A DNA stretch of 64,000 bases, taken from assembly GCF_001424875.1 (NCBI RefSeq), contig NZ_LMCT01000014.1, positions 8,431 through 72,430 on the forward strand. Direction: 5' to 3'. The notes beneath the pieces are model-generated. The model did no database searches and was not told where the DNA came from. It worked only from the letters and a program-made list of their open reading frames with translations. This document shows positions 1-64,000 of the stretch, piece by piece. Within the stretch, counting starts at the first letter, position 1, and every line of letters begins with the position of its first letter. Both the position numbers and the translations under genes were made by a program. This stretch comes from Kitasatospora sp. Root107. GTDB taxonomy: Bacteria; Actinomycetota; Actinomycetes; Streptomycetales; Streptomycetaceae.

Positions 1-1594
1 TGGGCCGCGATGACGGCGCGCCGAGGTCGAGGGCTGCGGCGGCATAGCCCGCCTGGTCGGTGAACAGGACCGCAGCCGCCGCGAGCGACCGGCCGAGCGC
101 CGGTGTCAGGCCGACGGCCAGACAGCCGAGCAGCAGGGCGGCGGGGACCACGACCATCGGTGCGGGCAGCGCGCGGGCAGGGCCGCGGATCTCCGGCTCC
201 TCGCCCTCGCCGGTCGTCTCCGGTTCGCCCTCGCGCTCGGTCGGCCGTGGTCCGAGACCGAGGAAGACCCGCAGGCCGGCCCGCAGGACCGCGCCGCCGG
301 TGACGGCCGAGACCAGGACGTACACGGCGGGCAGCCAGCCCACCTCGTGCCCGACGGCCTCCTCGGAGAGGGCCTTGCCCAGGCCGGTCCCGAACGGTGG
401 GAGTCCGGCCAGCGCCAGACCGCCCACCAGGAACAGGGCGCCGGGGAGGACGAGTTCGCGGGCCCGGCCGTACAGGCCGTGCTCGTCGACCGAGCCGTAC
501 CGGTCCAGCAGGACACCGGTGAGACCGAACAGCGCGGCCTTGGCGCCCGCGTGGCCGGCCGCGTAGAGCGCGGTTCCCGACAGCCCCGCCGGGGTGAGGA
601 CAGCGACGCCGATCAGGAAGAGCCCGACGTGGCCGACGGTGGAGAACGCCAGCAGCCGTTTCAGGTGCCGCTGTTGCCAGCACATGGTGGCGCCGAGCAG
701 CGCGGTCAGCACGCCGGCGGCCAGCAGTGTGCTGCGGAAGGCGTCCTGCGGGACGCCCCCGGGGCCGGAGAACACCGTCCAGTAGATCCGGGCCACGCCG
801 TAGACGCCGAGCTCGACCATCACACCGGACAGCAGCATGCACACCGGAGTGGGGGCCACCGCGTGCGCGTCGGGGAGCCAGAAGTGGAAGGGCGCCATCG
901 CGGCCTTGACCAGCGGGCCGGTCAGGACCAGGACGAAGGCGCAGACCACCAGGGCGTCCCGGTGCCGGCCGGCCAGCTCGCGGCCGAGCTGGGCCAGCCC
1001 GAGCTGCCCGGCGCGGGCGTAGAGCAGGCCGATGCCGAGCAGGGAGCAGTACGCGGCAAGGGAGTTGACGATGCCGAAGGTGAGCGCGCCGTGCAGCGGC
1101 CTGGGGTCCTCGATCCGGTAGCCGGTCAGGGCGTAGGCGGTCGCGCCCATCAGCTCGAAGAAGACGAAGGCGTCGAAGAGGTCGCCGGTGAGGGCGAACC
1201 CGCACATCCCGGCCTCGAAGAGCAGGATCAGGGCGGGGAACGTCCCGGTGTGCTCTCCTGACGGTTCGTCGAAGTAGCGCCAGGCGTAGACGATCACGGC
1301 GAGCACCAGCAGGGCGGCCAGCAGCGCGAGTCCGCCACCGAGGCGGTCGGCGACCAGGACGATGCCGACGCTCTGCGCGTCCAGCGGCTCCCAGCCGCCG
1401 AGCCAGGAGACCGCGCGGCCGTCCCCGGTCCGCACCCACAGCAGGGTCAGGCAGAGCACGTCGGCCACCGCGATCGCGGTGGCGAGGACGTCGCAGCCGA
1501 GCCTGGGCAGCCACCGGCCGACCACGGCGAGCACCGCCGCGCCGAGCAGCGGGATCGCCACGGCGAGCGGCAGCAGGTCCGCGGTGCTCGGCAT
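1..1594 (-). CDS. mrpD: Mrp/Mnh antiporter subunit D (proton-translocating, partial)
   Basis: Membrane subunit of an Mrp-type Na+(K+)/H+ antiporter, related to complex I NuoL/M/N. The 531 visible residues are almost wholly hydrophobic helices; the gene continues past the left edge. Family hallmarks seen are an FFELMGA segment with the conserved membrane glutamate, a LVKAAMAPFHFWLPDAHA segment with its lysine, and a second lysine in HAGAKAALFG. The start is the ATG at 1594, nine bases after the end of the mrpC region, so it is co-transcribed with the E-F-G-B-C genes upstream. Membrane location and family are clear; the ion transported is not shown by the sequence. Confidence 0.9.
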   Translation of the reverse strand, partial: MPSTADLLPLAVAIPLLGAAVLAVVGRWLPRLGCDVLATAIAVADVLCLTLLWVRTGDGRAVSWLGGWEPLDAQSVGIVLVADRLGGGLALLAALLVLAVIVYAWRYFDEPSGEHTGTFPALILLFEAGMCGFALTGDLFDAFVFFELMGATAYALTGYRIEDPRPLHGALTFGIVNSLAAYCSLLGIGLLYARAGQLGLAQLGRELAGRHRDALVVCAFVLVLTGPLVKAAMAPFHFWLPDAHAVAPTPVCMLLSGVMVELGVYGVARIYWTVFSGPGGVPQDAFRSTLLAAGVLTALLGATMCWQQRHLKRLLAFSTVGHVGLFLIGVAVLTPAGLSGTALYAAGHAGAKAALFGLTGVLLDRYGSVDEHGLYGRARELVLPGALFLVGGLALAGLPPFGTGLGKALSEEAVGHEVGWLPAVYVLVSAVTGGAVLRAGLRVFLGLGPRPTEREGEPETTGEGEEPEIRGPARALPAPMVVVPAALLLGCLAVGLTPALGRSLAAAAVLFTDQAGYAAAALDLGAPSSRP

Positions 1595-1603
1595 GACGGC
1601 CGG

Positions 1604-1923
1604 TCAGCCCTTCAGCTCGGTGAGCTGCTGCGGGTCCACCGTGCCGTGGCGCTTGCGGAGTTGGATGACCAGCGCGAGCAGCAGGGCGGTGACGGCGGCG
1701 CCGACCACCACGTCGGTCAGCGCCAGGGCCTGCACCACCGGGTCGACCACGGGCGAGCCGACCGGCAGGTCGGCGAAGACCGGCGGGCGAGCAGCAGGAC
1801 GTAGGTGGAGGACTGGGCGACGGCCAGGCAGCCGACCGCGTGGATCAGGTTGCGGCTGGTGACCAGCCCGTACACGCCCACCAGCAGGATCCACCCGGCG
1901 GTGAGGAAGGGCAGCAGGTTCAT
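1604..1923 (-). pseudogene. mrpC: mrpC-like antiporter subunit C, frameshifted
   Basis: Subunit C (NuoK-like, three helices) of the Mrp antiporter. The ATG at 1923 opens a good N-terminal half (MNLLPFLTAGWILLVG, then SRNLIHAVGCLAVAQS and STYVLLLA), but the frame breaks near 1780-1800. The C-terminal half (VFADLPVGSPVVDPVVQALA to TELKG) continues in the frame shifted by one base and stops at 1604. From memory of the family, a short loop normally separates the halves here, so a small deletion of 3n+1 bases is likely. The start overlaps the mrpB stop (ATGA). Either a genuine lesion that should inactivate the antiporter, or an assembly error. Confidence 0.75.
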
Positions 1924-2687
1924 TCGTCCTCCTGGGGGTCGAAGACCGTCCGGGCCGAGGGCGCGTCGCTGATCTCGACGGCCTGGTCGAGGAACTGGGC
2001 GAGCAGGACGATCACGCCCGAGGCGACCTCGATGCCGACGGCCGCGTTGACCACGGGCACCAGTCCGCCGGAGGAGAGCTGGTTGAAGGTGCCCAGTGGG
2101 AGGAAGTTCGCCAGGAAGGCGGTGCTGACCAGCAGTCCGGCCAGGCCCAGCGCGGTGAACGCTCCGGCGGCCACCGCGTCCGTGGCGTCCAGGACGGCCA
2201 GCGGGCGCACCTGACGGAGGACCAGGTAGTCGGCCGCGACGTACGCCAGGTGCAGGCCGGTGGCGAGCACCACACCGCCTTGGAATCCGCCGCCGGGGCT
2301 GAGCTGCCCGTGCGCCACCAGGTAGCCGCCGGTCAGCAGCGTGACCGGCAGCAGGGTGGCTCCGAACAGCCGGGTGGCGGGCAGCACCCGCTCGGGCTCG
2401 GGCCGGTCCCGGTGCTCGTCGCGGGCCAGGCGCAGCAACAGCGTCGCGCCCAGGACCGCGCCGAAGAGGACGGACTCCTCGCCGAGGGTGTCGAAGGCGC
2501 GCAGGTCGAAGTTGACCGAGGAGACGGTGTTGGCGGTGTGCTGCCGGATCGCCGCCGCGACGGCCCGGTCGCCGTACGGGTGGACGTCCGTGCCGAAGTC
2601 CGGCAGGCCGGTGCAGGCGGCGGTGAAGGCCACCGCGATCACCACGGCGGCCGCGGCGAACAGCCACATCCGGACTCGCCCGCTCAT
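1920..2687 (-). CDS. mrpB: MnhB-domain antiporter subunit
   Basis: MnhB-type membrane subunit of the Mrp antiporter, 255 residues. After an N-terminal hydrophobic segment there is an extracytoplasmic-looking stretch with the conserved VSSVNFDLRAFDTLGEE motif typical of the MrpA C-terminal/MrpB region, then helices including a glycine-rich HGQLSPGGGFQGGVV segment characteristic of MnhB. It begins with ATG overlapping the stop of the DUF4040 gene and ends overlapping the mrpC start, so the genes are translationally coupled. In actinobacteria the large MrpA is often split, and this protein appears to carry the MrpA tail plus MrpB. Confidence 0.88.
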   Translation of the reverse strand: MSGRVRMWLFAAAAVVIAVAFTAACTGLPDFGTDVHPYGDRAVAAAIRQHTANTVSSVNFDLRAFDTLGEESVLFGAVLGATLLLRLARDEHRDRPEPERVLPATRLFGATLLPVTLLTGGYLVAHGQLSPGGGFQGGVVLATGLHLAYVAADYLVLRQVRPLAVLDATDAVAAGAFTALGLAGLLVSTAFLANFLPLGTFNQLSSGGLVPVVNAAVGIEVASGVIVLLAQFLDQAVEISDAPSARTVFDPQEDE

Positions 2688-2989
2688 TCGCGCTGCCGGT
2701 CTCCGGGCTCGGAGTGCCCGGGCGGCGGCTGCCCGTCCGTACCGCCACGCCGGACCTTGCGCACGGTGAGCAGGATCAGCAGCGGGGTGACGGCAGTGCC
2801 CACGCCGAGCTGGGAGAGCGCCACGTCCGGCGCCTGGACGACGGTGAAGAGCAATGCGAGCGTCAGGCCGAGCATGGCCAGCGCGGCGGCCTGCCGGACC
2901 GGGTCGCGGGTGAGGGCCGCGGCGGTTGCGGCGGTCCCCACCGCCAGCAGGGCGATGGCGATCAGGACGTCGGTGAGGGTGGCGTTCAG
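2684..2989 (-). CDS. DUF4040 (MbhD-like) antiporter subunit, probable CTG start
   Basis: Small membrane protein of about 101 residues corresponding to the DUF4040/MbhD segment of MrpA: a helix LTDVLIAIALLAVG, a second helix and the conserved PDVALSQLGVGTAV motif. No ATG, GTG or TTG lies at a sensible place in frame. The best start is the CTG at 2989, which overlaps the mrpG stop (CTGA) exactly as the neighbouring junctions use ATGA and GTGA. The next gene overlaps its stop. The family is clear; the start codon is inferred from the coupling pattern. Confidence 0.75.
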   Translation of the reverse strand: MNATLTDVLIAIALLAVGTAATAAALTRDPVRQAAALAMLGLTLALLFTVVQAPDVALSQLGVGTAVTPLLILLTVRKVRRGGTDGQPPPGHSEPGDRQRE

Positions 2990-3294
2990 TGTCCGGACTC
3001 CTTCGGCTGTGCTTCCTCCAGCAGGACGGTCGCCCGTCCGATCGCCATCGTGGTGACCGTCCCGCCCGCTGCCAGCAGGGCGCCGATCACCAGCAGCTTC
3101 GCGGCCGCGCGGCCGGGTCCGGTCTCCACGGCGAGGGCGAGCACGACCAGCGGTGCGCCCAGCGAGGTGGCGCAGGACAGCGCGTGCAGACGGAGGTAGG
3201 GGGCGGGCAGCACGACCAGGGCGAGTGCGGTGAGCACCAGCACGGCCACGCCGGCCACCAGCAGCACCAGGGCGGCCAGATGACGGGGCGTCAC
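2986..3294 (-). CDS. mrpG: Mrp antiporter subunit G
   Basis: Subunit G of the Mrp complex, about 102 residues, with three hydrophobic helices. The segment LPAPYLRLHALSCATSLGAP matches the conserved core of MnhG/PhaG proteins, in which a helix end with a D/A-P-Y-x-R-L-H-A pattern is usual. The start is the GTG at 3294, overlapping the mrpF stop (GTGA). Length is normal for the family. It sits in the expected E-F-G order. Confidence 0.88.
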   Translation of the reverse strand: MTPRHLAALVLLVAGVAVLVLTALALVVLPAPYLRLHALSCATSLGAPLVVLALAVETGPGRAAAKLLVIGALLAAGGTVTTMAIGRATVLLEEAQPKESGH

Positions 3295-3581
3295 TCCGGC
3301 TCCGGCGTGCCGGAAGGGCCTGGACGGTGCGGATCTCCGGCCAGGAAGCGGGTGAACACCAGGGTCCCGGCGGGGGCCAGCACGCCCAGGACCAGGGCGA
3401 GGTCCTGGTAGGAACTGCGGCCGAAGCCCTGCGCGAGCACCAGGAAGGCCACCGCGACCAGGGTGCCGGCGAGGTTGACCCCCACCAGCCGGAGGTGCGG
3501 CGCACCGCGGGCGGACACCCACATGCACGGGGCGAGCCCGGCGCCGGACAGGACCACGCCCGCGAGCAGCCAGGCGTTCAC
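3291..3581 (-). CDS. mrpF: Mrp antiporter subunit F
   Basis: Subunit F, a 96-residue protein with three predicted membrane helices. The GTG at 3581 overlaps the mrpE stop. The pattern of an N-terminal helix, a short polar RGAPHLRLVGVN loop and a second helix, followed by QDLALVLGVLAPAGTLVFTR, fits MnhF/PhaF. Its place between E and G supports the call more than the sequence alone does. Confidence 0.82.
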   Translation of the reverse strand: MNAWLLAGVVLSGAGLAPCMWVSARGAPHLRLVGVNLAGTLVAVAFLVLAQGFGRSSYQDLALVLGVLAPAGTLVFTRFLAGDPHRPGPSGTPEPE

Positions 3582-4051
3582 GGGCGCCCACCACCGGTCA
3601 GGGCCCGCTCCAGCGCACCGGCGTCGTCCGTGAGGGCGTGCACGGTCATCCGGCGCGGCCCGTCCGGCCGGGCGGCGGGACGGACATCGACCACGTACGC
3701 ACCCGGCGTCGCCGACAGCAGGGCCCCGGCCCAGGCAGGCCCGGTCCCGGCCGGCAGTTCGATCTCCCGGAAGCCGCCGCCGCGACGCCCGGGCCGCAGA
3801 ACCACGGCCGCGAGCCGGCCGGTGTCGGCGAGCAGCGTCCACGGCCAGGCCCACAGAGCCGGTCCCAGCCGCCCCAGGCCGCCGGGCGAGGCGTCCGCCG
3901 CCCGGCGCATGGCCCGCGCCCCGGCCGCACCGAGCAGCGCCAGTCCCGCGCCGACAGCCGCCTCCAGGGTGGAGACCGTGCTGATCAGGACGGTGTTGAG
4001 CGCCATCAGGACTCCCCACCACAGGAGGGTCTCCGCCGCCGCGCGTCGCAT
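3578..4051 (-). CDS. mrpE: Mrp antiporter subunit E
   Basis: First gene of the Mrp operon; 157 residues from the ATG at 4051, which has an AGGAGAGG ribosome site. An N-terminal membrane segment is followed by a cytosolic domain with FREIELPAGTGPAWAGALLS and SATPGAYVVDV, matching the MnhE/PhaE pattern where a short loop TPGT/AxV-D is conserved. A further upstream in-frame start exists but lacks a ribosome site and overlaps the promoter region. The divergent ThDP-enzyme gene starts at 4264, so 4052-4263 must hold promoters for both directions. Confidence 0.85.
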   Translation of the reverse strand: MRRAAAETLLWWGVLMALNTVLISTVSTLEAAVGAGLALLGAAGARAMRRAADASPGGLGRLGPALWAWPWTLLADTGRLAAVVLRPGRRGGGFREIELPAGTGPAWAGALLSATPGAYVVDVRPAARPDGPRRMTVHALTDDAGALERALTGGGRP

Positions 4052-4263
4052 GGGCGCCTCTCCTGGGTGCGGTGCGGCGGATTCCGCACCCGCCAGATGT
4101 ACCGCTGCCGCACTGCCGCACCGCGCCCGCACGCCGTGGAACGGGCAGCCGGCCCGTCACGATCACCCGTCTGCCGCAATCGCCGCCGCCCGGCAGGTTT
4201 TCCGTCGGCCGGGAGCGGCAAGCCGCTCCACCGGAGACCGAACCACGCGAGGGAGGAACAGCC

Positions 4264-6054
4264 GTGTCCACCAAGGTGTCCGACCACATCCTCGAGCGCC
4301 TGCGCGAGTGGGACGTCGAGTACGTCTTCGCCTACCCGGGCGACGGCATCAACGGTCTGCTCTCGGCCTGGGGCCGGGCCGACGACCGGCCGAGGTTCAT
4401 CCAGGCCCGGCACGAGGAGATGGCCGCGTTCGAGGCCGTCGGGTACGCCAAGTTCTCCGGCCGCGTCGGTGTCTGCGCCGCGACCTCGGGGCCCGGCGCG
4501 ATCCACCTGCTGAACGGGCTGTACGACGCGAAGCTGGACCACGTTCCGGTGGTGGCGGTCGTCGGCCAGACCGACCGCAGCGCGATGGGCGGCTCGTACC
4601 AGCAGGAGGTCGACCTGCTGAGCCTCTACAAGGACGTCGCCGCCGAGTACTGCCAGATGGTGACCGTGCCGGAGCAACTGCCCAACGTCCTGGACCGGGC
4701 GGTCCGCACCGCGTACGCGCGCCGCACCGTCACCGCCGTCATCGTGCCCGCCGACGTCCAGGAGCTCGACTACACACCGCCGTCCCACGCCTTCAAGATG
4801 GTCCCCTCCAGCCTCGGTCTGCCGCACTACGCGCCGGTCCCCGACCGGGACGAGCTGGAGCGGGCCGCCGAGGTGCTCAACGCCGGGGAGCGGGTCGCGA
4901 TCCTGGTCGGCCAGGGTGCCCGGGCTGCCCGCGGCCAGGTCGAGCAGGTGGCCGAGCAGCTGGGGGCCGGGGTGGCGAAGGCCCTGCTGGGCAAGGACGT
5001 GCTCCCGGACACCCTGCCCTACGTCACCGGCTCGATCGGCCTGCTCGGCACCCGTCCCTCCTACGAGCTGATGCGGGACTGCGACACCCTGCTGACGGTC
5101 GGGTCGAGCTTCCCGTACACCCAGTTCCTGCCGGAGTTCGGCCAGGCCCGCGCGGTGCAGATCGACATCGACCCGTTCATGGTCGGCCTCCGCTACCCCT
5201 TCGAGGTCAACCTCGTCGGCGACAGTGCGAAGGTGCTGGACGCACTGCTGCCGATGCTGGTCCGCAAGGAGGACCGCAGCTGGCAGCAGACGGTGTGTGA
5301 CAACACCGAGCGGTGGTGGGAGGTGATGGAGCGTCGGGCCGCCGTCGAGGCCGACCCGATCAACCCGGAGTACGCCGTGCACGCCCTGGACCGGCTGCTC
5401 CCGGACGACGCGATGATCAGCGCCGACTCCGGTTCGGCCGCCAACTGGTACGCCCGGCACCTGCGGATGCGCGGTGTCATGCGCGGCTCGCTCTCCGGCA
5501 CGCTGGCCACCATGGGACCGGGTGTGCCGTACGCGATCGGTGCCAAGTTCGCGCACCCCGGGCGGCCCGCCATCGCGCTGGTGGGCGACGGCGCGATGCA
5601 GATGAACGGCCTGGCGGAGCTGATCACGATCGCCAAGTACTGGCAGGAGTGGAGCGACCCCAGGCTGGTCGTCGCCGTGCTCAACAACCGCGACCTGAAC
5701 CAGGTCAGCTGGGAGATGCGGGCCATGCAGGGCGCCCCGCAGTTCCTGCCCTCCCAACAGCTTCCGGACGTCGACTACGCGGGCTTCGCCGAGTCGATCG
5801 GGCTGCGCGGTCTCAAGGCCGAGCAGCCGGCGGACGTGGAGCCGGGCTGGGAGCAGGCCCTCGCGGCGGACCGGCCCTGCCTGCTGGAGCTGCGCACCGA
5901 TCCGGCCGTGCCGCCGATCCCGCCGCACGCGACCTGGGAGCAGTTCCGGGCGGCGGCCGCCGCCGTGCTGCGCGGTGACAGCGACCGGTCCGGGATGGTG
6001 AAGCAGGGTGTGAAGGCGAAGATCCAGGAGTTCCTGCCCGGCGGCCCGAAATGA
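4264..6054 (+). CDS. Thiamine-diphosphate-dependent enzyme (pyruvate oxidase/acetolactate synthase-like)
   Basis: Large cytosolic ThDP enzyme of 596 residues with the usual three domains: Pyr domain with the catalytic-type glutamate in the HEEMAAFEAVGYAKFSG segment (around residue 47), a central Rossmann-like domain, and a PP domain with the Mg/ThDP motif GDG (about residue 442) followed by NN some 28 residues later. This is the PoxB/AlsS superfamily; actinomycete members near GMC and gluconate-type dehydrogenases are poorly characterised. The GTG start has a GAGGGAGGA ribosome site. It overlaps the next gene by ATGA, beginning a four-gene operon of apparent sugar-acid or ketoacid oxidation. 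The substrate cannot be read from sequence. Confidence 0.87.
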   Translation: MSTKVSDHILERLREWDVEYVFAYPGDGINGLLSAWGRADDRPRFIQARHEEMAAFEAVGYAKFSGRVGVCAATSGPGAIHLLNGLYDAKLDHVPVVAVVGQTDRSAMGGSYQQEVDLLSLYKDVAAEYCQMVTVPEQLPNVLDRAVRTAYARRTVTAVIVPADVQELDYTPPSHAFKMVPSSLGLPHYAPVPDRDELERAAEVLNAGERVAILVGQGARAARGQVEQVAEQLGAGVAKALLGKDVLPDTLPYVTGSIGLLGTRPSYELMRDCDTLLTVGSSFPYTQFLPEFGQARAVQIDIDPFMVGLRYPFEVNLVGDSAKVLDALLPMLVRKEDRSWQQTVCDNTERWWEVMERRAAVEADPINPEYAVHALDRLLPDDAMISADSGSAANWYARHLRMRGVMRGSLSGTLATMGPGVPYAIGAKFAHPGRPAIALVGDGAMQMNGLAELITIAKYWQEWSDPRLVVAVLNNRDLNQVSWEMRAMQGAPQFLPSQQLPDVDYAGFAESIGLRGLKAEQPADVEPGWEQALAADRPCLLELRTDPAVPPIPPHATWEQFRAAAAAVLRGDSDRSGMVKQGVKAKIQEFLPGGPK

Positions 6055-6461
6055 GCGGCCCGGTGACGCGCCTGCTGGACAACGTCCGTAACGGCCGGTT
6101 CCAGCGAAGCCTGGCGCTGGTCACGGCGGGCGGCTCGGTGGTCACGGCGGCCGAGATCTACCTGGAGCACGACCGGGCTGGCTTCGGGAACCGGATGATG
6201 TGGTGGCCGGTGGTGCTCGGGCCGGTCGGCGCGGTGGCCGGGGTCGCCGGGGCGTGCAGCGAACGGGCCGCCCACACCCTGCTGCCGGTCGCCTCACTCC
6301 AGGGCACCTACCTGCACGTGCGCGGCATCGCGCACAAACCGGGCGGCTGGGCGATGGCCCGCTACAACATCGAGATGGGGCCGCCGCTGTTCGCGCCGCT
6401 GCTGATGAGCATGGTCGGCGGGATGGGGTTGGTGGCCGCCGTACTGCGACGGGAGGCCTGA
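6051..6461 (+). CDS. Small hypothetical membrane protein
   Basis: A 136-residue protein with hydrophobic stretches around residues 21-35, 50-65 and 115-132. I do not recognise a named family. It overlaps the stop of the ThDP enzyme (ATGA) and ends two bases before the GMC oxidoreductase start, so it is certainly part of this operon. A role as a membrane anchor or electron-transfer partner of the GMC protein is a guess based only on position. Confidence 0.65.
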   Translation: MSGPVTRLLDNVRNGRFQRSLALVTAGGSVVTAAEIYLEHDRAGFGNRMMWWPVVLGPVGAVAGVAGACSERAAHTLLPVASLQGTYLHVRGIAHKPGGWAMARYNIEMGPPLFAPLLMSMVGGMGLVAAVLRREA

Positions 6462-6463
6462 GG

Positions 6464-8815
6464 ATGGCCGCCCGCCCCGAGCGCTTCCCCGGGTACGACG
6501 TCCTGGCGCAGCAGCGGAACTGGGACCCGGCGACGGCAGCCGTCGTACTGGCCAGGACCGGACCGCCGAAGCCGCTGCGCTTCTTCACCCCGGCGGAGGA
6601 AACCACCGCCCGGGCCCTGCTCGACGCGCTGCTGGACCGGCCCGAGGTGCCGGTGCTGCCGATGATCGACACCCGGCTCGCCGAGCGCGAGACGGACGGC
6701 TGGCGCTACGCGGACATGCCGTCCGACGACCGGGCCTGGCCGCGCACCCTGCGGGCCCTGGACACCGCCGCCCGGGAGCGGCACAGCGCCGGGAGCTTCG
6801 CCGGCCTCACCCCCGGGCAGCGGGCCGGACTGGTCCAGGCGGTCCAGGACCTCGACGGTGAGCTCTGGCACGGAATGCCGGCCCGGCACGTCTGGAGCCT
6901 GTGGACCCGCTACGCCTGCACCGCGTACTACGCGCACCCCACCGCCTGGAACGAGATCGGCTTCGGCGGCCCCGCCTATCCGCGCGGCTACCTGCGCCTG
7001 GGCGTCGGGCAGCGGGAGCCGTGGGAGGTCCGCGACCACCACCCCGTGCCGCCCGAGGCGCCGGAGATCCACCCGCCCCGCCCCGCGCCGCCGGCCACCG
7101 ACGCGGGCCGGCACTCGCGCACCCGGGCCGCAGCCGAGACGCTGCGTGCCACGACCCGCTCCGAGCGGGAGGTCCGCGAGCGCAACGCCTCGGCCTGGCT
7201 GCTGCGCCCCGACGGCAGCCCCGATCCCCAACTCGTCCAGCACATGCGCCACTTCGCCGACACCGACGAGGTCGACCTGCTGATCGTCGGCTGCGGAGCC
7301 GGCGGCAGCGTGCTCGCCCAGCGGATGGCCCGGGCCGGGTGGTCGGTGGTCGTCCTGGAGGCCGGCCCGTTCTGGGATCCGGGGACGGACTGGGTCAGCG
7401 ACGAGGCCGGCTCCCACCACCTCTACTGGACCGAGCCCCGGGTCGTCTCCGGCACCGACCCCGTGCCGATGGGCGCCAACAACTCCGGCCGTGGGGTGGG
7501 TGGTTCGATGGTGCACTTCGCCGGGTACGTGCCGCGCTTCCACCCCTCGGACTTCGCCACCCGCAGCACCGACGGGGTGGGCGCCGACTGGCCCCTGGCG
7601 TACCCGGACCTGCGCCCGTACTACGAGCGTCTGGAGCGCGAGCTCCCGGTCGCCGGGCAGTACTGGCCCTGGGGCGAACCGCACGCCTACCCGCACCCGC
7701 CGCACCCGCTGGGCGGCAACGGCGAGATCTTCCTGCGCGGGGCCGCGGCGCTCGGCATCCAGGCCAGGATCGGCCCGGTGGCGATCACCAACGGCCGCTT
7801 CGGCAACCGGCCGCACTGCCTCTACCGGGGGTTCTGTCTGCAGGGCTGCAAGGTCAACGCCAAGGCCTCCCCGCTGGTCACCCATGTCCCGGACGCGCTC
7901 GCGCACGGCGCCGAGATCCGGGCCGGGGCGATGGCCGCCCGGATCGAACTCGGCCCGGACGGCCTGGCCACCGGGGTCCGCTACTTCCGCGAGGGCCGCG
8001 AACACCTGCAACGGGCCAGGACGGTGGCCGTCGCGGGGTACGCGATCGAGACCCCGCGCCTGCTGCTCAACTCCGCGAACGACCGCTTCCCGCAGGGGCT
8101 GTGCAACGACCACGACCTGGTCGGACGCTACGTCATGGTGCAGGGAGCGCCGCAGACCTCCGGCCGGTTCGAGGAGGAGATCCGCGCCTACAAGGCCCCA
8201 CCGCCCGAGGTCTCCACCGAGCAGTACTACGAGACCGACCCCGGCAAGCCCTACCGGCGCGGCTTCACCATCCAGAACATCTCCCCCCTGCCCATCACCT
8301 GGGCCGAACACGTCGTCGCCCAGGGGCACTGGGGCGCCGACCTGCGCCACTACCTGAGCGACTACACCCACTGGGCCACCCTCGGCGCGATGGCCGAGCT
8401 GCTGCCGCAGGCCGGCAACCGGGTCACGCTCGCCGACGAGCGCGACCGGCACGGGCTGCCGGTCGCCGACTTCTCCTTCTCGCAGTGCGAGAACGACCGT
8501 CAACTCGTCTGCGCCGCCCGCGAGGTGATGGAGGACATCCTCGCCGCCGCCGGGGCGAGCGAGGTGATCACCATCGACCGCTACGCCCACCTGGTCGGCG
8601 GCTGCCGGATGGCCCGCGACGAACGGCACGGCGTGGTCGGCCACGACCTGCGGAGCTTCGCCGTACCGAACCTGCTGGTCACCGACGGCAGCGTCTTCCC
8701 CACCCAGGGCAGCGCCAACCCGGCCCTCACCGTCATGGCCGTCGTCGACCGGGCCGCCGGCCTGCTGGCGGCCGGCGCCCGCAGCGGGCTACGGACTCCC
8801 GGGGGCCCGCCATGA
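6464..8815 (+). CDS. GMC-family FAD oxidoreductase with N-terminal gluconate-dehydrogenase-gamma-like domain
   Basis: FAD-dependent sugar/alcohol dehydrogenase of 783 residues. The N-terminal quarter, starting MAARPERFPGYDVL, resembles gluconate 2-dehydrogenase subunit 3. From about residue 275 it is a GMC oxidoreductase: dinucleotide motif IVGCGAGGSVLA, an ADP-contacting VVVLEAGPFWDPG, the GRGVGGSMVHF substrate-side loop, a Cys-rich CLYRGFCLQGCK patch, and the C-terminal VTDGSVFPTQGSANPALTVM motif. Fusion of the small and large subunits is known in this family. A ribosome site GGGAGGCCTGAGG precedes the ATG. It overlaps the enolase-superfamily gene by ATGA. Confidence 0.85.
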   Translation: MAARPERFPGYDVLAQQRNWDPATAAVVLARTGPPKPLRFFTPAEETTARALLDALLDRPEVPVLPMIDTRLAERETDGWRYADMPSDDRAWPRTLRALDTAARERHSAGSFAGLTPGQRAGLVQAVQDLDGELWHGMPARHVWSLWTRYACTAYYAHPTAWNEIGFGGPAYPRGYLRLGVGQREPWEVRDHHPVPPEAPEIHPPRPAPPATDAGRHSRTRAAAETLRATTRSEREVRERNASAWLLRPDGSPDPQLVQHMRHFADTDEVDLLIVGCGAGGSVLAQRMARAGWSVVVLEAGPFWDPGTDWVSDEAGSHHLYWTEPRVVSGTDPVPMGANNSGRGVGGSMVHFAGYVPRFHPSDFATRSTDGVGADWPLAYPDLRPYYERLERELPVAGQYWPWGEPHAYPHPPHPLGGNGEIFLRGAAALGIQARIGPVAITNGRFGNRPHCLYRGFCLQGCKVNAKASPLVTHVPDALAHGAEIRAGAMAARIELGPDGLATGVRYFREGREHLQRARTVAVAGYAIETPRLLLNSANDRFPQGLCNDHDLVGRYVMVQGAPQTSGRFEEEIRAYKAPPPEVSTEQYYETDPGKPYRRGFTIQNISPLPITWAEHVVAQGHWGADLRHYLSDYTHWATLGAMAELLPQAGNRVTLADERDRHGLPVADFSFSQCENDRQLVCAAREVMEDILAAAGASEVITIDRYAHLVGGCRMARDERHGVVGHDLRSFAVPNLLVTDGSVFPTQGSANPALTVMAVVDRAAGLLAAGARSGLRTPGGPP

Positions 8816-9771
8816 TCGACCGGCTCGACGTCAGCGTCTACACCGTGCCCACCGACGGCCCCGAGGCCGACGGCACCCTGGCCTGGGACCGCACCACGCT
8901 GATCCTGGTCGAGGCGGCCGACGGACCTACTGGCGGGCTCGGCTGGACCTACGGCGCCCCCGCCACGGCGGCGGTGGTCATCGCCCTGTGGGACCTCAAG
9001 GCACGGCTGCTCGACCTGCCGCTGGCCCGGCTGCTCGGCGGCTCCGCCCGGGAGGTCCCCGTCTACGGGAGCGGCGGATTCACCAGCTACGACGCCGAAC
9101 GGACGGAGCGTCAGCTGTGCGACTGGACGGAGCAGCAGGGCATCCCACGCGTGAAGATCAAGATCGGCGAGTCCTGGGGCCACCACGAGCGGCGCGACCT
9201 GGAGCGCATCGCCGCCGCCCGCGCGGTGATCGGCCAGGACGTCGAGCTCTACGTGGACGCGAACGGCGGCTACACCCGCAAGCAGGCCGTCCGGGTGGCC
9301 CACGCCTTCGCCGGACAGGGCGTCAGCTGGTTCGAGGAGCCGGTCTCCTCCGACGACCCGGCCGGACTGCGCGAGGTCAGGAACGCCGTCCTGGCGGACG
9401 TCGCGGCCGGTGAGTACGGCTACGACCTGGTCGACTTCACCCGGCTCGCCGCCGCCGGCGCGGTCGACTGCCTGCAAGCCGACGCCACCCGGTGCGGCGG
9501 GCTGACCGGCTGGCTGCGGGCCGCCGCCGTCGCGGAGGGCTTCGGGCTGCAGCTGTCGGCGCACTGCGCCCCGCACGTGCACGCCCACGTGGCGGCCGCA
9601 GTCCCCAACTGCCGCCATCTGGAGTGGTTCCACGCTCACGTACGGGTCGAGAACCTGCTCTTCGACGGCACCCTCGACCCGACCGGCGGCACCGTGACCC
9701 CCGGCCGCTCCGGCGCGCCCGGGCTCGGGCTGACGCTCGCCGCCCGGGCCGCCTCCCACCGGGTGGGCTGA
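8812..9771 (+). CDS. Enolase-superfamily (mandelate racemase-like) protein, apparently lacking part of the capping domain
   Basis: A 319-residue member of the mandelate racemase/muconate cycloisomerase group. The barrel carries the K-x-K motif (VKIKIG), the metal ligands in YVDANGGY, WFEEP and AAGEYGYD, and a late QLSAHCAPH segment, so the catalytic residues remain. Near residue 50 the text jumps from GGLGWTYGAPA directly to AVVIALWDLKARLL. In relatives I recall about 45 residues between these elements, including a GR-x-G-containing part of the capping domain. The reading frame is intact, so this looks like an in-frame deletion; activity is doubtful. Last gene of the ThDP/GMC operon. Confidence 0.75.
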   Translation: MIDRLDVSVYTVPTDGPEADGTLAWDRTTLILVEAADGPTGGLGWTYGAPATAAVVIALWDLKARLLDLPLARLLGGSAREVPVYGSGGFTSYDAERTERQLCDWTEQQGIPRVKIKIGESWGHHERRDLERIAAARAVIGQDVELYVDANGGYTRKQAVRVAHAFAGQGVSWFEEPVSSDDPAGLREVRNAVLADVAAGEYGYDLVDFTRLAAAGAVDCLQADATRCGGLTGWLRAAAVAEGFGLQLSAHCAPHVHAHVAAAVPNCRHLEWFHAHVRVENLLFDGTLDPTGGTVTPGRSGAPGLGLTLAARAASHRVG

Positions 9772-9837
9772 GCCTGTTACCGCCCGACGGCTCCGGGCAG
9801 ACGCACCGACGGGGGTCGACCACGGAAGGAGTGGATC

Positions 9838-10230
9838 ATGATTCTGCTGGGAGTCCTGCTGTTGGCGGCTGCCGGGGCGTTCACCGGACTGCTCATCGCC
9901 GACAACCTCTCCGGCGGCCCGGACTACACCGTCACGGTGCTCGGCAACCAGATCGCCACCATGAACAGCCTGGCGATCTTCCTGTCCGGCATCGCCCTGG
10001 CCCTGATCTTCGGTCTGGGTGTGCTCCTGGCCGCAGGCGGCGGGGCCCGCATCCGCCGCCGTAGCGGCCAACGGCGCGAGGCCCGCGCCGAGGCCGGGCA
10101 GGCCACGGCGGCACGGGACGCCGCGCTCCAGGAGCGTGTGGTGACGGAGGGTCCGCCGCCCACGGCTGGGGACGCCGCTCCGACGCCGACCCTGCAGCAG
10201 CACCGCAGCCGTCACCTGTTCGGGCACTGA
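9838..10230 (+). CDS. Small membrane protein of unknown function
   Basis: A 130-residue protein with a strong GGAAGGAG ribosome site. Two hydrophobic helices (about residues 1-21 and 44-68) flank a short polar loop containing SGGPDYTVTVLG. A basic RIRRRSGQRR stretch follows, and the tail is long, hydrophilic and Ala/Pro-rich. It resembles small two-helix proteins common in Streptomyces that have no assigned function. Probably its own transcription unit, since 66 bases separate it from the gene upstream. Confidence 0.6.
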   Translation: MILLGVLLLAAAGAFTGLLIADNLSGGPDYTVTVLGNQIATMNSLAIFLSGIALALIFGLGVLLAAGGGARIRRRSGQRREARAEAGQATAARDAALQERVVTEGPPPTAGDAAPTPTLQQHRSRHLFGH

Positions 10231-10320
10231 GCCGCCGCAGCGGCCGGTGGGGCCGCCGTCACCGCCGCGTCCAGACCGGCCCGTCCCCGGGCGACCGGCA
10301 CCGGTCGCCCCGCGCCGGTC

Positions 10321-10941
10321 TCAGCTCTCCGGACCGGCCCGGACCAGCGCGGCGGCCAGCCTCGGCAGGTCGTCCGGCGCCACCAGCCCGGCCAGGCCGT
10401 TGGCGGTTGCCGGCAGGTGCAACGACGCGGCGGCGGCCAGCGCCCGTTCGTCGAAGTACGGCCGCAGTTCGGGCCACAGGCCCTGCACCTCACGGCAGAA
10501 GATGTCGGCGCCGACCGGACCGATCCGCGGCACGTCCTGGAGCAGCTCCCGCACCTGCGCCGGGTCCCCGTCCGCCTCATCGCGCAGTCGGCGCAGGTCG
10601 CCGCGCCAGCGCCGCAGGAGCAGCTCGGCGCCGTCGAGCAGGGCCGTCGCGGTGCTCTCGTCGTAGCGGCGGTAGTGGGCGCGGCCGAGGGCGTCGACGA
10701 TGGTCTGCCAGTCGGTCGCGGCCGTCGTGCGGGCGGTCCGCAGGCCGGCCCGGAACAGCTCGTGGGCGGCGTCGACCGCGATGTCCGCCCTGATCCGGGT
10801 CGAGCACAGGACCGTCAGCACCAGCAGCCGGTAGAGCGGCGACGGCTTGTCCCGCAGCGTGATGCCCGCTTCGTCGGCGTAGGTGCGGCCGTGTTCGGTC
10901 AACAGTGCGGAGATCCGCTCCGCTCGGGTGGGCTCAGCCAT
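10321..10941 (-). CDS. Endonuclease III-like HhH-GPD protein lacking the usual catalytic lysine
   Basis: A 206-residue protein with the fold signature of EndoIII-type glycosylases: an N-terminal helical half (TVLCSTRIRADIAVDAAHEL) and a helix-hairpin-helix LLQDVPRIGPVGADIFCREV. In true EndoIII the hairpin carries a catalytic lysine (G-V/L-G-R-K-T); here that position is occupied by PVG. The usual aspartate position falls near RPYFDERA. There are no C-terminal Fe-S cysteines. It may be a non-catalytic DNA-binding relative or a distinct glycosylase class. The ATG at 10941 is preferred because longer in-frame extensions read through unrelated sequence. Confidence 0.7.
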   Translation of the reverse strand: MAEPTRAERISALLTEHGRTYADEAGITLRDKPSPLYRLLVLTVLCSTRIRADIAVDAAHELFRAGLRTARTTAATDWQTIVDALGRAHYRRYDESTATALLDGAELLLRRWRGDLRRLRDEADGDPAQVRELLQDVPRIGPVGADIFCREVQGLWPELRPYFDERALAAAASLHLPATANGLAGLVAPDDLPRLAAALVRAGPES

Positions 10942-11194
10942 GACCGCCTCCGCCGGGTGTGGAAGGTCCGCCACCGTCGCGGCTACCCCGATGACGGACG
11001 GCCAGGCCTGCCCGCCGCACACCGGCCGGGCTACTTGCCCGCAACCGGGGCACCCTGGAGGTACGCCACGTCGTGCGGCCGACCGGTCCGCACGACGGTG
11101 ACGACACGAACCGCCGCTCACCGGACAGCCGCCGGGTCGACCCCGGCGCCGGTCCCAACGGCCCCGTCCCAGGCAGGCGCGCAGTGGCTCATCA

Positions 11195-12499
11195 GATGCT
11201 CCGTCAGGACGACTTCCCACCCACACCCTGCGGGACTTCGCGCTGCTTGCGGACGGCGAGCGCGGCGCGCTCGTGGGGCCTTGGGGTGACCTCGTCTGGA
11301 TGTGCGCCCGCACTGGGAGTCCGAGGCCGTTTTCTCCCGGCTGATCGGGGGTGACGGCGTCTACGCCGTCACCCCGTGCGGACGGTTCGTCCAGGGCGGC
11401 TGTTACGACGAGGGCACCCTGATCTGGCGCAGCCGGTGGGTGACCGGCAGCGGAATCGTCGAGTGCCGCGATGCGCTCGCCTTCCCTGGCCGCCAGGACA
11501 CGGCGGTGATCCTCCGGCGCGTCGAGGCGGTGGAGGGCCCGGCCCGGGTCCGGGTCGTCCTGCATCCCTGTGCCGGATTCGGCTCCCGGCCGCTGCGCGG
11601 ACTGCGCCGCCACCCCTCAGGAGTCTGGACCGCCCGGACCGGAGACCTGAGCGTGCGGTGGACCGGCGGCGGCGGCGCCCGCGCCGAGGGCGAGGGTACG
11701 GGGCGGCGGCTGACCATGGAGCTGGCCGTGGAAGCCGGCCGTGGAAGCCGGCAGCTCACACGATCTCGTCCTCGAGGTCTCGACGGCCCGGCTCGGCCCG
11801 CCCGTCGGTCCGGACCAGACCTGGGCCGCGACCGAACGGGCCTGGAAACGCACGGTGCCGAGCCTGGCCGACACCCTGGCCCCCCGCGACGCCCGCCAGG
11901 CGTACACCGTGCTGCGCGGGCTGACCGGCACCGGTGGCGGCACCGTGGCGGCCGCGACCATGAGCCTGCCGGAGCGGGCCGAGGCGGGACGCAACTACGA
12001 CTACCGCTACGTGTGGATCCGCGACCAGTGCTACATCGGCCAGGGCGCCGCCGCCGCAGGTGCCCACTCGCTGCTGGACGACTCCGTCCGCTTCGTCGTC
12101 GCCGCCCTGCTAGACCACGGTTCCGCGCTCGCCCCCGCGTACCCGCGCTCCCGCGAGACCCTGCGCGCCTACGCCGCCGAACTCACCGACGACTACTACG
12201 CCTACCGGTTCCGGCACGACGAACGGCCGTTGGAGCAGGCCGAGGGCGCCTTCCTGCTGTGCGGCTTCGTCATGGCGCTCGCCCACCACCAGCAGGGCCA
12301 CCAGGGCGAGGCACTCCGCTGGTTCGAACGGAACCGCGCCTCCTGTGCCACCTCCGGCCTGTTCGCCGAGGAGTACGACATCCGGCCACGCGAGCTGCGC
12401 GGCAACCTGCCCCAGGCGTTCGTGCACGGCCTGCTCCTGGAGTGCGCCGCCCGCCTGCCCGTCCCCGGAGCGAACGGCGAACGCTCCGGGCATTGGTGA
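11195..12499 (+). pseudogene. Decayed GH15 glucoamylase/trehalase-like gene
   Basis: Remnant of a glycoside hydrolase family 15 gene in several frames. The ATG at 11195 reads LRQDDFPP, then the frame shifts and continues as HTLRDFALLADGERGALVGP. A second single-base shift near 11310 leads to PHWESEAVFSRLIGGDGVYA. A third break is an exact 13-bp tandem duplication at 11724-11736 and 11737-11749; removing one copy restores a continuous ELAVEAGSSHDLVLEVS. The last part contains YDYRYVWIRDQCY, typical of GH15, but the region that normally carries the catalytic glutamates (GNW..NAQFQLDAFGE in relatives) is missing after ALAPAY. No functional product is expected. Confidence 0.8.
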
Positions 12500-12528
12500 C
12501 GGCCGCTCAGCCAGCCGCTGAGGGCCCG

Positions 12529-13614
12529 TCAGCGCAGGACGGCGGCGAGCAGGTCGGTGCCGAGGGCGGCGGTGGCGGTCAGGTCGAGGGCGTGGTGGAC
12601 GTGGCGGCCCCGGCGGTGGGCGGCGAGCAGGCCGGCCCGGCGCAGGACGGTGAGGTGGCGGGAGACCTCGGGCGGGGTGAGCTCCCAGGCGCGGGCGAGT
12701 TCGCCGGTGGTGTGCGGTCCACGGGCCAGGGTACGGACCAGGCGGAGCCGGACCGGGTGCGCCAGGGCCTCCAGCCGGAGGCGGACGGTCTCCAGCGGGA
12801 CGGTCTCCGGCCGCTCCCCGCCCGCCGCCGGGTACTGGACGACGGGCTGCCAACCGGGGGCGTACACGGCGACCAGGTGCGGGTGGCCGAACACGCTGGG
12901 CAGCAGGGTGACCCCGGCCGGGCCGGCCTGCGCGGTGGAGTCCTGGAGCTTGTCGAGGACCAGTGAGCCGCCGTCCGGGGTGAGCGCGATCGCCGCCGAC
13001 ACCTCCGCCAGCGCGGCGGGCAGCCCCTGACGGCGGCTCAGTTCCGTCTTGTCGCGGACGTCCCGGCCCAGGCGGGCGGCCAGCGCCGGCCACTCAGCGT
13101 CGAAGAACGCCTCCGCGCACTGCTCCAGGGTCTCCCGCACCCGGGCTCGGACGGCCGGCGGATCGGCCAGCAGGCGCTCCGCGAACGCCTCCTGGGCGGG
13201 GCCGCGGGCCTGCGCGCGGTCCAGCGCCTCCGCCCGCGCGGCCGGGTCGTGCAGCGAGGAGCGGTCGGCGAAGGTGCGCCGGTTCGAGCCGCAGGTGGTG
13301 ACCAGTGCCGAGTGCGCGTACCACTCGTCGTCGATCCGGTCGACCTCGTCGAGTTCGGCCCCCAGGGTGGCCCGGGGCCGGGCCGGCACCAGGAAGTCCG
13401 CCCGGGAGGACCGCCACAGGAACTCCGCCTCCCGCAGCCGCTCCGCCAACTCCGGACGCAGCCCGGCCCACACCCCCGCCGCCCACCCGGCCAGCTGCGG
13501 ATGGTGCTCGGGCGAGGCCAGCACGTGCAGCATCGCGGTGAGTTCGGCGAGCGGCGAGACCCCGAACCGGATCCGCTCCGGCGGCGTCCCGGCGAGGTCG
13601 ATGCGCAGGGTCAC
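12529..13614 (-). CDS. ArsR-family regulator with large N-terminal (DUF5937-like) domain
   Basis: Transcription regulator of about 361 residues. The last 90 residues form an ArsR winged helix: ALAHPVRLRLVRTLARG, TTGELARAWELTPPEVSRHL and LRRAGLLAAHRRGR. The long N-terminal part matches the actinobacterial DUF5937-ArsR arrangement by its MTLRIDLAG-type opening and Trp-rich helices. I chose the GTG at 13614 because the family starts with this segment; a GTG at 13641 would add nine residues. It is divergent from an MFS transporter, and the perfect palindrome at 13651-13671 between them is the likely operator. Confidence 0.82.
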   Translation of the reverse strand: MTLRIDLAGTPPERIRFGVSPLAELTAMLHVLASPEHHPQLAGWAAGVWAGLRPELAERLREAEFLWRSSRADFLVPARPRATLGAELDEVDRIDDEWYAHSALVTTCGSNRRTFADRSSLHDPAARAEALDRAQARGPAQEAFAERLLADPPAVRARVRETLEQCAEAFFDAEWPALAARLGRDVRDKTELSRRQGLPAALAEVSAAIALTPDGGSLVLDKLQDSTAQAGPAGVTLLPSVFGHPHLVAVYAPGWQPVVQYPAAGGERPETVPLETVRLRLEALAHPVRLRLVRTLARGPHTTGELARAWELTPPEVSRHLTVLRRAGLLAAHRRGRHVHHALDLTATAALGTDLLAAVLR

Positions 13615-13650
13615 CCCGACATTCTCGCTGCTCGCGGGCACACCGCCGCC

Positions 13651-13671
13651 GATTGACGGAAACCGTCAATC
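13651..13671. promoter_or_regulatory. Perfect palindrome, probable ArsR operator
   Basis: GATTGACGG-AAA-CCGTCAATC: nine-base arms with a three-base centre, lying between the divergent ArsR-type regulator and the MFS exporter. Position and symmetry suggest that the regulator controls both genes from here. Confidence 0.7.
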
Positions 13672-13711
13672 CACGTGACCGCCCCGCTGCCCAGCCCGCA
13701 CCTTGGGCGCC

Positions 13712-14923
13712 ATGACCACCACCGTGCCGCCCCGCCCGGAGCCCCGCCCGACGCTCCGTCAACTCGTCCGGGTCGGCGGCGGCCCGCGCTACGCCGCCGC
13801 GCTGCTCGTCGACGCGCTCGGGACCGGCCTGCTGCGGCCGTTCCTGCTGCTGTACGGGATCACGGTGCTCGAACTGGACGCCGCCACCACCGGGCTGGCG
13901 ATGACCGGCGGGATCGTCGCGGGACTGGCCTGCATGCCGCCGCTCGGGCGCTGGCTGGACCGCGGCGCGCGCAGTGCGGCGGTGTCGGCGTCGATGCTGG
14001 TCCGGGTGGCGGGCGTGGCCGCGCTGCTGGCCGCGCCGACCGGCGGCGTCGCGCTGTTCACGCTCGCCGCACTGTTCCTCGGCATCGGCAACCAGGCCTG
14101 GCCGGCCGCCCACGCCGCCCTGGTCGCCACCCTCGCCGAGGACCGCCTGCGGGACACCGTCCTCGCGGCGGCCCGCGCCGTCCGCAACGCCGGGCTCGGC
14201 GTCGGCGCCCTGCTCGCCACCGTCTGCCTGACCGGCGGCCCGCCGGCGCTGCGAGCGCTGGCCGCGGCGTCCGGGCTCGGCTTCCTGACGGCGGCCGCGC
14301 TGGCCCGCTCGGTGCGGGTCACGGCCGGGCCGGCGGCCGGACGGGCAGGCAGGGCCGGGGAGGCGCCCCGGCTCGGGGCGGTGCTGCTCGCCAACGTGGT
14401 GTACGTGTTCTGCCTGAACGTGCCCGAAGTGGCGCTGCCGCTGGTCCTGGTGACGGTCCTGCACGCCTCGCCGGCCTGGCCCGCCGCGATATTCGTCGCC
14501 AACACGGTCCTGGTGGTCACCCTCCAGGTGCCCGTCACCGCCTGGGCGGCGGCCCGCTGGTCACGCAGCCGGGTGCTGGTGCTGGCCGGGGCGGTGCTCG
14601 CCGCGAGCTACCTCGGCTTCCTGCTGGCCACCCCGTTCGGCCCGCTCGCCCTGGCCCTGGTGACCGTGCCCTGCACCCTCGGCGAGATCCTCTACGCCGG
14701 CAGCGCCACCGCCCTCGTCACCGCCCTCGCCCCGCCACCCCACCTGGGCCGCGCCCTCTCCCGCCTCCAACTCTCCACCGGCCTGAGCCTCGCCGTCTCC
14801 CCCGCCGTCATCACCGCCCTCACCCCCCTCGTCCTCTGGCCCGCCCTCGCCACCACCACCCTCACCGCCGCCGCCCTCATCCACCGCACAGCCCCACCCC
14901 ACACCGACCGCCCGCCGTCCTGA
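13712..14923 (+). CDS. MFS transporter, 12-helix type
   Basis: Membrane exporter of 403 residues with about twelve helices. The N-terminal half has the MFS loop signature PPLGRWLDRGARSAAV between helices 2 and 3. The ATG at 13712 follows GGGCGCC; a TTG three codons upstream is less likely. It is divergent from the ArsR-type gene with a palindrome between them, so it is probably a regulator-controlled efflux pump. The 3' end is unusually rich in CTC/CCC codons. The substrate is unknown. Confidence 0.85.
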   Translation: MTTTVPPRPEPRPTLRQLVRVGGGPRYAAALLVDALGTGLLRPFLLLYGITVLELDAATTGLAMTGGIVAGLACMPPLGRWLDRGARSAAVSASMLVRVAGVAALLAAPTGGVALFTLAALFLGIGNQAWPAAHAALVATLAEDRLRDTVLAAARAVRNAGLGVGALLATVCLTGGPPALRALAAASGLGFLTAAALARSVRVTAGPAAGRAGRAGEAPRLGAVLLANVVYVFCLNVPEVALPLVLVTVLHASPAWPAAIFVANTVLVVTLQVPVTAWAAARWSRSRVLVLAGAVLAASYLGFLLATPFGPLALALVTVPCTLGEILYAGSATALVTALAPPPHLGRALSRLQLSTGLSLAVSPAVITALTPLVLWPALATTTLTAAALIHRTAPPHTDRPPS

Positions 14924-14943
14924 CCCACAGCCGACCCCGCCGG

Positions 14944-15573
14944 CTATGGCTCGAAGGTCAGCCGGGGCAGGTGTTCGCGGGAGGTCCGGTCGAGCAGGAG
15001 GACGGAGTCGGCTTCCGGTACGGCGGCCGGGCCAAGGCGGTCGAGTTCGCGCAGCAGCACCCGAAGGCCGCGCTGGTGGCGGGCGAAGACCCTGCGAGGG
15101 GCCCAACGGCCGCGCGCCTGCTGGCCGGTGAGAGCTTCGTCGGGGCCGACGTCCAGGAGAACGAGGTGCAGTTCACGGCCCTGCCGGTGAACGGTGCGGG
15201 CAAGATGACGGCGTATCCAGGGCCGGCTCCCGCAGTCATGGACCAGGAGGTGCTGACCTGAGCGGGCCGCGCGCTGCTGCCGCCGGAAGTGGCGGAGGCG
15301 GGCCCATGGCCGGTACAGGGCGTACGGGAGCCAGCCGGGCATGACGGCTTCGCAGGCGAGGTGGGTGGTGCGGGGGTCGACAACCGCTGCGGCGGTGGAC
15401 CAGTGGCGCAGCGCGGTGCTCTTGCCGCTGCCCGGCAGGCCGGAGACGACTACCACCGCGCCGGGCGGGTAGCGGAGAGCGTCCGGTGTGCGGACCCCCC
15501 CCCTCAGGTCGACCAGACCTCGGGGGCGCAGGTCGACCGCGTTGCGGGGCACGGCCGGGCTCGGCGTGTACAC
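14944..15573 (-). CDS. P-loop ATP-binding protein (kinase-like)
   Basis: A 209-residue cytosolic protein with a Walker A motif VVVSGLPGSGKSTALRHWS near residue 45 and a HDCGSRPWIRRHLAR segment in mid-protein that resembles the D-x-x-x-x-R lid region of small kinases. It belongs to the AAA_33-type P-loop kinases common in Streptomyces, where function is unassigned. The start is a GTG at 15573. It is convergent with the MFS gene (20 bases apart) and divergent from the CBS-domain operon. Confidence 0.72.
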   Translation of the reverse strand: MYTPSPAVPRNAVDLRPRGLVDLRGGVRTPDALRYPPGAVVVVSGLPGSGKSTALRHWSTAAAVVDPRTTHLACEAVMPGWLPYALYRPWARLRHFRRQQRAARSGQHLLVHDCGSRPWIRRHLARTVHRQGRELHLVLLDVGPDEALTGQQARGRWAPRRVFARHQRGLRVLLRELDRLGPAAVPEADSVLLLDRTSREHLPRLTFEP

Positions 15574-15865
15574 GATTCTCCGGTTCTGGCCGGTGGTGGC
15601 GGCAGGGGCGGATGCTCCCTGTGTCTCCGGCGGTTGTGCAGGTGCCGCTCAGTGGGAGCAGCAGATGCGGTCGGGTCGAAGGGTACCCACCGGCCTGGGC
15701 TGCCTCGGCGCAGGGCCCTCGTACAATTCTTCGGGACAGCCCACCCGGGCTGCCCGATCCGATGAGAGTCGAAGGAGCCGCGGTCCCCGCGATGGACGAA
15801 CCTCCCAGTTCCTGCCGTGCCACATCTGTCCTGACGAGCGCTCAGCCCGGGGCGGGGGTGGCACG
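15574..15865. other. Intergenic region without a convincing gene
   Basis: 292 bases between the divergent P-loop protein and the CBS-domain protein. The only notable part is an AT-richer GTACAATTCTTCGGGA stretch near 15720-15737 that could belong to the rightward promoter. Open frames here are short and show no family features. Confidence 0.5.
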
Positions 15866-17224
15866 GTGACCGAGGTCCTGTTGCTCCTGCTGGCACTGGC
15901 GTTGACCGCCGCGTGTGCGGTGTTCGTCGCCGCCGAGTTCTCGTTGACCACCGTGGAGCGCGGTGAGGTGGAGCGGGCCGCCGCGGCGGGTGAGCGCGGC
16001 GCGGCGAGCGCCCTGCGTGCCGTCAAGCGCCTGACCTTCCAGCTCTCCGGTGCCCAGCTGGGCATCACCGTCACCAGTCTGGTGATCGGCATGCTCGCCG
16101 AGCCGTCGGTGTCCGCACTGCTGCACGGACCGCTGACCGCGACCGGCCTGCCGAGCGGGGCGGCGGAGAGCATCGCGCTCTTCCTCGGCGTCCTGCTGTC
16201 CACCGTGGTGCTGATGGTCGCGGGTGAGCTGGTCCCGAAGAACTGGGCGATCTCCCGGCCGCTGGCCGTCGCCAAGGTCGTCGCCGCCCCGCAGTACGCC
16301 TTCTCGTCCGCGTTCTCCCCGCTGATCGGCCACCTCAACAACACCGCCAACCGGGTGGTGCGCCGGATGGGCCTGGAACCGGCCGAGGAGCTGGCCTCCG
16401 CCCGGACGCCGCAGGAACTGATCGCGCTGGCCCGGCACTCCGCCCGTGCGGGCGCGATGGAGCCGGACACCGCCGACCTGTTCGTGCGGGCGCTGCGCCT
16501 GCGGGAACTGACGGCAGAGAACGTGATGACCCCTCGGGTGGACGTCCGGGCGCTGGAGGAGCACGCCACGGCGGCCGATGTCGCCAACCTGACCCGGGCC
16601 ACCGGGCTCTCGCGCTTCCCGGTCTACCGCGACAGCCTCGACCAGGTGGTCGGCACCGTGCACATCCGCCACGCCCTCGCCGTCCCCGCCGAGCAGCGGA
16701 CCACCCGGACGGTCAGTACGTTGATGACCCCGGCCCTGATGGTGCCCGAGACCCTCACCGTCGACCGGCTGCTCGACCAGCTGCGCGGCGACGACAGTCT
16801 CGCGGTGGTGATCGACGAGTACGGCGGCACCGCCGGCATCGCCACCCTGGAGGACATCGTCGAGGAGGTGGTCGGCGAGGTCCGCGACGAGCACGACCCC
16901 ACCGAGCTCCCCGACCTGGCCTTCCTCGGCTCCCTGGCCGACGGCCGCACCCAGTGGGACGCCGACGGCATCACCCGCGACGACCAGCTGGAGGCGATCG
17001 GCCTCACCCTGCCCGAGGGACCGTACGAGACGCTGGCGGGCCTGATCGCCCATCAGCTCGGCCGGATCCCCGTCCCCGGCGACACACTGCAGGTGGACGG
17101 CTGGACGCTCGAGGTGGAGAGCGTCGACCACCACGTCGCCGAACGGGTGCGCATCTCAGCCCCTGAACCGCTGCCCGAGGAGGACGGCGACAGTGCCGAC
17201 CGCCGCCAGGAGGATGTCCGATGA
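15866..17224 (+). CDS. CorC/HlyC-type membrane protein with DUF21, CBS pair and C-terminal domain
   Basis: Hemolysin C/CorC-family protein of 452 residues, in bacteria linked to Mg/Co ion export. In order: DUF21 membrane domain (about 1-190) with the conserved AEFSLTTVERGEVE opening, LSGAQLGITVTSLVIGM and GELVPKNWAISRP; two CBS motifs (VMTPRVDVRAL, FPVYRDSLDQVVG and SLAVVIDEYGGTAGI); and a CorC/HlyC transporter-associated domain (QLEAIGLTLPEGPYETLAGL). The GTG at 15866 begins the family N-terminus MTEVLLLLLALALT. The next gene overlaps by ATGA and encodes a paralogue, a pairing typical of actinobacteria. Confidence 0.88.
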   Translation: MTEVLLLLLALALTAACAVFVAAEFSLTTVERGEVERAAAAGERGAASALRAVKRLTFQLSGAQLGITVTSLVIGMLAEPSVSALLHGPLTATGLPSGAAESIALFLGVLLSTVVLMVAGELVPKNWAISRPLAVAKVVAAPQYAFSSAFSPLIGHLNNTANRVVRRMGLEPAEELASARTPQELIALARHSARAGAMEPDTADLFVRALRLRELTAENVMTPRVDVRALEEHATAADVANLTRATGLSRFPVYRDSLDQVVGTVHIRHALAVPAEQRTTRTVSTLMTPALMVPETLTVDRLLDQLRGDDSLAVVIDEYGGTAGIATLEDIVEEVVGEVRDEHDPTELPDLAFLGSLADGRTQWDADGITRDDQLEAIGLTLPEGPYETLAGLIAHQLGRIPVPGDTLQVDGWTLEVESVDHHVAERVRISAPEPLPEEDGDSADRRQEDVR

Positions 17225-18246
17225 CCGCCGTGCAGTTGATCATCGGTCTGCTCACCCTGGTGACCAACGCCTTCTTCGTCGGCGGCGAGTTCGCGCTGAT
17301 CTCGGTGCGCCGCAGCCAGATCGACCCGAAGGCGGAGGCGGGCGACCGCCGCGCCCGGACCGTCATATGGGGTCTGGAGCACGTCTCGGCGATGCTTGCC
17401 ACCGCCCAGCTGGGCATCACCATCTCCTCGCTGGTACTGGGCGCGGTCGCCGAGCCGGCCATCGCCCACCTGCTGGAACCGCTGTTCCACTCCGCCGGGG
17501 TACCGGTCGCGTTCACCCATGTCATCGCGTTCACCATCGCCCTGACCGTCGCGACGTACCTGCACATGCTGCTCGGCGAGATGATCCCCAAGAACATCGC
17601 GCTCGCCGCCCCCGAGAAGGCCGCGATGCTGCTGGTGCCACCGCTGGTGGCCACCACCCGGGCGCTGCGCCCGCTGGTGTTCTCCATCAACGCCTTCGCC
17701 AACACCCTGCTGCGGCTGATGAAGGTCGAACCGAAGGACGAGGTCGGCTCGGTCTTCACCGAGGACGAGCTGTCCCGGATGGTCAAGGACTCCTCGGACG
17801 CCGACCTGCTCAGCGAGCGTGACACCGAACTGCTCCAGGACGCCCTGGAGTTGGGCAGCCGCCCGGTGTCCGAGGTCGTCACCCCCAGCGCCGAGGTCGT
17901 CTTCGCCGGGCCCAGCACCACCCCGGCCGAACTGGAGGAGCTGGCCGCCCGCACCGGGTTCTCCCGCTTCCCGCTGCTGCGCGCGGACGGCACGGTCTCC
18001 GGCTACCTGCACATCAAGGACGCATTGGAGCAGGACGAGGCCCGGCATCTTCCGTTCCCGGCCCGGGTGCTGCACCCGATCGCCCGGGTCGCGGACGACA
18101 CACCGCTGGACGACGTGCTCACCGCGATGCGCCGCTCCGGCACCCACCTGGCCGCCGCCGTCGCCCCCGACGGCACCGCGACCGGCCTGGTCACCCTTGA
18201 GGACGTCCTCAAGGAGCTGGTCGGCCCGGCCCCCGCCGCCGGCTGA
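17221..18246 (+). CDS. CorC/HlyC-type membrane protein with DUF21 and CBS pair
   Basis: Paralogue of the preceding gene, 341 residues, ATGA-coupled to it. DUF21 domain with NAFFVGGEFALISVRRSQID, TAQLGITISSLVLGAVAEP and LGEMIPKNIALAAPEK; then a CBS pair with FSRFPLLRADGTVSGYLHIK and AVAPDGTATGLVTLEDVL. It lacks the C-terminal transporter-associated domain found in the first protein. The two probably act as a membrane pair in divalent-cation homeostasis. Confidence 0.87.
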   Translation: MTAVQLIIGLLTLVTNAFFVGGEFALISVRRSQIDPKAEAGDRRARTVIWGLEHVSAMLATAQLGITISSLVLGAVAEPAIAHLLEPLFHSAGVPVAFTHVIAFTIALTVATYLHMLLGEMIPKNIALAAPEKAAMLLVPPLVATTRALRPLVFSINAFANTLLRLMKVEPKDEVGSVFTEDELSRMVKDSSDADLLSERDTELLQDALELGSRPVSEVVTPSAEVVFAGPSTTPAELEELAARTGFSRFPLLRADGTVSGYLHIKDALEQDEARHLPFPARVLHPIARVADDTPLDDVLTAMRRSGTHLAAAVAPDGTATGLVTLEDVLKELVGPAPAAG

Positions 18247-18267
18247 CCGCGCGGGCCGGGCAGCGCG

Positions 18268-19821
18268 TCACCTGGGCCGCCCGGCACGCCGACGGACAAG
18301 GCCCCGTGCGGAGCGTTGCGGGCGGACCAGGGCGGTACCGGCCAGGGCGGCGAGGGCGGCCAGGCAGAGCCAGGCGAAGGTGTCGCCGATGCGGTCGTAG
18401 AGCGTGGTGGCGCCGTGCGTGGGGACGTAGGCCACCATGGTCTGCTGGTCGGTTGTGAAGTAGTCGGTGGTGGCGAGGACGTGGCCCTTGTCGTCGAAGG
18501 CGGCCGAGACGCCCGCCGAGTCCTGGCGCACCAGCGAGTAGCCGTTCTCGATGGCACGGAGGCTCGCCTTCTGGGTGTGCGCGCTTCCGTAGGCCTTCCA
18601 GTCGTGGGCGGGGACGAGCATGATGTCCGCGCGGGTTCGCATCATGGCCGGGAAGTCTGCGTCGTAGCAGATGACGTTGGCGATCCGGCCGTAGGGAGTG
18701 TCGGCGACGGGCACCCGGCCGTCACCGGGCCGGAACTTCTCGGAGCCGGGGATGGGGTGGGCTTTCCGGTAGGTCCAGAGCACGTCCCCGTTCGGGTCGA
18801 TCAGGATCGCCTCGTCCCGGTCGTTGGCAGGTCCGCGCGTGCTGTGGACGCCGAGTCCTATCTCCAGGTAGATGCCCGACCGGCGGGCTTGGTCCCGGGC
18901 CGCCCCAATGACGGCGGCCTCGTTGGACTCCTGCGTCCTGACGGCCTGTTCGGGCCAGATGACGATCTTCGCTCCGGCTTCGGCCTCACGTCGGGTGGAC
19001 GCCAGCAGGTCGTTCGTCACGGCGGTCGTGATGGGTTCCACCTCGGAGGCGGGTGCGGTGGCGATGCCCGCGCGCCCGCCCGGGATCCGTCCGAGCGCGG
19101 CCTGCTGTGCGTCGGCCACGGTCCGCGTCGGGGCGACTGCGGCGATCCGCACGGTCGGGCTCGTGGAGGAGGTGAAGGCGAGGCGGGCACCGCCGCCGAG
19201 CAGGACGGTCAACAGGACGGCGCCGTACGGCACACCCCTTCGCCAGCCGGGCCGCTCCAGGATCGCGTTGACCGTGCTGGCGAACCACGCGATCAGGAAG
19301 CCGATGCCGTACAGGCCCGTGATCGAGACGACCTGCAGCAGCGGGAGGTCGCCGTACTGGGTGACCGCAAGTGAGCCGTAGGCCGTGCCGAACGGGGACA
19401 GCAGGGTGATCAGGAACTCGGTGGCGGCGACGCCTGCGGGAAGAGTCAGGGCGGCCGCCCAGGGGCGCAACCGACGGACGAGCAGCCGGTCGGCCAGGAA
19501 CGGCAGCGTCTGCAGGGCGGCAATGGCCACCCCGCCCAGGAGGACCACGGGGGCGAAGCCCATCTCCGACTCCTGAACCCACCAGGCGGCTGCGAGGCTG
19601 TGGGCCAGCCAGACCCACAGTGCGCCGGACACCGCAGGGCTGAGGCGGGTGAATCGGAGCAGGAGCACCGGGAAGATCCAGGCCGCGGCCGCGATGTCCC
19701 AGCGCCCTCCCACCGCGAAGAGCATCGCCGCAGTGCCGAGCACCAGCAGGGCACACCGGCCCGCTCGCCCCGAACGGCCGGGCCTGCCAAGGAAGTTCCT
19801 GCGTGTCTGATGGTTCGTCAT
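18268..19821 (-). CDS. Apolipoprotein N-acyltransferase-like membrane CN-hydrolase
   Basis: A 517-residue protein with about seven N-terminal membrane helices and a C-terminal nitrilase-fold domain. The CN-hydrolase triad is visible: Glu in IVIWPEQAV, Lys in TYRKAHPIPG, Cys in NVICYDADFP. This is the architecture of Lnt, which N-acylates lipoproteins at the outer face of the membrane; actinomycetes carry several divergent copies. I use the ATG at 19821 (MTNHQTRRNF); an upstream in-frame extension is Arg-rich and non-family. Convergent with the CBS operon, divergent from the histidine kinase. Confidence 0.8.
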   Translation of the reverse strand: MTNHQTRRNFLGRPGRSGRAGRCALLVLGTAAMLFAVGGRWDIAAAAWIFPVLLLRFTRLSPAVSGALWVWLAHSLAAAWWVQESEMGFAPVVLLGGVAIAALQTLPFLADRLLVRRLRPWAAALTLPAGVAATEFLITLLSPFGTAYGSLAVTQYGDLPLLQVVSITGLYGIGFLIAWFASTVNAILERPGWRRGVPYGAVLLTVLLGGGARLAFTSSTSPTVRIAAVAPTRTVADAQQAALGRIPGGRAGIATAPASEVEPITTAVTNDLLASTRREAEAGAKIVIWPEQAVRTQESNEAAVIGAARDQARRSGIYLEIGLGVHSTRGPANDRDEAILIDPNGDVLWTYRKAHPIPGSEKFRPGDGRVPVADTPYGRIANVICYDADFPAMMRTRADIMLVPAHDWKAYGSAHTQKASLRAIENGYSLVRQDSAGVSAAFDDKGHVLATTDYFTTDQQTMVAYVPTHGATTLYDRIGDTFAWLCLAALAALAGTALVRPQRSARGLVRRRAGRPR

Positions 19822-19957
19822 GGACGACCACGCTAGGAGCGTGCGGTCCCGCGTACCTCGGCCCGGACGGTGATCTCCCGCGCCCCGGCGCAACTATGGA
19901 TGCGCACCCTGGGGAGGATCCGCCGGCCGCCGTCGCTGGTCTAGCCTGACGCCGGAG

Positions 19958-21175
19958 ATGAAGACGAGGACTGCTGCGGCGATGCGAGCCGCTCACCAAC
20001 GGATCGCCGACCGACCACGACCGGTGGATGTCGCGCTCGGCTGCGGGCTGACGCTGTTCGACATGGCCACCTTGCTGGGCCACCGACCCGCCCCACCCGG
20101 CTGGGGCCTGGCCCTGTGGGGAGCGCAGACGGTGCCCCTGCTGTGGAGACGGACACATCCCCGCGCCGCCCTGGCGGCCATGACCGGCCTGTACGTGGTC
20201 TTCCAAGTGCTCGACCCCGTCCCGGGGAAGGTACCCGGGCCGTTCCTGCTCGTGATCGGGATCTACGCCGTAGCCCGCTACGCACCGGTCTCCGCGAGTC
20301 TGCCCGGCACGCTGCTCTGCCTGGCGGTGGCCACGACGACCGATGCGCTCACCGGACACTGGCAGCCGCCGAAGCTCGGTTCGATCGAGCCGATCAGCGC
20401 CACGACGTTCTGCGTCTTCTTCGCGCTGGCCTGGACCCTGGGGTACGGCCGGCGGCGGATCGGCGCCGACGCCCTCCGGTTGCGTCTCCTGAACCAACAG
20501 CTCCGGGCCGAGCAGGAGTTCAACGCCCGGCAGGCGGTGATCACCGAGCGGGCCCGCATCGCCCGCGACCTGCACGACGTGGTCGCCCACCACGTGAGCG
20601 CCATCGCCTTGCAGGCACGGGCCGCCGAGGACGTCCTGCAGGACGATCCGATCCTCGCGGTGGAGGGCATCGGGCTCATCGCGCGGACCGCGGACACCGC
20701 ACTCGTCGAGATGCGGCGCATCCTCGGACTGCTGTCCCCCCGGGAGCAGGAACTCGCGCCCGAGCCGTCCCTCGCCCATCTCGACCGTCTCATCGGGGCA
20801 GCCGCTGCGGCGGGATGCCGGGTGACCTCCGAGATGGAGACTCCGGCGCCGGCCGCGCTCGCCGCAGGAGTACAGGTGACGGCCTACCGGATCGTCCAGG
20901 AAGCGCTGACGAACGTGCTCAAGCACGCGGGTCGGGCCGACGTGCGGATCGCCGTGCGCGCCGACGAGTGGTCCCTCGCGATCGAGGTGGAGAACGGCCC
21001 TGCCGCGCCCGGCCACCGTCCCGTCCCCGGATCCGGGCGCGGGCTGATCGGCCTGCGCGAACGAGCGGCGGCCTTCGACGGCGTACTGGAAGCCGGACCA
21101 CGTACCGGCGGCGGCTGGCGGCTGCACGCCACCCTGCCCACCAGGACAGTCATGCCGGTGGAGACGACCCCATGA
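19958..21175 (+). CDS. Sensor histidine kinase, HisKA_3 type
   Basis: Membrane kinase of 405 residues. Four or so helices occupy residues 25-160. The dimerisation/phosphoacceptor segment ERARIARDLHDVVAHHVS contains the phosphorylated His near residue 206. The ATPase domain has an N box (IVQEALTNVLKHAGRA) and a G box (GSGRGLIGLRERAAAF). This is the NarL/DesK subfamily. The response regulator follows with an ATGA overlap, so the two form one signalling unit. The input signal is unknown. Confidence 0.9.
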   Translation: MKTRTAAAMRAAHQRIADRPRPVDVALGCGLTLFDMATLLGHRPAPPGWGLALWGAQTVPLLWRRTHPRAALAAMTGLYVVFQVLDPVPGKVPGPFLLVIGIYAVARYAPVSASLPGTLLCLAVATTTDALTGHWQPPKLGSIEPISATTFCVFFALAWTLGYGRRRIGADALRLRLLNQQLRAEQEFNARQAVITERARIARDLHDVVAHHVSAIALQARAAEDVLQDDPILAVEGIGLIARTADTALVEMRRILGLLSPREQELAPEPSLAHLDRLIGAAAAAGCRVTSEMETPAPAALAAGVQVTAYRIVQEALTNVLKHAGRADVRIAVRADEWSLAIEVENGPAAPGHRPVPGSGRGLIGLRERAAAFDGVLEAGPRTGGGWRLHATLPTRTVMPVETTP

Positions 21176-21861
21176 CCGTACGAGTTCTTCTCGCCGACGA
21201 CCAGGAGATCGTCCGGACCGCGCTCCGCCTGATCATCGACCGCCGGGCCGGCCTCTCGGTCATCGGTGAGGCCTCCGACGGGGAACAGTCCGTAGCCCTG
21301 GCGATCGAACTTCGACCCGACGTCGTCCTGATGGACGTCCGCATGCCCGGCATCACCGGGGTCGAAGCCGCTCGGCGCATCACCACCTCCTGGCCCGGTC
21401 CCGGACCGGCCCCGCGCATCCTCATGCTGACCACCTTCGACCTGGACGAGTACGTGTACGCGGCCCTGCGCGCGGGCGCCGACGGCTTCCTGCTCAAGAC
21501 CAGCACTCCGGACCAACTGGCCCACGCCATCCGCGCCGCCGCCGACGGCGAGTCCGTGCTGGCCCCGAGCGTCACGCGTCGGCTCGTCAGCACCGTCACC
21601 GCACTGCCGCCGGCGCTCCTGCCCGCCCTCTCCGCCCCCGCACCGGACGACCGCTCGCCGACCGACCTGCTCTCCGAGCGTGAACTCCAGGTACTGGTAC
21701 TGATCGCCCAGGGCCTGTCCAACTCCCGGATCGCCGCCGCCCTCGACCTGACCGAGGCGAACGTGAAAAGCCGCGTCAACCGCATCCTCACCCGCCTCGG
21801 CCTCGAGAACCGCGTCCAGGCCGCTCTGCTGGCCCACCGGACGGGTCTGCACCGACCCTGA
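21172..21861 (+). CDS. NarL-family response regulator
   Basis: A 229-residue regulator. REC domain with acidic pocket LLADDQE, phosphoacceptor Asp55 in VVLMDVRMPG, conserved Thr in LMLTTFD and Lys in FLLKTS; then a LuxR-type HTH with LSERELQVLVLIAQGLSNSR and ANVKSRVNRILTRLG. It starts at the ATG overlapping the kinase stop. Partner of the upstream kinase; targets may include neighbouring genes but no binding site could be identified. Confidence 0.9.
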   Translation: MTVRVLLADDQEIVRTALRLIIDRRAGLSVIGEASDGEQSVALAIELRPDVVLMDVRMPGITGVEAARRITTSWPGPGPAPRILMLTTFDLDEYVYAALRAGADGFLLKTSTPDQLAHAIRAAADGESVLAPSVTRRLVSTVTALPPALLPALSAPAPDDRSPTDLLSERELQVLVLIAQGLSNSRIAAALDLTEANVKSRVNRILTRLGLENRVQAALLAHRTGLHRP

Positions 21862-21976
21862 CCCCTGCCGACCACACCCCCGGCTGGGCCCTGCTCGGGG
21901 ACGCCGCCTCGACAACGATTCACGGACCGTCACCTTGCGCGCCAGGGGCACCGCCCGGGCCGCCTACGATGTGCCC

Positions 21977-22333
21977 ATGAGCAAGGGCGGACAACCCGTA
22001 GGTGCACATCAGTCGCACCCGCAGACCAACGGCGAACGCCTCGACGTCGCCGCCTCCGTGCTGGCCCTGCTCGCGGACCGCACCCGCCTCGCGCTGCTCC
22101 AGCAGCTCGGCGAGGGCGAGGCCGACGTCACCACCCTCACCGAAGCCTGCGGCGCCGCCCGGCCCGCCGTCAGCCAACACCTCGCCAAGCTCCGCCTGGC
22201 CGGCCTGGTCACCACCCGCAAGGACGGCCGACGCGTCGTCTACTCCCTGCGCCACGGCCACCTGCGCCGCCTGGTGAACGAGGCCCTCAACGTCGCCGAC
22301 CACCAGATCAGCGCCCTGCCCCCGCACGACTGA
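21977..22333 (+). CDS. ArsR-family winged-helix regulator
   Basis: Small repressor of 118 residues. The wHTH core reads LALLADRTRLALLQQLGEGE, TTLTEACGAARPAVSQHLAKL and RLAGLVTTRKDGRRVVYS. No clear metal-binding Cys pair is present, but the N-terminus has His residues and the tail ends HQISALPPHD, so a histidine-based metal site is possible. A TACGAT -10-like box lies only six bases before the ATG, which suggests a leaderless transcript. The MFS gene downstream is the likely target. Confidence 0.82.
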   Translation: MSKGGQPVGAHQSHPQTNGERLDVAASVLALLADRTRLALLQQLGEGEADVTTLTEACGAARPAVSQHLAKLRLAGLVTTRKDGRRVVYSLRHGHLRRLVNEALNVADHQISALPPHD

Positions 22334-22382
22334 CCTCCTGCCTGCGGTCACAGCGTGGGGTGTTCGCGGCGCCCTGGAACAT

Positions 22383-22412
22383 GTGCGTATCTGCGCACCT
22401 GTGCACTATTCT
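22383..22412 (+). promoter_or_regulatory. Inverted repeat and -10-like box before MFS gene
   Basis: GTGCG-TATCTG-CGCAC (22383-22398) followed by a TATTCT box at 22407-22412, upstream of the MFS gene at 22449. It is a reasonable operator/promoter for the ArsR repressor encoded just upstream. Confidence 0.45.
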
Positions 22413-22448
22413 GATGGTGCCACGCAGCCGACCAGGGGGTGCCCCCGC

Positions 22449-23792
22449 ATGCTGTCCGTCCTGCGCAACCGCACCTACCGACGCCTCTTCACCGCCCAGG
22501 TCGTCGCCCTGGCCGGCACGGGTCTGGCGACCGTCGCGCTCAGCCTGCTCGCGTACGACCTCGCCGGTGACGGTGCGTCAGCCGTGCTGGGCACCGCACT
22601 GGCGATCAAGATGGTCACCTACGTCGCCATCGCACCCGTGATCGGCGCCAGCGCGGATCGGATACCCCGCCGGGTCCTGATGGCCGCCATGGACCTCACC
22701 CGAGCCGCCGTCGCGCTGGCCCTGCCGTTCGTCACCCAGGTCTGGCAGATCTACCTGACGGTCTTCCTCCTCCAGGCTGCCTCCGCCGCGTTCACCCCGA
22801 CCTTCCAGGCCACCATCCCCCAGGTGCTGCCGGCCGAACGCGACTACACCCAGGCGCTGTCGATGTCCCGCCTCGCCTACGACCTGGAGTCCCTGCTCAG
22901 CCCGGCTCTCGCCGCCGTGCTGCTGAGCGTGGTCTCCTACAACTGGCTGTTCGCCGGTACCACCCTCGGCTTCGTCGCCTCCGCCGCGCTCGTCCTCTCC
23001 GCCGTCCTGCCCCGGCCCAGCCCCGCCGAACGCACCGGCGGCATCCACACCAAGGCCACCTACGGCATCCGCCTCTTCTGGCACACCCCGCGCCTGCGCG
23101 CCCTGCTCGCCCTCGACCTCGCGGTCGCCTCCGCCGGCGCCGTCGTCTTCGTCAACACCGTTGTCGTGGTCCAGGGCCACTTCGGCCGCCCCGCCACAGC
23201 CGTCTCCCTTGCCCTCGCCGCGTTCGGCACCGGCTCCATCCTCACCGCCCTCGCCCTGCCCCCACTCCTGCGCAAGGTCTCCGACCGGGCGGTGATGCTG
23301 CCCGCCGCCTACGCACTCGCCCCCGTCCTCGCCTTCGTTGCCGCCGTCACCGCCGCAGCCCCCAGCGCCCCGTCCTGGCTCGGACTGCTCGCCGCCTGGG
23401 CCGCCATCGGCGCCGCCACCTCCGCCGTCCTCACCCCCGGCGGCAGAATCGTCCGACGCTCCGTCAGCGACCCGGACCTGCCCGCCGCCTTCGCCGCCCA
23501 GTTCTCCCTCTCCCACAGCTGCTGGCTGCTCACCTACCCCCTCGCCGGCCGGCTCGCCGCAGGAGCCGGCCTCCCTGTCACCGCCGGCCTCCTCGCCGCC
23601 ATCGCCCTGGCCGCCACCGTCACCGCGAGCCTTACCTGGCCCGCCGGCGAGCCCGCTGCCGTCGAGCACCTCCACCCCGACCTCGCCATCGGCCACCCCC
23701 ACCTCGCCGACGCCCAACCCACTCCGAGCGGCTGGCGCCACAGCCACGTCCTCGACCAGCACCGCCGCCACCGGCCCCGCGCCGCCGCCTGA
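22449..23792 (+). CDS. MFS transporter (drug/metal efflux type)
   Basis: Twelve-helix transporter of 447 residues starting MLSVLRNRTYRRLFTAQVVA, the usual N-terminus of this MFS subgroup. The helix 2-3 loop reads GASADRIPRRVLMAAMD. The C-terminus is a His-rich hydrophilic tail (HLHPDLAIGHPHLADAQP, later WRHSHVLDQHRRH), suggesting metal contact or a soluble regulatory tail. It follows an ArsR repressor gene and a possible operator, so a metal or toxic-compound exporter is likely. Confidence 0.85.
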   Translation: MLSVLRNRTYRRLFTAQVVALAGTGLATVALSLLAYDLAGDGASAVLGTALAIKMVTYVAIAPVIGASADRIPRRVLMAAMDLTRAAVALALPFVTQVWQIYLTVFLLQAASAAFTPTFQATIPQVLPAERDYTQALSMSRLAYDLESLLSPALAAVLLSVVSYNWLFAGTTLGFVASAALVLSAVLPRPSPAERTGGIHTKATYGIRLFWHTPRLRALLALDLAVASAGAVVFVNTVVVVQGHFGRPATAVSLALAAFGTGSILTALALPPLLRKVSDRAVMLPAAYALAPVLAFVAAVTAAAPSAPSWLGLLAAWAAIGAATSAVLTPGGRIVRRSVSDPDLPAAFAAQFSLSHSCWLLTYPLAGRLAAGAGLPVTAGLLAAIALAATVTASLTWPAGEPAAVEHLHPDLAIGHPHLADAQPTPSGWRHSHVLDQHRRHRPRAAA

Positions 23793-23963
23793 TCCGGCCT
23801 GACCGGTGATGGCGCCACTCGGCCGACGAGCATCTCCTCGGAGGGCTCTACGCCGAGCAGCCGCAGCGAGCCGTCGGCCGGTGCCTGCAGTGGCACTTCG
23901 CGGCGCCCGATTCCGAGACCGCGCACCGAGCCCGGCTCTCGCCCGCCGCGGACGGTGGGGCGG

Positions 23964-24269
23964 TCACAGCCCGAAGCGGGTGCGCTGGGCCTCGGGCACC
24001 AGGTCGACGTAGTCGGGGTGCTTGGTCAGCCAGCCCCGGATGAACGGGCAGTACGGCAGCACGTCCGCACCCTGCTCGCGCGCGGCGTCGAGGGCGGCCC
24101 GGGCCAGCACCCCGGCCAGGCCGCGACCCGCGAACGCGGGGTCGATCTCGGTGTGGATGAAGGCGATCTCGTTCTCGTGCCGGAAGTACTCGGCGAAGCC
24201 GGCGAGTTCACCGTCCTCCGTGATCTCGAACCGCGAGCGTTCCGGGCTGTCCGTCACGGTGGTCGTCAT
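23964..24269 (-). CDS. GNAT-type N-acetyltransferase (small YjdJ-like)
   Basis: A 101-residue minimal acetyltransferase. The core has IAFIHTEIDPAFAGRGLAGV, where R-G-x-G/A is the acetyl-CoA loop, followed by ALDAAREQGADVLPYCPFIRGWLTKHPDY, a conserved ending of this family. The ATG at 24269 has a strong CAGGAGGAA ribosome site. The promoter region contains a 13-bp direct repeat (24306-24343). Substrate unknown. Confidence 0.85.
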   Translation of the reverse strand: MTTTVTDSPERSRFEITEDGELAGFAEYFRHENEIAFIHTEIDPAFAGRGLAGVLARAALDAAREQGADVLPYCPFIRGWLTKHPDYVDLVPEAQRTRFGL

Positions 24270-24305
24270 CGTTCCTCCTGGGTCCGGCGGCGGGCCGGAA
24301 GGCCC

Positions 24306-24343
24306 TTTATCATTCAACGCCGCCAGTTAATTTATCATTCAAC
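24306..24343. repeat. 13-bp direct repeats in AT-rich promoter region
   Basis: TTTATCATTCAAC occurs at 24306-24318 and again at 24331-24343, 25 bases apart, in a strikingly AT-rich stretch upstream of the GNAT gene and at the broken end of the flavin-reductase remnant. Likely a tandem operator for an unidentified repressor, or a scar of the deletion. Confidence 0.6.
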
Positions 24344-24456
24344 TAGATTGTGATCAAGAAGAGCGCGCTCGGGCACCGGTCGGCCGGCAGCCGGGTCGAC
24401 GACGGGACGGAGAGCCCCGCGCTGACCACCACGAGTCGCAGCGCGCCGTCGCTCAC
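24343..24456 (-). pseudogene. NADPH-dependent FMN reductase, N-terminal fragment
   Basis: A GTG start overlaps the stop of the LLM oxidoreductase (GTGA) and reads VSDGALRLVVVSAGLSVPSS then TRLPADR, the opening of the NADPH-dependent FMN reductases that usually partner LLM flavin enzymes. After about 28 residues it changes to unrelated sequence and stops at 24343 inside the direct repeats. The rest of the gene is absent, so the coupled oxidoreductase would need another flavin donor. Confidence 0.7.
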
Positions 24457-25553
24457 TTCGCCTCCGTCACCGTCTCGGCGGCCGCGGCGACCCGGGCGGC
24501 GTGGGTGGGCCCGTCCGGCACGGTGGCGGGCCGGCCGGCCGCGAACTCCTTGCGCAGGACCGGGATGACCTCCTCGCCGAGCAGATCGAGCTGCTCCAGG
24601 ACGGTCTTCAGCGGCAGCCCGGCGTGGTCGATCAGGAAGAGCTGGCGCTGGTAGTCGCCGAAGGTCTCCCGGAAGGTCAGGGTCTTCTCGATGACCTCCT
24701 GCGGGCTGCCGACGGTCAGCGGCGTCTGCTCGGTGAACTCCTCCAGCGACGGCCCGTTCCCGTACACCGGCGCGTTGTCGAAGTACGGCCTGAACTCCCG
24801 TACGGCGTCCTGTGAGTTCCGGCGCAGGAACACCTGACCGCCGAGGCCGACCATGGCCTGCTCGGGCGTGCCGTGGCCGTAGTGGGCGTAGCGCTCGCGG
24901 TAGAGGCCGACCAGCTGCTGAAAGTGCTCCTTGGGCCAGAAGATGTGGTTGGCGAAGAAGCCGTCGCCGTAGTACGCGGCCTGCTCGGCGATCTCGGGCG
25001 AGCGGATCGAGCCGTGCCAGACGAACGGCGGGACGTCGTCCAGCGGGCGCGGGGTGGCGGTGAAGGACTGCAGCGGGGTGCGGAAGCGGCCCTGCCAGTC
25101 CACCGTGTCCTCGCGCCAGAGCTTGTGCAGCAGTGCGTAGTTCTCGATCGCGAGCGGGATGCCCTGGCGGATGTCCTGGCCGAACCACGGGTACACCGGG
25201 CCGGTGTTGCCGCGGCCCATCATCAGGTCCACCCGGCCGTCCGCGAGGTGCTGGAGCATCGCGTAGTCCTCGGCGATCTTCACCGGGTCGTTGGTGGTGA
25301 TCAGCGTGGTGGCGGTGGAGAGGATGATCCGCTCGGTTCGGGCAGCGATCCAGCCGAGCATGGTGGTCGGCGAGGACGGCACGAACGGCGGGTTGTGGTG
25401 CTCACCCGTCGCGAAGACGTCCAGGCCGACCTCCTCCGCCTTGAGCGCGATGGCGACCATGGCCTTGATCCGCTCGTGCTCGCTCGGCGTTCGCCCGGTG
25501 GTGGGGTCGGTGGTCACGTCCCCGACGCTGAAAATTCCGAACTGCACTGTCAT
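24453..25553 (-). CDS. LLM-class (luciferase-like) flavin-dependent oxidoreductase
   Basis: A 366-residue TIM-barrel flavin monooxygenase-like enzyme of the bacterial luciferase family. Typical segments are VGLDVFATGEHHNPPFVPSS, STATTLITTNDPVKIAEDYA, LADGRVDLMMGRGNTGPVYP and YYGDGFFANHIFWP. The ATG at 25553 opens MTVQFGIFSVGDV. The coupled flavin-reductase gene downstream is truncated. Reduced FMN and O2 are the expected co-substrates; the organic substrate is unknown. Confidence 0.88.
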   Translation of the reverse strand: MTVQFGIFSVGDVTTDPTTGRTPSEHERIKAMVAIALKAEEVGLDVFATGEHHNPPFVPSSPTTMLGWIAARTERIILSTATTLITTNDPVKIAEDYAMLQHLADGRVDLMMGRGNTGPVYPWFGQDIRQGIPLAIENYALLHKLWREDTVDWQGRFRTPLQSFTATPRPLDDVPPFVWHGSIRSPEIAEQAAYYGDGFFANHIFWPKEHFQQLVGLYRERYAHYGHGTPEQAMVGLGGQVFLRRNSQDAVREFRPYFDNAPVYGNGPSLEEFTEQTPLTVGSPQEVIEKTLTFRETFGDYQRQLFLIDHAGLPLKTVLEQLDLLGEEVIPVLRKEFAAGRPATVPDGPTHAARVAAAAETVTEAK

Positions 25554-25842
25554 CACCCTCTGTGCCGTGTCTCTGCGGGCCCCGTCCCTGCCGACTGTAG
25601 GGCCGGCCCGGGTCCTGCCCGGCCCTGCCCCTTCCCAGTCCGTGAACGCCCTGCTCAGATGCCCGTGGATCACGAGCCAGGCGCCGGGCGCCGTGCCGGC
25701 CAGCATCGCCGGCACGGCGTAACCCCGCCGTCCCAGGCGGAGGTTGGTGCCGCCGGCCGACGAGGAGTCACGTCGGCCTGATGCTCCGCCAGGAGTGAGA
25801 TCGGCGATGCCGGGCAGACGGTCGTACGGAGGTGTGGATGCC

Positions 25843-26013
25843 GTGATGCTACTGATCGTGGTTCTGCTGATAGCCCTGATCCTGGGCGGTGCCGGATTCG
25901 CCTGGCACGTCCTGTGGTGGATCGCGCTGGCGGTGCTGGTCGTCTGGCTGCTGGGTTTCGTCCTCAGCAGCGGTTCCGCGGCCGGCGGCCGGCGGGGCTG
26001 GTACCGCTGGTGA
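25843..26013 (+). CDS. Small hydrophobic protein
   Basis: About 56 residues: two adjacent helices (LLIVVLLIALILGGAGFAWH and WWIALAVLVVWLLGFVL) and a short basic Gly/Trp tail ending RRGWYRW. Tiny hydrophobic proteins of this layout are frequent in Streptomyces and often stress-linked, but function is not established. GGAGG at 25828-25832 supports the GTG at 25843 (ATG follows immediately). Confidence 0.65.
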   Translation: MMLLIVVLLIALILGGAGFAWHVLWWIALAVLVVWLLGFVLSSGSAAGGRRGWYRW

Positions 26014-26066
26014 AGCACGCCGCCCGCCGTCCGGGGGGCGGCGGGTGCCATGAGAGACGGTTCGTC

Positions 26067-26190
26067 GTGGCCCGGCACACAGCCGTCCTGTTCGACGTGG
26101 ACGGCACCCTGGTCGGCACCAACTACCTGCACACCGTCACCTGGTGGCAGGCTCTCCGGCAGTACGGGCACCACATCGCGATGGCCGACC
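26067..26190 (+). pseudogene. HAD-family hydrolase, N-terminal fragment
   Basis: From the GTG at 26067: ARHTAVLFDVDGTLVGTNYL then HTVTWWQALRQYGHHIAMAD. This is HAD motif I (D-x-D-x-T) and the start of the cap domain. The similarity ends after about 42 residues, and the frame then runs over the 3' end of the convergent hemerythrin gene. The gene has lost its remaining motifs. Confidence 0.65.
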
Positions 26191-26258
26191 TTGCCTGCCG
26201 CGAAGACCAGACTGACCGCAGCCTCCGGACCGCGCGAGCCTGTCGGACCGACCGTGCG

Positions 26259-26759
26259 TCAGCTGAAGATCGCGTCGGCGGCCTTGCGGATCGCGCCGGG
26301 CTGGTGCGGACGGCGGGGTGCGGTAGCGCGGACCTCGATCATCCGGGCGCCGATCTCCTGGAGCTCCTTGCGGCCCAGTTCGGCCCGGACCCGAGGGAAC
26401 CAGTCGCCCTCCTCCTCGTCGATGTGGTGGCTGACGGACTCGATCAGCACGGTGGTCTTGGCGTCGAAGCGTTCGTCGTCGGGGCCCATCGCGTCCAGCT
26501 CCTGGCACAGCACGTCGGCGACGTGGTGCTCCTCGTAGGACTCGAGGATGTCTCCCTCCAACTGGGGGAGCAGCTTCCGGATTCGGGGGTACATGACCTC
26601 GTTCTCCAGGTAGGTGTGGACGGTCAGCGCCTCCACGATCTTGTCGACGAGGTTGTGCCTGGTCGCCTTGGCGTCCGGCTCGGTGGCTTCGAACGCGCGG
26701 AAGAGCCGGCGGATCTCCTTGTGGTCCTCCCTGAGGAGAACGATGGCGTCGGTGGACAC
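26259..26759 (-). CDS. Hemerythrin HHE-domain protein
   Basis: A 166-residue four-helix bundle expected to bind a di-iron site and sense or bind O2 or reactive species. Ligand motifs are in the right order: H in LLREDHKEIRRLF, HxxxE in HTYLENEVMYP, H in ESYEEHHVADVL and HxxxE in VSHHIDEEEGDWF. The GTG at 26759 follows GGGAGGTAGCT. The C-terminal PRRPHQPGAIRKAADAIFS tail lies outside the bundle. Confidence 0.87.
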   Translation of the reverse strand: MSTDAIVLLREDHKEIRRLFRAFEATEPDAKATRHNLVDKIVEALTVHTYLENEVMYPRIRKLLPQLEGDILESYEEHHVADVLCQELDAMGPDDERFDAKTTVLIESVSHHIDEEEGDWFPRVRAELGRKELQEIGARMIEVRATAPRRPHQPGAIRKAADAIFS

Positions 26760-26761
26760 AG

Positions 26762-26866
26762 CTACCTCCCGAGATTCGGATCGGCTGCCGCGCCCACCCG
26801 GCGCGGCCGCCCGCGGATGACCTTCCACAGCCGGGAGCGGAGTCCGAGCGCCAGCCTGCGCCACAT
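26762..26866 (-). CDS. Possible 34-residue basic peptide upstream of hemerythrin
   Basis: An ATG at 26866 opens MWRRLALGLRSRLWKVIRG and a basic tail; its TAG stop overlaps the ribosome site of the hemerythrin gene, so translation could be coupled. The amphipathic, Arg-rich N-terminus resembles a small membrane-associated peptide. There is no clear ribosome site of its own and I do not recognise a family. The remaining 26867-27076 shows no gene. Confidence 0.3.
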   Translation of the reverse strand: MWRRLALGLRSRLWKVIRGRPRRVGAAADPNLGR

Positions 26867-27076
26867 CGTGTTCACGGCCCGCCACCTCGTCTCCTCCGCT
26901 CGTGCGGCCCCGTGCGCGTCTGCCCGGCCGGCCCCACTTCACACGCTCCGTGCACATACCCCGGCAACGGCCCTGGCGGCGCGGGCCTGCGCGATTCGGG
27001 TGGTCAGGACGGTCAGGAGTTCGGCGTTCTCATCGGCCGGAACTGACGCTCGATCAGCCGGGCTGCTGCTCCCCGG

Positions 27077-29227
27077 TCACGCCTCCACCGGTACGGAGAC
27101 CTCGCCGGTGCGCCGGAGCTTCTGCCAGCGCAGTCGGCCACCGGTCATCGCGGTGATCGCGGACTGCAACAGGACGATGTACATCAGCTGTCGGTAGACC
27201 AGCTGCTGGGTCGGCAGGCTGATCAGGTGCCAGGGCTTCTCGTGGTCGAGCCGGAAGGCGTACCAGGACAGCAAGGCCTGGATCGCCAGGAAGCCGCCGA
27301 AGCTGACGAGGGTCATCCCGGCGTCCGCGAACAGCAAGCCGTAGATCAGGAAGATGTCGATCAGCGGCGCCAGCAGCGGGGCGACCACGCCGAACATCAC
27401 GACGAGCGGCAGCCCCCGGCGGCCGAAGCGCCCGGCCGGCCCGCGGGCGGTGACGGCGCGGCGGTGCTTCCACATCGCCTGCATCGAGCCGTAGCTCCAG
27501 CGGTACCGCTGGGACCAGAGCTGCTGGAGGCTGGCGGGGGCCTCCGTCCAGGCACGGGCGCGCTCGGCGTAGACGACCCGCCAGCCTTCGCAGAGCACCG
27601 CCATGGTGACGTCGGTGTCCTCGGCGAGGGTGTCGTCGCTCATCCCGCCGACCGCCTGCAGGGCCTCCTTGCGGAAGGCGCCGACCGCGCCGGGGATGGT
27701 CGGGATGATGCCGAGCATGTCGTACATCCGGCGGTCCAGGTTGTGGCCGAGGACGTACTCGATGTGCTGCCAGGCCCCGATCAGGGTGTCGCGGTTGCCG
27801 ACCTTGGCGTTGCCCGAGACCGCGCCGATCCCAGGGTCACCGAAGGGCTGGACCAGTTCGCGCACGGTGGAGGGCTCGAAGACCGTGTCGCCGTCCATCA
27901 TCACGACGATGTCGTGCGAGGCGGCCGCGATGCCCACGTTGAGGGCGCTCGACTTGCCGCCGTTGACCTTGCGGATCAGCCGGACGAACGGCAGGCCCAT
28001 CTCCTCGACGATGTCCGCGGTGCCGTCCGAGGAGCCGTCGTCGATGACGATGACCTCGATCGGGTAGTCACTGGCGGCCAGCGAGTTGAGGGTGTTGGCG
28101 ATGCACTCGCGCTCGTTGTAGGCCGGGACCAGCACGGTGACCGGACGGGTGACGGGCTCGCCCCAGGCGTCCTGCCGCCTGCCGCGGCGGGCGTGGATCG
28201 GAGCGAGCACCAGCATCAGCGCGAACCGGCCGAAGTTCAGGAAGCCGACCACGGCCAACAGCCCGATCAGCGCCGGCAGGGTGCGCATGGACAGCTGGGT
28301 GGCCCAGATGTAGCCCTTGCCCGCCCACAGCTGGTAGCCGTGCACCGGCGTGGTGGCACTGGAGGCGCCGAACGCCTCGGAGATGGTGGTGAAGCGGTAG
28401 CCGTCGGCCTGCAGCTTGTCGATGAGCACGCCGAGCGCCTCGACGGTCTGGGAGCGGTCGCCACCGGCGTCGTGCAGCAGGATCAGCTCGCCCGCGCCGG
28501 GCGTGGCCGGCAACGCCTCCTTGACGATGGCGTCCACGCCCGGACGCTTCCAGTCGTCGGTGTCGTGGTCGATGAAGGCGGTGACGTAGCCGCGGGCACC
28601 CAGGTACTTGATCACCGGGTAGTTCCAGTCGTCCAGGGCGGCCGAGTCGGAGGAGTACGGCGGGCGGAACAGCGAGCTGTGCACCCCCGCGACGCCGGCC
28701 AGCGCCAGCTGTGTCTGGGCCATCTCCCAGCTGATCCGGGCGTGCGACTGGAAGGCCAGGTCGGGGTGGGTGAAGGTGTGCAGGCCGATCTCGTGGCCAC
28801 CCGCCACGATCTCCCGGATCAGGTCCGGGTTGCGGGCGGTCATGGCACCGGTCACGAAGAAGTCCGCGCGGACGTTGCGGGACGCGAGGATCTCCAGGAT
28901 CTTCGGGGTCCAGTCCTTCGAGGGGCCGTCGTCGAAGCTCAGGACCACGGTGCGGTCCGGGATGCTGTAGCTCACCGGATGGTCGTTCCTGCTGCCGCGC
29001 GCGTCGATGATCGGGCCGCCCGTGAGCAGGTTCTCCGGCACGGTCGTCTTGTCGACCGACGGGGCGATCCGGGTGTCGTGGAACACCTCGTTGGTGCCCA
29101 GACCGCGCAGGACGATGAGCGCGAGCAGGCACGCCAGCAGGGACAGCGGCATGAAGAAGCGCAAGGGCGGCGCGGCCAGTCGGCGCGGCCTGCGCGGGGA
29201 CTGCCGGCGGCGCTGGTGGCGGGACAA
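27077..29227 (-). CDS. matB: Bifunctional polysaccharide deacetylase / family 2 glycosyltransferase (MatB-like)
   Basis: A 716-residue membrane enzyme that likely makes and deacetylates an extracellular beta-linked GlcNAc-type polymer, as MatB does in mycelial aggregation of Streptomyces. The N-terminal membrane anchor precedes a NodB domain: VVLSFDDGPS, GLHTFTHPDL, FRPPYSSD, DTDDWKRPG, LILLHDAGG. After a helix comes a GT2 domain with VIDDGSSDGTA, MMDGDTVF, LAEDTDV and the QRYRWSYG processive motif, then C-terminal helices. The TTG at 29227 has AGGAG at proper spacing. The small gene upstream fits MatA. The symbol is by architecture and neighbour. Confidence 0.82.
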   Translation of the reverse strand: MSRHQRRRQSPRRPRRLAAPPLRFFMPLSLLACLLALIVLRGLGTNEVFHDTRIAPSVDKTTVPENLLTGGPIIDARGSRNDHPVSYSIPDRTVVLSFDDGPSKDWTPKILEILASRNVRADFFVTGAMTARNPDLIREIVAGGHEIGLHTFTHPDLAFQSHARISWEMAQTQLALAGVAGVHSSLFRPPYSSDSAALDDWNYPVIKYLGARGYVTAFIDHDTDDWKRPGVDAIVKEALPATPGAGELILLHDAGGDRSQTVEALGVLIDKLQADGYRFTTISEAFGASSATTPVHGYQLWAGKGYIWATQLSMRTLPALIGLLAVVGFLNFGRFALMLVLAPIHARRGRRQDAWGEPVTRPVTVLVPAYNERECIANTLNSLAASDYPIEVIVIDDGSSDGTADIVEEMGLPFVRLIRKVNGGKSSALNVGIAAASHDIVVMMDGDTVFEPSTVRELVQPFGDPGIGAVSGNAKVGNRDTLIGAWQHIEYVLGHNLDRRMYDMLGIIPTIPGAVGAFRKEALQAVGGMSDDTLAEDTDVTMAVLCEGWRVVYAERARAWTEAPASLQQLWSQRYRWSYGSMQAMWKHRRAVTARGPAGRFGRRGLPLVVMFGVVAPLLAPLIDIFLIYGLLFADAGMTLVSFGGFLAIQALLSWYAFRLDHEKPWHLISLPTQQLVYRQLMYIVLLQSAITAMTGGRLRWQKLRRTGEVSVPVEA

Positions 29228-29260
29228 AATGGCGCTCCTGGAGATGGGTGGTGCGGCGGT

Positions 29261-29701
29261 TCAGGGGTGCTTGGTCGACTGGCCCGAGGGCGTCGCGCCA
29301 CGCAGTGTGGTGGTGGTCGGCTTCGACGTGGTCTTCGTCGAGGGGGTCGCGGAGCGCGAAGGCGTCCTGGGCGACGACGTCGACGGTGACGGTGACGGAG
29401 TGGGTGACGGGATGGGTGACGGCGACGTCACGGATGTGGGCGACTGGGCGGGCGGCTGCACGGGTATCCCCATCGCCGGGGCGTCCGCCTGCATGCCGAC
29501 CAGGCTGCCGGCCATGACGACCGCCAGGATCGCGCCGACCACCGAGACCGGCCAGCCGAAGCCCCGCAGCAGCCGACCGCGCAGACCGGACTGGGAGACG
29601 AACACCGGTGCGGGAGCGTCCTCTTCGAAGTCTGGTTCGTACACGTCGGACTGTGGCGGGTGTGCCGATTCGGGTTCGATGGAGGTGATGACTGGGCGCA
29701 C
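29261..29701 (-). CDS. matA: Single-pass membrane protein with Ser/Thr/Pro tail (MatA-like)
   Basis: A 146-residue protein: an acidic cytosolic N-terminus (VYEPDFEEDAPAPVFV), one helix near residues 48-70 and an exported tail of Pro/Ser/Thr repeats (SPIPSPTPSPSPSTSS). The start is GTG at 29701 with GAAAGGCG upstream. It has no enzymatic domain and directly precedes the deacetylase/glycosyltransferase gene, as the small partner gene does in the mat locus. The assignment depends on context. Confidence 0.6.
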   Translation of the reverse strand: MRPVITSIEPESAHPPQSDVYEPDFEEDAPAPVFVSQSGLRGRLLRGFGWPVSVVGAILAVVMAGSLVGMQADAPAMGIPVQPPAQSPTSVTSPSPIPSPTPSPSPSTSSPRTPSRSATPSTKTTSKPTTTTLRGATPSGQSTKHP

Positions 29702-30000
29702 CTTGCGACGCCTTTCAGTGCAGGGTACGTAGACCGCCGGAGCGTAGAGCGAACGCTAGTGCACCGCCTGAATCGAATTGGACTCGATGGGTGGATTTGG
29801 CCTGATCCGGCGGGGGGTTGTAATCGGATCGGAATACCGGACGACACGTACCGGACGGTAGACATGCGCATGCCGTTGACCTCGGACTCCGTCCCTCCGG
29901 ATCAGGACGGGGCGCACCGGAGGGGCCTGCACGCCCCGTTAGGATGACCCCCTCATCTGATCAGTGCGCACGTGTGATCGGTACGCCCCAAGGAGACCGC

Positions 30001-30969
30001 GTGAGTCAGCCCCGCCGTACCCGTCGTCACCGCGCGTGGAGCGTCCTCGCCCTCCCGGCCCTGCTGGGCGTGCTCACCGCCTGTTCGAGCGGTCCGGCGT
30101 CCGGTGGCGGCGACGGCGCCACCGCGACGGCGAAGGCCGGGTCCGCGGCCAGCACCTCGCCGACCCCGACCGGCCCGCCGGGAACCCTGTTCGACAGCTT
30201 CCACTACACCGGTCCCACCGACCCCGCGCTCACCGCCCACGGCTGGGAGATACGCACCGGCGAGGGCGGCCCCGGGATCAAGGACACGTGGTCCGACACC
30301 GGTGCGAGCTTCCCCGCCGACACCACTGCCCAGGGCGGCCGGACCCTGCAGCTGCAGGCGTCCACCGACGGCACCCAGAAGGGCACCAAGCAGGTCGAGA
30401 TCCAGAGCACCGGCAGCAAGCTCTTCAACGGCACCTTCGCCGCCCGGGTCTACCTCAGCGACAAGCCGGCCGGCGGCAAGAACGGCGACCACGTCGTCCA
30501 GTCCTACTTCCCGATCTCCGCCTCGGACGACTCGGCGAACTACAGCGAGCTCGACTACGAGTACATGCCGAACGGCGGCTGGGGCACGCCGGGTCCGCAG
30601 CTCGACACCACCAGCTGGTTCAAGGCCGATCCGCCCGACCGGGTCACCAAGCCGCACAAGCAGCGCTTCGAGGGCTGGCACATCATGATGGTCACCGCCG
30701 TGGACGGGAAGGCCACCTACTCCATGGACGGCAAGGAGCTGTTCACCAGCACCGGCAAGTACGTGCCGCACGAGAAGATGGATGTCCACTTCAGCAACTG
30801 GTTCGTCGACCTGCTGCCGTCCCTCGGTGGACAGCGCACCTGGAACCTGAAGATCAACTGGTTCTACTACAAGGACGCCGCGGCCGTCCCCTACGCGGAC
30901 GTCCAGAAGACGGTGGACGGCTTCTACAGCGCCGGCACCGACTTCGTGGACACCCTGGCGAAGCCCTGA
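30001..30969 (+). CDS. Secreted lipoprotein with GH16-like beta-glucanase domain
   Basis: A 322-residue lipoprotein. Signal peptide with lipobox LGVLTAC-S at about residue 25, a Ser/Thr/Pro linker, then a jelly-roll domain. The segment YSELDYEYMPNGGWG contains the E-x-D-x-E arrangement of GH16 active sites, and later FEGWHIMMVTAVDGKATYSM resembles the GH16 cord region. The GTG has an AAGGAGA ribosome site. It may process the extracellular polysaccharide made by the divergent MatB-like system. A weak hairpin (CCCGG..CCGGG) follows the stop. Confidence 0.75.
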   Translation: MSQPRRTRRHRAWSVLALPALLGVLTACSSGPASGGGDGATATAKAGSAASTSPTPTGPPGTLFDSFHYTGPTDPALTAHGWEIRTGEGGPGIKDTWSDTGASFPADTTAQGGRTLQLQASTDGTQKGTKQVEIQSTGSKLFNGTFAARVYLSDKPAGGKNGDHVVQSYFPISASDDSANYSELDYEYMPNGGWGTPGPQLDTTSWFKADPPDRVTKPHKQRFEGWHIMMVTAVDGKATYSMDGKELFTSTGKYVPHEKMDVHFSNWFVDLLPSLGGQRTWNLKINWFYYKDAAAVPYADVQKTVDGFYSAGTDFVDTLAKP

Positions 30970-31022
30970 GCCCGGCCCGACCGGGTCAGACGCGCGACAT
31001 GCCGTAGGCGCCCTTGCCGGGT

Positions 31023-32204
31023 TCACGCATCCCGTACGTCGGCTGCGGCGATCAACGGCAGCGGGACGGAAATCCCCTGCTGCCGACACCAGTTGAGGGT
31101 GAGGGCGAGCGGCACGCCGCGCTCCGAGCGCAGCCGGGCCAGCTCGGCCGCCAGCTCGTCGGGGGTCGGGCGTCGGGCCAGGCAGCGCAGGAAGTGCCGA
31201 TGGCCCGCCGCGACCGCGCGGTCGAAGGCGGCGGTCTCGCGCTCCACCAGGTGGCGGGCGGCCACCGAGAGGGCGGGGAAGCCGTGGGCACTGCCCGCCA
31301 GCGCCACCAGGTCGGCCATCCCGGCGGCGGGCGCGCCGGCCAGCACCACGCTGCCGGCCGCCCGGCGCAACAGCCGCCGGGTGGTGTGCGCCGGACCGCG
31401 CGGGCCGGGGACGGAGCCCGTGGCCAGCAGTAGCGCCACCGCGCGGATGTGGTCGACGACCAGACGCAGGGCCTGCCCGGGCGCGGGCAGGCTGAGGAGT
31501 TCAGGCAGCCGGGCACCGACCGACTCCAGCAGGCCGCGCAAGGGCGGCAGGTCGAAGGGGTCACCCAGCTGGGCGGAGCCGCAGGAGATCGCGTCCTCGG
31601 CGGCGAGGAACTCGAAGACCGGCAGGCCGGCTGCCCGCGCCGGCCCGGTGAACCGGCCGTCGCCCAGGTGGAGGTACCGGCCACAGAGGCAGCCGGGCGC
31701 GCAGGCCGCCGAGCAGGCCGGGCCGATCTGGCAGTCCAGCGACAGCAGGACGCCGTGCGTCCCGCGCATCCGGCGGGGCGCGCAGGGCGGTGCCTCGATG
31801 TCCGGGCCTTCCCCCGTCTGCGGGATGCCCAGGCGGGCCAGCGCGGCCCGGACCGGGTCGCCCGCCCGGGCCTGGTCCGCCATCCGGCAGACCACCATGT
31901 CCCGACCCAGGCCGCAGGCTCCCAGCGCCTCGAACATGTCGCCCAGGACGTCCTGGGGTGCGCGCGGGCCGACCCAGGCCGCACTGACCGTCCGCCGGGC
32001 GGTCAGCGGCACGGCCTCGGGCAGAGCCCCCAGCCGACCCGTGTGGACGCCCCACTGCAGCGCGACGGAACCGCCCTCGCGGCGCACGGCTCCGAACAGC
32101 AGCCCCCCGTCGGCGTGCGGGCTGCGCGGGTGGCGCCACCGATACCCGGCGTTGGTCAGGGACTCGACGAACAGCTGAGCCGGCTCAGCCGTGTGCGCAA
32201 TCAT
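31023..32204 (-). CDS. Degenerate alanyl-tRNA synthetase-like protein (truncated, active site altered)
   Basis: A 393-residue protein that aligns by eye with residues 1 to about 400 of AlaRS. VLGDMFEALGACGLGRDM corresponds to the GDMFEMLGNFSFGDYF region, and GDPFDLPPLRGLLESVGARL to the segment after motif 3. DHIRAVALLLATGSVPG plus TTRRLLRRA match the highly conserved ADHIRA..FLI.DGVLP..RRIIRRA block, and FPALSVAARHLVERETAAFD matches the following helices. The motif 3 GLER stretch is replaced by EDAISCGS and the FMQY segment is lost; a new Cys-rich patch GPACSAACAPGCLCG appears. Editing and C-terminal domains are absent. Aminoacylation is therefore doubtful. Divergent from the secreted-peptide gene. 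Confidence 0.7.
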   Translation of the reverse strand: MIAHTAEPAQLFVESLTNAGYRWRHPRSPHADGGLLFGAVRREGGSVALQWGVHTGRLGALPEAVPLTARRTVSAAWVGPRAPQDVLGDMFEALGACGLGRDMVVCRMADQARAGDPVRAALARLGIPQTGEGPDIEAPPCAPRRMRGTHGVLLSLDCQIGPACSAACAPGCLCGRYLHLGDGRFTGPARAAGLPVFEFLAAEDAISCGSAQLGDPFDLPPLRGLLESVGARLPELLSLPAPGQALRLVVDHIRAVALLLATGSVPGPRGPAHTTRRLLRRAAGSVVLAGAPAAGMADLVALAGSAHGFPALSVAARHLVERETAAFDRAVAAGHRHFLRCLARRPTPDELAAELARLRSERGVPLALTLNWCRQQGISVPLPLIAAADVRDA

Positions 32205-32216
32205 TCACATCACTCA

Positions 32217-32232
32217 TGACTCGATTATTGAC
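32217..32232. promoter_or_regulatory. Cluster box TGACTCG-A-TTATTGAC
   Basis: Lies 13-28 bases upstream of the AlaRS-like start on the opposite strand. Nearly identical to 39071-39086 and, in reverse complement with one extra base, to 37943-37959. TGAC half-sites are 12 bases apart, on one face of the helix. Confidence 0.55.
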
Positions 32233-32345
32233 CGCCCAATACTCGAATCTTAACAGGGGCCTTTGGCGATGCATATGCTTTTCCATGGCGACCAAAGTCG
32301 GACACGCCGGACACTATGGGACGAATCGCCCGGGATGGAGATCAT

Positions 32346-32369
32346 TGACAACCCGGGTCATGATTGTCA
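32346..32369. promoter_or_regulatory. Inverted repeat upstream of secreted-peptide gene
   Basis: TGACAA-N12-TTGTCA, 58 bases before the 54-residue peptide gene. Possible operator; TGACAA also occurs at 39083, 43852, 43865 and 54031. Confidence 0.4.
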
Positions 32370-32426
32370 TTATTTCGAGTGAAGTTCCAGTCGGAACGAT
32401 TCTCAGATCCATGAACGGGGCCTTTA

Positions 32427-32591
32427 ATGATTCAGAAGCTCATAGCGATGTCCGTCTTTCTGCTCGTCGCCGCCGTGCTGACCCTGGCCCCCGTGCAGAG
32501 CGGAAGCGCACAGCTCGACAACGGCCGGGGCGCGCACACCGTGACCGCCCTCGGGTCGCCGACGGGCATAGACATCCCGCTCTGCTGTTGA
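32427..32591 (+). CDS. Small secreted peptide (54 residues), candidate signalling peptide
   Basis: From the ATG at 32427: MIQKLIAMSVFLLVAAVLTL (a classical Sec signal peptide, basic then hydrophobic), then APVQSGSA with an Ala-x-Ala-like cleavage zone, then a short exported part of about 26 residues ending PTGIDIPLCC. A second in-frame ATG seven codons later gives the same product. It sits beside and convergent to an XRE/TPR regulator, separated by a strong terminator. This is the layout of secreted pro-pheromones of the PapR/PlcR type, where the C-terminal residues are the signal. An alternative is a RiPP precursor, since the two terminal Cys could be modified by YcaO. The ribosome site is weak. 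Confidence 0.6.
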   Translation: MIQKLIAMSVFLLVAAVLTLAPVQSGSAQLDNGRGAHTVTALGSPTGIDIPLCC

Positions 32592-32629
32592 CGGGCAACC
32601 GCGTCAGTACCATGCACGGGTCGGGCCCC

Positions 32630-32675
32630 GACGCGTCGATGGGCGGCCCCGTCCACAGGAGCCGCCCATCGCGTC
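32630..32675. terminator. Bidirectional terminator between peptide and regulator genes
   Basis: CGATGGGCGGC pairs with GCCGCCCATCG around a 13-base loop, extended by imperfect GACGCGT/GCGTC pairing. It lies between the two convergent stops. Confidence 0.7.
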
Positions 32676-32689
32676 CGACGTCACACCGG

Positions 32690-34039
32690 TCAGGGTCGGG
32701 GGAGCCCGGGCACCGACTTCGCGACATTGCCGACCAGAGTCCCGCGCCGGCCCATGCAGCGCATGCCCTGGCGATACGCCCACACCGCGCGTTCCTCCTG
32801 ACCTGAGCGCTCCAGCACCTCTGCCAGCTCCGCCCAGGCGAAAGCCGCCTGGCGCCCCGCCTCGGAAGCCTCCAGGGTCAGTGCGGCCCGCTCGTAGGCG
32901 CTCCGGGCAGCCTCCTCCTCGCCCTGCTCCAGGTAGGCGGCAGCCAGCACCAGCAGTGTCCGAGCCGTCTCCAGCCGGTGCTTGGAACCCAGCAGGTCGA
33001 GCGCGCGGCGGGCGTGACCGACGGCGGTCTCCGGGTGGCCCGAGAGCAGGTGGGCGCGGGCCATCGCCGTCTCGCAGTAGGCGATGTCGACGCTGCTGCC
33101 CTGGCTGGCCAGCACGTCGGCGCTCTGCTGCAGCAGCCCCTTCGCCGTGTCCACGTCCGGCGCGTCGGTCTGCAGCAGGACCGCCGCGTAGGCGTTACGC
33201 AGTCGGGCCAGCGCCCGGTGGTTGTCGCCCTCGGAGTAGATCGCCAGCGCCCGCCGGATCAGCATCAGTGCGTCACCGGAACGGCCGTTGCTGTGCGCGG
33301 CCACGCTGGCGTTCCAGTAAACGGCGCCGAGCGCCCTCGGGTCGCTCACCTCCTTGGCCTGCTCGATGCCGACGGAGGCGAGATAGGCCGCGCGGTGCAG
33401 GTCACCGCGCTCGTAGTGCAGCCCGACCAGGGTGGCGACCAGCTCCATGCCGACCACGGTGGGCGCCAGATTGAGGTCCTGCACCTGGGTCAGCGTGGTC
33501 TCGGCCAGGTCGATGGCGTACGAGAGGTCGCCCAGTTCGCGGTAGCAGCGGCAGAGCGCCACGACCACGGCGAGCTGGGAGCTGCGGCTGTTCGCCTGCC
33601 GGGCCGCCGTCCGCAGCGCCTCGTAGCGCACCACGGCCTCCTCGAGCCGGCCGCTGTGCTCCAGCGCCTTGGCCACGCCCAGTTCGGCGGCCTCCGCGAT
33701 CTCCTGCTCCCCCGCCGCGGCGGCCTTGCCCTGCAATTCCTGGTACGCCCGCAGCGCGCCGGCGGCGTCGCCGGTGCGGAGCGTCATCTCCGCGTAATGC
33801 ATTTCCACTTCGAGGTCGCCGGTCTGGGCGCGCTCGACGAAACTCAGCAGATTCGCCGGATCGCAGGACAGCCGTTCGGCCAGCTGTTCCAGCACGGCGC
33901 CGGACGGATTGCGCTTGCCGGCTTCGAGCAGGGAAATGTAGCTGGACGACAGATCGTCTCCCGCCAGGTCTGCCTGCGACATCCCGGCTGCTCGGCGCAG
34001 TTGCCGGATACGGGACCCGAGGCCCTGAAGATCTACCAT
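32690..34039 (-). CDS. XRE-family HTH regulator with TPR repeats (RRNPP-like architecture)
   Basis: A 449-residue cytosolic regulator. Residues about 5-60 form an XRE HTH (SRIRQLRRAAGMSQADLAG, then SSSYISLLEAGKRNPS). The rest is helical repeats of TPR type, for example GAVYWNASVAAHSNGRSGDA, LRNAYAAVLLQTDAP and LVLAAAYLEQGEEEAARSAY. This is the architecture of peptide-responsive regulators such as PlcR and of many actinomycete cluster regulators. The ATG at 34039 has a GGAGGG ribosome site; a longer start lies inside the putative operator at 34075. With the adjacent secreted peptide it forms a plausible peptide-sensing pair controlling the cluster. Confidence 0.82.
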   Translation of the reverse strand: MVDLQGLGSRIRQLRRAAGMSQADLAGDDLSSSYISLLEAGKRNPSGAVLEQLAERLSCDPANLLSFVERAQTGDLEVEMHYAEMTLRTGDAAGALRAYQELQGKAAAAGEQEIAEAAELGVAKALEHSGRLEEAVVRYEALRTAARQANSRSSQLAVVVALCRCYRELGDLSYAIDLAETTLTQVQDLNLAPTVVGMELVATLVGLHYERGDLHRAAYLASVGIEQAKEVSDPRALGAVYWNASVAAHSNGRSGDALMLIRRALAIYSEGDNHRALARLRNAYAAVLLQTDAPDVDTAKGLLQQSADVLASQGSSVDIAYCETAMARAHLLSGHPETAVGHARRALDLLGSKHRLETARTLLVLAAAYLEQGEEEAARSAYERAALTLEASEAGRQAAFAWAELAEVLERSGQEERAVWAYRQGMRCMGRRGTLVGNVAKSVPGLPRP

Positions 34040-34074
34040 GACCACCCTCCTTGACTCTGCATGAAGATTAGCAG

Positions 34075-34091
34075 TTGACATCACCTGTCAA
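34075..34091. promoter_or_regulatory. Palindrome upstream of XRE/TPR regulator
   Basis: TTGACA-TCACC-TGTCAA, 36 bases before the regulator start; a TGACTC word lies at 34052-34057. Candidate auto-regulatory operator. Confidence 0.5.
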
Positions 34092-34155
34092 GGCCGGGCT
34101 CAACCTCCGGTGGGATGGCCCGGACCGTTCTCATCCCGATTGGGTGGGGCGACGG

Positions 34156-35133
34156 TCAGCCCTCTTTGACCGCGTGCAGCCGCAGGTAGCCGAAGCGTCC
34201 GCTGCGCAGGTTCCGGCCGGAGTCGCGACAGAGCCGCTGGTGGAAGAAGCGGCGGTAGACCTCCCGCTCCGGGCCCTCCGGCAGCCGCGACACCAGTTCC
34301 TGGGCGCGTTCGGGCAGACGGTCCAGGGCGCGGACGACACCCTCGGTGATGTCGAGGTGCGCGACCACCCCCAGGCCGGCCGCCGCCACCCGTGACAGCG
34401 GCCGGTCCACGGCCGGCCACTCGTCCGCGAGGAGCAGGTGCCCGCCGGGGCGCAGGACCCGGGCCACCTCGCGGAGGAAGCGGTCGGCGTCGGCCAGGCA
34501 GTGCATCGTCTCGACGGTCAGGACGGCGTCGAAGCTCCGGTCGGGAAACGGCAGGCGCTCGGCGTCGCCGCACTGGAAGGCCAGGCCCGGCGCCCGGTGC
34601 ACGCGCCGGGAGAACGCGGTGCCGGCCCGCGTGTGGTCCAGGCCGAGGATCGAACGCGGCCGGTGCGTGCGGGCGATGAACGCCGTGCCGCCGCCCCGGC
34701 CCGAACCGACGTCGAGCACCTCGGCGCCCGCGAGATCGATCTGACCGGCCGTCAACTCGTAGTGCCGGGCGGCGAACTGCCACACCGGATCGCCGTATCC
34801 CGACGGCCGGTCGGGTACGGGCGGGTCGTCGCAGTACCCGAGGTTCATGAAGGTGAACCAGTCGTCCGGGTAGAGCGCGGTCATCACCTCGTACTTCGCG
34901 CGGTAGAGCGCGGTGGCGTCCGGGGCGGCCCCGGCCAGCACCCGGGCGGCCACCGCGCGGCAGTCCCGCGGCGCCGGCCGGGGCGCGTGGGTGGCGTGGG
35001 AGCCGACGTGGTCGGCCGCCCGCTGCCACACGTCGGCCCGGTCGGTGGGGAACCAGGTGAGCGCGTCGAACAGGTGCAGAGTCTGCTGCGCGTCCAGTGG
35101 CGCGAAGGAGTCCCGGCCGAGGAACGCGGTCAT
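34156..35133 (-). CDS. SAM-dependent methyltransferase, class I
   Basis: A 325-residue enzyme. The N-terminal third is helical with FTFMNLGYCDDP, typical of small-molecule methyltransferases of the UbiE/PPM group. The Rossmann domain has motif I EVLDVGSGRGGGTAFIA, the acidic ILGLDHT, GDAERLPFPDRSFDAVLTVE, and VARVLRPGGHLLLADEW. Last gene of the ABC-exporter operon, 12 bases after the second permease. It probably O-, N- or C-methylates a cluster intermediate. Confidence 0.85.
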   Translation of the reverse strand: MTAFLGRDSFAPLDAQQTLHLFDALTWFPTDRADVWQRAADHVGSHATHAPRPAPRDCRAVAARVLAGAAPDATALYRAKYEVMTALYPDDWFTFMNLGYCDDPPVPDRPSGYGDPVWQFAARHYELTAGQIDLAGAEVLDVGSGRGGGTAFIARTHRPRSILGLDHTRAGTAFSRRVHRAPGLAFQCGDAERLPFPDRSFDAVLTVETMHCLADADRFLREVARVLRPGGHLLLADEWPAVDRPLSRVAAAGLGVVAHLDITEGVVRALDRLPERAQELVSRLPEGPEREVYRRFFHQRLCRDSGRNLRSGRFGYLRLHAVKEG

Positions 35134-35145
35134 CGGGGCCCCTTC

Positions 35146-35940
35146 TCAGTTCAGGAAGTCGTTGCCGGAGCGGCGCAGGCGGTAGGCCTGGATCCGCAGA
35201 CCCAGCACGGCGGCCAGCGCCCAGCCGAGCCCGACCAGGGCCTCCGTCGCTGCGAGCCGCAGCACCAGGCCGGCGTCGGCACCGTGCTGGACGGCGCGCA
35301 GCGCGGCGATGCCGTGGCTGATCGGCAGTACCGCGCCCGCCAGGGCCCGCGGGCCGTCGGTGGGCAGGGCGGCCAGTACGCCGCTGAAGGCCAGCACCAG
35401 ATAGGAGCCGAAGTTGGTCAGGAACACGTCGGCACGGCGGCCCACCGCGACCACGGCGAGGGCCAGACCGAAGCTGCTGGCGGTGAGCGCCATCAGCAGG
35501 TAGAGCGGCAGGGTGCTGGGCAGGTCTGTCAGCGGGTCGGTGCGGCCGGTGAGCAGCGCGACGACGGGGACCGCGAGCAGCGCGGTGATCAGCCCCTCGG
35601 CCGCGTACACCACCCAGCGGGCGGCGACCAGGGCCGCCAGCGGGATTTCGGTCATCCGCAGCCGGTAAAGGGTGCCCTGGACCCGATCCTCGATCAGCAC
35701 GTCGGGGCCCTTGATCACGGTCGCCGACACGATGTTGAAGGCGGAGGCACCAAGTCCCGCGGCGAGCGCGCCGTCCGCTCCACCGACGGCGCGTCCCAGC
35801 ATGGTGAGGAAGACGACCTGCAGCAGGGCGCGCGGCAGCACCGCGCCGAGCAGGATCCCGGACGGGTACTCGACCAGGTACTCACGGGCGCTGAGGCGGC
35901 CGGCTCTGGCCAGCGCGGGGAGGAGGTCAGAAGATCTCAA
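35146..35940 (-). CDS. ABC-2 type transporter permease
   Basis: Membrane permease of about 264 residues with six helices and the ABC-2 pattern: a cytosolic EDRVQGTLYRLRMTEIPLAAL coupling segment between helices 2 and 3 and a late GVLAALPTDGPRALAGAVLPI. The start is set at a TTG at 35940 because AAGGAGG lies eight bases before it; a GTG at 35973 is possible but has no ribosome site. It overlaps the previous permease. Partner in a heteromeric exporter with the ATPase upstream. Confidence 0.8.
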   Translation of the reverse strand: MRSSDLLPALARAGRLSAREYLVEYPSGILLGAVLPRALLQVVFLTMLGRAVGGADGALAAGLGASAFNIVSATVIKGPDVLIEDRVQGTLYRLRMTEIPLAALVAARWVVYAAEGLITALLAVPVVALLTGRTDPLTDLPSTLPLYLLMALTASSFGLALAVVAVGRRADVFLTNFGSYLVLAFSGVLAALPTDGPRALAGAVLPISHGIAALRAVQHGADAGLVLRLAATEALVGLGWALAAVLGLRIQAYRLRRSGNDFLN

Positions 35941-36709
35941 GGCTGCCCTCCTTGCGGGCACGGTGCAGGACACGGCCGAAGGCGACCCGGGCCGCGAGGG
36001 CGTAGAGCAGTCCGGTGACCGGCAGCGCGCACCAGGGCAGCAGCCCGGCCGGGCGGCCGGCCGCCGCGTCGGTGAGCAGGACGCTCAACCAGTGCAGGCT
36101 CAGGCCGCTGGACACCGGACGGGCCCAACCCGGCAGCGCAGCGAGCGGGATGATCAGGCCGCCGACGATGAAGACGGGGTAGATGAGCGCCTCCGCCACT
36201 CGCAGGGCAGCCCGGGTCAGCAGGAAGAGACAGGCGACCAGCAGGCCCAGTGGCAGGGTGGCCGCGAAGCCGAGCACCAGCGCGGCGGCGAACTGCACGG
36301 GCCTGGCGACGGTCAGCGGGTGACCGCTCAGCGCGGCGGACAGGCTCACCGAGAGCATGATGACAGCGACCGAGAGGGTGGCCGAGGCGACCGCCTTGCC
36401 GGTCAGCGTCGGGCCGAGACCGCCCGGTCGTGAGCAGATGGCGGGCAGTGTGCCGGCCCACAGCTCGCGGCGCAGCACCATGCCGGCGTGCCACAGGGTG
36501 GCTGTCCAGGCGGAGAGCACGGCGCTGCCGAGCACCACCGCGTCGGGGTCCAGCCCGCCCCGGTCGTTCGCAGCCAGTGTGATGGTGACGTAGGTGGCGG
36601 GCTGGATGGCCGCGCCGACCAGCACGTTGAGCCAGGAGATCCCACGGAACTGGAGGCGGAAGGCAGCTGCGGCCACCCGCCACCAGGGCGCGGTCACAAG
36701 GTGGTTCAC
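35927..36709 (-). CDS. ABC-2 type transporter permease
   Basis: A 260-residue, six-helix permease. The coupling region reads AGMVLRRELWAGTLPAICSR. The GTG at 36709 overlaps the ATPase stop (GTGA). With the neighbouring permease it would form the membrane part of a heterodimeric exporter for the cluster product or a matured peptide. Confidence 0.8.
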   Translation of the reverse strand: MNHLVTAPWWRVAAAAFRLQFRGISWLNVLVGAAIQPATYVTITLAANDRGGLDPDAVVLGSAVLSAWTATLWHAGMVLRRELWAGTLPAICSRPGGLGPTLTGKAVASATLSVAVIMLSVSLSAALSGHPLTVARPVQFAAALVLGFAATLPLGLLVACLFLLTRAALRVAEALIYPVFIVGGLIIPLAALPGWARPVSSGLSLHWLSVLLTDAAAGRPAGLLPWCALPVTGLLYALAARVAFGRVLHRARKEGSLEIF

Positions 36710-37689
36710 GCGGCGCTCTTCACGTCGTCGGCGAGTTCCTTGAAGACCTGTTGCAGGCCGGAAGGCGCGACCCGGACGTCGGTGAGCTGCTCGTCCGGCC
36801 AGAGGTCGGCGAGGTGACGCAGCGACTCGGGGGTCCAGGCGCGCACGTGCAGTTCCAACGACCAGCTGGTGGCGTGCTGTTGGAGCGCACCGACGGAGGC
36901 GAGGCCGTCCAGAGCGGTCGGCGGGTGCGGTGGCGCTGTGCCGCGGCCGGTGAGGGTGACCACGGCGGCGGCCTTGGCGCGCTCCAGCAGGCGGGGCAGC
37001 GGGAGGTCGTGCAGGACCCGTCCGTCGTGCAGGACGACGACGCGCTCGGCCAGTTGCTCGATGTCATTGAGGTAATGACTGGTGAGCAGGATGGTGGTGC
37101 CCTGGTCCCGCATCCTGGAGACCGCGGTGCGGATGTTCTCCGCCTCGGCCGGATCCAGCCCGACCGTCGGCTCGTCGAGCAACAGCAGTTCGGGGCGGGT
37201 GACCATGCCGATCGCCAGGTGCAGGCGCTGGCGCATGCCCTTGGAGTACGTCTCGACCGGGCGGTCCGCGGCGGGGCCGAGGCCGACGAACTCCACCGCC
37301 TGCTCGCAGCGGCGCCCGAGGTCGGGGCCCTTCAGACCGGTGAGGGTCGCGAAGAAGCGCAGGTTGTCGCGGGCCGACAGGCGCAGGTAGAGGCCGCGCT
37401 CGCCGCCGAGCACCAGGGAGAGCTTGCGCTGTACCTCCCGGGGGCGGCGGGCCACGTCGTGGCCGCAGACCCGGACCGTACCGGCGGTGGGCAGCAGCAG
37501 GGTCGAGATGATCTTCAACAGAGTGCTCTTGCCCGCGCCGTTCAGACCCAGCAGGCCGACGAGTTCACCCGGTCCGACCGTCAGATCCACGCCCTTGAGC
37601 GCCTGGACGGTGCCGTGCCGGGTCCGAAAGGAGCGCATCACCCCGGCGACCTCTAGGACCGGCGTGGCCTGGTCAGTTCCGGATGCCAT
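36706..37689 (-). CDS. ABC transporter ATPase
   Basis: A 327-residue ATPase: Walker A LLGLNGAGKSTLLKI, Q-loop region, signature ETYSKGMRQRLHLAIGM, Walker B ELLLLDEPTVGLDP and H-loop ILLTSHYLND. It is of the DrrA type, with a C-terminal extension ending VFKELADDVKSAA. The ATG at 37689 lies 91 bases after the 29-residue peptide gene, behind a perfect 36-bp palindrome. Exports or gives resistance to the cluster product. Confidence 0.9.
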   Translation of the reverse strand: MASGTDQATPVLEVAGVMRSFRTRHGTVQALKGVDLTVGPGELVGLLGLNGAGKSTLLKIISTLLLPTAGTVRVCGHDVARRPREVQRKLSLVLGGERGLYLRLSARDNLRFFATLTGLKGPDLGRRCEQAVEFVGLGPAADRPVETYSKGMRQRLHLAIGMVTRPELLLLDEPTVGLDPAEAENIRTAVSRMRDQGTTILLTSHYLNDIEQLAERVVVLHDGRVLHDLPLPRLLERAKAAAVVTLTGRGTAPPHPPTALDGLASVGALQQHATSWSLELHVRAWTPESLRHLADLWPDEQLTDVRVAPSGLQQVFKELADDVKSAA

Positions 37690-37730
37690 CAGATTCCTTA
37701 GTTCTGGGGAATGCTGGAGCCGATCGCCTG

Positions 37731-37766
37731 CCGGGCTGTCGGCGGGAATTCCCGCCGACAGCCCGG
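37731..37766. terminator. Perfect 36-bp palindrome between peptide and exporter genes
   Basis: CCGGGCTGTCGGCGGGAA is followed directly by its reverse complement. It lies 14 bases after the stop of the 29-residue peptide and 41 bases before the ATPase gene. No T-run follows. It is best read as a partial terminator or mRNA-stabilising hairpin that lets the peptide be made in excess over the exporter. Confidence 0.75.
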
Positions 37767-37780
37767 ACTGACTAGGAAAG

Positions 37781-37870
37781 TCAGATGGTCTCGGCACCCA
37801 TGGCCGCACCCAGAACGATGTCGAGCTCGTCGTTGGTGAGCAGCTCGGTGATCTCGCGGGAGATGTTCAT
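37781..37870 (-). CDS. 29-residue peptide with double-glycine-leader-like sequence, candidate RiPP precursor
   Basis: MNISREITELLTNDELDIVL followed by GAAMGAETI. The segment LTNDELDIVLGAA closely resembles the L-T-x-x-E-L-D-x-V-x-G-G/A leaders of bacteriocin and other RiPP precursors, which would leave a very short core (MGAETI) after the small residues. An AGAGGTAGAG ribosome site precedes the ATG. It is the first gene of the exporter operon, preceded by a promoter region with a cluster box (37943-37959) and followed by a 36-bp hairpin. The tiny core is odd; a scaffold or signal role is possible. Confidence 0.65.
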   Translation of the reverse strand: MNISREITELLTNDELDIVLGAAMGAETI

Positions 37871-37942
37871 CTCTCTACCTCTTTCGTTTGGGAAGCCGGT
37901 CGGCCTCCATGACCAGAACTCTAAGCTTTGACGTCAGTTTTA

Positions 37943-37959
37943 GTCAATAAAGCGAGTCA
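37943..37959. promoter_or_regulatory. Cluster box (reverse orientation) GTCAATAA-AG-CGAGTCA
   Basis: Lies 73-89 bases upstream of the 29-residue peptide gene. In reverse complement it reads TGACTCG-CT-TTATTGAC, matching 32217-32232 except for spacer length. Next to it at 37956-37980 is an inverted repeat GTCAACTTC-N7-GAAGTTGAC that may be the terminator of the PhyH gene or part of the operator. Confidence 0.55.
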
Positions 37960-37994
37960 ACTTCTCTGCGGGAAGTTGACCGGGCCGGATCCGG

Positions 37995-38813
37995 TCAGAC
38001 CGGCGGGGCCGCCAGGGCGTTCAGGCCAGCGGTGTCCCGGCCGGAGGCGAGAACCACGGCGTGCCCGGGAAAGTGCGGGCGCACCCGCACGGCGGGCACC
38101 GTGAAGCGGACGGCCAGACCGACCCGCTCGGCTCCCGACACATTGGGCCCCGATGCGTGCAGCGCCCGGTCGGTGAAGACCACGCACTGCCCCGGCCGCA
38201 GCGGGACTGCCACGGCACCGGCCGTGTCCACCGCGTCGTCGCCCACCAGCAGGGTGGCCCGCCGCCCTGCGCCCGAGGGCGCGGCCGGCAGCACCGTCCC
38301 GGCCCCGGGCACGAATCGCAGACACCCGCTCTCCTCCGGCACCTCGCTGATCGCGATCCAGAACGTGAAGGCCAGCGGTGGCTCCAGCCCGTAGGCCTCT
38401 CCCGGTGCGAAGACCCCGCCCCAGTCCTGGTGCCAGCCGAAGGCCGGGCCCTCGGAGGCCTTGACGATGAAGGTGGACCGCCACAGCAGCAGGTCCTCCC
38501 CGTACAGCGAGCGCGCCAGCGCCAGCAGCGCGGGGTGGGTGCACAGGCGGTGCACCGCCGGAGCGTCCAGGTGGCGTGACTCGACGTACGGGACCGGGGA
38601 GCCGCCCTCCCGGGGGGCCATCAGGTCGGCGAGCCGGCCGCTCGACTGCTCGGCATTGGGCGCCGGGGCCAGGCCGGGGGTCGCCAGCACCGCGTCGAGT
38701 TCGGCGCGCAGCCCGGCCATCTCCGCCGGGGTCATCAGGGTGAGCGGACCGAGGAATCCCTGGTCGCGGAACAGGTCGCGCTGCTGGGCGTCCAGCGGCT
38801 GGTAAATCGTCAA
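37995..38813 (-). CDS. Phytanoyl-CoA dioxygenase (PhyH) family Fe(II)/2-oxoglutarate oxygenase
   Basis: A 272-residue cytosolic oxygenase with the non-haem iron triad: H-x-D in AFGWHQDWGG, distal His in ALHASGPNVS, and the 2-oxoglutarate arginine shortly after (VGLAVRFT). Such enzymes hydroxylate small molecules or peptide residues. The TTG at 38813 is chosen because AGGAGG lies eight bases upstream; an ATG in another frame is too close to it. It is 31 bases after the 53-residue peptide gene, so that peptide is a plausible substrate. Confidence 0.83.
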   Translation of the reverse strand: MTIYQPLDAQQRDLFRDQGFLGPLTLMTPAEMAGLRAELDAVLATPGLAPAPNAEQSSGRLADLMAPREGGSPVPYVESRHLDAPAVHRLCTHPALLALARSLYGEDLLLWRSTFIVKASEGPAFGWHQDWGGVFAPGEAYGLEPPLAFTFWIAISEVPEESGCLRFVPGAGTVLPAAPSGAGRRATLLVGDDAVDTAGAVAVPLRPGQCVVFTDRALHASGPNVSGAERVGLAVRFTVPAVRVRPHFPGHAVVLASGRDTAGLNALAAPPV

Positions 38814-38844
38814 GATTCATCCTCCTGCGTATACGGGCGATCTG

Positions 38845-39006
38845 TCACCAAGGGGTGATGACACCTTCGAGGATGCTGTCCTTGACGGCAGCGAGCTGCT
38901 CGAAATACGCCTGCTCGTCGCGCTCCTCGGTGGCCTGGCGGGACTCCTCCGGCTCCGCGACGGTGTCGTCCACGGACCCGGCCGGAAGCTTTTCTTCGCG
39001 TGTCAT
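38845..39006 (-). CDS. 53-residue acidic peptide, candidate precursor or scaffold peptide
   Basis: From the ATG at 39006: MTREEKLPAGSVDDTVAEPE, then an acidic helix-prone middle (EERDEQAYFEQLAAVKDS) and a neutral end ILEGVITPW. A strong GAGGAGTAG ribosome site precedes it. The layout of a charged leader plus a short uncharged C-terminus is that of RiPP precursors or of scaffold peptides extended at the C-terminus. It heads an operon with PhyH and is divergent from the CHAT-like/YcaO/TfuA operon. No Cys, Ser or Thr lies in the last nine residues except one Thr, so azole formation is limited; backbone thioamides would not need them. Confidence 0.65.
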   Translation of the reverse strand: MTREEKLPAGSVDDTVAEPEESRQATEERDEQAYFEQLAAVKDSILEGVITPW

Positions 39007-39070
39007 CCACTACTCCTCGTGCGCGCTGAACAGGGACCGCGCGGGCACGCGGCTTGGCGAAGCTACCCCA

Positions 39071-39086
39071 TGACTCGAATAGTGAC
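39071..39086. promoter_or_regulatory. Cluster box TGACTCG-A-ATAGTGAC
   Basis: Between the divergent 53-residue peptide gene and the CHAT-like gene. With the preceding AT, 15 of 17 positions (39070-39086) match 32216-32232. A further CTTGAC follows at 39090. A -10-like TATGAT at 39100-39105 would give a nearly leaderless transcript for the ATG at 39118. Confidence 0.55.
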
Positions 39087-39117
39087 AAGCTTGACTGCCT
39101 ATGATATCAACTTAGTC

Positions 39118-40767
39118 ATGAATGAGTTGAAGCTCCGTTCCGCCACCGGGCGCACGGGGGGTCTGGTCATCGGGCAGGGCAGTGCCGGGGAGCTTGCCCG
39201 CGGCTACGCCGAAGCGCTCAGGCGGCCCTTCCTCGCCGTGGAAGAGCCGGATCAGGCGCTGCGAGCCCTCGACCTGGCGGCGGCGCGGGACGGCTCGGCC
39301 TTCGTGCTGCCGGCGGAGCGAGAGCTCGGCTTTCGCGAGGTCAACGCGCTGATGGGGCGTGGCCGCGAGCTCAACCTCCCGGTCGGCGTGCTGCCACTGC
39401 CGGCCGACCCGGCCGATGCCGCCGCACTGGTGGACCGGGCGGTGGCCCTGCACGCTCCCACCCCTCGCCACCGCCACCGGTCGCTCTACTACACCGACTT
39501 CCGCCGTACCCCGCCCGCTGAGCGGCCCGGCGTCTACGGCTCGGCGCAGTCCGGCGAGTTCATCGAGCAACTGCGCTCCGGCGCCGAGGCCGTGGTGCTG
39601 CACAGCCACGGGAACGGCGCCGACTTCCGGGTCGGCGAGCACGTGCTCTGCCTCCAGGTCGACGGGCTCAAGCCCGCCCCGGCGCAGGCCGGCGAGCACT
39701 TCCTGCCCTGTCAGGGCGGCGGGCCGTGCCGGCTGGACCACAAGAGTGGCTTCCAGGCCTTCCACGGCGCGCGGGCCGTGCGCGCCCGGCTGCTCGTACT
39801 GCTCTCCTGCTCCGCCTACCAACCGCACGACGGTCTGCTCGGTGCGCGGTTCCAGCTCTCCCAACAGCTGCTGCGCGGTGCGCATGTGGCCGGCGTCGTC
39901 GCCTCCACCCGGATCAACCACGGCACCCCGCAACTGGGTGTGGCAGTGGCCCAGTTGCTGCAGGAGGGGGCCTCGCTGGGCGAGGTCGCGCTGCGGGTGA
40001 ACCGGCTGTCCGCGCAGGGGCCGGCCTCGTACGTCTGCCTGGGCGACCCGGACCTCGTGCTGCCGCCGGCCGGTGCCACCGAGCGACCGGCCCGGGCCCC
40101 GGTCGCTGCCGCCGCCCCGGTGCGCACGGCCACCACCCCCGCGCCCGCCGCCGCCCGCCCGTGGCAGTCCACCCTCGACCTGCTGTTCGCGGCCGAGTTC
40201 GCCGCCGCGACCGGCTCGGCCCGGCTGAGCGGCCGGTTGGCCGAGGCGGCCGTGGCCGCGATGCGGGCGCCCACCAACGCGACCCGACTGGACACCGCGC
40301 AGTTGCGGATCCTGGCCGCCGCGCCGGAGGAGGCCTGGCAGCAGCTCTGCCTGCCGACCGGCTCGCGGCCCGACGGCCGGTGTCCCGGGTGCGGGGGCCA
40401 GGCCACCGAGACCGCGTACGCCGCCGTACTGCACCCCGCCTACCGGCGCACCGTTCGCCGCTGCGCGGTGCACGGCCTGCTCAGCGACACCCCCGCCGGT
40501 GCGGCGAACGTCCCGCGCGGTGTCCGCCACGACCGCGCCGACGGGCTGGTCCGCTGGGACACCGGGCAGCTGTCCGGGTGGTGCACCGTGGTGGGCGAGG
40601 GCGGGGACAGCGGTCGGCGCCCTTCCCCGGTTCCGGCCGGTGCAGGCAGCCAGCGCGTGCCGGGGCCGACCGGCGAGAGCGTGACGCTCTGCCACACCGC
40701 GGCCGGCGCCTTCTCGCGCATTCGGGTCTTCACCGGCGCCCCGGGGCCGGGCGGCCGGCATGGCTGA
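39118..40767 (+). CDS. CHAT/caspase-like cysteine-protease-fold protein with C-terminal Cys cluster
   Basis: A 549-residue protein. The middle resembles a CHAT domain: a strand-loop AVVLHSHGNGADFR (His near residues 162-164), then RLLVLLSCSAYQPHDG (Cys near 231), AHVAGVVASTRINHG and LLQEGASLGEVALRVN, ending YVCLGDPDLVL. This suggests a His/Cys dyad peptidase, possibly for leader removal. A Pro/Ala linker leads to a C-terminal part with RCPGCGG and RRCAVHG, a likely zinc site. The start at 39118 is preferred; an in-frame ATG at 39070 lies inside the conserved promoter box. First gene of the YcaO/TfuA operon. No specific family is certain. Confidence 0.6.
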   Translation: MNELKLRSATGRTGGLVIGQGSAGELARGYAEALRRPFLAVEEPDQALRALDLAAARDGSAFVLPAERELGFREVNALMGRGRELNLPVGVLPLPADPADAAALVDRAVALHAPTPRHRHRSLYYTDFRRTPPAERPGVYGSAQSGEFIEQLRSGAEAVVLHSHGNGADFRVGEHVLCLQVDGLKPAPAQAGEHFLPCQGGGPCRLDHKSGFQAFHGARAVRARLLVLLSCSAYQPHDGLLGARFQLSQQLLRGAHVAGVVASTRINHGTPQLGVAVAQLLQEGASLGEVALRVNRLSAQGPASYVCLGDPDLVLPPAGATERPARAPVAAAAPVRTATTPAPAAARPWQSTLDLLFAAEFAAATGSARLSGRLAEAAVAAMRAPTNATRLDTAQLRILAAAPEEAWQQLCLPTGSRPDGRCPGCGGQATETAYAAVLHPAYRRTVRRCAVHGLLSDTPAGAANVPRGVRHDRADGLVRWDTGQLSGWCTVVGEGGDSGRRPSPVPAGAGSQRVPGPTGESVTLCHTAAGAFSRIRVFTGAPGPGGRHG

Positions 40768-41437
40768 CGGGAACCTGGACCGGGCCGCCCGGCATGTGCT
40801 GCAGGCAGTCATGGTGCGAGCCGCCGTCGCCGCCGGCGACTATCCGGCGATGATCGGACGTCGACTCGCCGGCCAACTCGACCTGCGGGCAAGGGCGGAG
40901 TCCACCGGCAGCCCGGTCGAGCGGGCCGGCGCCGGTGACCGCGCACTGTGCGCCTTTCTCGCCACGATCCTCAGCCGCCGCGGCCCGGACGTGCACGACT
41001 ACCTCACCGGCGCCTTCGGTTATCGCCCCGAACGCGCCACCGGACTCCGACACCACTGCGGCAGAGAGCTGTTGGGGATCGAGCTGGTGCCGCACTGGGC
41101 CCCGGCCCGGCCTCGCGAGCTCTACATCTGCGAGCGTTGCGGCCCGGCCTACAGCCTCCCGCACGGCTTCGCCCCGCCGAGCCGACTGCGGGTCGACCCG
41201 GCCGCGCTCCGGGTGGAGTTCAACGCACCACTGGTGCACGCCGGTTGGTTCGCCGCCAGTCGCCAGCCGATCGGCGGCCACCGTGAACGCCCACTGCTCC
41301 CCCGCGCCCTGGCGCCCGGCGCCGAGGCGCTGGAGGTCCCGATCCCCACCGGCGCAGGCCCGGGCCTGCGCCGCTTCGCCGCCGCCCTGGTCGTCGACGG
41401 CGACTACGCGATCTTCCAAGTCCCGGACACGACATGA
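40760..41437 (+). CDS. Unrecognised protein with zinc-ribbon-like motifs
   Basis: A 225-residue soluble protein. The N-terminus is helical (RAARHVLQAVMVRAAVAAGD), then come LRHHCGRELLG and ELYICERCGPAY, which together could bind one zinc. The C-terminal half is beta-rich. It overlaps the CHAT-like gene by eight bases and the YcaO gene by ATGA, so it belongs to the modification operon. It could be a substrate-recognition partner for YcaO, but no RRE-like fold could be confirmed by eye. Confidence 0.6.
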   Translation: MADGNLDRAARHVLQAVMVRAAVAAGDYPAMIGRRLAGQLDLRARAESTGSPVERAGAGDRALCAFLATILSRRGPDVHDYLTGAFGYRPERATGLRHHCGRELLGIELVPHWAPARPRELYICERCGPAYSLPHGFAPPSRLRVDPAALRVEFNAPLVHAGWFAASRQPIGGHRERPLLPRALAPGAEALEVPIPTGAGPGLRRFAAALVVDGDYAIFQVPDTT

Positions 41438-42750
41438 AGGGTGGCGCCGACGCCATGGAAGAACTGAAGCACCGCCATCCCAAGGAGCACCGGGACGGCA
41501 CCCACCGCGCCCGCCCCCCGGCCGAGACGCTGGCCGACTTCGGTTCCCGGATGGGGCAGTTCGGCATCACCCGACTGGCCAACATGACCGGCCTGGACTG
41601 GCTCGGCATCCCGGTCTACAACGCCATCCGGCCCAACTCCCGTTCGCTGTCGGTCTCCCAGGGCAAGGGCGTGGACCACGCGGCGGCCGCCGTCTCGGCC
41701 CTGATGGAATCGATCGAGTGCTGGCACGCCGAGTTCTTCGACGGACCGCTGCGCCACGACTCGTACCAGAACCTGCGCCGCCGGCTTCCTGTCCTGGACA
41801 TCCACCAACTGCCGCTGCGCGGCGGGCTGGACACCACCGGCACGGGTTCGCGCGAGACGCCCGCCCGCTCGACGCTGCGCACCGACCTGCCGCTGCTGTG
41901 GACCGAAGGCCACGAGCTGATGGGCGGCGAGCCGATCTGGCTGCCGCACGAGAGCGTGCTGCTGAACAAGGTCGGCCTGGACTACGCCTCGACCACCTTC
42001 CGAGTCAGCTCCAACGGCCTGGCCTCGGGCAACAACCTGGTCGAGGCCACCATCCACGGCATCTGCGAGCTGGCCGAGCGCGACGCGCTGACCATGTGGT
42101 GGCAGGGCCTGCGCGAACGCTCCGATGTCGAGGCCGCCAAGCTCGACCTGGGCACCATCGACGACCCCGGCTGCCGGGGCCTGCTGGACGCCTTCGCGGA
42201 AGGCGGCCTGGAGGTCGCCGTCTGGGATGTCACCTGCGACACCGGCATCCCGGCCTTCCAGGCCTGCGCGGTGGAGAGCGCCGACCGGGTGGCCTGGCGC
42301 TCGTTCGGCGCCTGCTGGGGCTACGGCGCGCACACCTCCCCCGCCGTGGCGCTCTCCCGCGCGCTGACCGAGGTGGCGCAGAGCCGGGTCACCGTCATCG
42401 CGGCAAGCCGGGACGAGAACTTCCGCACCATGTACAACGCGCAGAACAGCGCCAAGAGCCTGGCCCGCACCCGCGAGGTCTTCTTCGCCCACCCCGGCAC
42501 CCGGCCGTTCGACCCGACCACCGGGATCGACAACCCGACCCTCGACGAGGACCTGGACGCGGTGCTCGAGCGGCTGCGCAAGGTCGGCGTCGAGCAGGTG
42601 ATCGCGGTCGACCTCAGCAAGCCGGAGGTCGGCATCCCCACCGTCAAGGTCGTCGTGCCGGGTCTGGAGCACTACTCCCTGTTCATCGGCTACACCCCCG
42701 GTCCGCGCGCCACCGCGCGCCGGGCCCGCGCCCAGAAGGGATCCGCATGA
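41434..42750 (+). CDS. YcaO-domain ATP-dependent backbone-modifying enzyme
   Basis: A 438-residue YcaO protein, the class that activates peptide amide oxygen with ATP to make azolines or, with TfuA, thioamides. ATP/Mg-binding segments are visible: SQGKGVDHAAAAVSALMESIE (S-x-x-x-E), SNGLASGNNLVEATIHGICE, ELAERDAL (E-x-x-E-R) and AVALSRALTEVAQSR. The C-terminus is not Pro-rich (no PxPxP), as in thioamide-forming and other non-azole YcaO proteins. It is ATGA-coupled to TfuA downstream. Probable substrate: one of the nearby small peptides. Confidence 0.9.
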   Translation: MKGGADAMEELKHRHPKEHRDGTHRARPPAETLADFGSRMGQFGITRLANMTGLDWLGIPVYNAIRPNSRSLSVSQGKGVDHAAAAVSALMESIECWHAEFFDGPLRHDSYQNLRRRLPVLDIHQLPLRGGLDTTGTGSRETPARSTLRTDLPLLWTEGHELMGGEPIWLPHESVLLNKVGLDYASTTFRVSSNGLASGNNLVEATIHGICELAERDALTMWWQGLRERSDVEAAKLDLGTIDDPGCRGLLDAFAEGGLEVAVWDVTCDTGIPAFQACAVESADRVAWRSFGACWGYGAHTSPAVALSRALTEVAQSRVTVIAASRDENFRTMYNAQNSAKSLARTREVFFAHPGTRPFDPTTGIDNPTLDEDLDAVLERLRKVGVEQVIAVDLSKPEVGIPTVKVVVPGLEHYSLFIGYTPGPRATARRARAQKGSA

Positions 42751-43847
42751 GCGTGTACGTCTTCCTCGGTCCGAGCCTGCCGGTCGAGCAGGCCCGCGCG
42801 GTGCTGGACGCCCACTACCTGCCGCCGGTCAGCTGCGGAGACGTGACCGAGCTGGTCCTGGACCGTGAACCGCCCACCGTGATCGGCATCGTGGACGGGC
42901 TCTTCGAGCAGGTCCCGGCGGTGTGGCACAAGGAGATCCTCTTCGCGATGAGCCGGGGGGTGCGGGTGGTGGGCGCATCCAGCATGGGAGCGCTGCGCGC
43001 CGCCGAGTTGCACGCCTTCGGCATGGACGGCGTCGGCAGCGTCTTCGAGGACTTCAGGGACGGCCGGCTCACCGACGACGACGAGGTGACCATCGTCCAC
43101 GCACCCGGCGAGGACGGCTACCGTCCGTTGTCGGAGGCGATGGTCAACCTGCGGGCGGGCCTGGCCGGCGCCCGACAGGCGGGGGCGATCAGCGCGGCCA
43201 CCCACGACGCCCTGCTGGCGGCGGCCAAGCGCACCTTCTACCCCGACCGCTCCTGGGGCCAGGTGTACGCGGACGGCCGCGAGGCAGGCCTGCCGCAGGA
43301 CGAACTCGACGCCCTGCGCGGCCATGTGCGCACGACCCGGCCGGACGCCAAGCGGGACGACGCGCTCGCACTGCTGGCCAGGATCCACGACATGGTCGCC
43401 GAGGGCGTCCAACCACCGGTCTGTGCCTTCGACTTCGAGCCGACCTACTACTGGGAGAAGTTGCTGCGCACGGTCCGTCAGCAACGCGGCGAGCGGGCGA
43501 TGGAACAGGCGCTGGGCGTCCCGGCCGCCACCGCGCTGGCCCAACTGGCCGAGCAGCGGCCGGAGGTGACCTCGGCCGCACTGCTGGACACGCTGGTGCG
43601 GCGGGAGGCCGAGCATCTCGGCGTGCTGGTCCCGGAGGAGATCAGGGCCAAGCACTCCGAGGAGGGCGGTGCCCTGCGAGAGGTGATCTCCGGCCACCTG
43701 CGCGGGGATCTCACCGATCCGGTGCTGCGGAAGCTGGAGCAGCTCGGGCTGCTGGCGTCGGCCCGGGCCGCACTGGCGGCCGGCCGGGACACCCCGGAGG
43801 GTGACCCGCAGCAGGCGGTTCCGCTGCCTTCCGGGCGACGCGAATGA
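42747..43847 (+). CDS. TfuA-like protein (YcaO partner)
   Basis: A 366-residue TfuA-family protein with the typical N-terminal YVFLGPSLPVEQARAVL opening, VIGIVDGLFEQVPAVWHKEI, and SRGVRVVGASSMGALRAAEL followed by GVGSVFEDFRDGRL and DDDEVTIVHAP. In known systems TfuA helps YcaO install thioamides, probably by delivering sulfide. The second half is a longer helical extension than in the shortest TfuA proteins. ATGA-coupled to YcaO. Last gene of this operon. Confidence 0.9.
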   Translation: MSVYVFLGPSLPVEQARAVLDAHYLPPVSCGDVTELVLDREPPTVIGIVDGLFEQVPAVWHKEILFAMSRGVRVVGASSMGALRAAELHAFGMDGVGSVFEDFRDGRLTDDDEVTIVHAPGEDGYRPLSEAMVNLRAGLAGARQAGAISAATHDALLAAAKRTFYPDRSWGQVYADGREAGLPQDELDALRGHVRTTRPDAKRDDALALLARIHDMVAEGVQPPVCAFDFEPTYYWEKLLRTVRQQRGERAMEQALGVPAATALAQLAEQRPEVTSAALLDTLVRREAEHLGVLVPEEIRAKHSEEGGALREVISGHLRGDLTDPVLRKLEQLGLLASARAALAAGRDTPEGDPQQAVPLPSGRRE

Positions 43848-43850
43848 TTC

Positions 43851-43879
43851 TTGACAATGAAATATGACAACCATAAACT
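43851..43879 (+). promoter_or_regulatory. Promoter of the Rieske/GCHII operon
   Basis: TTGACA at 43851-43856, a 17-base spacer and TAAACT at 43874-43879. The spacer contains a second TGACAA, giving TGAC half-sites 13 bases apart (43852, 43865), the same spacing as the cluster box. A 5' leader of about 75 bases follows. Confidence 0.55.
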
Positions 43880-43960
43880 CAAAATATGACTAGGCCTTAG
43901 CGGTCTTTCCTCTTCCGTGACGTCCGCCGGAATCCACACCACTCCCCCGAAAGGGCTCGC

Positions 43961-45172
43961 ATGACGCTCAGCATCGACGAAAACCGCCGGCTCACCGAAG
44001 TCGGCCCGGGTACACCGATGGGCGACCTGCTGAGCCACTACTGGATGCCCGTGGCCGTCTCGGTCGGCTGGGAGCCCGGCCAGGTCCGCCCGGTCGAACT
44101 GCTCGGTCGGCGCTTCGCGCTCTTCCGCCGACCGGACGGCACCTGGTCGATGCTCGACGAGCGCTGCCCGCATCGCGGCACCTCGCTGGCGTTCGGCATG
44201 GTCGAGGAGCGCGGCCTGCGCTGCCCGTACCACGGCTGGCTCTTCGACGGCTCGGGCGCCTGCCTCGACCAGCCGAACGAGGACCCGGCACTGGGCTTCA
44301 AGCATCGGATCACCCAACCTGCCTACCCCGTACGTGAGTTGGGCGGCCTGGTGTTCGCCTACCTGGCCCCCGGAACGCCGCCCGAGCTGCCCAGGTTCGA
44401 TCTTCTGGTGGAGAGCGACGTCGAGGTCTCCATCCGCACCGCGGTGATCGACTGCAACTGGCTGCAGATCGTGGAGAACGGCCTGGACCCCGTCCACCTG
44501 GAGTGGCTGCACGGCCACTTCGCCAACCACCAGAACCGGCAGTCCGGCAACGTGGACCTGTACGAGGTCGCCCACCACGAGGAAATCGGCTTCGACACCC
44601 ACGACTTGGGCATCATCAAGCGCCGCCTGCTGGAGCAGCAGGACCGGGCCGAGGAGGACTGGTCGGTCGGGCAGCTGGTGCTCTTCCCGGCCGCGATGTA
44701 CGTCAGCAACCGCCACTTCCGCTCCATGCAGTTCCGGGTACCGCTGGACGACGTCCGCACCTGGCACGTCTGGTACGAGGTGCGCGGCCGGGGCGCGGCG
44801 GCACCGGCCCCCGGCGCCGAGATCCGCTTCCCGGGGCGGCCGGGCGCCGGGCGCAGTTCGGACGACACCGCCGCGGGCACCCGGTACCACGTCTCCGAGG
44901 CCGAGATCACGCACGCCGACGGCTCGTTCAACCTCGACACCATCGACGGCCAGGACGTGATGGCCTGGGTCACCCAAGGCCCGATCGCCGACCGCACCCG
45001 CGAGCGGCTCGGCGGCGCCGACCGGGGCATCACCCTGCTGCGCCGGTTGCTCTTCGAGCAGCTGACCGCTGTCGAGCAGGGCTTGCGCCCGCGCTGGTCC
45101 GACCTGGGCGCGGACGTCATCACGATGCCCCGCCGTACACACAGCCGCCCGATTCTCAGCGAACTCACCTGA
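43961..45172 (+). CDS. Rieske non-haem iron oxygenase, large subunit
   Basis: A 403-residue oxygenase. The Rieske [2Fe-2S] motif is complete (CPHRGTSLAF then CPYHGWLF), and the mononuclear iron site is present in ENGLDPVHLEWLHGH. It resembles phthalate 4,5-dioxygenase/vanillate demethylase types that hydroxylate or demethylate aromatic or heterocyclic substrates. No reductase or ferredoxin gene lies nearby, so electrons must come from elsewhere. GAAAGGG precedes the ATG. First gene of the long plus-strand operon to 52571. Confidence 0.9.
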   Translation: MTLSIDENRRLTEVGPGTPMGDLLSHYWMPVAVSVGWEPGQVRPVELLGRRFALFRRPDGTWSMLDERCPHRGTSLAFGMVEERGLRCPYHGWLFDGSGACLDQPNEDPALGFKHRITQPAYPVRELGGLVFAYLAPGTPPELPRFDLLVESDVEVSIRTAVIDCNWLQIVENGLDPVHLEWLHGHFANHQNRQSGNVDLYEVAHHEEIGFDTHDLGIIKRRLLEQQDRAEEDWSVGQLVLFPAAMYVSNRHFRSMQFRVPLDDVRTWHVWYEVRGRGAAAPAPGAEIRFPGRPGAGRSSDDTAAGTRYHVSEAEITHADGSFNLDTIDGQDVMAWVTQGPIADRTRERLGGADRGITLLRRLLFEQLTAVEQGLRPRWSDLGADVITMPRRTHSRPILSELT

Positions 45173-45231
45173 GACCGACCGGTCCCACCTACCTGTCCAG
45201 CCCCTGTCCCGCAGACCCGAGGAGTCCCGCC

Positions 45232-45276
45232 GTGACTCAGCTGTTCCATCCCGTCATGGAGGTGCTGTCCAAGTGA
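45232..45276 (+). CDS. 14-residue mini-ORF coupled to the GCHII-like gene
   Basis: GTG start with a strong CGAGGAG ribosome site; product MTQLFHPVMEVLSK. Its stop overlaps the start of the next gene (GTGA). It could be a translational leader that controls the cyclohydrolase, or a tiny peptide substrate in its own right. Reality as a functional product is uncertain. Confidence 0.45.
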   Translation: MTQLFHPVMEVLSK

Positions 45277-46475
45277 GCGCCCTCCCACTGCCCGCCCCCG
45301 ACGGCCCGGCCCACCTGCCACTGCGCTGGGACGGCGGCGAAACCCCGTTCGTCCTGTGGCACTTCGACTTCGGCGGAGGCAACCGCTGGGTGGCGGCCTA
45401 CACCGGCGAGCTGCACAGCGGCGAGCCGATGCCGCTGCGCATCGAGTCCGCCTGCATCTTCGGCCATGTGCTGCGCTCGGCCCAGTGCGACTGCGGCTAC
45501 CAGCTGGACCAGGCCATGGAAAGCTTCGCCCGCAGCGGCCGCGGCCTGCTGCTCTACGGCGTCGACCAGGACGCCCGCGGCCTGGGCATCGCCGCGCACT
45601 TCGCGATCTACGCGATGCGCCAGCAGGAGAACCTCGACACCGATGCCGTCTACGCGCGCCTGAACGCCCCGGTGGACGCCCGCAGTTACGAGCCCGTGGT
45701 GGCGATCCTGCGCCATCTCGGCGTCCCTTCGGTGCAGTTGCTCAGCAACAATCCGCGCCGCGAGGCGTTCCTGCGCGAGGCCGGCTTCGAGGTCGAACTC
45801 GCCGCGCTGGAAGCCCCGTTGGACATCCACAACATGAGCACCCTGATGCTGGAGAAGGAGGACCTGGGCTACCGCTGGTCCTTCGAGACGCACGCGGACT
45901 GGCTGCAGCCGCTGCAGGACGCGGTGGCCGGCGAGCCCGAGCGCTCGGTGGCCTGCCTGGCGGTGCCCGGCGGCGGCAGCGCCGGGACCCCGCTGGCCCA
46001 GGTCGACAGCGCCGACTGGGACCTCGCCCGGCGCCTCGCGGCCGCCGCCCCTCCGGTGCCCCCGGCCGGCACCCCGGTGGTCTACCTCACCGACCTGCCC
46101 CGCGCGGACGACCTCGCGGTGTACGCGGGCCTCGGCGCCGCCGCCGTCGTGGTGCCCTTCGCCGACCTGCCCGAGCCGCTGCGTGAGGCGGCCGCCGCCG
46201 CCGGTCTGCGGCTGGTCGACTGGGAACGCCGCAACGCCTACCGTGCGCCGCGACCGCAGTGGCGCCTGGAGCACCGGCTGCCCGGCCTGGACGTCTACGG
46301 CCGCGAGGGGCACCTGCGCCTGGTCGCCACCGGCTCCGCCGCGGCGCATCAGGCGGTGCGCGCCGACTTCGAACGCGAGCCCGCCCGGTACGGCACCCTG
46401 ACCCGCACCGGCGACGGCTGGTTCGAGCTGGACCCGGCCCCCGGCACGCTCGACGCCGTCCTGACGGCACGATGA
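45273..46475 (+). CDS. GTP cyclohydrolase II (RibA)-like protein with C-terminal extension
   Basis: A 400-residue protein. Residues about 45-185 are a RibA domain: Zn-binding Cys in RIESACIFGHVLRSAQCDCG (C-x10-C-x-C as in RibA), LLLYGVDQDARGLGIAAHF in place of the usual LLYxRQEGRGIGL, VDARSYEPVVAILRHLGV with the Asp and Arg of the active site, and QLLSNNPRR. The RQEGR alteration may change the substrate. About 210 further residues with an unrecognised fold follow. A ring-opened GTP-derived pyrimidine is the expected product if RibA chemistry is kept. Confidence 0.78.
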   Translation: MSALPLPAPDGPAHLPLRWDGGETPFVLWHFDFGGGNRWVAAYTGELHSGEPMPLRIESACIFGHVLRSAQCDCGYQLDQAMESFARSGRGLLLYGVDQDARGLGIAAHFAIYAMRQQENLDTDAVYARLNAPVDARSYEPVVAILRHLGVPSVQLLSNNPRREAFLREAGFEVELAALEAPLDIHNMSTLMLEKEDLGYRWSFETHADWLQPLQDAVAGEPERSVACLAVPGGGSAGTPLAQVDSADWDLARRLAAAAPPVPPAGTPVVYLTDLPRADDLAVYAGLGAAAVVVPFADLPEPLREAAAAAGLRLVDWERRNAYRAPRPQWRLEHRLPGLDVYGREGHLRLVATGSAAAHQAVRADFEREPARYGTLTRTGDGWFELDPAPGTLDAVLTAR

Positions 46476-47137
46476 CCGGCACCACCCGCGCGGTCAGCCG
46501 TGCCGAGGGGATCGCGCTGACCGACCGGGACGCGCTGCCGGTCGACACCGCCCTTGCGGCGCCGGACGGCATGCGCCGCTTCGTCACGCTGAACCCCTTC
46601 CACTTCGACCCGCACTGGCGCATCCCGGTCCCCGGCCTGGATGCCGTCTCCTGTTCGGTCGAGAGCGTCTGGCAGGCGCTCAAGCTGGTCGACGGCGCCA
46701 CCGACCTCACCCTGCTGCCGCGCCCGGCCGTCAAACGCCCCGCCGAGGACCAGCGCGGCGCCGGGTTCGACTACCCGGCCTCCACGCTCAGCTACGCGGG
46801 CACCACGATCGACCTGGTGACCGCCCGGTACGCCGTCTACCTGCCCACGTACCTGCACCTGCTCGACCGGCTGGTGCCGGACTCGGTGCTGGACGAGCTG
46901 CGCACGGCCCTGGACCAGGGCCGGGACATCGTCTTCTACGACTGGGACGACAACACCGACATCGAGGACGCCCGGACCTCCTTCAGCCACTCCGCCGTGC
47001 TGGCCGCCTGGTTCGGCGGCCGGATCGAGGAGATCACCGGCCGGCTGGCCCGGTGGCGGGCGCTGCACCCGGACTCGGCGCACTGCCTGCGCGCGGACCT
47101 CCCCCTCGACCGCTACCTGCGGTTCCACCAGCACTGA
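46472..47137 (+). CDS. Uncharacterised protein, possibly NADAR/YbiA-like N-glycosidase
   Basis: A 221-residue protein, ATGA-coupled to the GCHII-like gene. The stretch VSCSVESVWQALKLVDGAT resembles the S-x-E-H-x-Y-Q-A-x-K core of NADAR/YbiA proteins, which cleave the sugar from riboflavin-pathway intermediates made by GCHII. Other visible parts (DIVFYDWDDNTDIEDARTSF, SHSAVLAAWFGGRIEEITG) are unassigned. If correct, the pair would release a free triaminopyrimidine. The match is by eye and weak; the coupling to GCHII is the main support. Confidence 0.5.
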   Translation: MTGTTRAVSRAEGIALTDRDALPVDTALAAPDGMRRFVTLNPFHFDPHWRIPVPGLDAVSCSVESVWQALKLVDGATDLTLLPRPAVKRPAEDQRGAGFDYPASTLSYAGTTIDLVTARYAVYLPTYLHLLDRLVPDSVLDELRTALDQGRDIVFYDWDDNTDIEDARTSFSHSAVLAAWFGGRIEEITGRLARWRALHPDSAHCLRADLPLDRYLRFHQH

Positions 47138-47151
47138 AAGGTGTGCGGGCC

Positions 47152-48534
47152 ATGCATCTCCCCCGACGACTTGCCGGATCCCTGTACTGGCAGGAGCAGC
47201 GGCTGCGCGGCAGAGCAGGCGTCAAGGACCGCCTCCAGTGGCTGCGCGCCAACCAGGAGCGGACGCCCGCCGAGATCGCGGAGCTGCAGTTCGACAAGCT
47301 CCGCGCCACCGTCCGGCACGCCTACCGCACCGTCCCGTACTACCGCCGGGTGATGGACGAGCGCGGTGTCCGGGACCTGGAGTCGGTGGCAGACCTGCGC
47401 AAGCTGCCGCTGCTCACCCGTGATGTGCTGATCAGGGAGCAGGAGCAGCTGGTCTCCTCGGAGGCCGACCGCGCCACCCTGCAGACCAACTTCTCCTCCG
47501 GCTCGACCGGCCGGCGCGCCCAGTTCCAGCAGGACGCCGACTTCCGGATGTGGATGCGCGCCCACCAGCTGCGCACCTACGAGTGGTGCAGCGGCTGGCA
47601 GTTGGGGGACCCCTTCGTGCTGCTGTGGGGCTCGGAGATCTACTGGTCGCTCAAGCAGCTGGTGGACCGGAGCGAGAACCTGCTCTCCAACCGCCGGGAG
47701 TTCAACACCTTCCGCCTCTCCCCGCAGCTGGTCACCTCGGTCACCGACGAACTGGTGCGCTTCCAGCCCGCGTTGGTCAGCACCTACTCCAACGCGATGC
47801 ACCTGATCGCCAAGGAGGCCGAACGGCGCTCGCTGCGGATCCCGGGCCTGCGCGCCGTCCAGGGCACCTCCGAGCCGCTGCCGCCCGCACTGCGCGCCAC
47901 CATCGCGCGGGTGCTGGAGTGCGACGTGTACGACAAGTACGGCATGCGCGAGACCAATATCGTCTCGCACGAGCAGCCCGGCGGCGGGGCGATGCTGATC
48001 CAGGCAGAGAACGTCTTCGTGGAGTTCCTGGACGAGAACGACGAGCCCTGCGCGGACGGGCAGACCGGTCGCATGGTGCTCACCACCCTGAACAACAGCT
48101 CGATGCCGCTGGTGCGTTACGAGACCAGCGACCTCGCGGCGCCGCTGCCGGCGAGCGCCGCCACCAGCCTGCCCTACCCCGCGATGACCTCGGTCGCCGG
48201 ACGGCTGCAGGACCTGATCGTCACCCCGAGCGGCGACCACGTGGACGCGTACCTCTTCTCGTACCTGTTCATGCGCTTCCCCGAGGTGCACTGGTTCCAG
48301 GTCGTGCAGAGCGAGCCGCACCGGCTCTCGGTGAAGGTCTACACGCCGCAGGGGCTGAGCCGGCAGACCACCGAGACGCTGACCGAGCGCATCCACCACC
48401 ACACCGGTTTCCCCTTTGCGATCGACTTCGAGTCGCTGGACCGGATGCCGGAGTCCTCCACAGGCAAGTTCCGGCTCTGCGTCTCCGAGCTCGGCGCCGC
48501 CGCCACTGCTGGGAGTCCCCATGCCCGAGCTTGA
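47152..48534 (+). CDS. PaaK/CapK-like adenylate-forming enzyme
   Basis: A 460-residue member of the phenylacetate-CoA ligase/CapK branch of the ANL superfamily. N-terminal TVRHAYRTVPYYRRVMDERG is the usual CapK opening. The ATP loop is TNFSSGSTGRRAQF, followed by AVQGTSEPLPPALR, DKYGMRETN (the Y-G-x-x-E motif), a R-Y-E-T-S-D-L segment in place of YRTGD, and a late MPESSTGKFRL with the catalytic-type Lys. It should activate a carboxylic acid as adenylate; no carrier protein is seen nearby. Starts 14 bases after the previous stop. Confidence 0.83.
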   Translation: MHLPRRLAGSLYWQEQRLRGRAGVKDRLQWLRANQERTPAEIAELQFDKLRATVRHAYRTVPYYRRVMDERGVRDLESVADLRKLPLLTRDVLIREQEQLVSSEADRATLQTNFSSGSTGRRAQFQQDADFRMWMRAHQLRTYEWCSGWQLGDPFVLLWGSEIYWSLKQLVDRSENLLSNRREFNTFRLSPQLVTSVTDELVRFQPALVSTYSNAMHLIAKEAERRSLRIPGLRAVQGTSEPLPPALRATIARVLECDVYDKYGMRETNIVSHEQPGGGAMLIQAENVFVEFLDENDEPCADGQTGRMVLTTLNNSSMPLVRYETSDLAAPLPASAATSLPYPAMTSVAGRLQDLIVTPSGDHVDAYLFSYLFMRFPEVHWFQVVQSEPHRLSVKVYTPQGLSRQTTETLTERIHHHTGFPFAIDFESLDRMPESSTGKFRLCVSELGAAATAGSPHARA

Positions 48535-50083
48535 CCCCGCCGGGGTACTGCCCTGGGACGACGACGCGCTGCCCTCGCCGCCCGCGCCCGCCGCGCCGAC
48601 CCTCCCCTGGGAGCCCGCGCGCGGCGGCGCCAAGGTGGTGGCACTGACGGACGCGGCCGCACCGCACCGCGAGGGCTTCGACCTCGGCCGCTTCGCCACC
48701 TGGCTGCGCGAGGCGGACGTGCTGGACCAGGGGCCGATCGAGCTGCCCGGCGCGACCGTCACCCTGCCCTACGGCATGCGGATCATGCGCCGCTTCAACG
48801 ACGTCGTCGCGGGCGCCTGCGAACAGGCCGGCTTCGAGGAGTTCGACTACCCGATGCTGGTACCCGACTCGGTGCTGGAGCCGACCCGGGAGATCATGCC
48901 GCTGAAGGGCTCGCTGCTCTACGCCGGCAGCGACGAGGACTGGGCGGCCGGGCGCAAGCGGATGGTGCTGACGCCCACCGGCGAGGGCGCGGTCTACACG
49001 CACTGGGCGGGGATGGTCCGCAGTCGCCGCGACCTGCCGATCCGCGCCTACCGCAAGGCGCGGTACTTCCGGCCCGCGCGCGCCGGGCGCAGCGTGTTCC
49101 GGGCGATCGAGGCCCAGGACATCTACGAGTTCCAGGCCTGCTACGCCGACCGGTCCGGTGCCGTCGAAGGCTTCGAGCAGGCGACAGCGATGGCCCGTCA
49201 GGTCGGCGGGCGGCTGCACGTCCCGGTGCTGTGGTCCACCCGCCCGCCGTGGACCAACAACACCCAGGTCTCCGACCGGACCATCGGCGGCGACGTCGCG
49301 CTGCCGCACGGCGCGACCCTGCAGGTGGGCTGCCTGTACGACCAGGCCCAGCGGTTCTCCCGGCTCTACGGGGTCGGCTTCCGCGAGGGCGCCGAGCAGG
49401 TGTACACCCACCACGTGACCGGCGCGCTCACCCGGCGGCTGGTGCTCACCCACCTGATGCTCGGCATGGACAGTGAGGGCGAGCTGCTGCTCCACCCCGA
49501 CCTGGCACCCGTCCAGGTCGCTCTCACGCTCACCAGCGACGATGCCCAGGAGCTGGCTGACGCACGGGAGTTGGTCACCCGGCTGGCCGCTCGCGGGGTG
49601 CGCTGCGAGCTGCGGACCGAGGCGGACCGGCGCGCTGTCGGGCGGCTGCACAAACGCTGGCGGCGCCAGGGCGTGCCGCTGCGGGTCTACCTGCAGGCCC
49701 GTCGCGGCGCCGGTGACCGCACCCGGGCCGTGGTGGTGCGCGCGGACACCCGGGAGGAGGCCGTGCTGCTGCCGGCGGAACTGTCCGCGCTGGCGGAGGT
49801 GCTGCCCGGCGCGCTGGCGGAGGTCGGCAACGGATACCTGCGGCGTTCCTGGGGCTTCGCCCAGCGCCAGTGCCGGACCGCCGACAGCGCGAGCGTGCGG
49901 CAGATCCTGACCGAACGCGCCGTCGCCGTGGCGCCGTTGGAAGCGAGCGAGGAAGCGGTGGGCGCGGTGTCGCAGTGGCGGCTCGGCGAGGTGCTGGGGT
50001 TCCGCCGGGCGCCGGGGCCGGCGCCGTGCGTCGTCACCGGCCGCATCGTGACGACCGTCGCCTACCTCTCCCCGCGCACATGA
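48521..50083 (+). CDS. Degenerate class II aminoacyl-tRNA synthetase-like protein (ProRS/ThrRS type)
   Basis: A 520-residue protein with a class II synthetase core: TLPYGMRIMRRFNDVVAGAC (motif 1 region), MVLTPTGEGAVYTHWAGMVR, a motif-2 region RDLPIRAYRKARYFRPARAG in which the usual acidic residue of R-x-E is absent, ATLQVGCLYDQAQRFSRLYG and YTHHVTGALTRRLVLTHLML with the motif-3 Arg. A C-terminal part like an anticodon-binding domain follows (APVQVALTLTSDDAQELAD). It probably activates an amino acid or binds tRNA for a non-translational role. The ATG overlaps the CapK-like gene by 14 bases; GGGAG precedes it. Confidence 0.72.
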   Translation: MPELDPAGVLPWDDDALPSPPAPAAPTLPWEPARGGAKVVALTDAAAPHREGFDLGRFATWLREADVLDQGPIELPGATVTLPYGMRIMRRFNDVVAGACEQAGFEEFDYPMLVPDSVLEPTREIMPLKGSLLYAGSDEDWAAGRKRMVLTPTGEGAVYTHWAGMVRSRRDLPIRAYRKARYFRPARAGRSVFRAIEAQDIYEFQACYADRSGAVEGFEQATAMARQVGGRLHVPVLWSTRPPWTNNTQVSDRTIGGDVALPHGATLQVGCLYDQAQRFSRLYGVGFREGAEQVYTHHVTGALTRRLVLTHLMLGMDSEGELLLHPDLAPVQVALTLTSDDAQELADARELVTRLAARGVRCELRTEADRRAVGRLHKRWRRQGVPLRVYLQARRGAGDRTRAVVVRADTREEAVLLPAELSALAEVLPGALAEVGNGYLRRSWGFAQRQCRTADSASVRQILTERAVAVAPLEASEEAVGAVSQWRLGEVLGFRRAPGPAPCVVTGRIVTTVAYLSPRT

Positions 50084-51810
50084 GCGTGTTGGGGGGCGCC
50101 GAGGTCGGCGTCGGCGCGGATGCGGATGTGAAGACGGAGACGGCCCGGGTGCGGGTGGTGGTGTTGACCGGCGCGCCGGGTGCGGGCAAGACCGAGGCCG
50201 GACGGCGTCTGGTCCGCCGCTACCAGGTCCCGGCCGCGCTGATCGACACCGACGCCGTCGCCGACGTCTACCCCTGGCAGGCCGACGAACGGCTCTACGC
50301 CGTGCTCGGGCGCAACCTGCGGGCCTGCCTGGACTCCTACCTGGAGTGGGGCGCACGGGTCGTGGTGCTGAGCGGCGTCATGCTGCCCGGCCGGACACTG
50401 GACCAGTTCGCCGACCTGCTCGCCGATCCCCGCCTGGAGTGGGTCTTCTACGGGCTGCGGGCGCGGCCCGAAGAGTTGGCCGCGCGGATCCTGGCCGACA
50501 CCAAGGTGCAGGAGGCGGACGGGCGGCTGTCCTGGAGCCACCTGGACGAGGAGGTCGCCACCGTGCCCGGCATTCGGCAGCTGGAGACCGGCGCCCTGAC
50601 GGCGGCTCAGGTGGTCGACCTGATCGCCGCGGCCGAGGCCGCCGACCTGCCACCGGGCGCCCTCACGGCGACCACACCACCCGGACCGCTGCCGGTGACG
50701 CCGACGGGCACGACGGGCACGACAGAGAACGCAGCGGCAGGCGCGCGGTCCGTGACACCGGTCAGCGCCGCGGACGCGCGGTCGGCGTGCGCGGACGCGC
50801 TCGGCCGGGCCGGCTTTCCGCCGCCCGTCGCCGAGCAGGCCGCCGCCGAGCTGGTCGCGGCCGAGACGGACGGCCAGCCCTCGCACGGCCTGCTTCGCGT
50901 CCCCGAGTACGTCGCCGCGGTGGCAGCGGGCGAGCTCTGCCCGACCGCCCGCCCCCGGGTTCACCGCACCGGCGAGCGCGCGGTGCTGGTGGACGGCGGC
51001 CGGGCGCCGGGCGTCCTGGTGCGCCGGCTGCTGGCCACCGAGCTGGGCCGCGCCGCGCAGGGCGGGCCGGTGGTGGTGGGACTGCGTGACTCCGGGCACC
51101 TGGGACGGCTGGCGCCGCTGGGCCGCGAGGTCGCCGGGCAGGGGCTGGTGCTGCTCGGCTTCGTCAACTTCTGCGGCGCGGGCCGCAAGGTCGCGCCGGC
51201 CGGCGGCACCGACGGCCGGTGGGCGACCAACCCGCTGCTGCTGGCCTGTCCGGCGCCGCCGGGCGCACCGCTGGTGCTGGACATGAGCACCAGCGCGGCC
51301 GCCGAGGGCGTCGTCCGCGCGGCACTGCTGGCCGGCACCGAAGTGCCGCCCGGCCTGCTGATCGGCACCGACGGAGCGCCCGTCACCGACCCCCGGCTGC
51401 TCTACACCGAGCCGCCGCGCGCCGCGCTGGCACCGCTGGGCGGTATCGCCGAGCACAAGGGCCACGCGCTGGCCGCCCTGGTCGAGACGCTGGCGGGCGC
51501 GGTGGCCGGCGCCGGGCACGCGGCCGCGCCGCAGGGGCCGGGTAACGGCGGCCTGTTCGTCGCCTTCCGGGTCGACGCGCTGGGACGCTCCGGTGCCGCG
51601 GTCGGCACGGCGGTCAGCGCCCTCGAGCAGCACCTGCTGGCCGGCCCCCGGCTGGACGACCAGCGGGCGCCGCGGCTGCCCGGCCGGGCGGTCCGCCCAC
51701 CGCACACTCCCGACCTGCTCACGCCGCCGACCGCACTGTGGCAGCGGATCCGGCAACTTGCCTCCACCGACCTGACGAAAGGGATCGCCCCATGTCCCAT
51801 CCCCTGCTGA
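50080..51810 (+). CDS. Fusion of P-loop kinase and Ldh2-type malate/lactate dehydrogenase
   Basis: A single 576-residue frame. Residues 1-200 form a P-loop kinase-like domain (VVVLTGAPGAGKTEAGRRLV at 26-45, later VVVLSGVMLPGRTLDQFADL). A Thr/Pro/Gly linker follows (PGPLPVTPTGTTGTT). From about residue 225 it is an Ldh2/YbiC-family NAD(P) dehydrogenase: TDGQPSHGLLRVPEY with the catalytic-type His, GLRDSGHLGRLAPLG, RWATNPLLLACPAP, LVLDMSTSAAAEGVV and GGIAEHKGHALAALVETLAG. Such a kinase-dehydrogenase fusion is unusual. A GTG at 50751 might allow the second domain to be made alone. Overlaps both neighbours. Confidence 0.78.
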   Translation: MSVLGGAEVGVGADADVKTETARVRVVVLTGAPGAGKTEAGRRLVRRYQVPAALIDTDAVADVYPWQADERLYAVLGRNLRACLDSYLEWGARVVVLSGVMLPGRTLDQFADLLADPRLEWVFYGLRARPEELAARILADTKVQEADGRLSWSHLDEEVATVPGIRQLETGALTAAQVVDLIAAAEAADLPPGALTATTPPGPLPVTPTGTTGTTENAAAGARSVTPVSAADARSACADALGRAGFPPPVAEQAAAELVAAETDGQPSHGLLRVPEYVAAVAAGELCPTARPRVHRTGERAVLVDGGRAPGVLVRRLLATELGRAAQGGPVVVGLRDSGHLGRLAPLGREVAGQGLVLLGFVNFCGAGRKVAPAGGTDGRWATNPLLLACPAPPGAPLVLDMSTSAAAEGVVRAALLAGTEVPPGLLIGTDGAPVTDPRLLYTEPPRAALAPLGGIAEHKGHALAALVETLAGAVAGAGHAAAPQGPGNGGLFVAFRVDALGRSGAAVGTAVSALEQHLLAGPRLDDQRAPRLPGRAVRPPHTPDLLTPPTALWQRIRQLASTDLTKGIAPCPIPC

Positions 51811-52571
51811 GCCCGGTCCCGAGCCTCGCCGAGGCGGTCGACGCGTCGTCCGGCCCGGCGCTCGGCCTCTTCCTGCTGAGCGGCAGCAGCCTGCTCGCCG
51901 AACTGTGCGGCACGCTCCCCCTGCAGTGGGTGGTGCTGGACATGGAGGCGTCGGCCATGTCCAAGCAGGACGCGCTGCACATGCTGCAGGCGCTCACCGG
52001 GTCGCCCTGCGTGCCGATCGTGCGCGTCCCCTACCTGAACCACCATCTGATCGAGCACGCGCTCGACCTGGGCGCTGCCGGCGTGATGGTCCCCAAGGTG
52101 GACACCCCGCAGGCTGCGGCGGCCGCCGCCGCGGCCTGCCGCTTCCCGCCGGAGGGGCAGCGCGGCATCAACCCGGTACGGGCGTCGGGCTATTTCGCCG
52201 ACGTCGCGGGCTATCTTTCGCGCGCCAACGCGCGGACCTCCTGCGTGGTGCAGATCGAGTCCGCACTGGCGGTCGAGAACGCCGACGCGATCGCGGCCAC
52301 CCCCGGTGTCGATGCGCTCTTCCTCGGGATGGGCGATCTGGCCTGCGCGCTCGGGCAGCCCGGGGTGATGACCGGTCCCGCGATGGACGCCGCCCGTGCC
52401 GCCGTACTGCGCGCCGCCCGCGCCCACGGCAAGCAGGCCGGGATCTTCGCCTACGCGCCGGAGCTGGCCCGCGCCTACGCCGCCGAGGGCTTCGAGCTGA
52501 TCGCCTTCGGGAACGAGGTCAAGCTGCTGCGCGACGCGATTCTCTCGGGCATCGACACGCTGGCCTCCTGA
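51792..52571 (+). CDS. HpcH/HpaI-family aldolase
   Basis: A 259-residue class II aldolase of the HpcH/HpaI/2-dehydro-3-deoxy-glucarate family, which cleaves or forms C-C bonds with pyruvate-type donors. Seen: WVVLDMEASAMSKQDALHML, PIVRVPYLNHHLIEHALDLG, GVMVPKVDTPQAA, a VVQIESALAVENAD metal-binding Glu segment and ALFLGMGDLACALG with its Asp. Start ATG at 51792 within the previous gene's end. With the Ldh2 domain it could make and reduce a 2-keto acid for the pathway. Last gene of the operon, followed by a strong palindrome. Confidence 0.86.
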   Translation: MSHPLLSPVPSLAEAVDASSGPALGLFLLSGSSLLAELCGTLPLQWVVLDMEASAMSKQDALHMLQALTGSPCVPIVRVPYLNHHLIEHALDLGAAGVMVPKVDTPQAAAAAAAACRFPPEGQRGINPVRASGYFADVAGYLSRANARTSCVVQIESALAVENADAIAATPGVDALFLGMGDLACALGQPGVMTGPAMDAARAAVLRAARAHGKQAGIFAYAPELARAYAAEGFELIAFGNEVKLLRDAILSGIDTLAS

Positions 52572-52584
52572 CAGCCGGACGCAG

Positions 52585-52628
52585 GATGGTCCCGCCCACG
52601 GTCCGGCCGGACCGTGGGCGGGACCATC
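52585..52628. terminator. Perfect 44-bp palindrome, bidirectional terminator
   Basis: GATGGTCCCGCCCACGGTCC and two more bases, followed directly by their reverse complement. It lies between the convergent aldolase and PaaK-like genes. Confidence 0.85.
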
Positions 52629-52658
52629 GGCGTTCCTCCAGTGGTCAGGTGCCCGGAC

Positions 52659-54029
52659 TCAGGCGCCCCGGACGGTGAACGGGTCGGCCGCGCGCGAGTC
52701 CGCCGTCAGCTGGACGTGCAGCTCGCACGCGCCGGCCTCGGCCAGCTCGCGCAGCTCGGGCGAACTCTGCAGGACGACGCCGCGCACCCGCTCACGCAAC
52801 TCCTCGGCCTGGCGCGGGAACAGGTGTGGGGCGAACGCGGTGACAGCCGTCAGCTCCAACCGGGCCGACGCCTCGGGCGTCGCCGGATGGAACTCCGCCC
52901 TGGCACGCGGGGCCGACCCGGGCAACACGTCGTAGGGGGCGATGGCGGCGTGCATCGGCCCGCGCTGCAACTCCGGCAACGACTCCAGCGCTCCCCGCAG
53001 GGCGATCGGACGGAACGCCGGCAGCCGGGCGCCGGCGTGCTCGACCAGTGGGACGTGCGCGCGCCGGCCGACCAGCATGACGGACACCTCGCCGGGCTCG
53101 CACGGGCTCTCGAACACCTCGACCAGATCGCCGGTGTCGTACCGGATGAAGGGCTGGTACTGCGAGAACGGGAACAGCTCGGTGAGCACCAGCCGTCCCA
53201 CACCGGAGGTCAGCGACTGTTCGCCGTCCAGCGAGACGACCTGCGGCACGACGTGGACGTCGAAGTGGAAGAGGCCGCAGCGCTCGCAGCGGGTGGCTCC
53301 GCCCACCACCTCCGAGAGGCTGTAGCGGTGCACGATCCGCGCGTCGGGGAAGCAGCCGGCCAGGAAGTCGCGGTGCCCGTCGGTCAGGTAGTCGGCCAGC
53401 GCGGTGACGGTGCGCGGGCGCAGCCGCTCCAGCAGTCCGGCCGCCTGGACCGCGTGTGCCAGCACGACCAGGTCGTCCGGGGTGCCGCTGAGCTGGATCA
53501 GCGGATCGACGAGATCCGGGAAGAGCTGGGGGCGGCGCAGCAGGCCGAGCGCCTTGACCAGGTCGCGCTCCGACAGCAGGCCGAGCGTCACGCTGCGCTC
53601 CACCGCCAACGCGCCGATGGAGTTGCCGTGATGGCGCTTGGAGATGGTGGACAGGTGCACGATGGGCCGTGCCTCGTTCGTCCGCTCACGGGCCCGGGCG
53701 TTGAGGTCCGACAGCAGCGCGGCGAGCTCCTGGATCTCCTCGGCGCTGCGGTAGCGGGTGAACGGGTGGCCGGTGGTGCCGCTGCTGTGCATCAGGACGG
53801 ACGGCGTGCGGTCCGGGTGCCCGACCACCGACATCCCGCCCGCCGGCTCGTACTTTCCGACGACGGGCAGTGCGGCCAACTCGGCCACCGTGCTGACGGC
53901 CGTCGCCTGCGGGCGGTCGGCCCACAGCTCGCGGTAGTACGGAATCGCGTGGGCGTGCTCGATCGTGCCCGGCACCAGCTTGTTGCGTATGCGGGTCTTG
54001 GGGCCCACCACCGCTTCGATTATCGACAT
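52659..54029 (-). CDS. Second PaaK-like adenylate-forming enzyme
   Basis: A 456-residue PaaK/CapK-type enzyme. ATP loop VLMHSSGTTGHPFTRY, middle VHRYSLSEVVGGATRCERCG with an unusual Cys pair, PFIRYDTGDLVEVFE (the Y-D-T-G-D motif), and a C-terminal domain with VGRRAHVPLVEHAG. Better conserved than the enzyme at 47152. The ATG at 54029 is just upstream of the TGACAA/TTGACA words, and the gene is divergent from the JmjC-like gene, so the two share a promoter region. Likely activates an acid building block of the cluster. Confidence 0.82.
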   Translation of the reverse strand: MSIIEAVVGPKTRIRNKLVPGTIEHAHAIPYYRELWADRPQATAVSTVAELAALPVVGKYEPAGGMSVVGHPDRTPSVLMHSSGTTGHPFTRYRSAEEIQELAALLSDLNARARERTNEARPIVHLSTISKRHHGNSIGALAVERSVTLGLLSERDLVKALGLLRRPQLFPDLVDPLIQLSGTPDDLVVLAHAVQAAGLLERLRPRTVTALADYLTDGHRDFLAGCFPDARIVHRYSLSEVVGGATRCERCGLFHFDVHVVPQVVSLDGEQSLTSGVGRLVLTELFPFSQYQPFIRYDTGDLVEVFESPCEPGEVSVMLVGRRAHVPLVEHAGARLPAFRPIALRGALESLPELQRGPMHAAIAPYDVLPGSAPRARAEFHPATPEASARLELTAVTAFAPHLFPRQAEELRERVRGVVLQSSPELRELAEAGACELHVQLTADSRAADPFTVRGA

Positions 54030-54100
54030 ATGACAATCTTGACAGACCTCACAATGGGGAGTCAATATTAGTTACTATCACTTGTTGTATCCTTTCTCGC
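54030..54100. promoter_or_regulatory. AT-rich divergent promoter region
   Basis: Contains TGACAATCTTGACAG (54031-54045), GAGTCA (54059-54064) and an AT-rich ATTAGTTACTATC stretch. Serves the PaaK-like gene leftward and the JmjC-like gene rightward. TGACAA-N-CTTGAC recurs at 39083. Confidence 0.45.
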
Positions 54101-55084
54101 ATGCTGAATGGGGACCACGTGGCGACCTCGACTCCGAGCGGACTGGCCGAACTGATCGACGACGCGCAGCCCTTCCTCCGGGACCACTGGCGCCGCCGGC
54201 CCGCCGTGCTGCGCTCCGGCCCCCTGCCCACCGGATCCCTCACCCTGGACGAGGCGGACGCCGCACTCAGCGCGGGCGCACTGCACTCCCCCTACGTGGA
54301 GATGGTGCGCACCGACCGGATCATCCCTCGCGAGGCGTACTGCACCAGTCGCACCGTCAACCGGGTCGACTACCCCGGCTACGCCGACGCCACCCGGATC
54401 CGCGCGCTGCTGCAAGCCGGAACCACTCTGGTGCTGCGCTGCGTCGAGCAATGGCACGCCGGCACCGCGGAGTTCACCCACCGACTGGGCGAGGACCTGG
54501 GTCGCAAGGTGGAGGCGTTCTTCTTCGTCACCCCGCCCGGCGCCCAGGGTCTGCGCCTGCACCGGGACGACGCGGACGTCTTCGTGGTCCAGCTGAACGG
54601 CAGCAAGCAGTGGTACGTCCACCAGGGACCCGACGCCCCCGAGTGGCGCCCGGGCCCGGCTTCCGACAGCGAACCGCCGGTGGCGTCACCGCTGTTGCGG
54701 GCCGGCGAAGTGCTCTACATCCCGCGCGGCTTCGCGCACTACGCCACTGGCGACAGCGGACTTTCGGTACACCTGTCGCTCACCGTCCGGGACATCGCCA
54801 CCACGGACCTCCAACGGGCCGCCCAGCAGCTGCTGTTCGACGCCGCACCGGCCAACCGGCGACCACTGGACGACGGCTCTCTGCTCGCCGACGCCCGCGC
54901 CATGCTCGATCAACTCACCGTCCGGCTCCCGACGTTGACTCCTGATCAGCTACTCACCGCCGCACGCACCGCACAGCGCGCCGAGGCCCTGACACAGCGC
55001 TCCCCCGGCCTGACCGCTCTCGCCGACTCCCTTGAAACGTCCCCGCACGAGGCCGGGGCCGACTCCGGTCACGGTGGCTCGTAG
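54101..55084 (+). CDS. JmjC/cupin_4-like Fe(II)/2-oxoglutarate oxygenase
   Basis: A 327-residue protein with a cupin_4/ROXA-type core: RDHWRRRPAVLRSG near the N-terminus, GLRLHRDDADVFVVQLNGSK with the H-x-D iron ligands and QWYVHQG, then LYIPRGFAHYATGDSGLSVH with the distal His. Relatives hydroxylate ribosomal proteins or RiPP substrates. The C-terminal helices resemble a dimerisation region. A role in peptide hydroxylation within the cluster is plausible. No clear ribosome site; the ATG at 54101 may be near the transcript start. Confidence 0.8.
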   Translation: MLNGDHVATSTPSGLAELIDDAQPFLRDHWRRRPAVLRSGPLPTGSLTLDEADAALSAGALHSPYVEMVRTDRIIPREAYCTSRTVNRVDYPGYADATRIRALLQAGTTLVLRCVEQWHAGTAEFTHRLGEDLGRKVEAFFFVTPPGAQGLRLHRDDADVFVVQLNGSKQWYVHQGPDAPEWRPGPASDSEPPVASPLLRAGEVLYIPRGFAHYATGDSGLSVHLSLTVRDIATTDLQRAAQQLLFDAAPANRRPLDDGSLLADARAMLDQLTVRLPTLTPDQLLTAARTAQRAEALTQRSPGLTALADSLETSPHEAGADSGHGGS

Positions 55085-55205
55085 CACCCGGCCCGTGGCC
55101 CCGACCTGGGCTTCCCGTCATGGGCGGGTCGGGCGCGGCTCCGCCACTAGAATAGAGATCCCTGTGATACCCCACAGCTTCACCGAGAGGACGGTCTCCG
55201 GTCCT

Positions 55206-56912
55206 ATGCGCTGGTCCCAGCTGTACGTGCCCACTCTCCGCGAGGACCCGGCTGACGCGGATGCGGTGAGCCACCGCCTGCTGGTGAGAGGAGGGTTCGT
55301 CCGGCAACTCATGGCCGGTCACTACTCCCTGCTGCCGCTGGCCGTGCGCGTCCGAGCCAAGATCGTGGACATCATCCGCGAGGAGATGACCGCGATCGGC
55401 GCCCAGGAGTTCATCCTGCCCGCCATGCATCCGGCCGAGATCTGGCAGCGCAGTGGCCGCTGGGAGGTGATGGGTGAGGAGATGTTCCGGCTCAAGGACC
55501 GCAAGGGTGCGGACCTGGCGCTCGGCATGACCCACGAGGAGATCTTCACCGTCCTGTCGCAGGAGCTCAAGTCGTACCGGGACCTGCCGCAGATGTGGTA
55601 CCAGTTCCAGACCAAGTTCCGCGACGAGGCCCGCCCGAAGAGCGGCCTGCTGCGGGTACGCGAGTTCACGATGAAGGACTCGTACAGCTTCGACATCGAG
55701 ACCGATGGCCTCGACCGTTCCTTCGACCTGCACAAGGCCGCCTACGAGCGGATCTTCGCCCGCCTGGGCCTGCCCGCGATCCCGGTGCAGGCGTCCAGCG
55801 GCAGCATGGGCGGCAGCGCGTCGGTGGAGTTCATGAGCCCTTCGACTGCCGGCGAGGACCTGGTGGTCCGCTGCCCGGGCTGCGACTACGCGGCGAACAC
55901 CGAGAAGGCGACCTCCGCCCTGCCCGCTGCGGTCGACGGCCCTGGCCTGGAGGCCCCGGAGCGGTTCGACACCCCGAACGCGCGCACGATCGAGGAGCTG
56001 TCCGTCCAGCACGGCGTGCCGGCCGAGCGGCAGATCAAGACGCTGCTGTACGTGGTCGACGACCAGCTGACCCTCGTCCTGATCCGCGGCGACCACAGCC
56101 TGGTCGAGCAGAAGCTCATCGACACCCTCGCCGCCACTGCCATCCGCCCGGCCACCCCCGAGGAGATCAAGGCGGCGCTCAGCGCCTCCCCCGGCAGCCT
56201 GGGCGCGATCGGCGTCACCGAGCTGCCCGTCCTCGCGGACGAGGCCCTGCGCGGCCGTACCGACATGACCACCGGAGCCAACACCGACGGCGTCCACCTG
56301 CGCGGGGTATCGGTCGAGCGGGACATCGCAGTGGGCCGTTGGGCGGACCTGCGCGAGGTGAAGGCCGGCGAGCCCTGCCCCCAGTGCGGTACGCCGCTGG
56401 AGGTCGTGGTCACGATCGAGGTGGGCCACATCTTCAAGCTCGGCCGCAAGTACACCGAGGTCCTCGGCGTCTCCGTGCTCGGTCGGGACGGCGAGCGCGT
56501 CACCCCGATCATGGGCAGCTACGGGATCGGCGTGGAGCGGGCGTTGGCCTCCATCGTGGAGACGCACCACGACGACAAGGGCATCATCTGGCCGATCGCG
56601 GTGGCCCCCTTCGAGGTGGCCGTCGTCGTTCTCGGCAACAACGACGAGAAGGTGACCGAGGCTGCCGAGACGCTGTACCGGCAGCTGCAGGACGAGCGGG
56701 TCGACGTGCTCCTGGACGACCGTAACGAGCGGCCCGGGGTGAAGTTCCGCGACGTCGAACTGATCGGCATCCCGTACCGGATCACGGTCGGCGCCCGCGG
56801 GCTGGCCGACGGCACGGTCGAGGTCACCAGCCGGGCCACCGGCGAGACCCAGGCCGTTCCGGTGGGCGAGGCCGTGGAACACCTCCGCAAGCTGGTGACA
56901 GCCGGGGCGTGA
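55206..56912 (+). CDS. proS: Prolyl-tRNA synthetase, complete (bacterial type with editing insert)
   Basis: A 568-residue ProRS. Motif 1 and 2 regions (GAQEFILPAMHPAEIW, MTHEEIFTVL, QTKFRDEARPKSGLLRVREF, MKDSYSFD), a YbaK-like editing insert (about 230-400, with ERQIKTLLYVVDDQLTLVLI), motif 3 IMGSYGIGVERALAS and an anticodon domain with VLLDDRNERPGVKFRDVELIG. All synthetase motifs look intact. Its opening MRWSQLYVPTLREDPADADA differs from the streptomycete housekeeping ProRS as I remember it, and it sits at the cluster edge. It may be a second, resistance-type or pathway copy, but could be the only ProRS. Confidence 0.9.
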   Translation: MRWSQLYVPTLREDPADADAVSHRLLVRGGFVRQLMAGHYSLLPLAVRVRAKIVDIIREEMTAIGAQEFILPAMHPAEIWQRSGRWEVMGEEMFRLKDRKGADLALGMTHEEIFTVLSQELKSYRDLPQMWYQFQTKFRDEARPKSGLLRVREFTMKDSYSFDIETDGLDRSFDLHKAAYERIFARLGLPAIPVQASSGSMGGSASVEFMSPSTAGEDLVVRCPGCDYAANTEKATSALPAAVDGPGLEAPERFDTPNARTIEELSVQHGVPAERQIKTLLYVVDDQLTLVLIRGDHSLVEQKLIDTLAATAIRPATPEEIKAALSASPGSLGAIGVTELPVLADEALRGRTDMTTGANTDGVHLRGVSVERDIAVGRWADLREVKAGEPCPQCGTPLEVVVTIEVGHIFKLGRKYTEVLGVSVLGRDGERVTPIMGSYGIGVERALASIVETHHDDKGIIWPIAVAPFEVAVVVLGNNDEKVTEAAETLYRQLQDERVDVLLDDRNERPGVKFRDVELIGIPYRITVGARGLADGTVEVTSRATGETQAVPVGEAVEHLRKLVTAGA

Positions 56913-57133
56913 GGTACCGGATCCTCAGCTGCGCGTCTGGGTCTCGTACTGACCCAGGCGCGCAGCTTCGCTTCCGGGCCGTCTCGCGCGCGGGGCTTCG
57001 GCGTAGTCGCATGATGCCCGGTCTGTGATCACCGGGGGCCGAGGGGGCGACGGACGTCGCGGGCGTTGCGGCGGAGGCCGGCTGCGATGTTGTTCTCTCC
57101 GGCTGCCTGCGTGATCGGATATCGTCCGCGGTC

Positions 57134-57721
57134 ATGGGTGAACTGATAGTGATCAGGCACGGCCAGACCGAGTGGAGCCTTTCCGGCCAGCACGCGGGAC
57201 GGACCGACGTTCCACTGACCGACGCAGGTGAGGCGGCCGCCAAGGCGCTCGCCCCCAGGCTGGCCCGGCGCGAACTGGTCGCCGTGTTCAGCAGTCCGCT
57301 GAGCCGGGCCATGCGGACCGCCGAACTGGCGGGCCTGACCGGCGTCAGGCCCGATCCAGACCTGGTCGAATGGGACTACGGCGGCTACGAGGGCCTGACC
57401 GCGGCGCAGATCCAGGAGACGAGGCCGGGCTGGGACCTGTGGCGGGACGGCGTCGTTCCCGGTGACGCGGCCCATCCCGGCGAGGAGCTCCAGCAGGTGG
57501 CCGCGCGCACGGACGCGGTGCTGGGCCGGGTCCGGCCGCTGCTCGACGAGGGCGATGTCGCCGTCGTCGCCCACGGCCACCTGGCGCGCCTGCTCACCGT
57601 GCGCTGGCTCGGCCTCGACGCATCCGCCGGCCGACTGCTCGGCCACCCGCACCCCGGCACCCTCAGCTTCCTGGCCACCGAGGACGGACAGCCCGTCATC
57701 TCCGCCTGGAACGTGCCGTAG
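57134..57721 (+). CDS. Histidine phosphatase (phosphoglycerate mutase-like)
   Basis: A 195-residue phosphohistidine-type phosphatase: IVIRHGQTEWSLSGQHAGRT with catalytic RHG, FSSPLSRAMRTAELAG, WDYGGYEGLT and VVAHGHLARLL with the second His. Cytosolic; acts on small phosphorylated metabolites in relatives. It is a monocistronic gene 221 bases after proS and may be outside the cluster. An AGGTGAGGCGG-type stretch is not a site; no strong ribosome site was seen. Confidence 0.85.
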   Translation: MGELIVIRHGQTEWSLSGQHAGRTDVPLTDAGEAAAKALAPRLARRELVAVFSSPLSRAMRTAELAGLTGVRPDPDLVEWDYGGYEGLTAAQIQETRPGWDLWRDGVVPGDAAHPGEELQQVAARTDAVLGRVRPLLDEGDVAVVAHGHLARLLTVRWLGLDASAGRLLGHPHPGTLSFLATEDGQPVISAWNVP

Positions 57722-57818
57722 CGACGGCTGACTTGGCAGTGCCGGTCACGAAGCGGGATTCGGCGAAGTAGCAGGCCGCCGGGTTCGTGACGATCTGTCA
57801 ACCCGTGACCCGCGCGGA

Positions 57819-58135
57819 GTGCACCATGCCCTCGTCGCGATCCTGGCGCTGACCGCTTGCGCGGTGCTGGCCGGCGCGACGTCGCTGCCGGCGGCTGGCG
57901 TGGATCGCCGACGCCCCGGCGCACGTGCTGGAACAAGTGGGCGTGCGCGTCGACCCGCTGACCCCGCGTCGGAACCTGCTGTTCCCCCACGCCCCGAGCG
58001 ATGGCCACCTGGCGCAACCTCACCATCGGCGCCCTCCGCCTCGCAGGCGTCCGCGGCATCGCCACCGGTCTGCCGCGACAGGCTCCTCGCCCCCATGCGC
58101 GCGATCCCGCGGTTTTCGCGGTCATCGTCAGTTGA
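57819..58135 (+). mobile_element. ISAs1-family transposase remnant
   Basis: Two broken pieces of an ISAs1/H-repeat transposase. The first reads HHALVAILALTACAVLAGAT and, in another frame, WIADAPAHVLEQVGVRVDPL. After a deletion of most of the DDE core, the C-terminus reads [20 protein letters not shown] and ends [12 protein letters not shown] at 58135. No terminal repeats could be recognised. It marks the right border of the cluster region and past mobility there. Confidence 0.65.
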
Positions 58136-58147
58136 GCATCCCATCCT

Positions 58148-58196
58148 TGACCAGCCCCCTTGACTCGCCAGGTTCACTCAGTCACAATCGTTGTCA
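58148..58196. promoter_or_regulatory. Cluster-type promoter boxes upstream of cupin-like gene
   Basis: TGAC at 58148 and TGACTCG at 58161, 13 bases apart, plus ACAATCGTTGTCA ending at 58196. The arrangement matches the box found upstream of the biosynthetic genes and suggests the gene at 58289 is under the same control. Confidence 0.4.
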
Positions 58197-58288
58197 GTAT
58201 TAACCGGCAATGATTAGTCGCCACACATTCCCATGGTCGATTTTCCAGGGATCGACCATGATGAACCGGCTCAACCGGAGGGATCGCC

Positions 58289-59014
58289 ATGACCGAGTCC
58301 ATGAAGAACATGCCGGACGACGAAAACGAAGTGCACGACGTCCTCAACTTCATCGACCCGGGCCACTGCCGCGTGACGCCGGTCGTCCAACTGTCGCCTG
58401 AAGCTGCCCTTGCGGTCACCACAGCCCTCTGCGGGGTGGTTCAGCAGGCCCGGACGGCACCGGCTGCCACCAGCCCTGGACCTGAGGGGATCATACGGTC
58501 ACAGACCTTCGAGGAAGGCGATGTCTACCTGCTCAGCACCCCTTTCGACGGTTTCTTCGCAGACCGCTACCTCATGGATTTCTATGATGTCAGCGATCGT
58601 GACATCTGTGCCCGGATGCATCTCCACACCGGTCTGCGGTTCGTCCGCATGATGACCGGCCCTGGCACTCGGATCCTGGTTTCCAGCCTCTCCCCGATCG
58701 AGGTGACGCACATCGACGGCGTGACGCCCTTCCAGCCGGAGACGTTCGAGGACGATGCCCCCGACCTCCCGGAGGGGCACCGGCGCACCCGGTACAACCT
58801 CGTCATTCCGGAGAACTCCTGGGCCGACATGCAGATCCCGCGCGCTGTCAGCCACCAGTTCAACGCCCACGGTCCCCATGCCGTCATCGACTCGGTGCAT
58901 CCGGAGGAGTCGATCGAGACGTTCCGCGAGCGCATGAGCGGTCTCCGGATGATGGCTCAGACCATCTTCCTCGCCGACGAGCAGCCTGCCTCCGAGCTCT
59001 GCGGCGTCAAGTAG
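58289..59014 (+). CDS. Unrecognised cupin-like protein
   Basis: A 241-residue soluble protein. The middle contains CARMHLHTGLRFVRMMTGPG and, later, NLVIPENSWADMQIPRAVSH followed by QFNAHGPHAVIDSVHPEE, with His spacing and strand pattern suggestive of a cupin barrel, perhaps metal-binding. The GGAGGG ribosome site fixes the ATG at 58289. No family was identified. The promoter shares TGAC direct repeats with the cluster, so it may be an outlying member beyond the IS remnant. Confidence 0.6.
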   Translation: MTESMKNMPDDENEVHDVLNFIDPGHCRVTPVVQLSPEAALAVTTALCGVVQQARTAPAATSPGPEGIIRSQTFEEGDVYLLSTPFDGFFADRYLMDFYDVSDRDICARMHLHTGLRFVRMMTGPGTRILVSSLSPIEVTHIDGVTPFQPETFEDDAPDLPEGHRRTRYNLVIPENSWADMQIPRAVSHQFNAHGPHAVIDSVHPEESIETFRERMSGLRMMAQTIFLADEQPASELCGVK

Positions 59015-59749
59015 GGCCGCGGGCGGGCCTACTGCCGTCGAGGCGCGAGCGGGACCCCACGGCCGGGCCGACCTGGTCCTAGCTGTGAGCTCGGTCGCCG
59101 GCGATCTGGTCGGGCTGGGCCTCGACCAGGCTGTCCCCAGCCGGCCGGGTCGCTCCTCATGGCCGCCAGGGTTTGCTCCGGGTCGTACACCCAGCCGCCG
59201 GGACGGTGCGATCCCCGGGCTGTCGGCCAGGCGACGGCGCACCGCAGCGACATGAGCCGCCAGCGCGGAGTCGGCCGCACGCTTGCGGGTCCACAGCACA
59301 TCCAGGCGGGTCGGCGCGCCGGACTCGGCAGCCGCCGGCCTGAACATCCGCGCAGCGGAAGTGCCCAGCCCCGTCGGCCCGGCATTGAAGAGCAACACTC
59401 CTCGGCCCGCGGCCCGGGCCGGGTCCCGGGCGTGGACGCGCTCTGCCAACGGCTCGAGGACACCCAGGTCACACGCCACTCGATCCAGTGACCGGATCCC
59501 CGGCGCCTTCGGGAGACGATCCGAGAGGAACGAGCCGGGATCGCGCCCGTGAACATCGGCCAACCCAGCAGGATGCAGCAGCTCAAAGTGGTGTTTCATA
59601 CGGCCGACCCTGCCGGAGAGAGCCCCGTCCGCAGGCGCTCCGGGCCGGCGAACCATCAGATCCGGCGAACTCTGTCGGCAACGGCTGACATCGGGCTCCG
59701 GATCACCTTCCGTGCCAGAGCCATCTCGGCCCGGGGGTGTCGGTGCTGC
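59015..59749 (-). other. Region with a possible decayed gene on the minus strand
   Basis: From about 59600 leftward one frame reads MKHHFELLHPAGLADVHGRD, LPKAPGIRSLDRVACDLGVL, RGVLLFNAGPTGLGTSAARM and RLADSPGIAP. The sense then moves to another frame (GWVYDPEQTLAAMRSDPAG). The protein-like composition and the frame change suggest a pseudogene of an unrecognised family. No intact gene is supported in this stretch. Confidence 0.35.
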
Positions 59750-60991
59750 TCAGCGCGGCGCGAGCGGGGGTCGGCGAGCAGTCGAGGCCGAACTCCGAGC
59801 AGCTGAGAGAGCGAGGCAGGCGGCAGCGAGGGAGAGTCCTGCGAGCAGGAGGAGGAGCTGCGGGTGGCCGCCCAGGACGGGCACGAGGGCGGCGGCTGCC
59901 CAGGGGGCAAGGGCGCCGGCGGTGCTGGCGGGGGCAGCGAGGAGGCCGCTGAGGCGACCGTAGGAGGTGGTGCCCCAGCGGTCGGTGACGGCGGTGGCCT
60001 GGAGGAGGGTCAGATTGCCCCGGACGACTCCGGCAAGAATCGCGGCGGCGAACAGGAGCGGCGGCGGGCCCGGGGTGACGGCGAGAACCGCGGTGGTGAG
60101 GCCGCCTGCGGCGAAGAGGGCCGCGGTGCGGCGGGTGACGTCGGTACGGCGGGCAAGGGCGGCGTAGAGGGTTCGGCCGAAGGTCTGGCCGAGACCGCCG
60201 AGGCCGAGAGCCCAGGCCGCGGTGGTGACACTGACGCCGCGTGCGAGGAGGAGGGGAACCAGGGTGAAGACGACCCCGTACATCGCGAACGAGGACAGTG
60301 TGAAGGCCGCGGCGAGCAGGACGAACGGCCGACTACGGGCCGGCACCGCGGAGTTGACGGTGGTACCTGGCGGCGTTGCCTCGGGCCAGGGGTGGCGCAG
60401 CGTCAGGGCGTGCAGCGGGAGTGCGGTGGTCGCCAGGACGGCGGCGAGCACGAGGTAGGTGGTGCGCCAGCTCAGGTGGTCGGCGAGCTGGGCTGTGACG
60501 GGGGCGAAGACGGTGCTGGCCAGGCCGCCGGCCAGGGTGACAGTGGTGAGTGCTCGGACGTGGTCGGGCTGGTGCCAGCGCGTCAGGGCGGCGAAGGCCG
60601 GGTGGTAGAAGGAGGCGGACATCGCTGCGCCTGCCAAGAGCCAGGCCGCTGAGAAGATGGCGAGGTTCGGGGCGAGGGCGATGCCCACCAGGGCGGCGAC
60701 GCCGAGGACGGAGCCGGTGGTCATCACGACGTGCGGGCCGTGCCGGTCGAGGACCCGTCCGATCGGTATACCCACGAGGGCGGAGACCAGCAGCGCGGCG
60801 GAGAAGGCTGCGGTGGTCCGAGCCGAGGACCAGCCGGTGGCGGCGGTGATGTGCGGCAGGAGGACGGGGAAGGCGTAGTAGAGGATGCCCCAGCCGATGA
60901 TCTGGGTGGCGCACAGGGCAGGGAGTACGCCGCGGGGCCGCGACCGGTCCCCCGTTCCGGTCGCGGCCCCGCGGATCTGAGTGGCAGTCAC
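59750..60991 (-). CDS. MFS transporter
   Basis: A 413-residue, twelve-helix transporter. The segment LVSALVGIPIGRVLDRHGPH is the MFS loop 2-3 signature (G-R-x-x-D-R-x-G). GTG at 60991 starts nine bases after the flavoprotein stop, so it is the second gene of that operon and should be under the ArsR gene at 62505. An arsenical exporter is the natural inference, but MFS proteins of this group are not specifically diagnostic. Confidence 0.82.
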   Translation of the reverse strand: MTATQIRGAATGTGDRSRPRGVLPALCATQIIGWGILYYAFPVLLPHITAATGWSSARTTAAFSAALLVSALVGIPIGRVLDRHGPHVVMTTGSVLGVAALVGIALAPNLAIFSAAWLLAGAAMSASFYHPAFAALTRWHQPDHVRALTTVTLAGGLASTVFAPVTAQLADHLSWRTTYLVLAAVLATTALPLHALTLRHPWPEATPPGTTVNSAVPARSRPFVLLAAAFTLSSFAMYGVVFTLVPLLLARGVSVTTAAWALGLGGLGQTFGRTLYAALARRTDVTRRTAALFAAGGLTTAVLAVTPGPPPLLFAAAILAGVVRGNLTLLQATAVTDRWGTTSYGRLSGLLAAPASTAGALAPWAAAALVPVLGGHPQLLLLLAGLSLAAACLALSAARSSASTARRPPLAPR

Positions 60992-60999
60992 CGGCCTGG

Positions 61000-62379
61000 T
61001 CAGCAGCCGCCGGAGGTGGAGCAGGACGAGTCGGAGCTGCCGCCGACGCCGAGGGTGATGAGCTGGGGTGCGGCGGGGGTCGAGCAGCACCCGGACTCGG
61101 CGGTGGACTGTGCGGCGGGCTCCTCGAAGAGGCCGGCGCCGCCGCAGACTCCGGTCTCGGGGAGGGTCAACTCGACGCGGGCGGCGGCCTCGTGGTCACC
61201 GGCGAGGTGGGCCGCGATCGAGCGGACCTGCTCGTAGCCGGTCATGGCGAGGAAGGTCGGGGCACGGCCGTAGGACTTCATGCCGACCAGGTGGACGCCC
61301 TGCTCCGGGTGGGAGAGTTCGGCGGCGCCGTGCGGGTAGACGGTGCCGCAGGAGTGCTGGTTGGGGTCGATCAGCGGGGCGAGGGCGACCGGGGCCTGGA
61401 GGCGCTCGTCGAGGCCGAGGCGCAGTTCGGAGAGGAAGGAGTGGTCGGGTCGCAGGCCGGTGAGGACGATGATCTCGTCCAGGCCCTCGGCTCGGTGCCC
61501 CTGGTCGGAGACCAGGGCGAGCTTGCCCTCGGACTCCTCGACGGTCGTGACGCGGAAGCCGGTGAGGGCGCTGGCGTGGCCGTTCTCGACGGCGGCCTTG
61601 GCGGCCTGGCCGAGTGCGCCGCGGGCGGGGAGCTGGTCGGCGCTGCCGCCGCCGAAGGTGGATCCGGTGATGCCGCGGCGGAGCACCCAGACGGCGTGGG
61701 TGCCGTTCGCCTGCTTCGCGAGGTTGGCGAGCGTGGCGAGGGCGGTGAAGGCGGAGGCGCCGGAGCCGACCACGGCGGTGCGCTTGCCGGCGTACCGGGC
61801 GCGGACAGCCGGGTCCTTGAGGTCGGGGACGCGGTAGGAGATGCGGGCCGCGTGGGTCTTCTCGCCGATGGCGGGCAGGCCGTCGGCACCCAGCGGGCTC
61901 GGGGTGGACCAGGTGCCGGAGGCGTCGATGACGGCGGAGGCGCTGATCCGCTCCTCGCGGCCGTCCGTGCCGGTGAGGTGGACGGTGAAGGGCTGTTCGG
62001 TCCGGCCCGCGTCGACGATGCGGTCACGGCCCGCCCGGGCGACACCGGTGACCGTGGTGTCGTAGCGGACCTTGTCGCCGAGGGTGTCCGCGAGGGGCTG
62101 GAGGTACTGCTCGGCCCAGTCGGCGCCGGTCGGGTAGGTGGCCGGGTCGGGCCGGGACCAGCCGGTCTGGGCGAGGAGCTTCTCGGCAGCGGGGTCGATG
62201 AGTTCGGCCCAGGTGGAGAACAGCCGAACATGCCCCCACTCGCGCACCGCACTGGCGGCGGAGGCGCCGGACTCGGCGACGATCACGCCGAGGCCGCGCT
62301 CGGTGAGGTGGGCGGCGGCGGCCAGGCCGACGGGGCCGGCGCCGATGACGAGGACGGGCAGGTCGGAGCCTTCGGACAT
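61000..62379 (-). CDS. FAD-dependent oxidoreductase with Cys-rich tail (arsenic-locus flavoprotein)
   Basis: A 459-residue flavoprotein with an N-terminal dinucleotide fold (VLVIGAGPVGLAAAAHLTER), a second NADPH-type motif RTAVVGSGASAFTALATLAN, and GLRPDHSFLSEL. The C-terminus is Cys-rich: GVCGGAGLF, ESGCCSTPA and SSDSSCSTSGGC, suited to binding As(III) or another soft metal. It is divergent from an ArsR gene with Cys motifs; a palindrome lies between. It probably oxidises or reduces arsenicals, but the reaction is not known. Confidence 0.8.
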   Translation of the reverse strand: MSEGSDLPVLVIGAGPVGLAAAAHLTERGLGVIVAESGASAASAVREWGHVRLFSTWAELIDPAAEKLLAQTGWSRPDPATYPTGADWAEQYLQPLADTLGDKVRYDTTVTGVARAGRDRIVDAGRTEQPFTVHLTGTDGREERISASAVIDASGTWSTPSPLGADGLPAIGEKTHAARISYRVPDLKDPAVRARYAGKRTAVVGSGASAFTALATLANLAKQANGTHAVWVLRRGITGSTFGGGSADQLPARGALGQAAKAAVENGHASALTGFRVTTVEESEGKLALVSDQGHRAEGLDEIIVLTGLRPDHSFLSELRLGLDERLQAPVALAPLIDPNQHSCGTVYPHGAAELSHPEQGVHLVGMKSYGRAPTFLAMTGYEQVRSIAAHLAGDHEAAARVELTLPETGVCGGAGLFEEPAAQSTAESGCCSTPAAPQLITLGVGGSSDSSCSTSGGC

Positions 62380-62436
62380 GGCGGTGGTCCCCTTCGAGGC
62401 GAGCGGACACGAGCGGCGGTGGGCCGCCCGGCTGAT

Positions 62437-62450
62437 TCGACAAACGTCGA
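62437..62450. promoter_or_regulatory. Palindrome between flavoprotein and ArsR genes
   Basis: TCGAC-AAAC-GTCGA in the divergent promoter region; candidate ArsR operator. Confidence 0.4.
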
Positions 62451-62504
62451 TGTGCTGACAGGTGCGACCTTGCCACTCGATTAGATGACTGTCAACATAG
62501 ACAC

Positions 62505-62858
62505 ATGTCGAACCTTGAGCTGGTGGTCCTGGAACCCGAGACGGTGCCCTGCTGCGCACCGATCACCTCGGAGGAACTGTCTGCCGAGGACTCGGTGCGG
62601 ATGGCGGCGATGTTCAAGGCGCTGGCCGATCCGGTACGGCTCCGGCTGTTCTCCAAGGTGGCCTCGCACGAGGGTGGGGAGGCGTGCGTGTGCGACATCC
62701 AGGACGTCGGGGTCTCGCAGCCGACCGTCTCGCACCACCTGAAGAAGCTCCGCGAAGCCGGGCTGCTGACGAGCGAACGCCGGGGCACCTGGGTCTACTA
62801 CAAAGTGGCGCCGTCCGTGGTCGCGGGCATGTCCGCCCTGCTCGACCTGAACCGCTGA
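62505..62858 (+). CDS. arsR: ArsR-type arsenic-responsive repressor
   Basis: A 117-residue repressor with the wHTH core MFKALADPVRLRLFSKVAS, GVSQPTVSHHLKKLREAGLL and ERRGTWVYYK. Two Cys groups, VPCCAPITS near residue 16 and EACVCDIQDV in the recognition-helix region, form a thiolate site typical of As(III) sensors. Divergent from the flavoprotein/MFS operon and 17 bases before a GNAT gene. Confidence 0.88.
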   Translation: MSNLELVVLEPETVPCCAPITSEELSAEDSVRMAAMFKALADPVRLRLFSKVASHEGGEACVCDIQDVGVSQPTVSHHLKKLREAGLLTSERRGTWVYYKVAPSVVAGMSALLDLNR

Positions 62859-62875
62859 CCGGCGAGGAGCATCGC

Positions 62876-63379
62876 GTGCCGCACTCCGCTGTCACCATCG
62901 GCCCGATGACGCCCAAGCACGCCGGCCAGGTCCTGACGATCTATCAGGCAGGCATCGACGAAGGCAACGCCACCTTCGAGACCGCCGCGCCCGACTGGGA
63001 GGCGTTCGACGCCGCTCGGCTGCCCGGCCATCGGCACGTCGCGCTCGGCCCTGGCGGCGAGGTGCTGGGCTGGGCCGCCGTCAGCGCGGTCTCCGCCCGG
63101 CCCGCGTACGCCGGTGTGGTCGAGCACTCGGTCTACGTCCACCCCGACGCGCGCGGGCGGGGCATCGCCGGCACGCTGCTGGACGCGCTCATCGCCTCCA
63201 CCGAGGCGGCCGGGATCTGGACCATCCAGTCCGGGATCTTCCCCGAGAACACCGCCAGCCTCGCCCTGCACACCAAGGCCGGCTTCCGGGTGATCGGCAC
63301 TCGCGAGCGCGTCGCCCGCCACCACGGCACCTGGCGCGATGTCCTGCTGGTCGAACGCCGCAGCCCGGTGGTCACCTGA
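62876..63379 (+). CDS. GNAT acetyltransferase (ArsN/phosphinothricin-acetyltransferase-like)
   Basis: A 167-residue acetyltransferase of the PAT/ArsN group: QAGIDEGNATFETAAPDWE, a VEHSVYVHPDARGRGIAGTL acetyl-CoA loop, and FPENTASLALHTKAGFRVIG with HGTWRDVLLVERR at the end. The GTG has a GCGAGGAGC ribosome site. Relatives in arsenic loci N-acetylate methylarsenical or phosphinothricin-type compounds. Co-transcribed with arsR. Confidence 0.86.
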   Translation: MPHSAVTIGPMTPKHAGQVLTIYQAGIDEGNATFETAAPDWEAFDAARLPGHRHVALGPGGEVLGWAAVSAVSARPAYAGVVEHSVYVHPDARGRGIAGTLLDALIASTEAAGIWTIQSGIFPENTASLALHTKAGFRVIGTRERVARHHGTWRDVLLVERRSPVVT

Positions 63380-63404
63380 CAGGGACAGCGCGAACGAGCG
63401 GGTG

Positions 63405-64000
63405 TCAGCGCAACAGGCCGGTGATCTCCGTGACGGCCGCGCGGGCGGTGCGGCCGACGCCGACGAGGGTGGCGGAGGCGGGGCCGGTCCAGTCGCCGTA
63501 GCCGAGCAGGTGGATGCGTTCGTCCTCCACCGCGCGGGTGCCGAGGCCGAGCCGGCCGAGGGCGGTGAGGTCGGGGCGGAAGCCGGTGCACCAGATCACG
63601 GCGTCGCAGTCCCAGGTGGTGCCGTCGCTCCAGGCCGGGCCGGTGGAGGTGAGGCGGTCGAACATCGGATGCGCCGTCAGGCCGTCGGCCCGGGCGGCGC
63701 GGACGGCTGGGACGGTGACGATGTCGCCGAGCTCGGAGATCCGCGGGCCGTCACCTTGGACCCGGCGGGTGGCGAGGTCGAACAGGGCCCGGCCGTCGAT
63801 GTCGTCAGGCAGGAAGCGGACCGGGCGCCGGGTGACCCAGCGGACGGTGGCGACGCCGTGCAGGTCGGCGGCGATCTGTGCGCCGGAGTTGCCGCCGCCG
63901 ACCACCACCACGCGCTGACCCGCGAAGTTGGCCGCGTTGCGGTAGCCGTAGGTGTGGAGCTGACGGCCGGTGAACTCGCGGCGTCCCGGTACGGCGGGGA
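63405..64000 (-). CDS. Flavoprotein monooxygenase (ArsO-like), partial
   Basis: The C-terminal 197 codons of a flavin monooxygenase; the gene continues past the right edge. At the edge it reads REFTGRQLHTYGYRNAANFA, then the NADPH-binding QRVVVVGGGNSGAQIAADLH, later AVIWCTGFRPDLTALGRL, typical of YhhT/ArsO-type proteins. An internal ATG at 63911 is not the true start. Convergent with the GNAT gene and probably part of the arsenic locus. Confidence 0.8.
   Translation of the reverse strand, partial: PAVPGRREFTGRQLHTYGYRNAANFAGQRVVVVGGGNSGAQIAADLHGVATVRWVTRRPVRFLPDDIDGRALFDLATRRVQGDGPRISELGDIVTVPAVRAARADGLTAHPMFDRLTSTGPAWSDGTTWDCDAVIWCTGFRPDLTALGRLGLGTRAVEDERIHLLGYGDWTGPASATLVGVGRTARAAVTEITGLLR

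Follow-up and report, generated by a model that had tools for sequence, protein, structure and literature searches.

Two neighboring genes of Kitasatospora sp. Root107 probably encode an RRNPP-like peptide pheromone and its cytoplasmic receptor, with a terminal Cys-Cys as the conserved recognition end, a reading to which we assign a probability of about 0.7. They lie in a 64,000-nucleotide stretch of DNA that was analyzed as a whole (the window). The pairing of the two genes, its conservation, the Cys-Cys end and the enrichment of operators are observed, and the receptor fold is a prediction.

The first gene (32427–32591, + strand) is an open reading frame (ORF) for a secreted propeptide of 54 residues (MIQKLIAMSVFLLVAAVLTLAPVQSGSAQLDNGRGAHTVTALGSPTGIDIPLCC) with the C-terminus ...SPTGIDIPLCC. 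A lysine in the n-region is followed by a long hydrophobic core, and signal peptidase could plausibly cut near GSA|Q. The 54-residue Sec-signal peptide proposed in the first-pass annotation is thus present, although its signal is judged by hydropathy only: signal peptides of the window and the relatives were called from hydropathy, the charge of the N-terminus and the presence of AXA-like sites, and no trained predictor was used. A search of both Pfam and NCBIfam gave no entry for the peptide family. The ORF is more than a chance reading frame, since purifying selection acts on the peptide in relatives (pN/pS of 0.47, 0.29, 0.21, and 0.42 in four close groups) and its Cys-Cys end is highly specific for the neighborhood of this regulator family.

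The second gene (32690–34039, − strand; ATG at 34039, AAGGAGGG upstream) encodes a regulator of 449 residues, the proposed receptor. Pfam identified HTH_31/HTH_3 and TPR, with TPR_12 and TPR_MalT exceeding the cut-off, and the AlphaFold model (mean pLDDT 93.9, 83-sequence alignment) is all-helical, with an HTH that leads into a TPR superhelix, in agreement with the XRE HTH and TPR architecture assigned before. When the model was compared with solved structures, it matched Rap (Z 25.6), NprR (24.0, or 21.0 with NprX), AimR (19.4, spanning model residues 4–430), and PlcR (19.1), the last over 281 of 284 PlcR residues from the HTH into the TPR region (model residues 4–290). However, MalT (Z 26.9) and eukaryotic LGN match the model as well as the RRNPP receptors do, and TPR domains bind many ligands, so that the fold alone is no proof of peptide sensing. 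With respect to the named RRNPPA subfamilies (Rap, Rgg, NprR, PlcR, PrgX, ComR, AimR), a PDB profile search, in which subfamily HMMs were not used, matched PlcR at E 7e-16 but ranked generic TPR proteins above it.

The two genes are convergent and separated by 98 bp. The terminator annotated between them was only partly supported: a strong, terminator-like hairpin is found at 32630–32675 (−32 kcal/mol, z −4.9), but it lacks a T-run and is not a classical terminator. The arrangement can be set against the five-criterion signature that RRNPP_detector uses for RRNPP(A) quorum sensing (PMC10075063). The required propeptide length of 10–100 aa is met by the 54 aa found here, by the 38–69 aa of the relatives and by the 28–34 aa of distant members, and the receptor (449 aa) lies within 250–500 aa. 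Its TPR content is supported by Pfam above cut-off and by an all-helical repeat model like Rap/NprR, and adjacency is given by the 98-bp gap and its recurrence in relatives. The Sec signal is clear by hydropathy, charge, and AXA-like sites, which remains a hydropathy-based call.

Among the known systems, PlcR/PapR of the Bacillus cereus group was the analogy drawn in the first-pass annotation, and the receptor fold, the common operators, and the conserved cluster promoter fit it. In both cases a short Sec-exported propeptide, presumed to carry the signal at its C-terminus, adjoins an XRE HTH and TPR receptor. The pair described here differs in belonging to another phylum, in its longer TPR array (449 aa versus ~285 for PlcR), its invariant Cys-Cys C-terminus and variable gene orientation, and in the lack of experimental data. 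NprR/NprX and Rap/Phr of Bacillus resemble it in having a long TPR superhelix of comparable length (Z 24–26) and a short secreted peptide beside the receptor, whereas Rap has no HTH, the peptide motifs differ, and the system in the window belongs to the Actinomycetota. The AimR/AimP arbitrium system likewise combines an HTH and TPR-like receptor (Z 19.4) with an adjacent short peptide, but AimR is mostly found on mobile elements (PMC9765709), while the actinomycete pair is chromosomal or on large linear plasmids, in some cases beside biosynthetic genes. The TPR-like regulators of the NsdA family (NF053720) are also actinobacterial and show weak sequence similarity, yet the regulator falls below the curated cut-off (30.5 bits versus 75).

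Regulator homologues were gathered at the genus, family, phylum, and class levels and from genome contigs. In the first nine homologous loci inspected, a short signal-peptide ORF was found that varies in its middle part and ends in Cys-Cys. A CC-ending signal-peptide ORF of 38–69 aa within 1.1 kb of the regulator was present for 70 of the 127 regulators under a strict filter and for 73 under a looser one. By comparison, 79 similar ORFs were counted in 289 kb of background sequence from these loci, outside the surroundings of the regulators, and just 1 of them ends in CC. The background comes from the regulators' own loci, not from whole genomes, and its sole CC ORF (L127, ...DGHWCC) is 1.6 kb distant from the regulator at that locus. 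In 17–20 kb stretches around ten paired regulators, the ORF near the regulator was the only one of this kind, and three further stretches of that size around regulators contained no CC-ending signal-peptide ORF. A lack of conservation of the small ORF beside homologous regulators, which would have refuted the initial proposal, was therefore not observed, and judged from these sequences the pair represents a widespread family and is not peculiar to the cluster in the window.

The pair is spread across the class Actinomycetes, and its arrangement varies. Most families have the peptide gene on the 5' side in divergent orientation; the window's clade, like several others, has it on the 3' side and convergent, and in Streptomyces sp. 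Mg1 (WP_008741297.1, ...KDIPLCC) it runs codirectionally with the regulator. In Streptomyces sp. NBC_01707 (WP_331750220.1, ...GDLPLCC) it is found 1.9 kb away, past an alanyl-tRNA-synthetase-like gene, and is still preceded by an operator. That the partnership is kept through rearrangement argues for a function of the pair. The peptide of Nonomuraea gerenzanensis ends in ...GDAGCC. No peptide was found for ~20 regulators outside a peptide-free paralogue clade, some of which are explained by contig ends, and none of the 18 regulators of that clade, which belongs to family f68, has a secreted short peptide ORF alongside. In most members of the clade (L139–L155, L162) a conserved 52-aa ORF (MQVKKVLKYG...FVSHLS), oriented in the same direction, lies ~0.7 kb upstream. 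A second regulator/peptide pair is present in the genome of the window itself (L002, 1141–2829, contig C12), with the end ...TPGPPECC and two perfect operators. An alanyl-tRNA-synthetase-like fragment protein (31023–32204, − strand) adjoins the peptide gene in the window, and a relative of it neighbors the regulator in both L031 and NBC_01707. With respect to origin, viral contigs gave HTH-level similarity only, and a phage source was rejected; the sole record from a phage, the gut scaffold L188 that is flagged as unverified, lacks a CC peptide. S. coelicolor has an old 655-Da signal that is imported via BldK, and a link to it was set aside because the regulator family is patchy in the Streptomycetaceae (12 of 81 genomes).

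Two vicinal terminal cysteines are found in all 70 strictly called peptides, while the remainder varies. The variable C-termini that had been predicted were thus found only in part, as residues do vary between loci but the terminal Cys-Cys is invariant in this set. In the window's clade the peptides end in D-[IFVL]-P-x-C-C, and the DIPLCC end is common to the window, L008, L034, and Streptomyces sp. Mg1. If the shortest members are cut where signal peptidase appears to act, only ~10–13 residues ending in CC would remain. Thirteen further regulators are accompanied by secreted peptides of equally small size whose C-termini differ and mostly contain Trp, and a peptide similar to those of family f68 is present in Nonomuraea (Streptosporangiaceae).

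The invariance of the cysteines in an otherwise variable peptide would also suit a redox or metal sensor, in which the exported Cys-Cys end reacts with oxidants or binds Zn or Cu and the regulator reads the state of the peptide, not cell density. This explanation is unlikely in our view. In a single clade of seven loci in family f68 (L114, L115, L117, L118, L123, L131, L132), the orthologous peptides carry GWNHPG, GWGWPG, and WGYPI-type ends in place of CC at the same divergent site, and the distant homologues from other actinomycetotal families (L055–L060) have 28–34 aa signal-peptide ORFs ending in FPWGGT, FPWPK, SWSDGHL, and YPWR. Since CC can be replaced by GW..P-type or Trp ends, cysteine chemistry is not essential. 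Moreover, no invariant receptor cysteine pairs with CC: C163, which seemed invariant in 19 sequences, is a cysteine in only 39 of the 73 CC-paired regulators and was rejected as a disulfide partner of the Cys-Cys end.

In the receptor alignment, the column most associated with the Cys-Cys end is N243, which is Asn in 69 of 73 CC-paired regulators versus 14 of 52 others. On phylogenetically independent pairs, 2–3 go the same way and 0 the opposite way, which is too few to test and not significant, and the link is suggestive only. From TPR numbering we infer that N243 and the near-invariant R164 occupy positions 6 and 9 of TPR helix A, as in carboxylate-clamp TPRs. On balance it seems fairly probable that the Actinomycetota possess a phylum-wide, unrecognized RRNPP-like class, in which the terminal vicinal Cys-Cys would serve common receptor recognition and the preceding residues specificity, and in which some clades would have swapped Cys-Cys for Trp/Pro ends along with a change of receptor residue 243.

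With up to one mismatch allowed, 54 kb of promoter sequence from regulators and peptides contains 38 copies of the palindrome TTGAC-N7-GTCAA, versus 16 in 664 kb elsewhere; the window holds only 3 such sites, against 0.39 expected. The operator-like repeats reported before both genes were recovered, as TTGACAACCCGGGTCAT with one mismatch at 32345–32361 and as a perfect TTGACATCACCTGTCAA at 34075–34091, which a motif scan placed together with an extra TTGAC half-site in the regulator promoter (34051–34091). The former overlaps the −35 hexamer of a sigma70-like peptide promoter (32345–32373, + strand; TTGACA-17-CATTAT with TG before the second hexamer) that is a consensus match only. In the window's genus, most divergent loci have two copies of the palindrome 23 bp apart, directly upstream of the peptide. 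A perfect TTGAC-N7-GTCAA is also located at 13653–13669, far from the pair and between the divergent genes at 12529–13641 (− strand) and 13703–14923 (+ strand), and could be due to chance or be another target.

Operators common to regulator and peptide are also compatible with a membrane-tethered anti-regulator, of which the hydrophobic N-terminus would be the anchor and the tail would sequester the regulator, without intercellular signaling. The signal-like N-terminus could indeed be an uncleaved anchor, and tails are as short as ~10 residues. The apparent topology (positive N-terminus, AXA-type sites) would nevertheless put the tail outside, away from the cytoplasmic regulator, and we regard this alternative as improbable.

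According to the pheromone reading, the 54-aa propeptide would be exported by Sec, and signal peptidase, possibly with further proteolysis, would free a C-terminal peptide ending in ...DIPLCC, which may build up outside the cell and then be re-imported via an oligopeptide permease. Its free Cys-Cys C-terminus is proposed to dock in the concave TPR groove of the regulator and thereby to alter the occupancy of the TTGAC-N7-GTCAA operators at the regulator's own promoter, the peptide promoter, and putatively the promoter of a mini-ORF/ABC-transporter operon in the adjacent YcaO-containing cluster. Repression relieved by the peptide is favored with weak confidence, since at the peptide promoter the operator covers the −35 hexamer. 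Secretion, processing, re-import, binding, direction of control, and density dependence are all inferred, as there are no binding, secretion, or expression data.

Actinomycetes are the makers of most known antibiotics. As the pair recurs across actinobacteria, antibiotic-producing actinomycetes probably use widespread peptide signaling of a kind that has up to now been reported for Bacillus-like bacteria. A peptide/receptor pair readable from sequence would yield predicted signals (...DIPLCC, ...DFPACC, ...WPGMCC) to synthesize and add to silent clusters, and the recurrent pair would make actinomycete peptide signaling directly testable. The described quorum signals of Actinomycetota are mainly small molecules (PMC10075063), and a survey of RRNPPA systems covered Firmicutes only (PMC9765709). 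No description of an RRNPP-type system in Actinomycetota was found in the open literature; subscription journals and preprints were mostly outside this search, and the absence is not proof.

The proposed further target is a group of four TTGAC/GTCAA half-sites at 37928–37980, one of only two clusters with at least three half-sites in the window, where 0.05 would be expected in all 64 kb. It precedes a 29-aa mini-ORF and the ABC-transporter operon, and S. xanthophaeus has a half-site cluster in the corresponding position (L022, 4051–4080). The mini-ORF (37781–37870, − strand; MNISREITELLTNDELDIVLGAAMGAETI), conserved in S. xanthophaeus as MDICREITELFSNDELDIVLGAAMMAETI (L022, 4156–4245), looks like a RiPP precursor with the leader ...DELDIVLGA and the core AM.AETI, and the same cluster contains a YcaO gene (41434–42750). 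Given that the pair lies within a YcaO-containing biosynthetic cluster and that operators precede the peptide, the latter could itself be a secreted effector, either an antimicrobial peptide or a RiPP precursor, with the XRE/TPR gene as merely its local regulator. We consider this possibility improbable, because no maturation genes travel with the pair and the surroundings change from locus to locus (P450 and SARP genes in Mg1, NRPS in NBC_01176, unrelated genes in others) while receptor and peptide mostly stay together. Of the biosynthetic genes, those for PhyH, the methyltransferase, and the GTP-cyclohydrolase-like protein recur with the regulator in L022, L029, and L030 and not in other loci, and in L029 and L030 CoA-ligase and ProRS-like genes accompany it as well. 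This restriction to three loci suggests that the pair, read as a signaling module, is portable.

The cluster at 39019–56912 is unusual, comprising YcaO, a Rieske oxygenase, a GTP cyclohydrolase II-like protein, AMP ligases, an HpcH aldolase, and Ldh_2. It also encodes, at 48416, a ProRS-like protein and, at 55032, a full ProRS that has an editing domain and is possibly a resistance copy. A 53-aa ORF (MTREEKLPAGSVDDTVAEPEESRQATEERDEQAYFEQLAAVKDSILEGVITPW; 38845–39006, − strand) with a GAGGAG ribosome site lies between PhyH and the gene at 39019, and is a possible second scaffold or precursor peptide.
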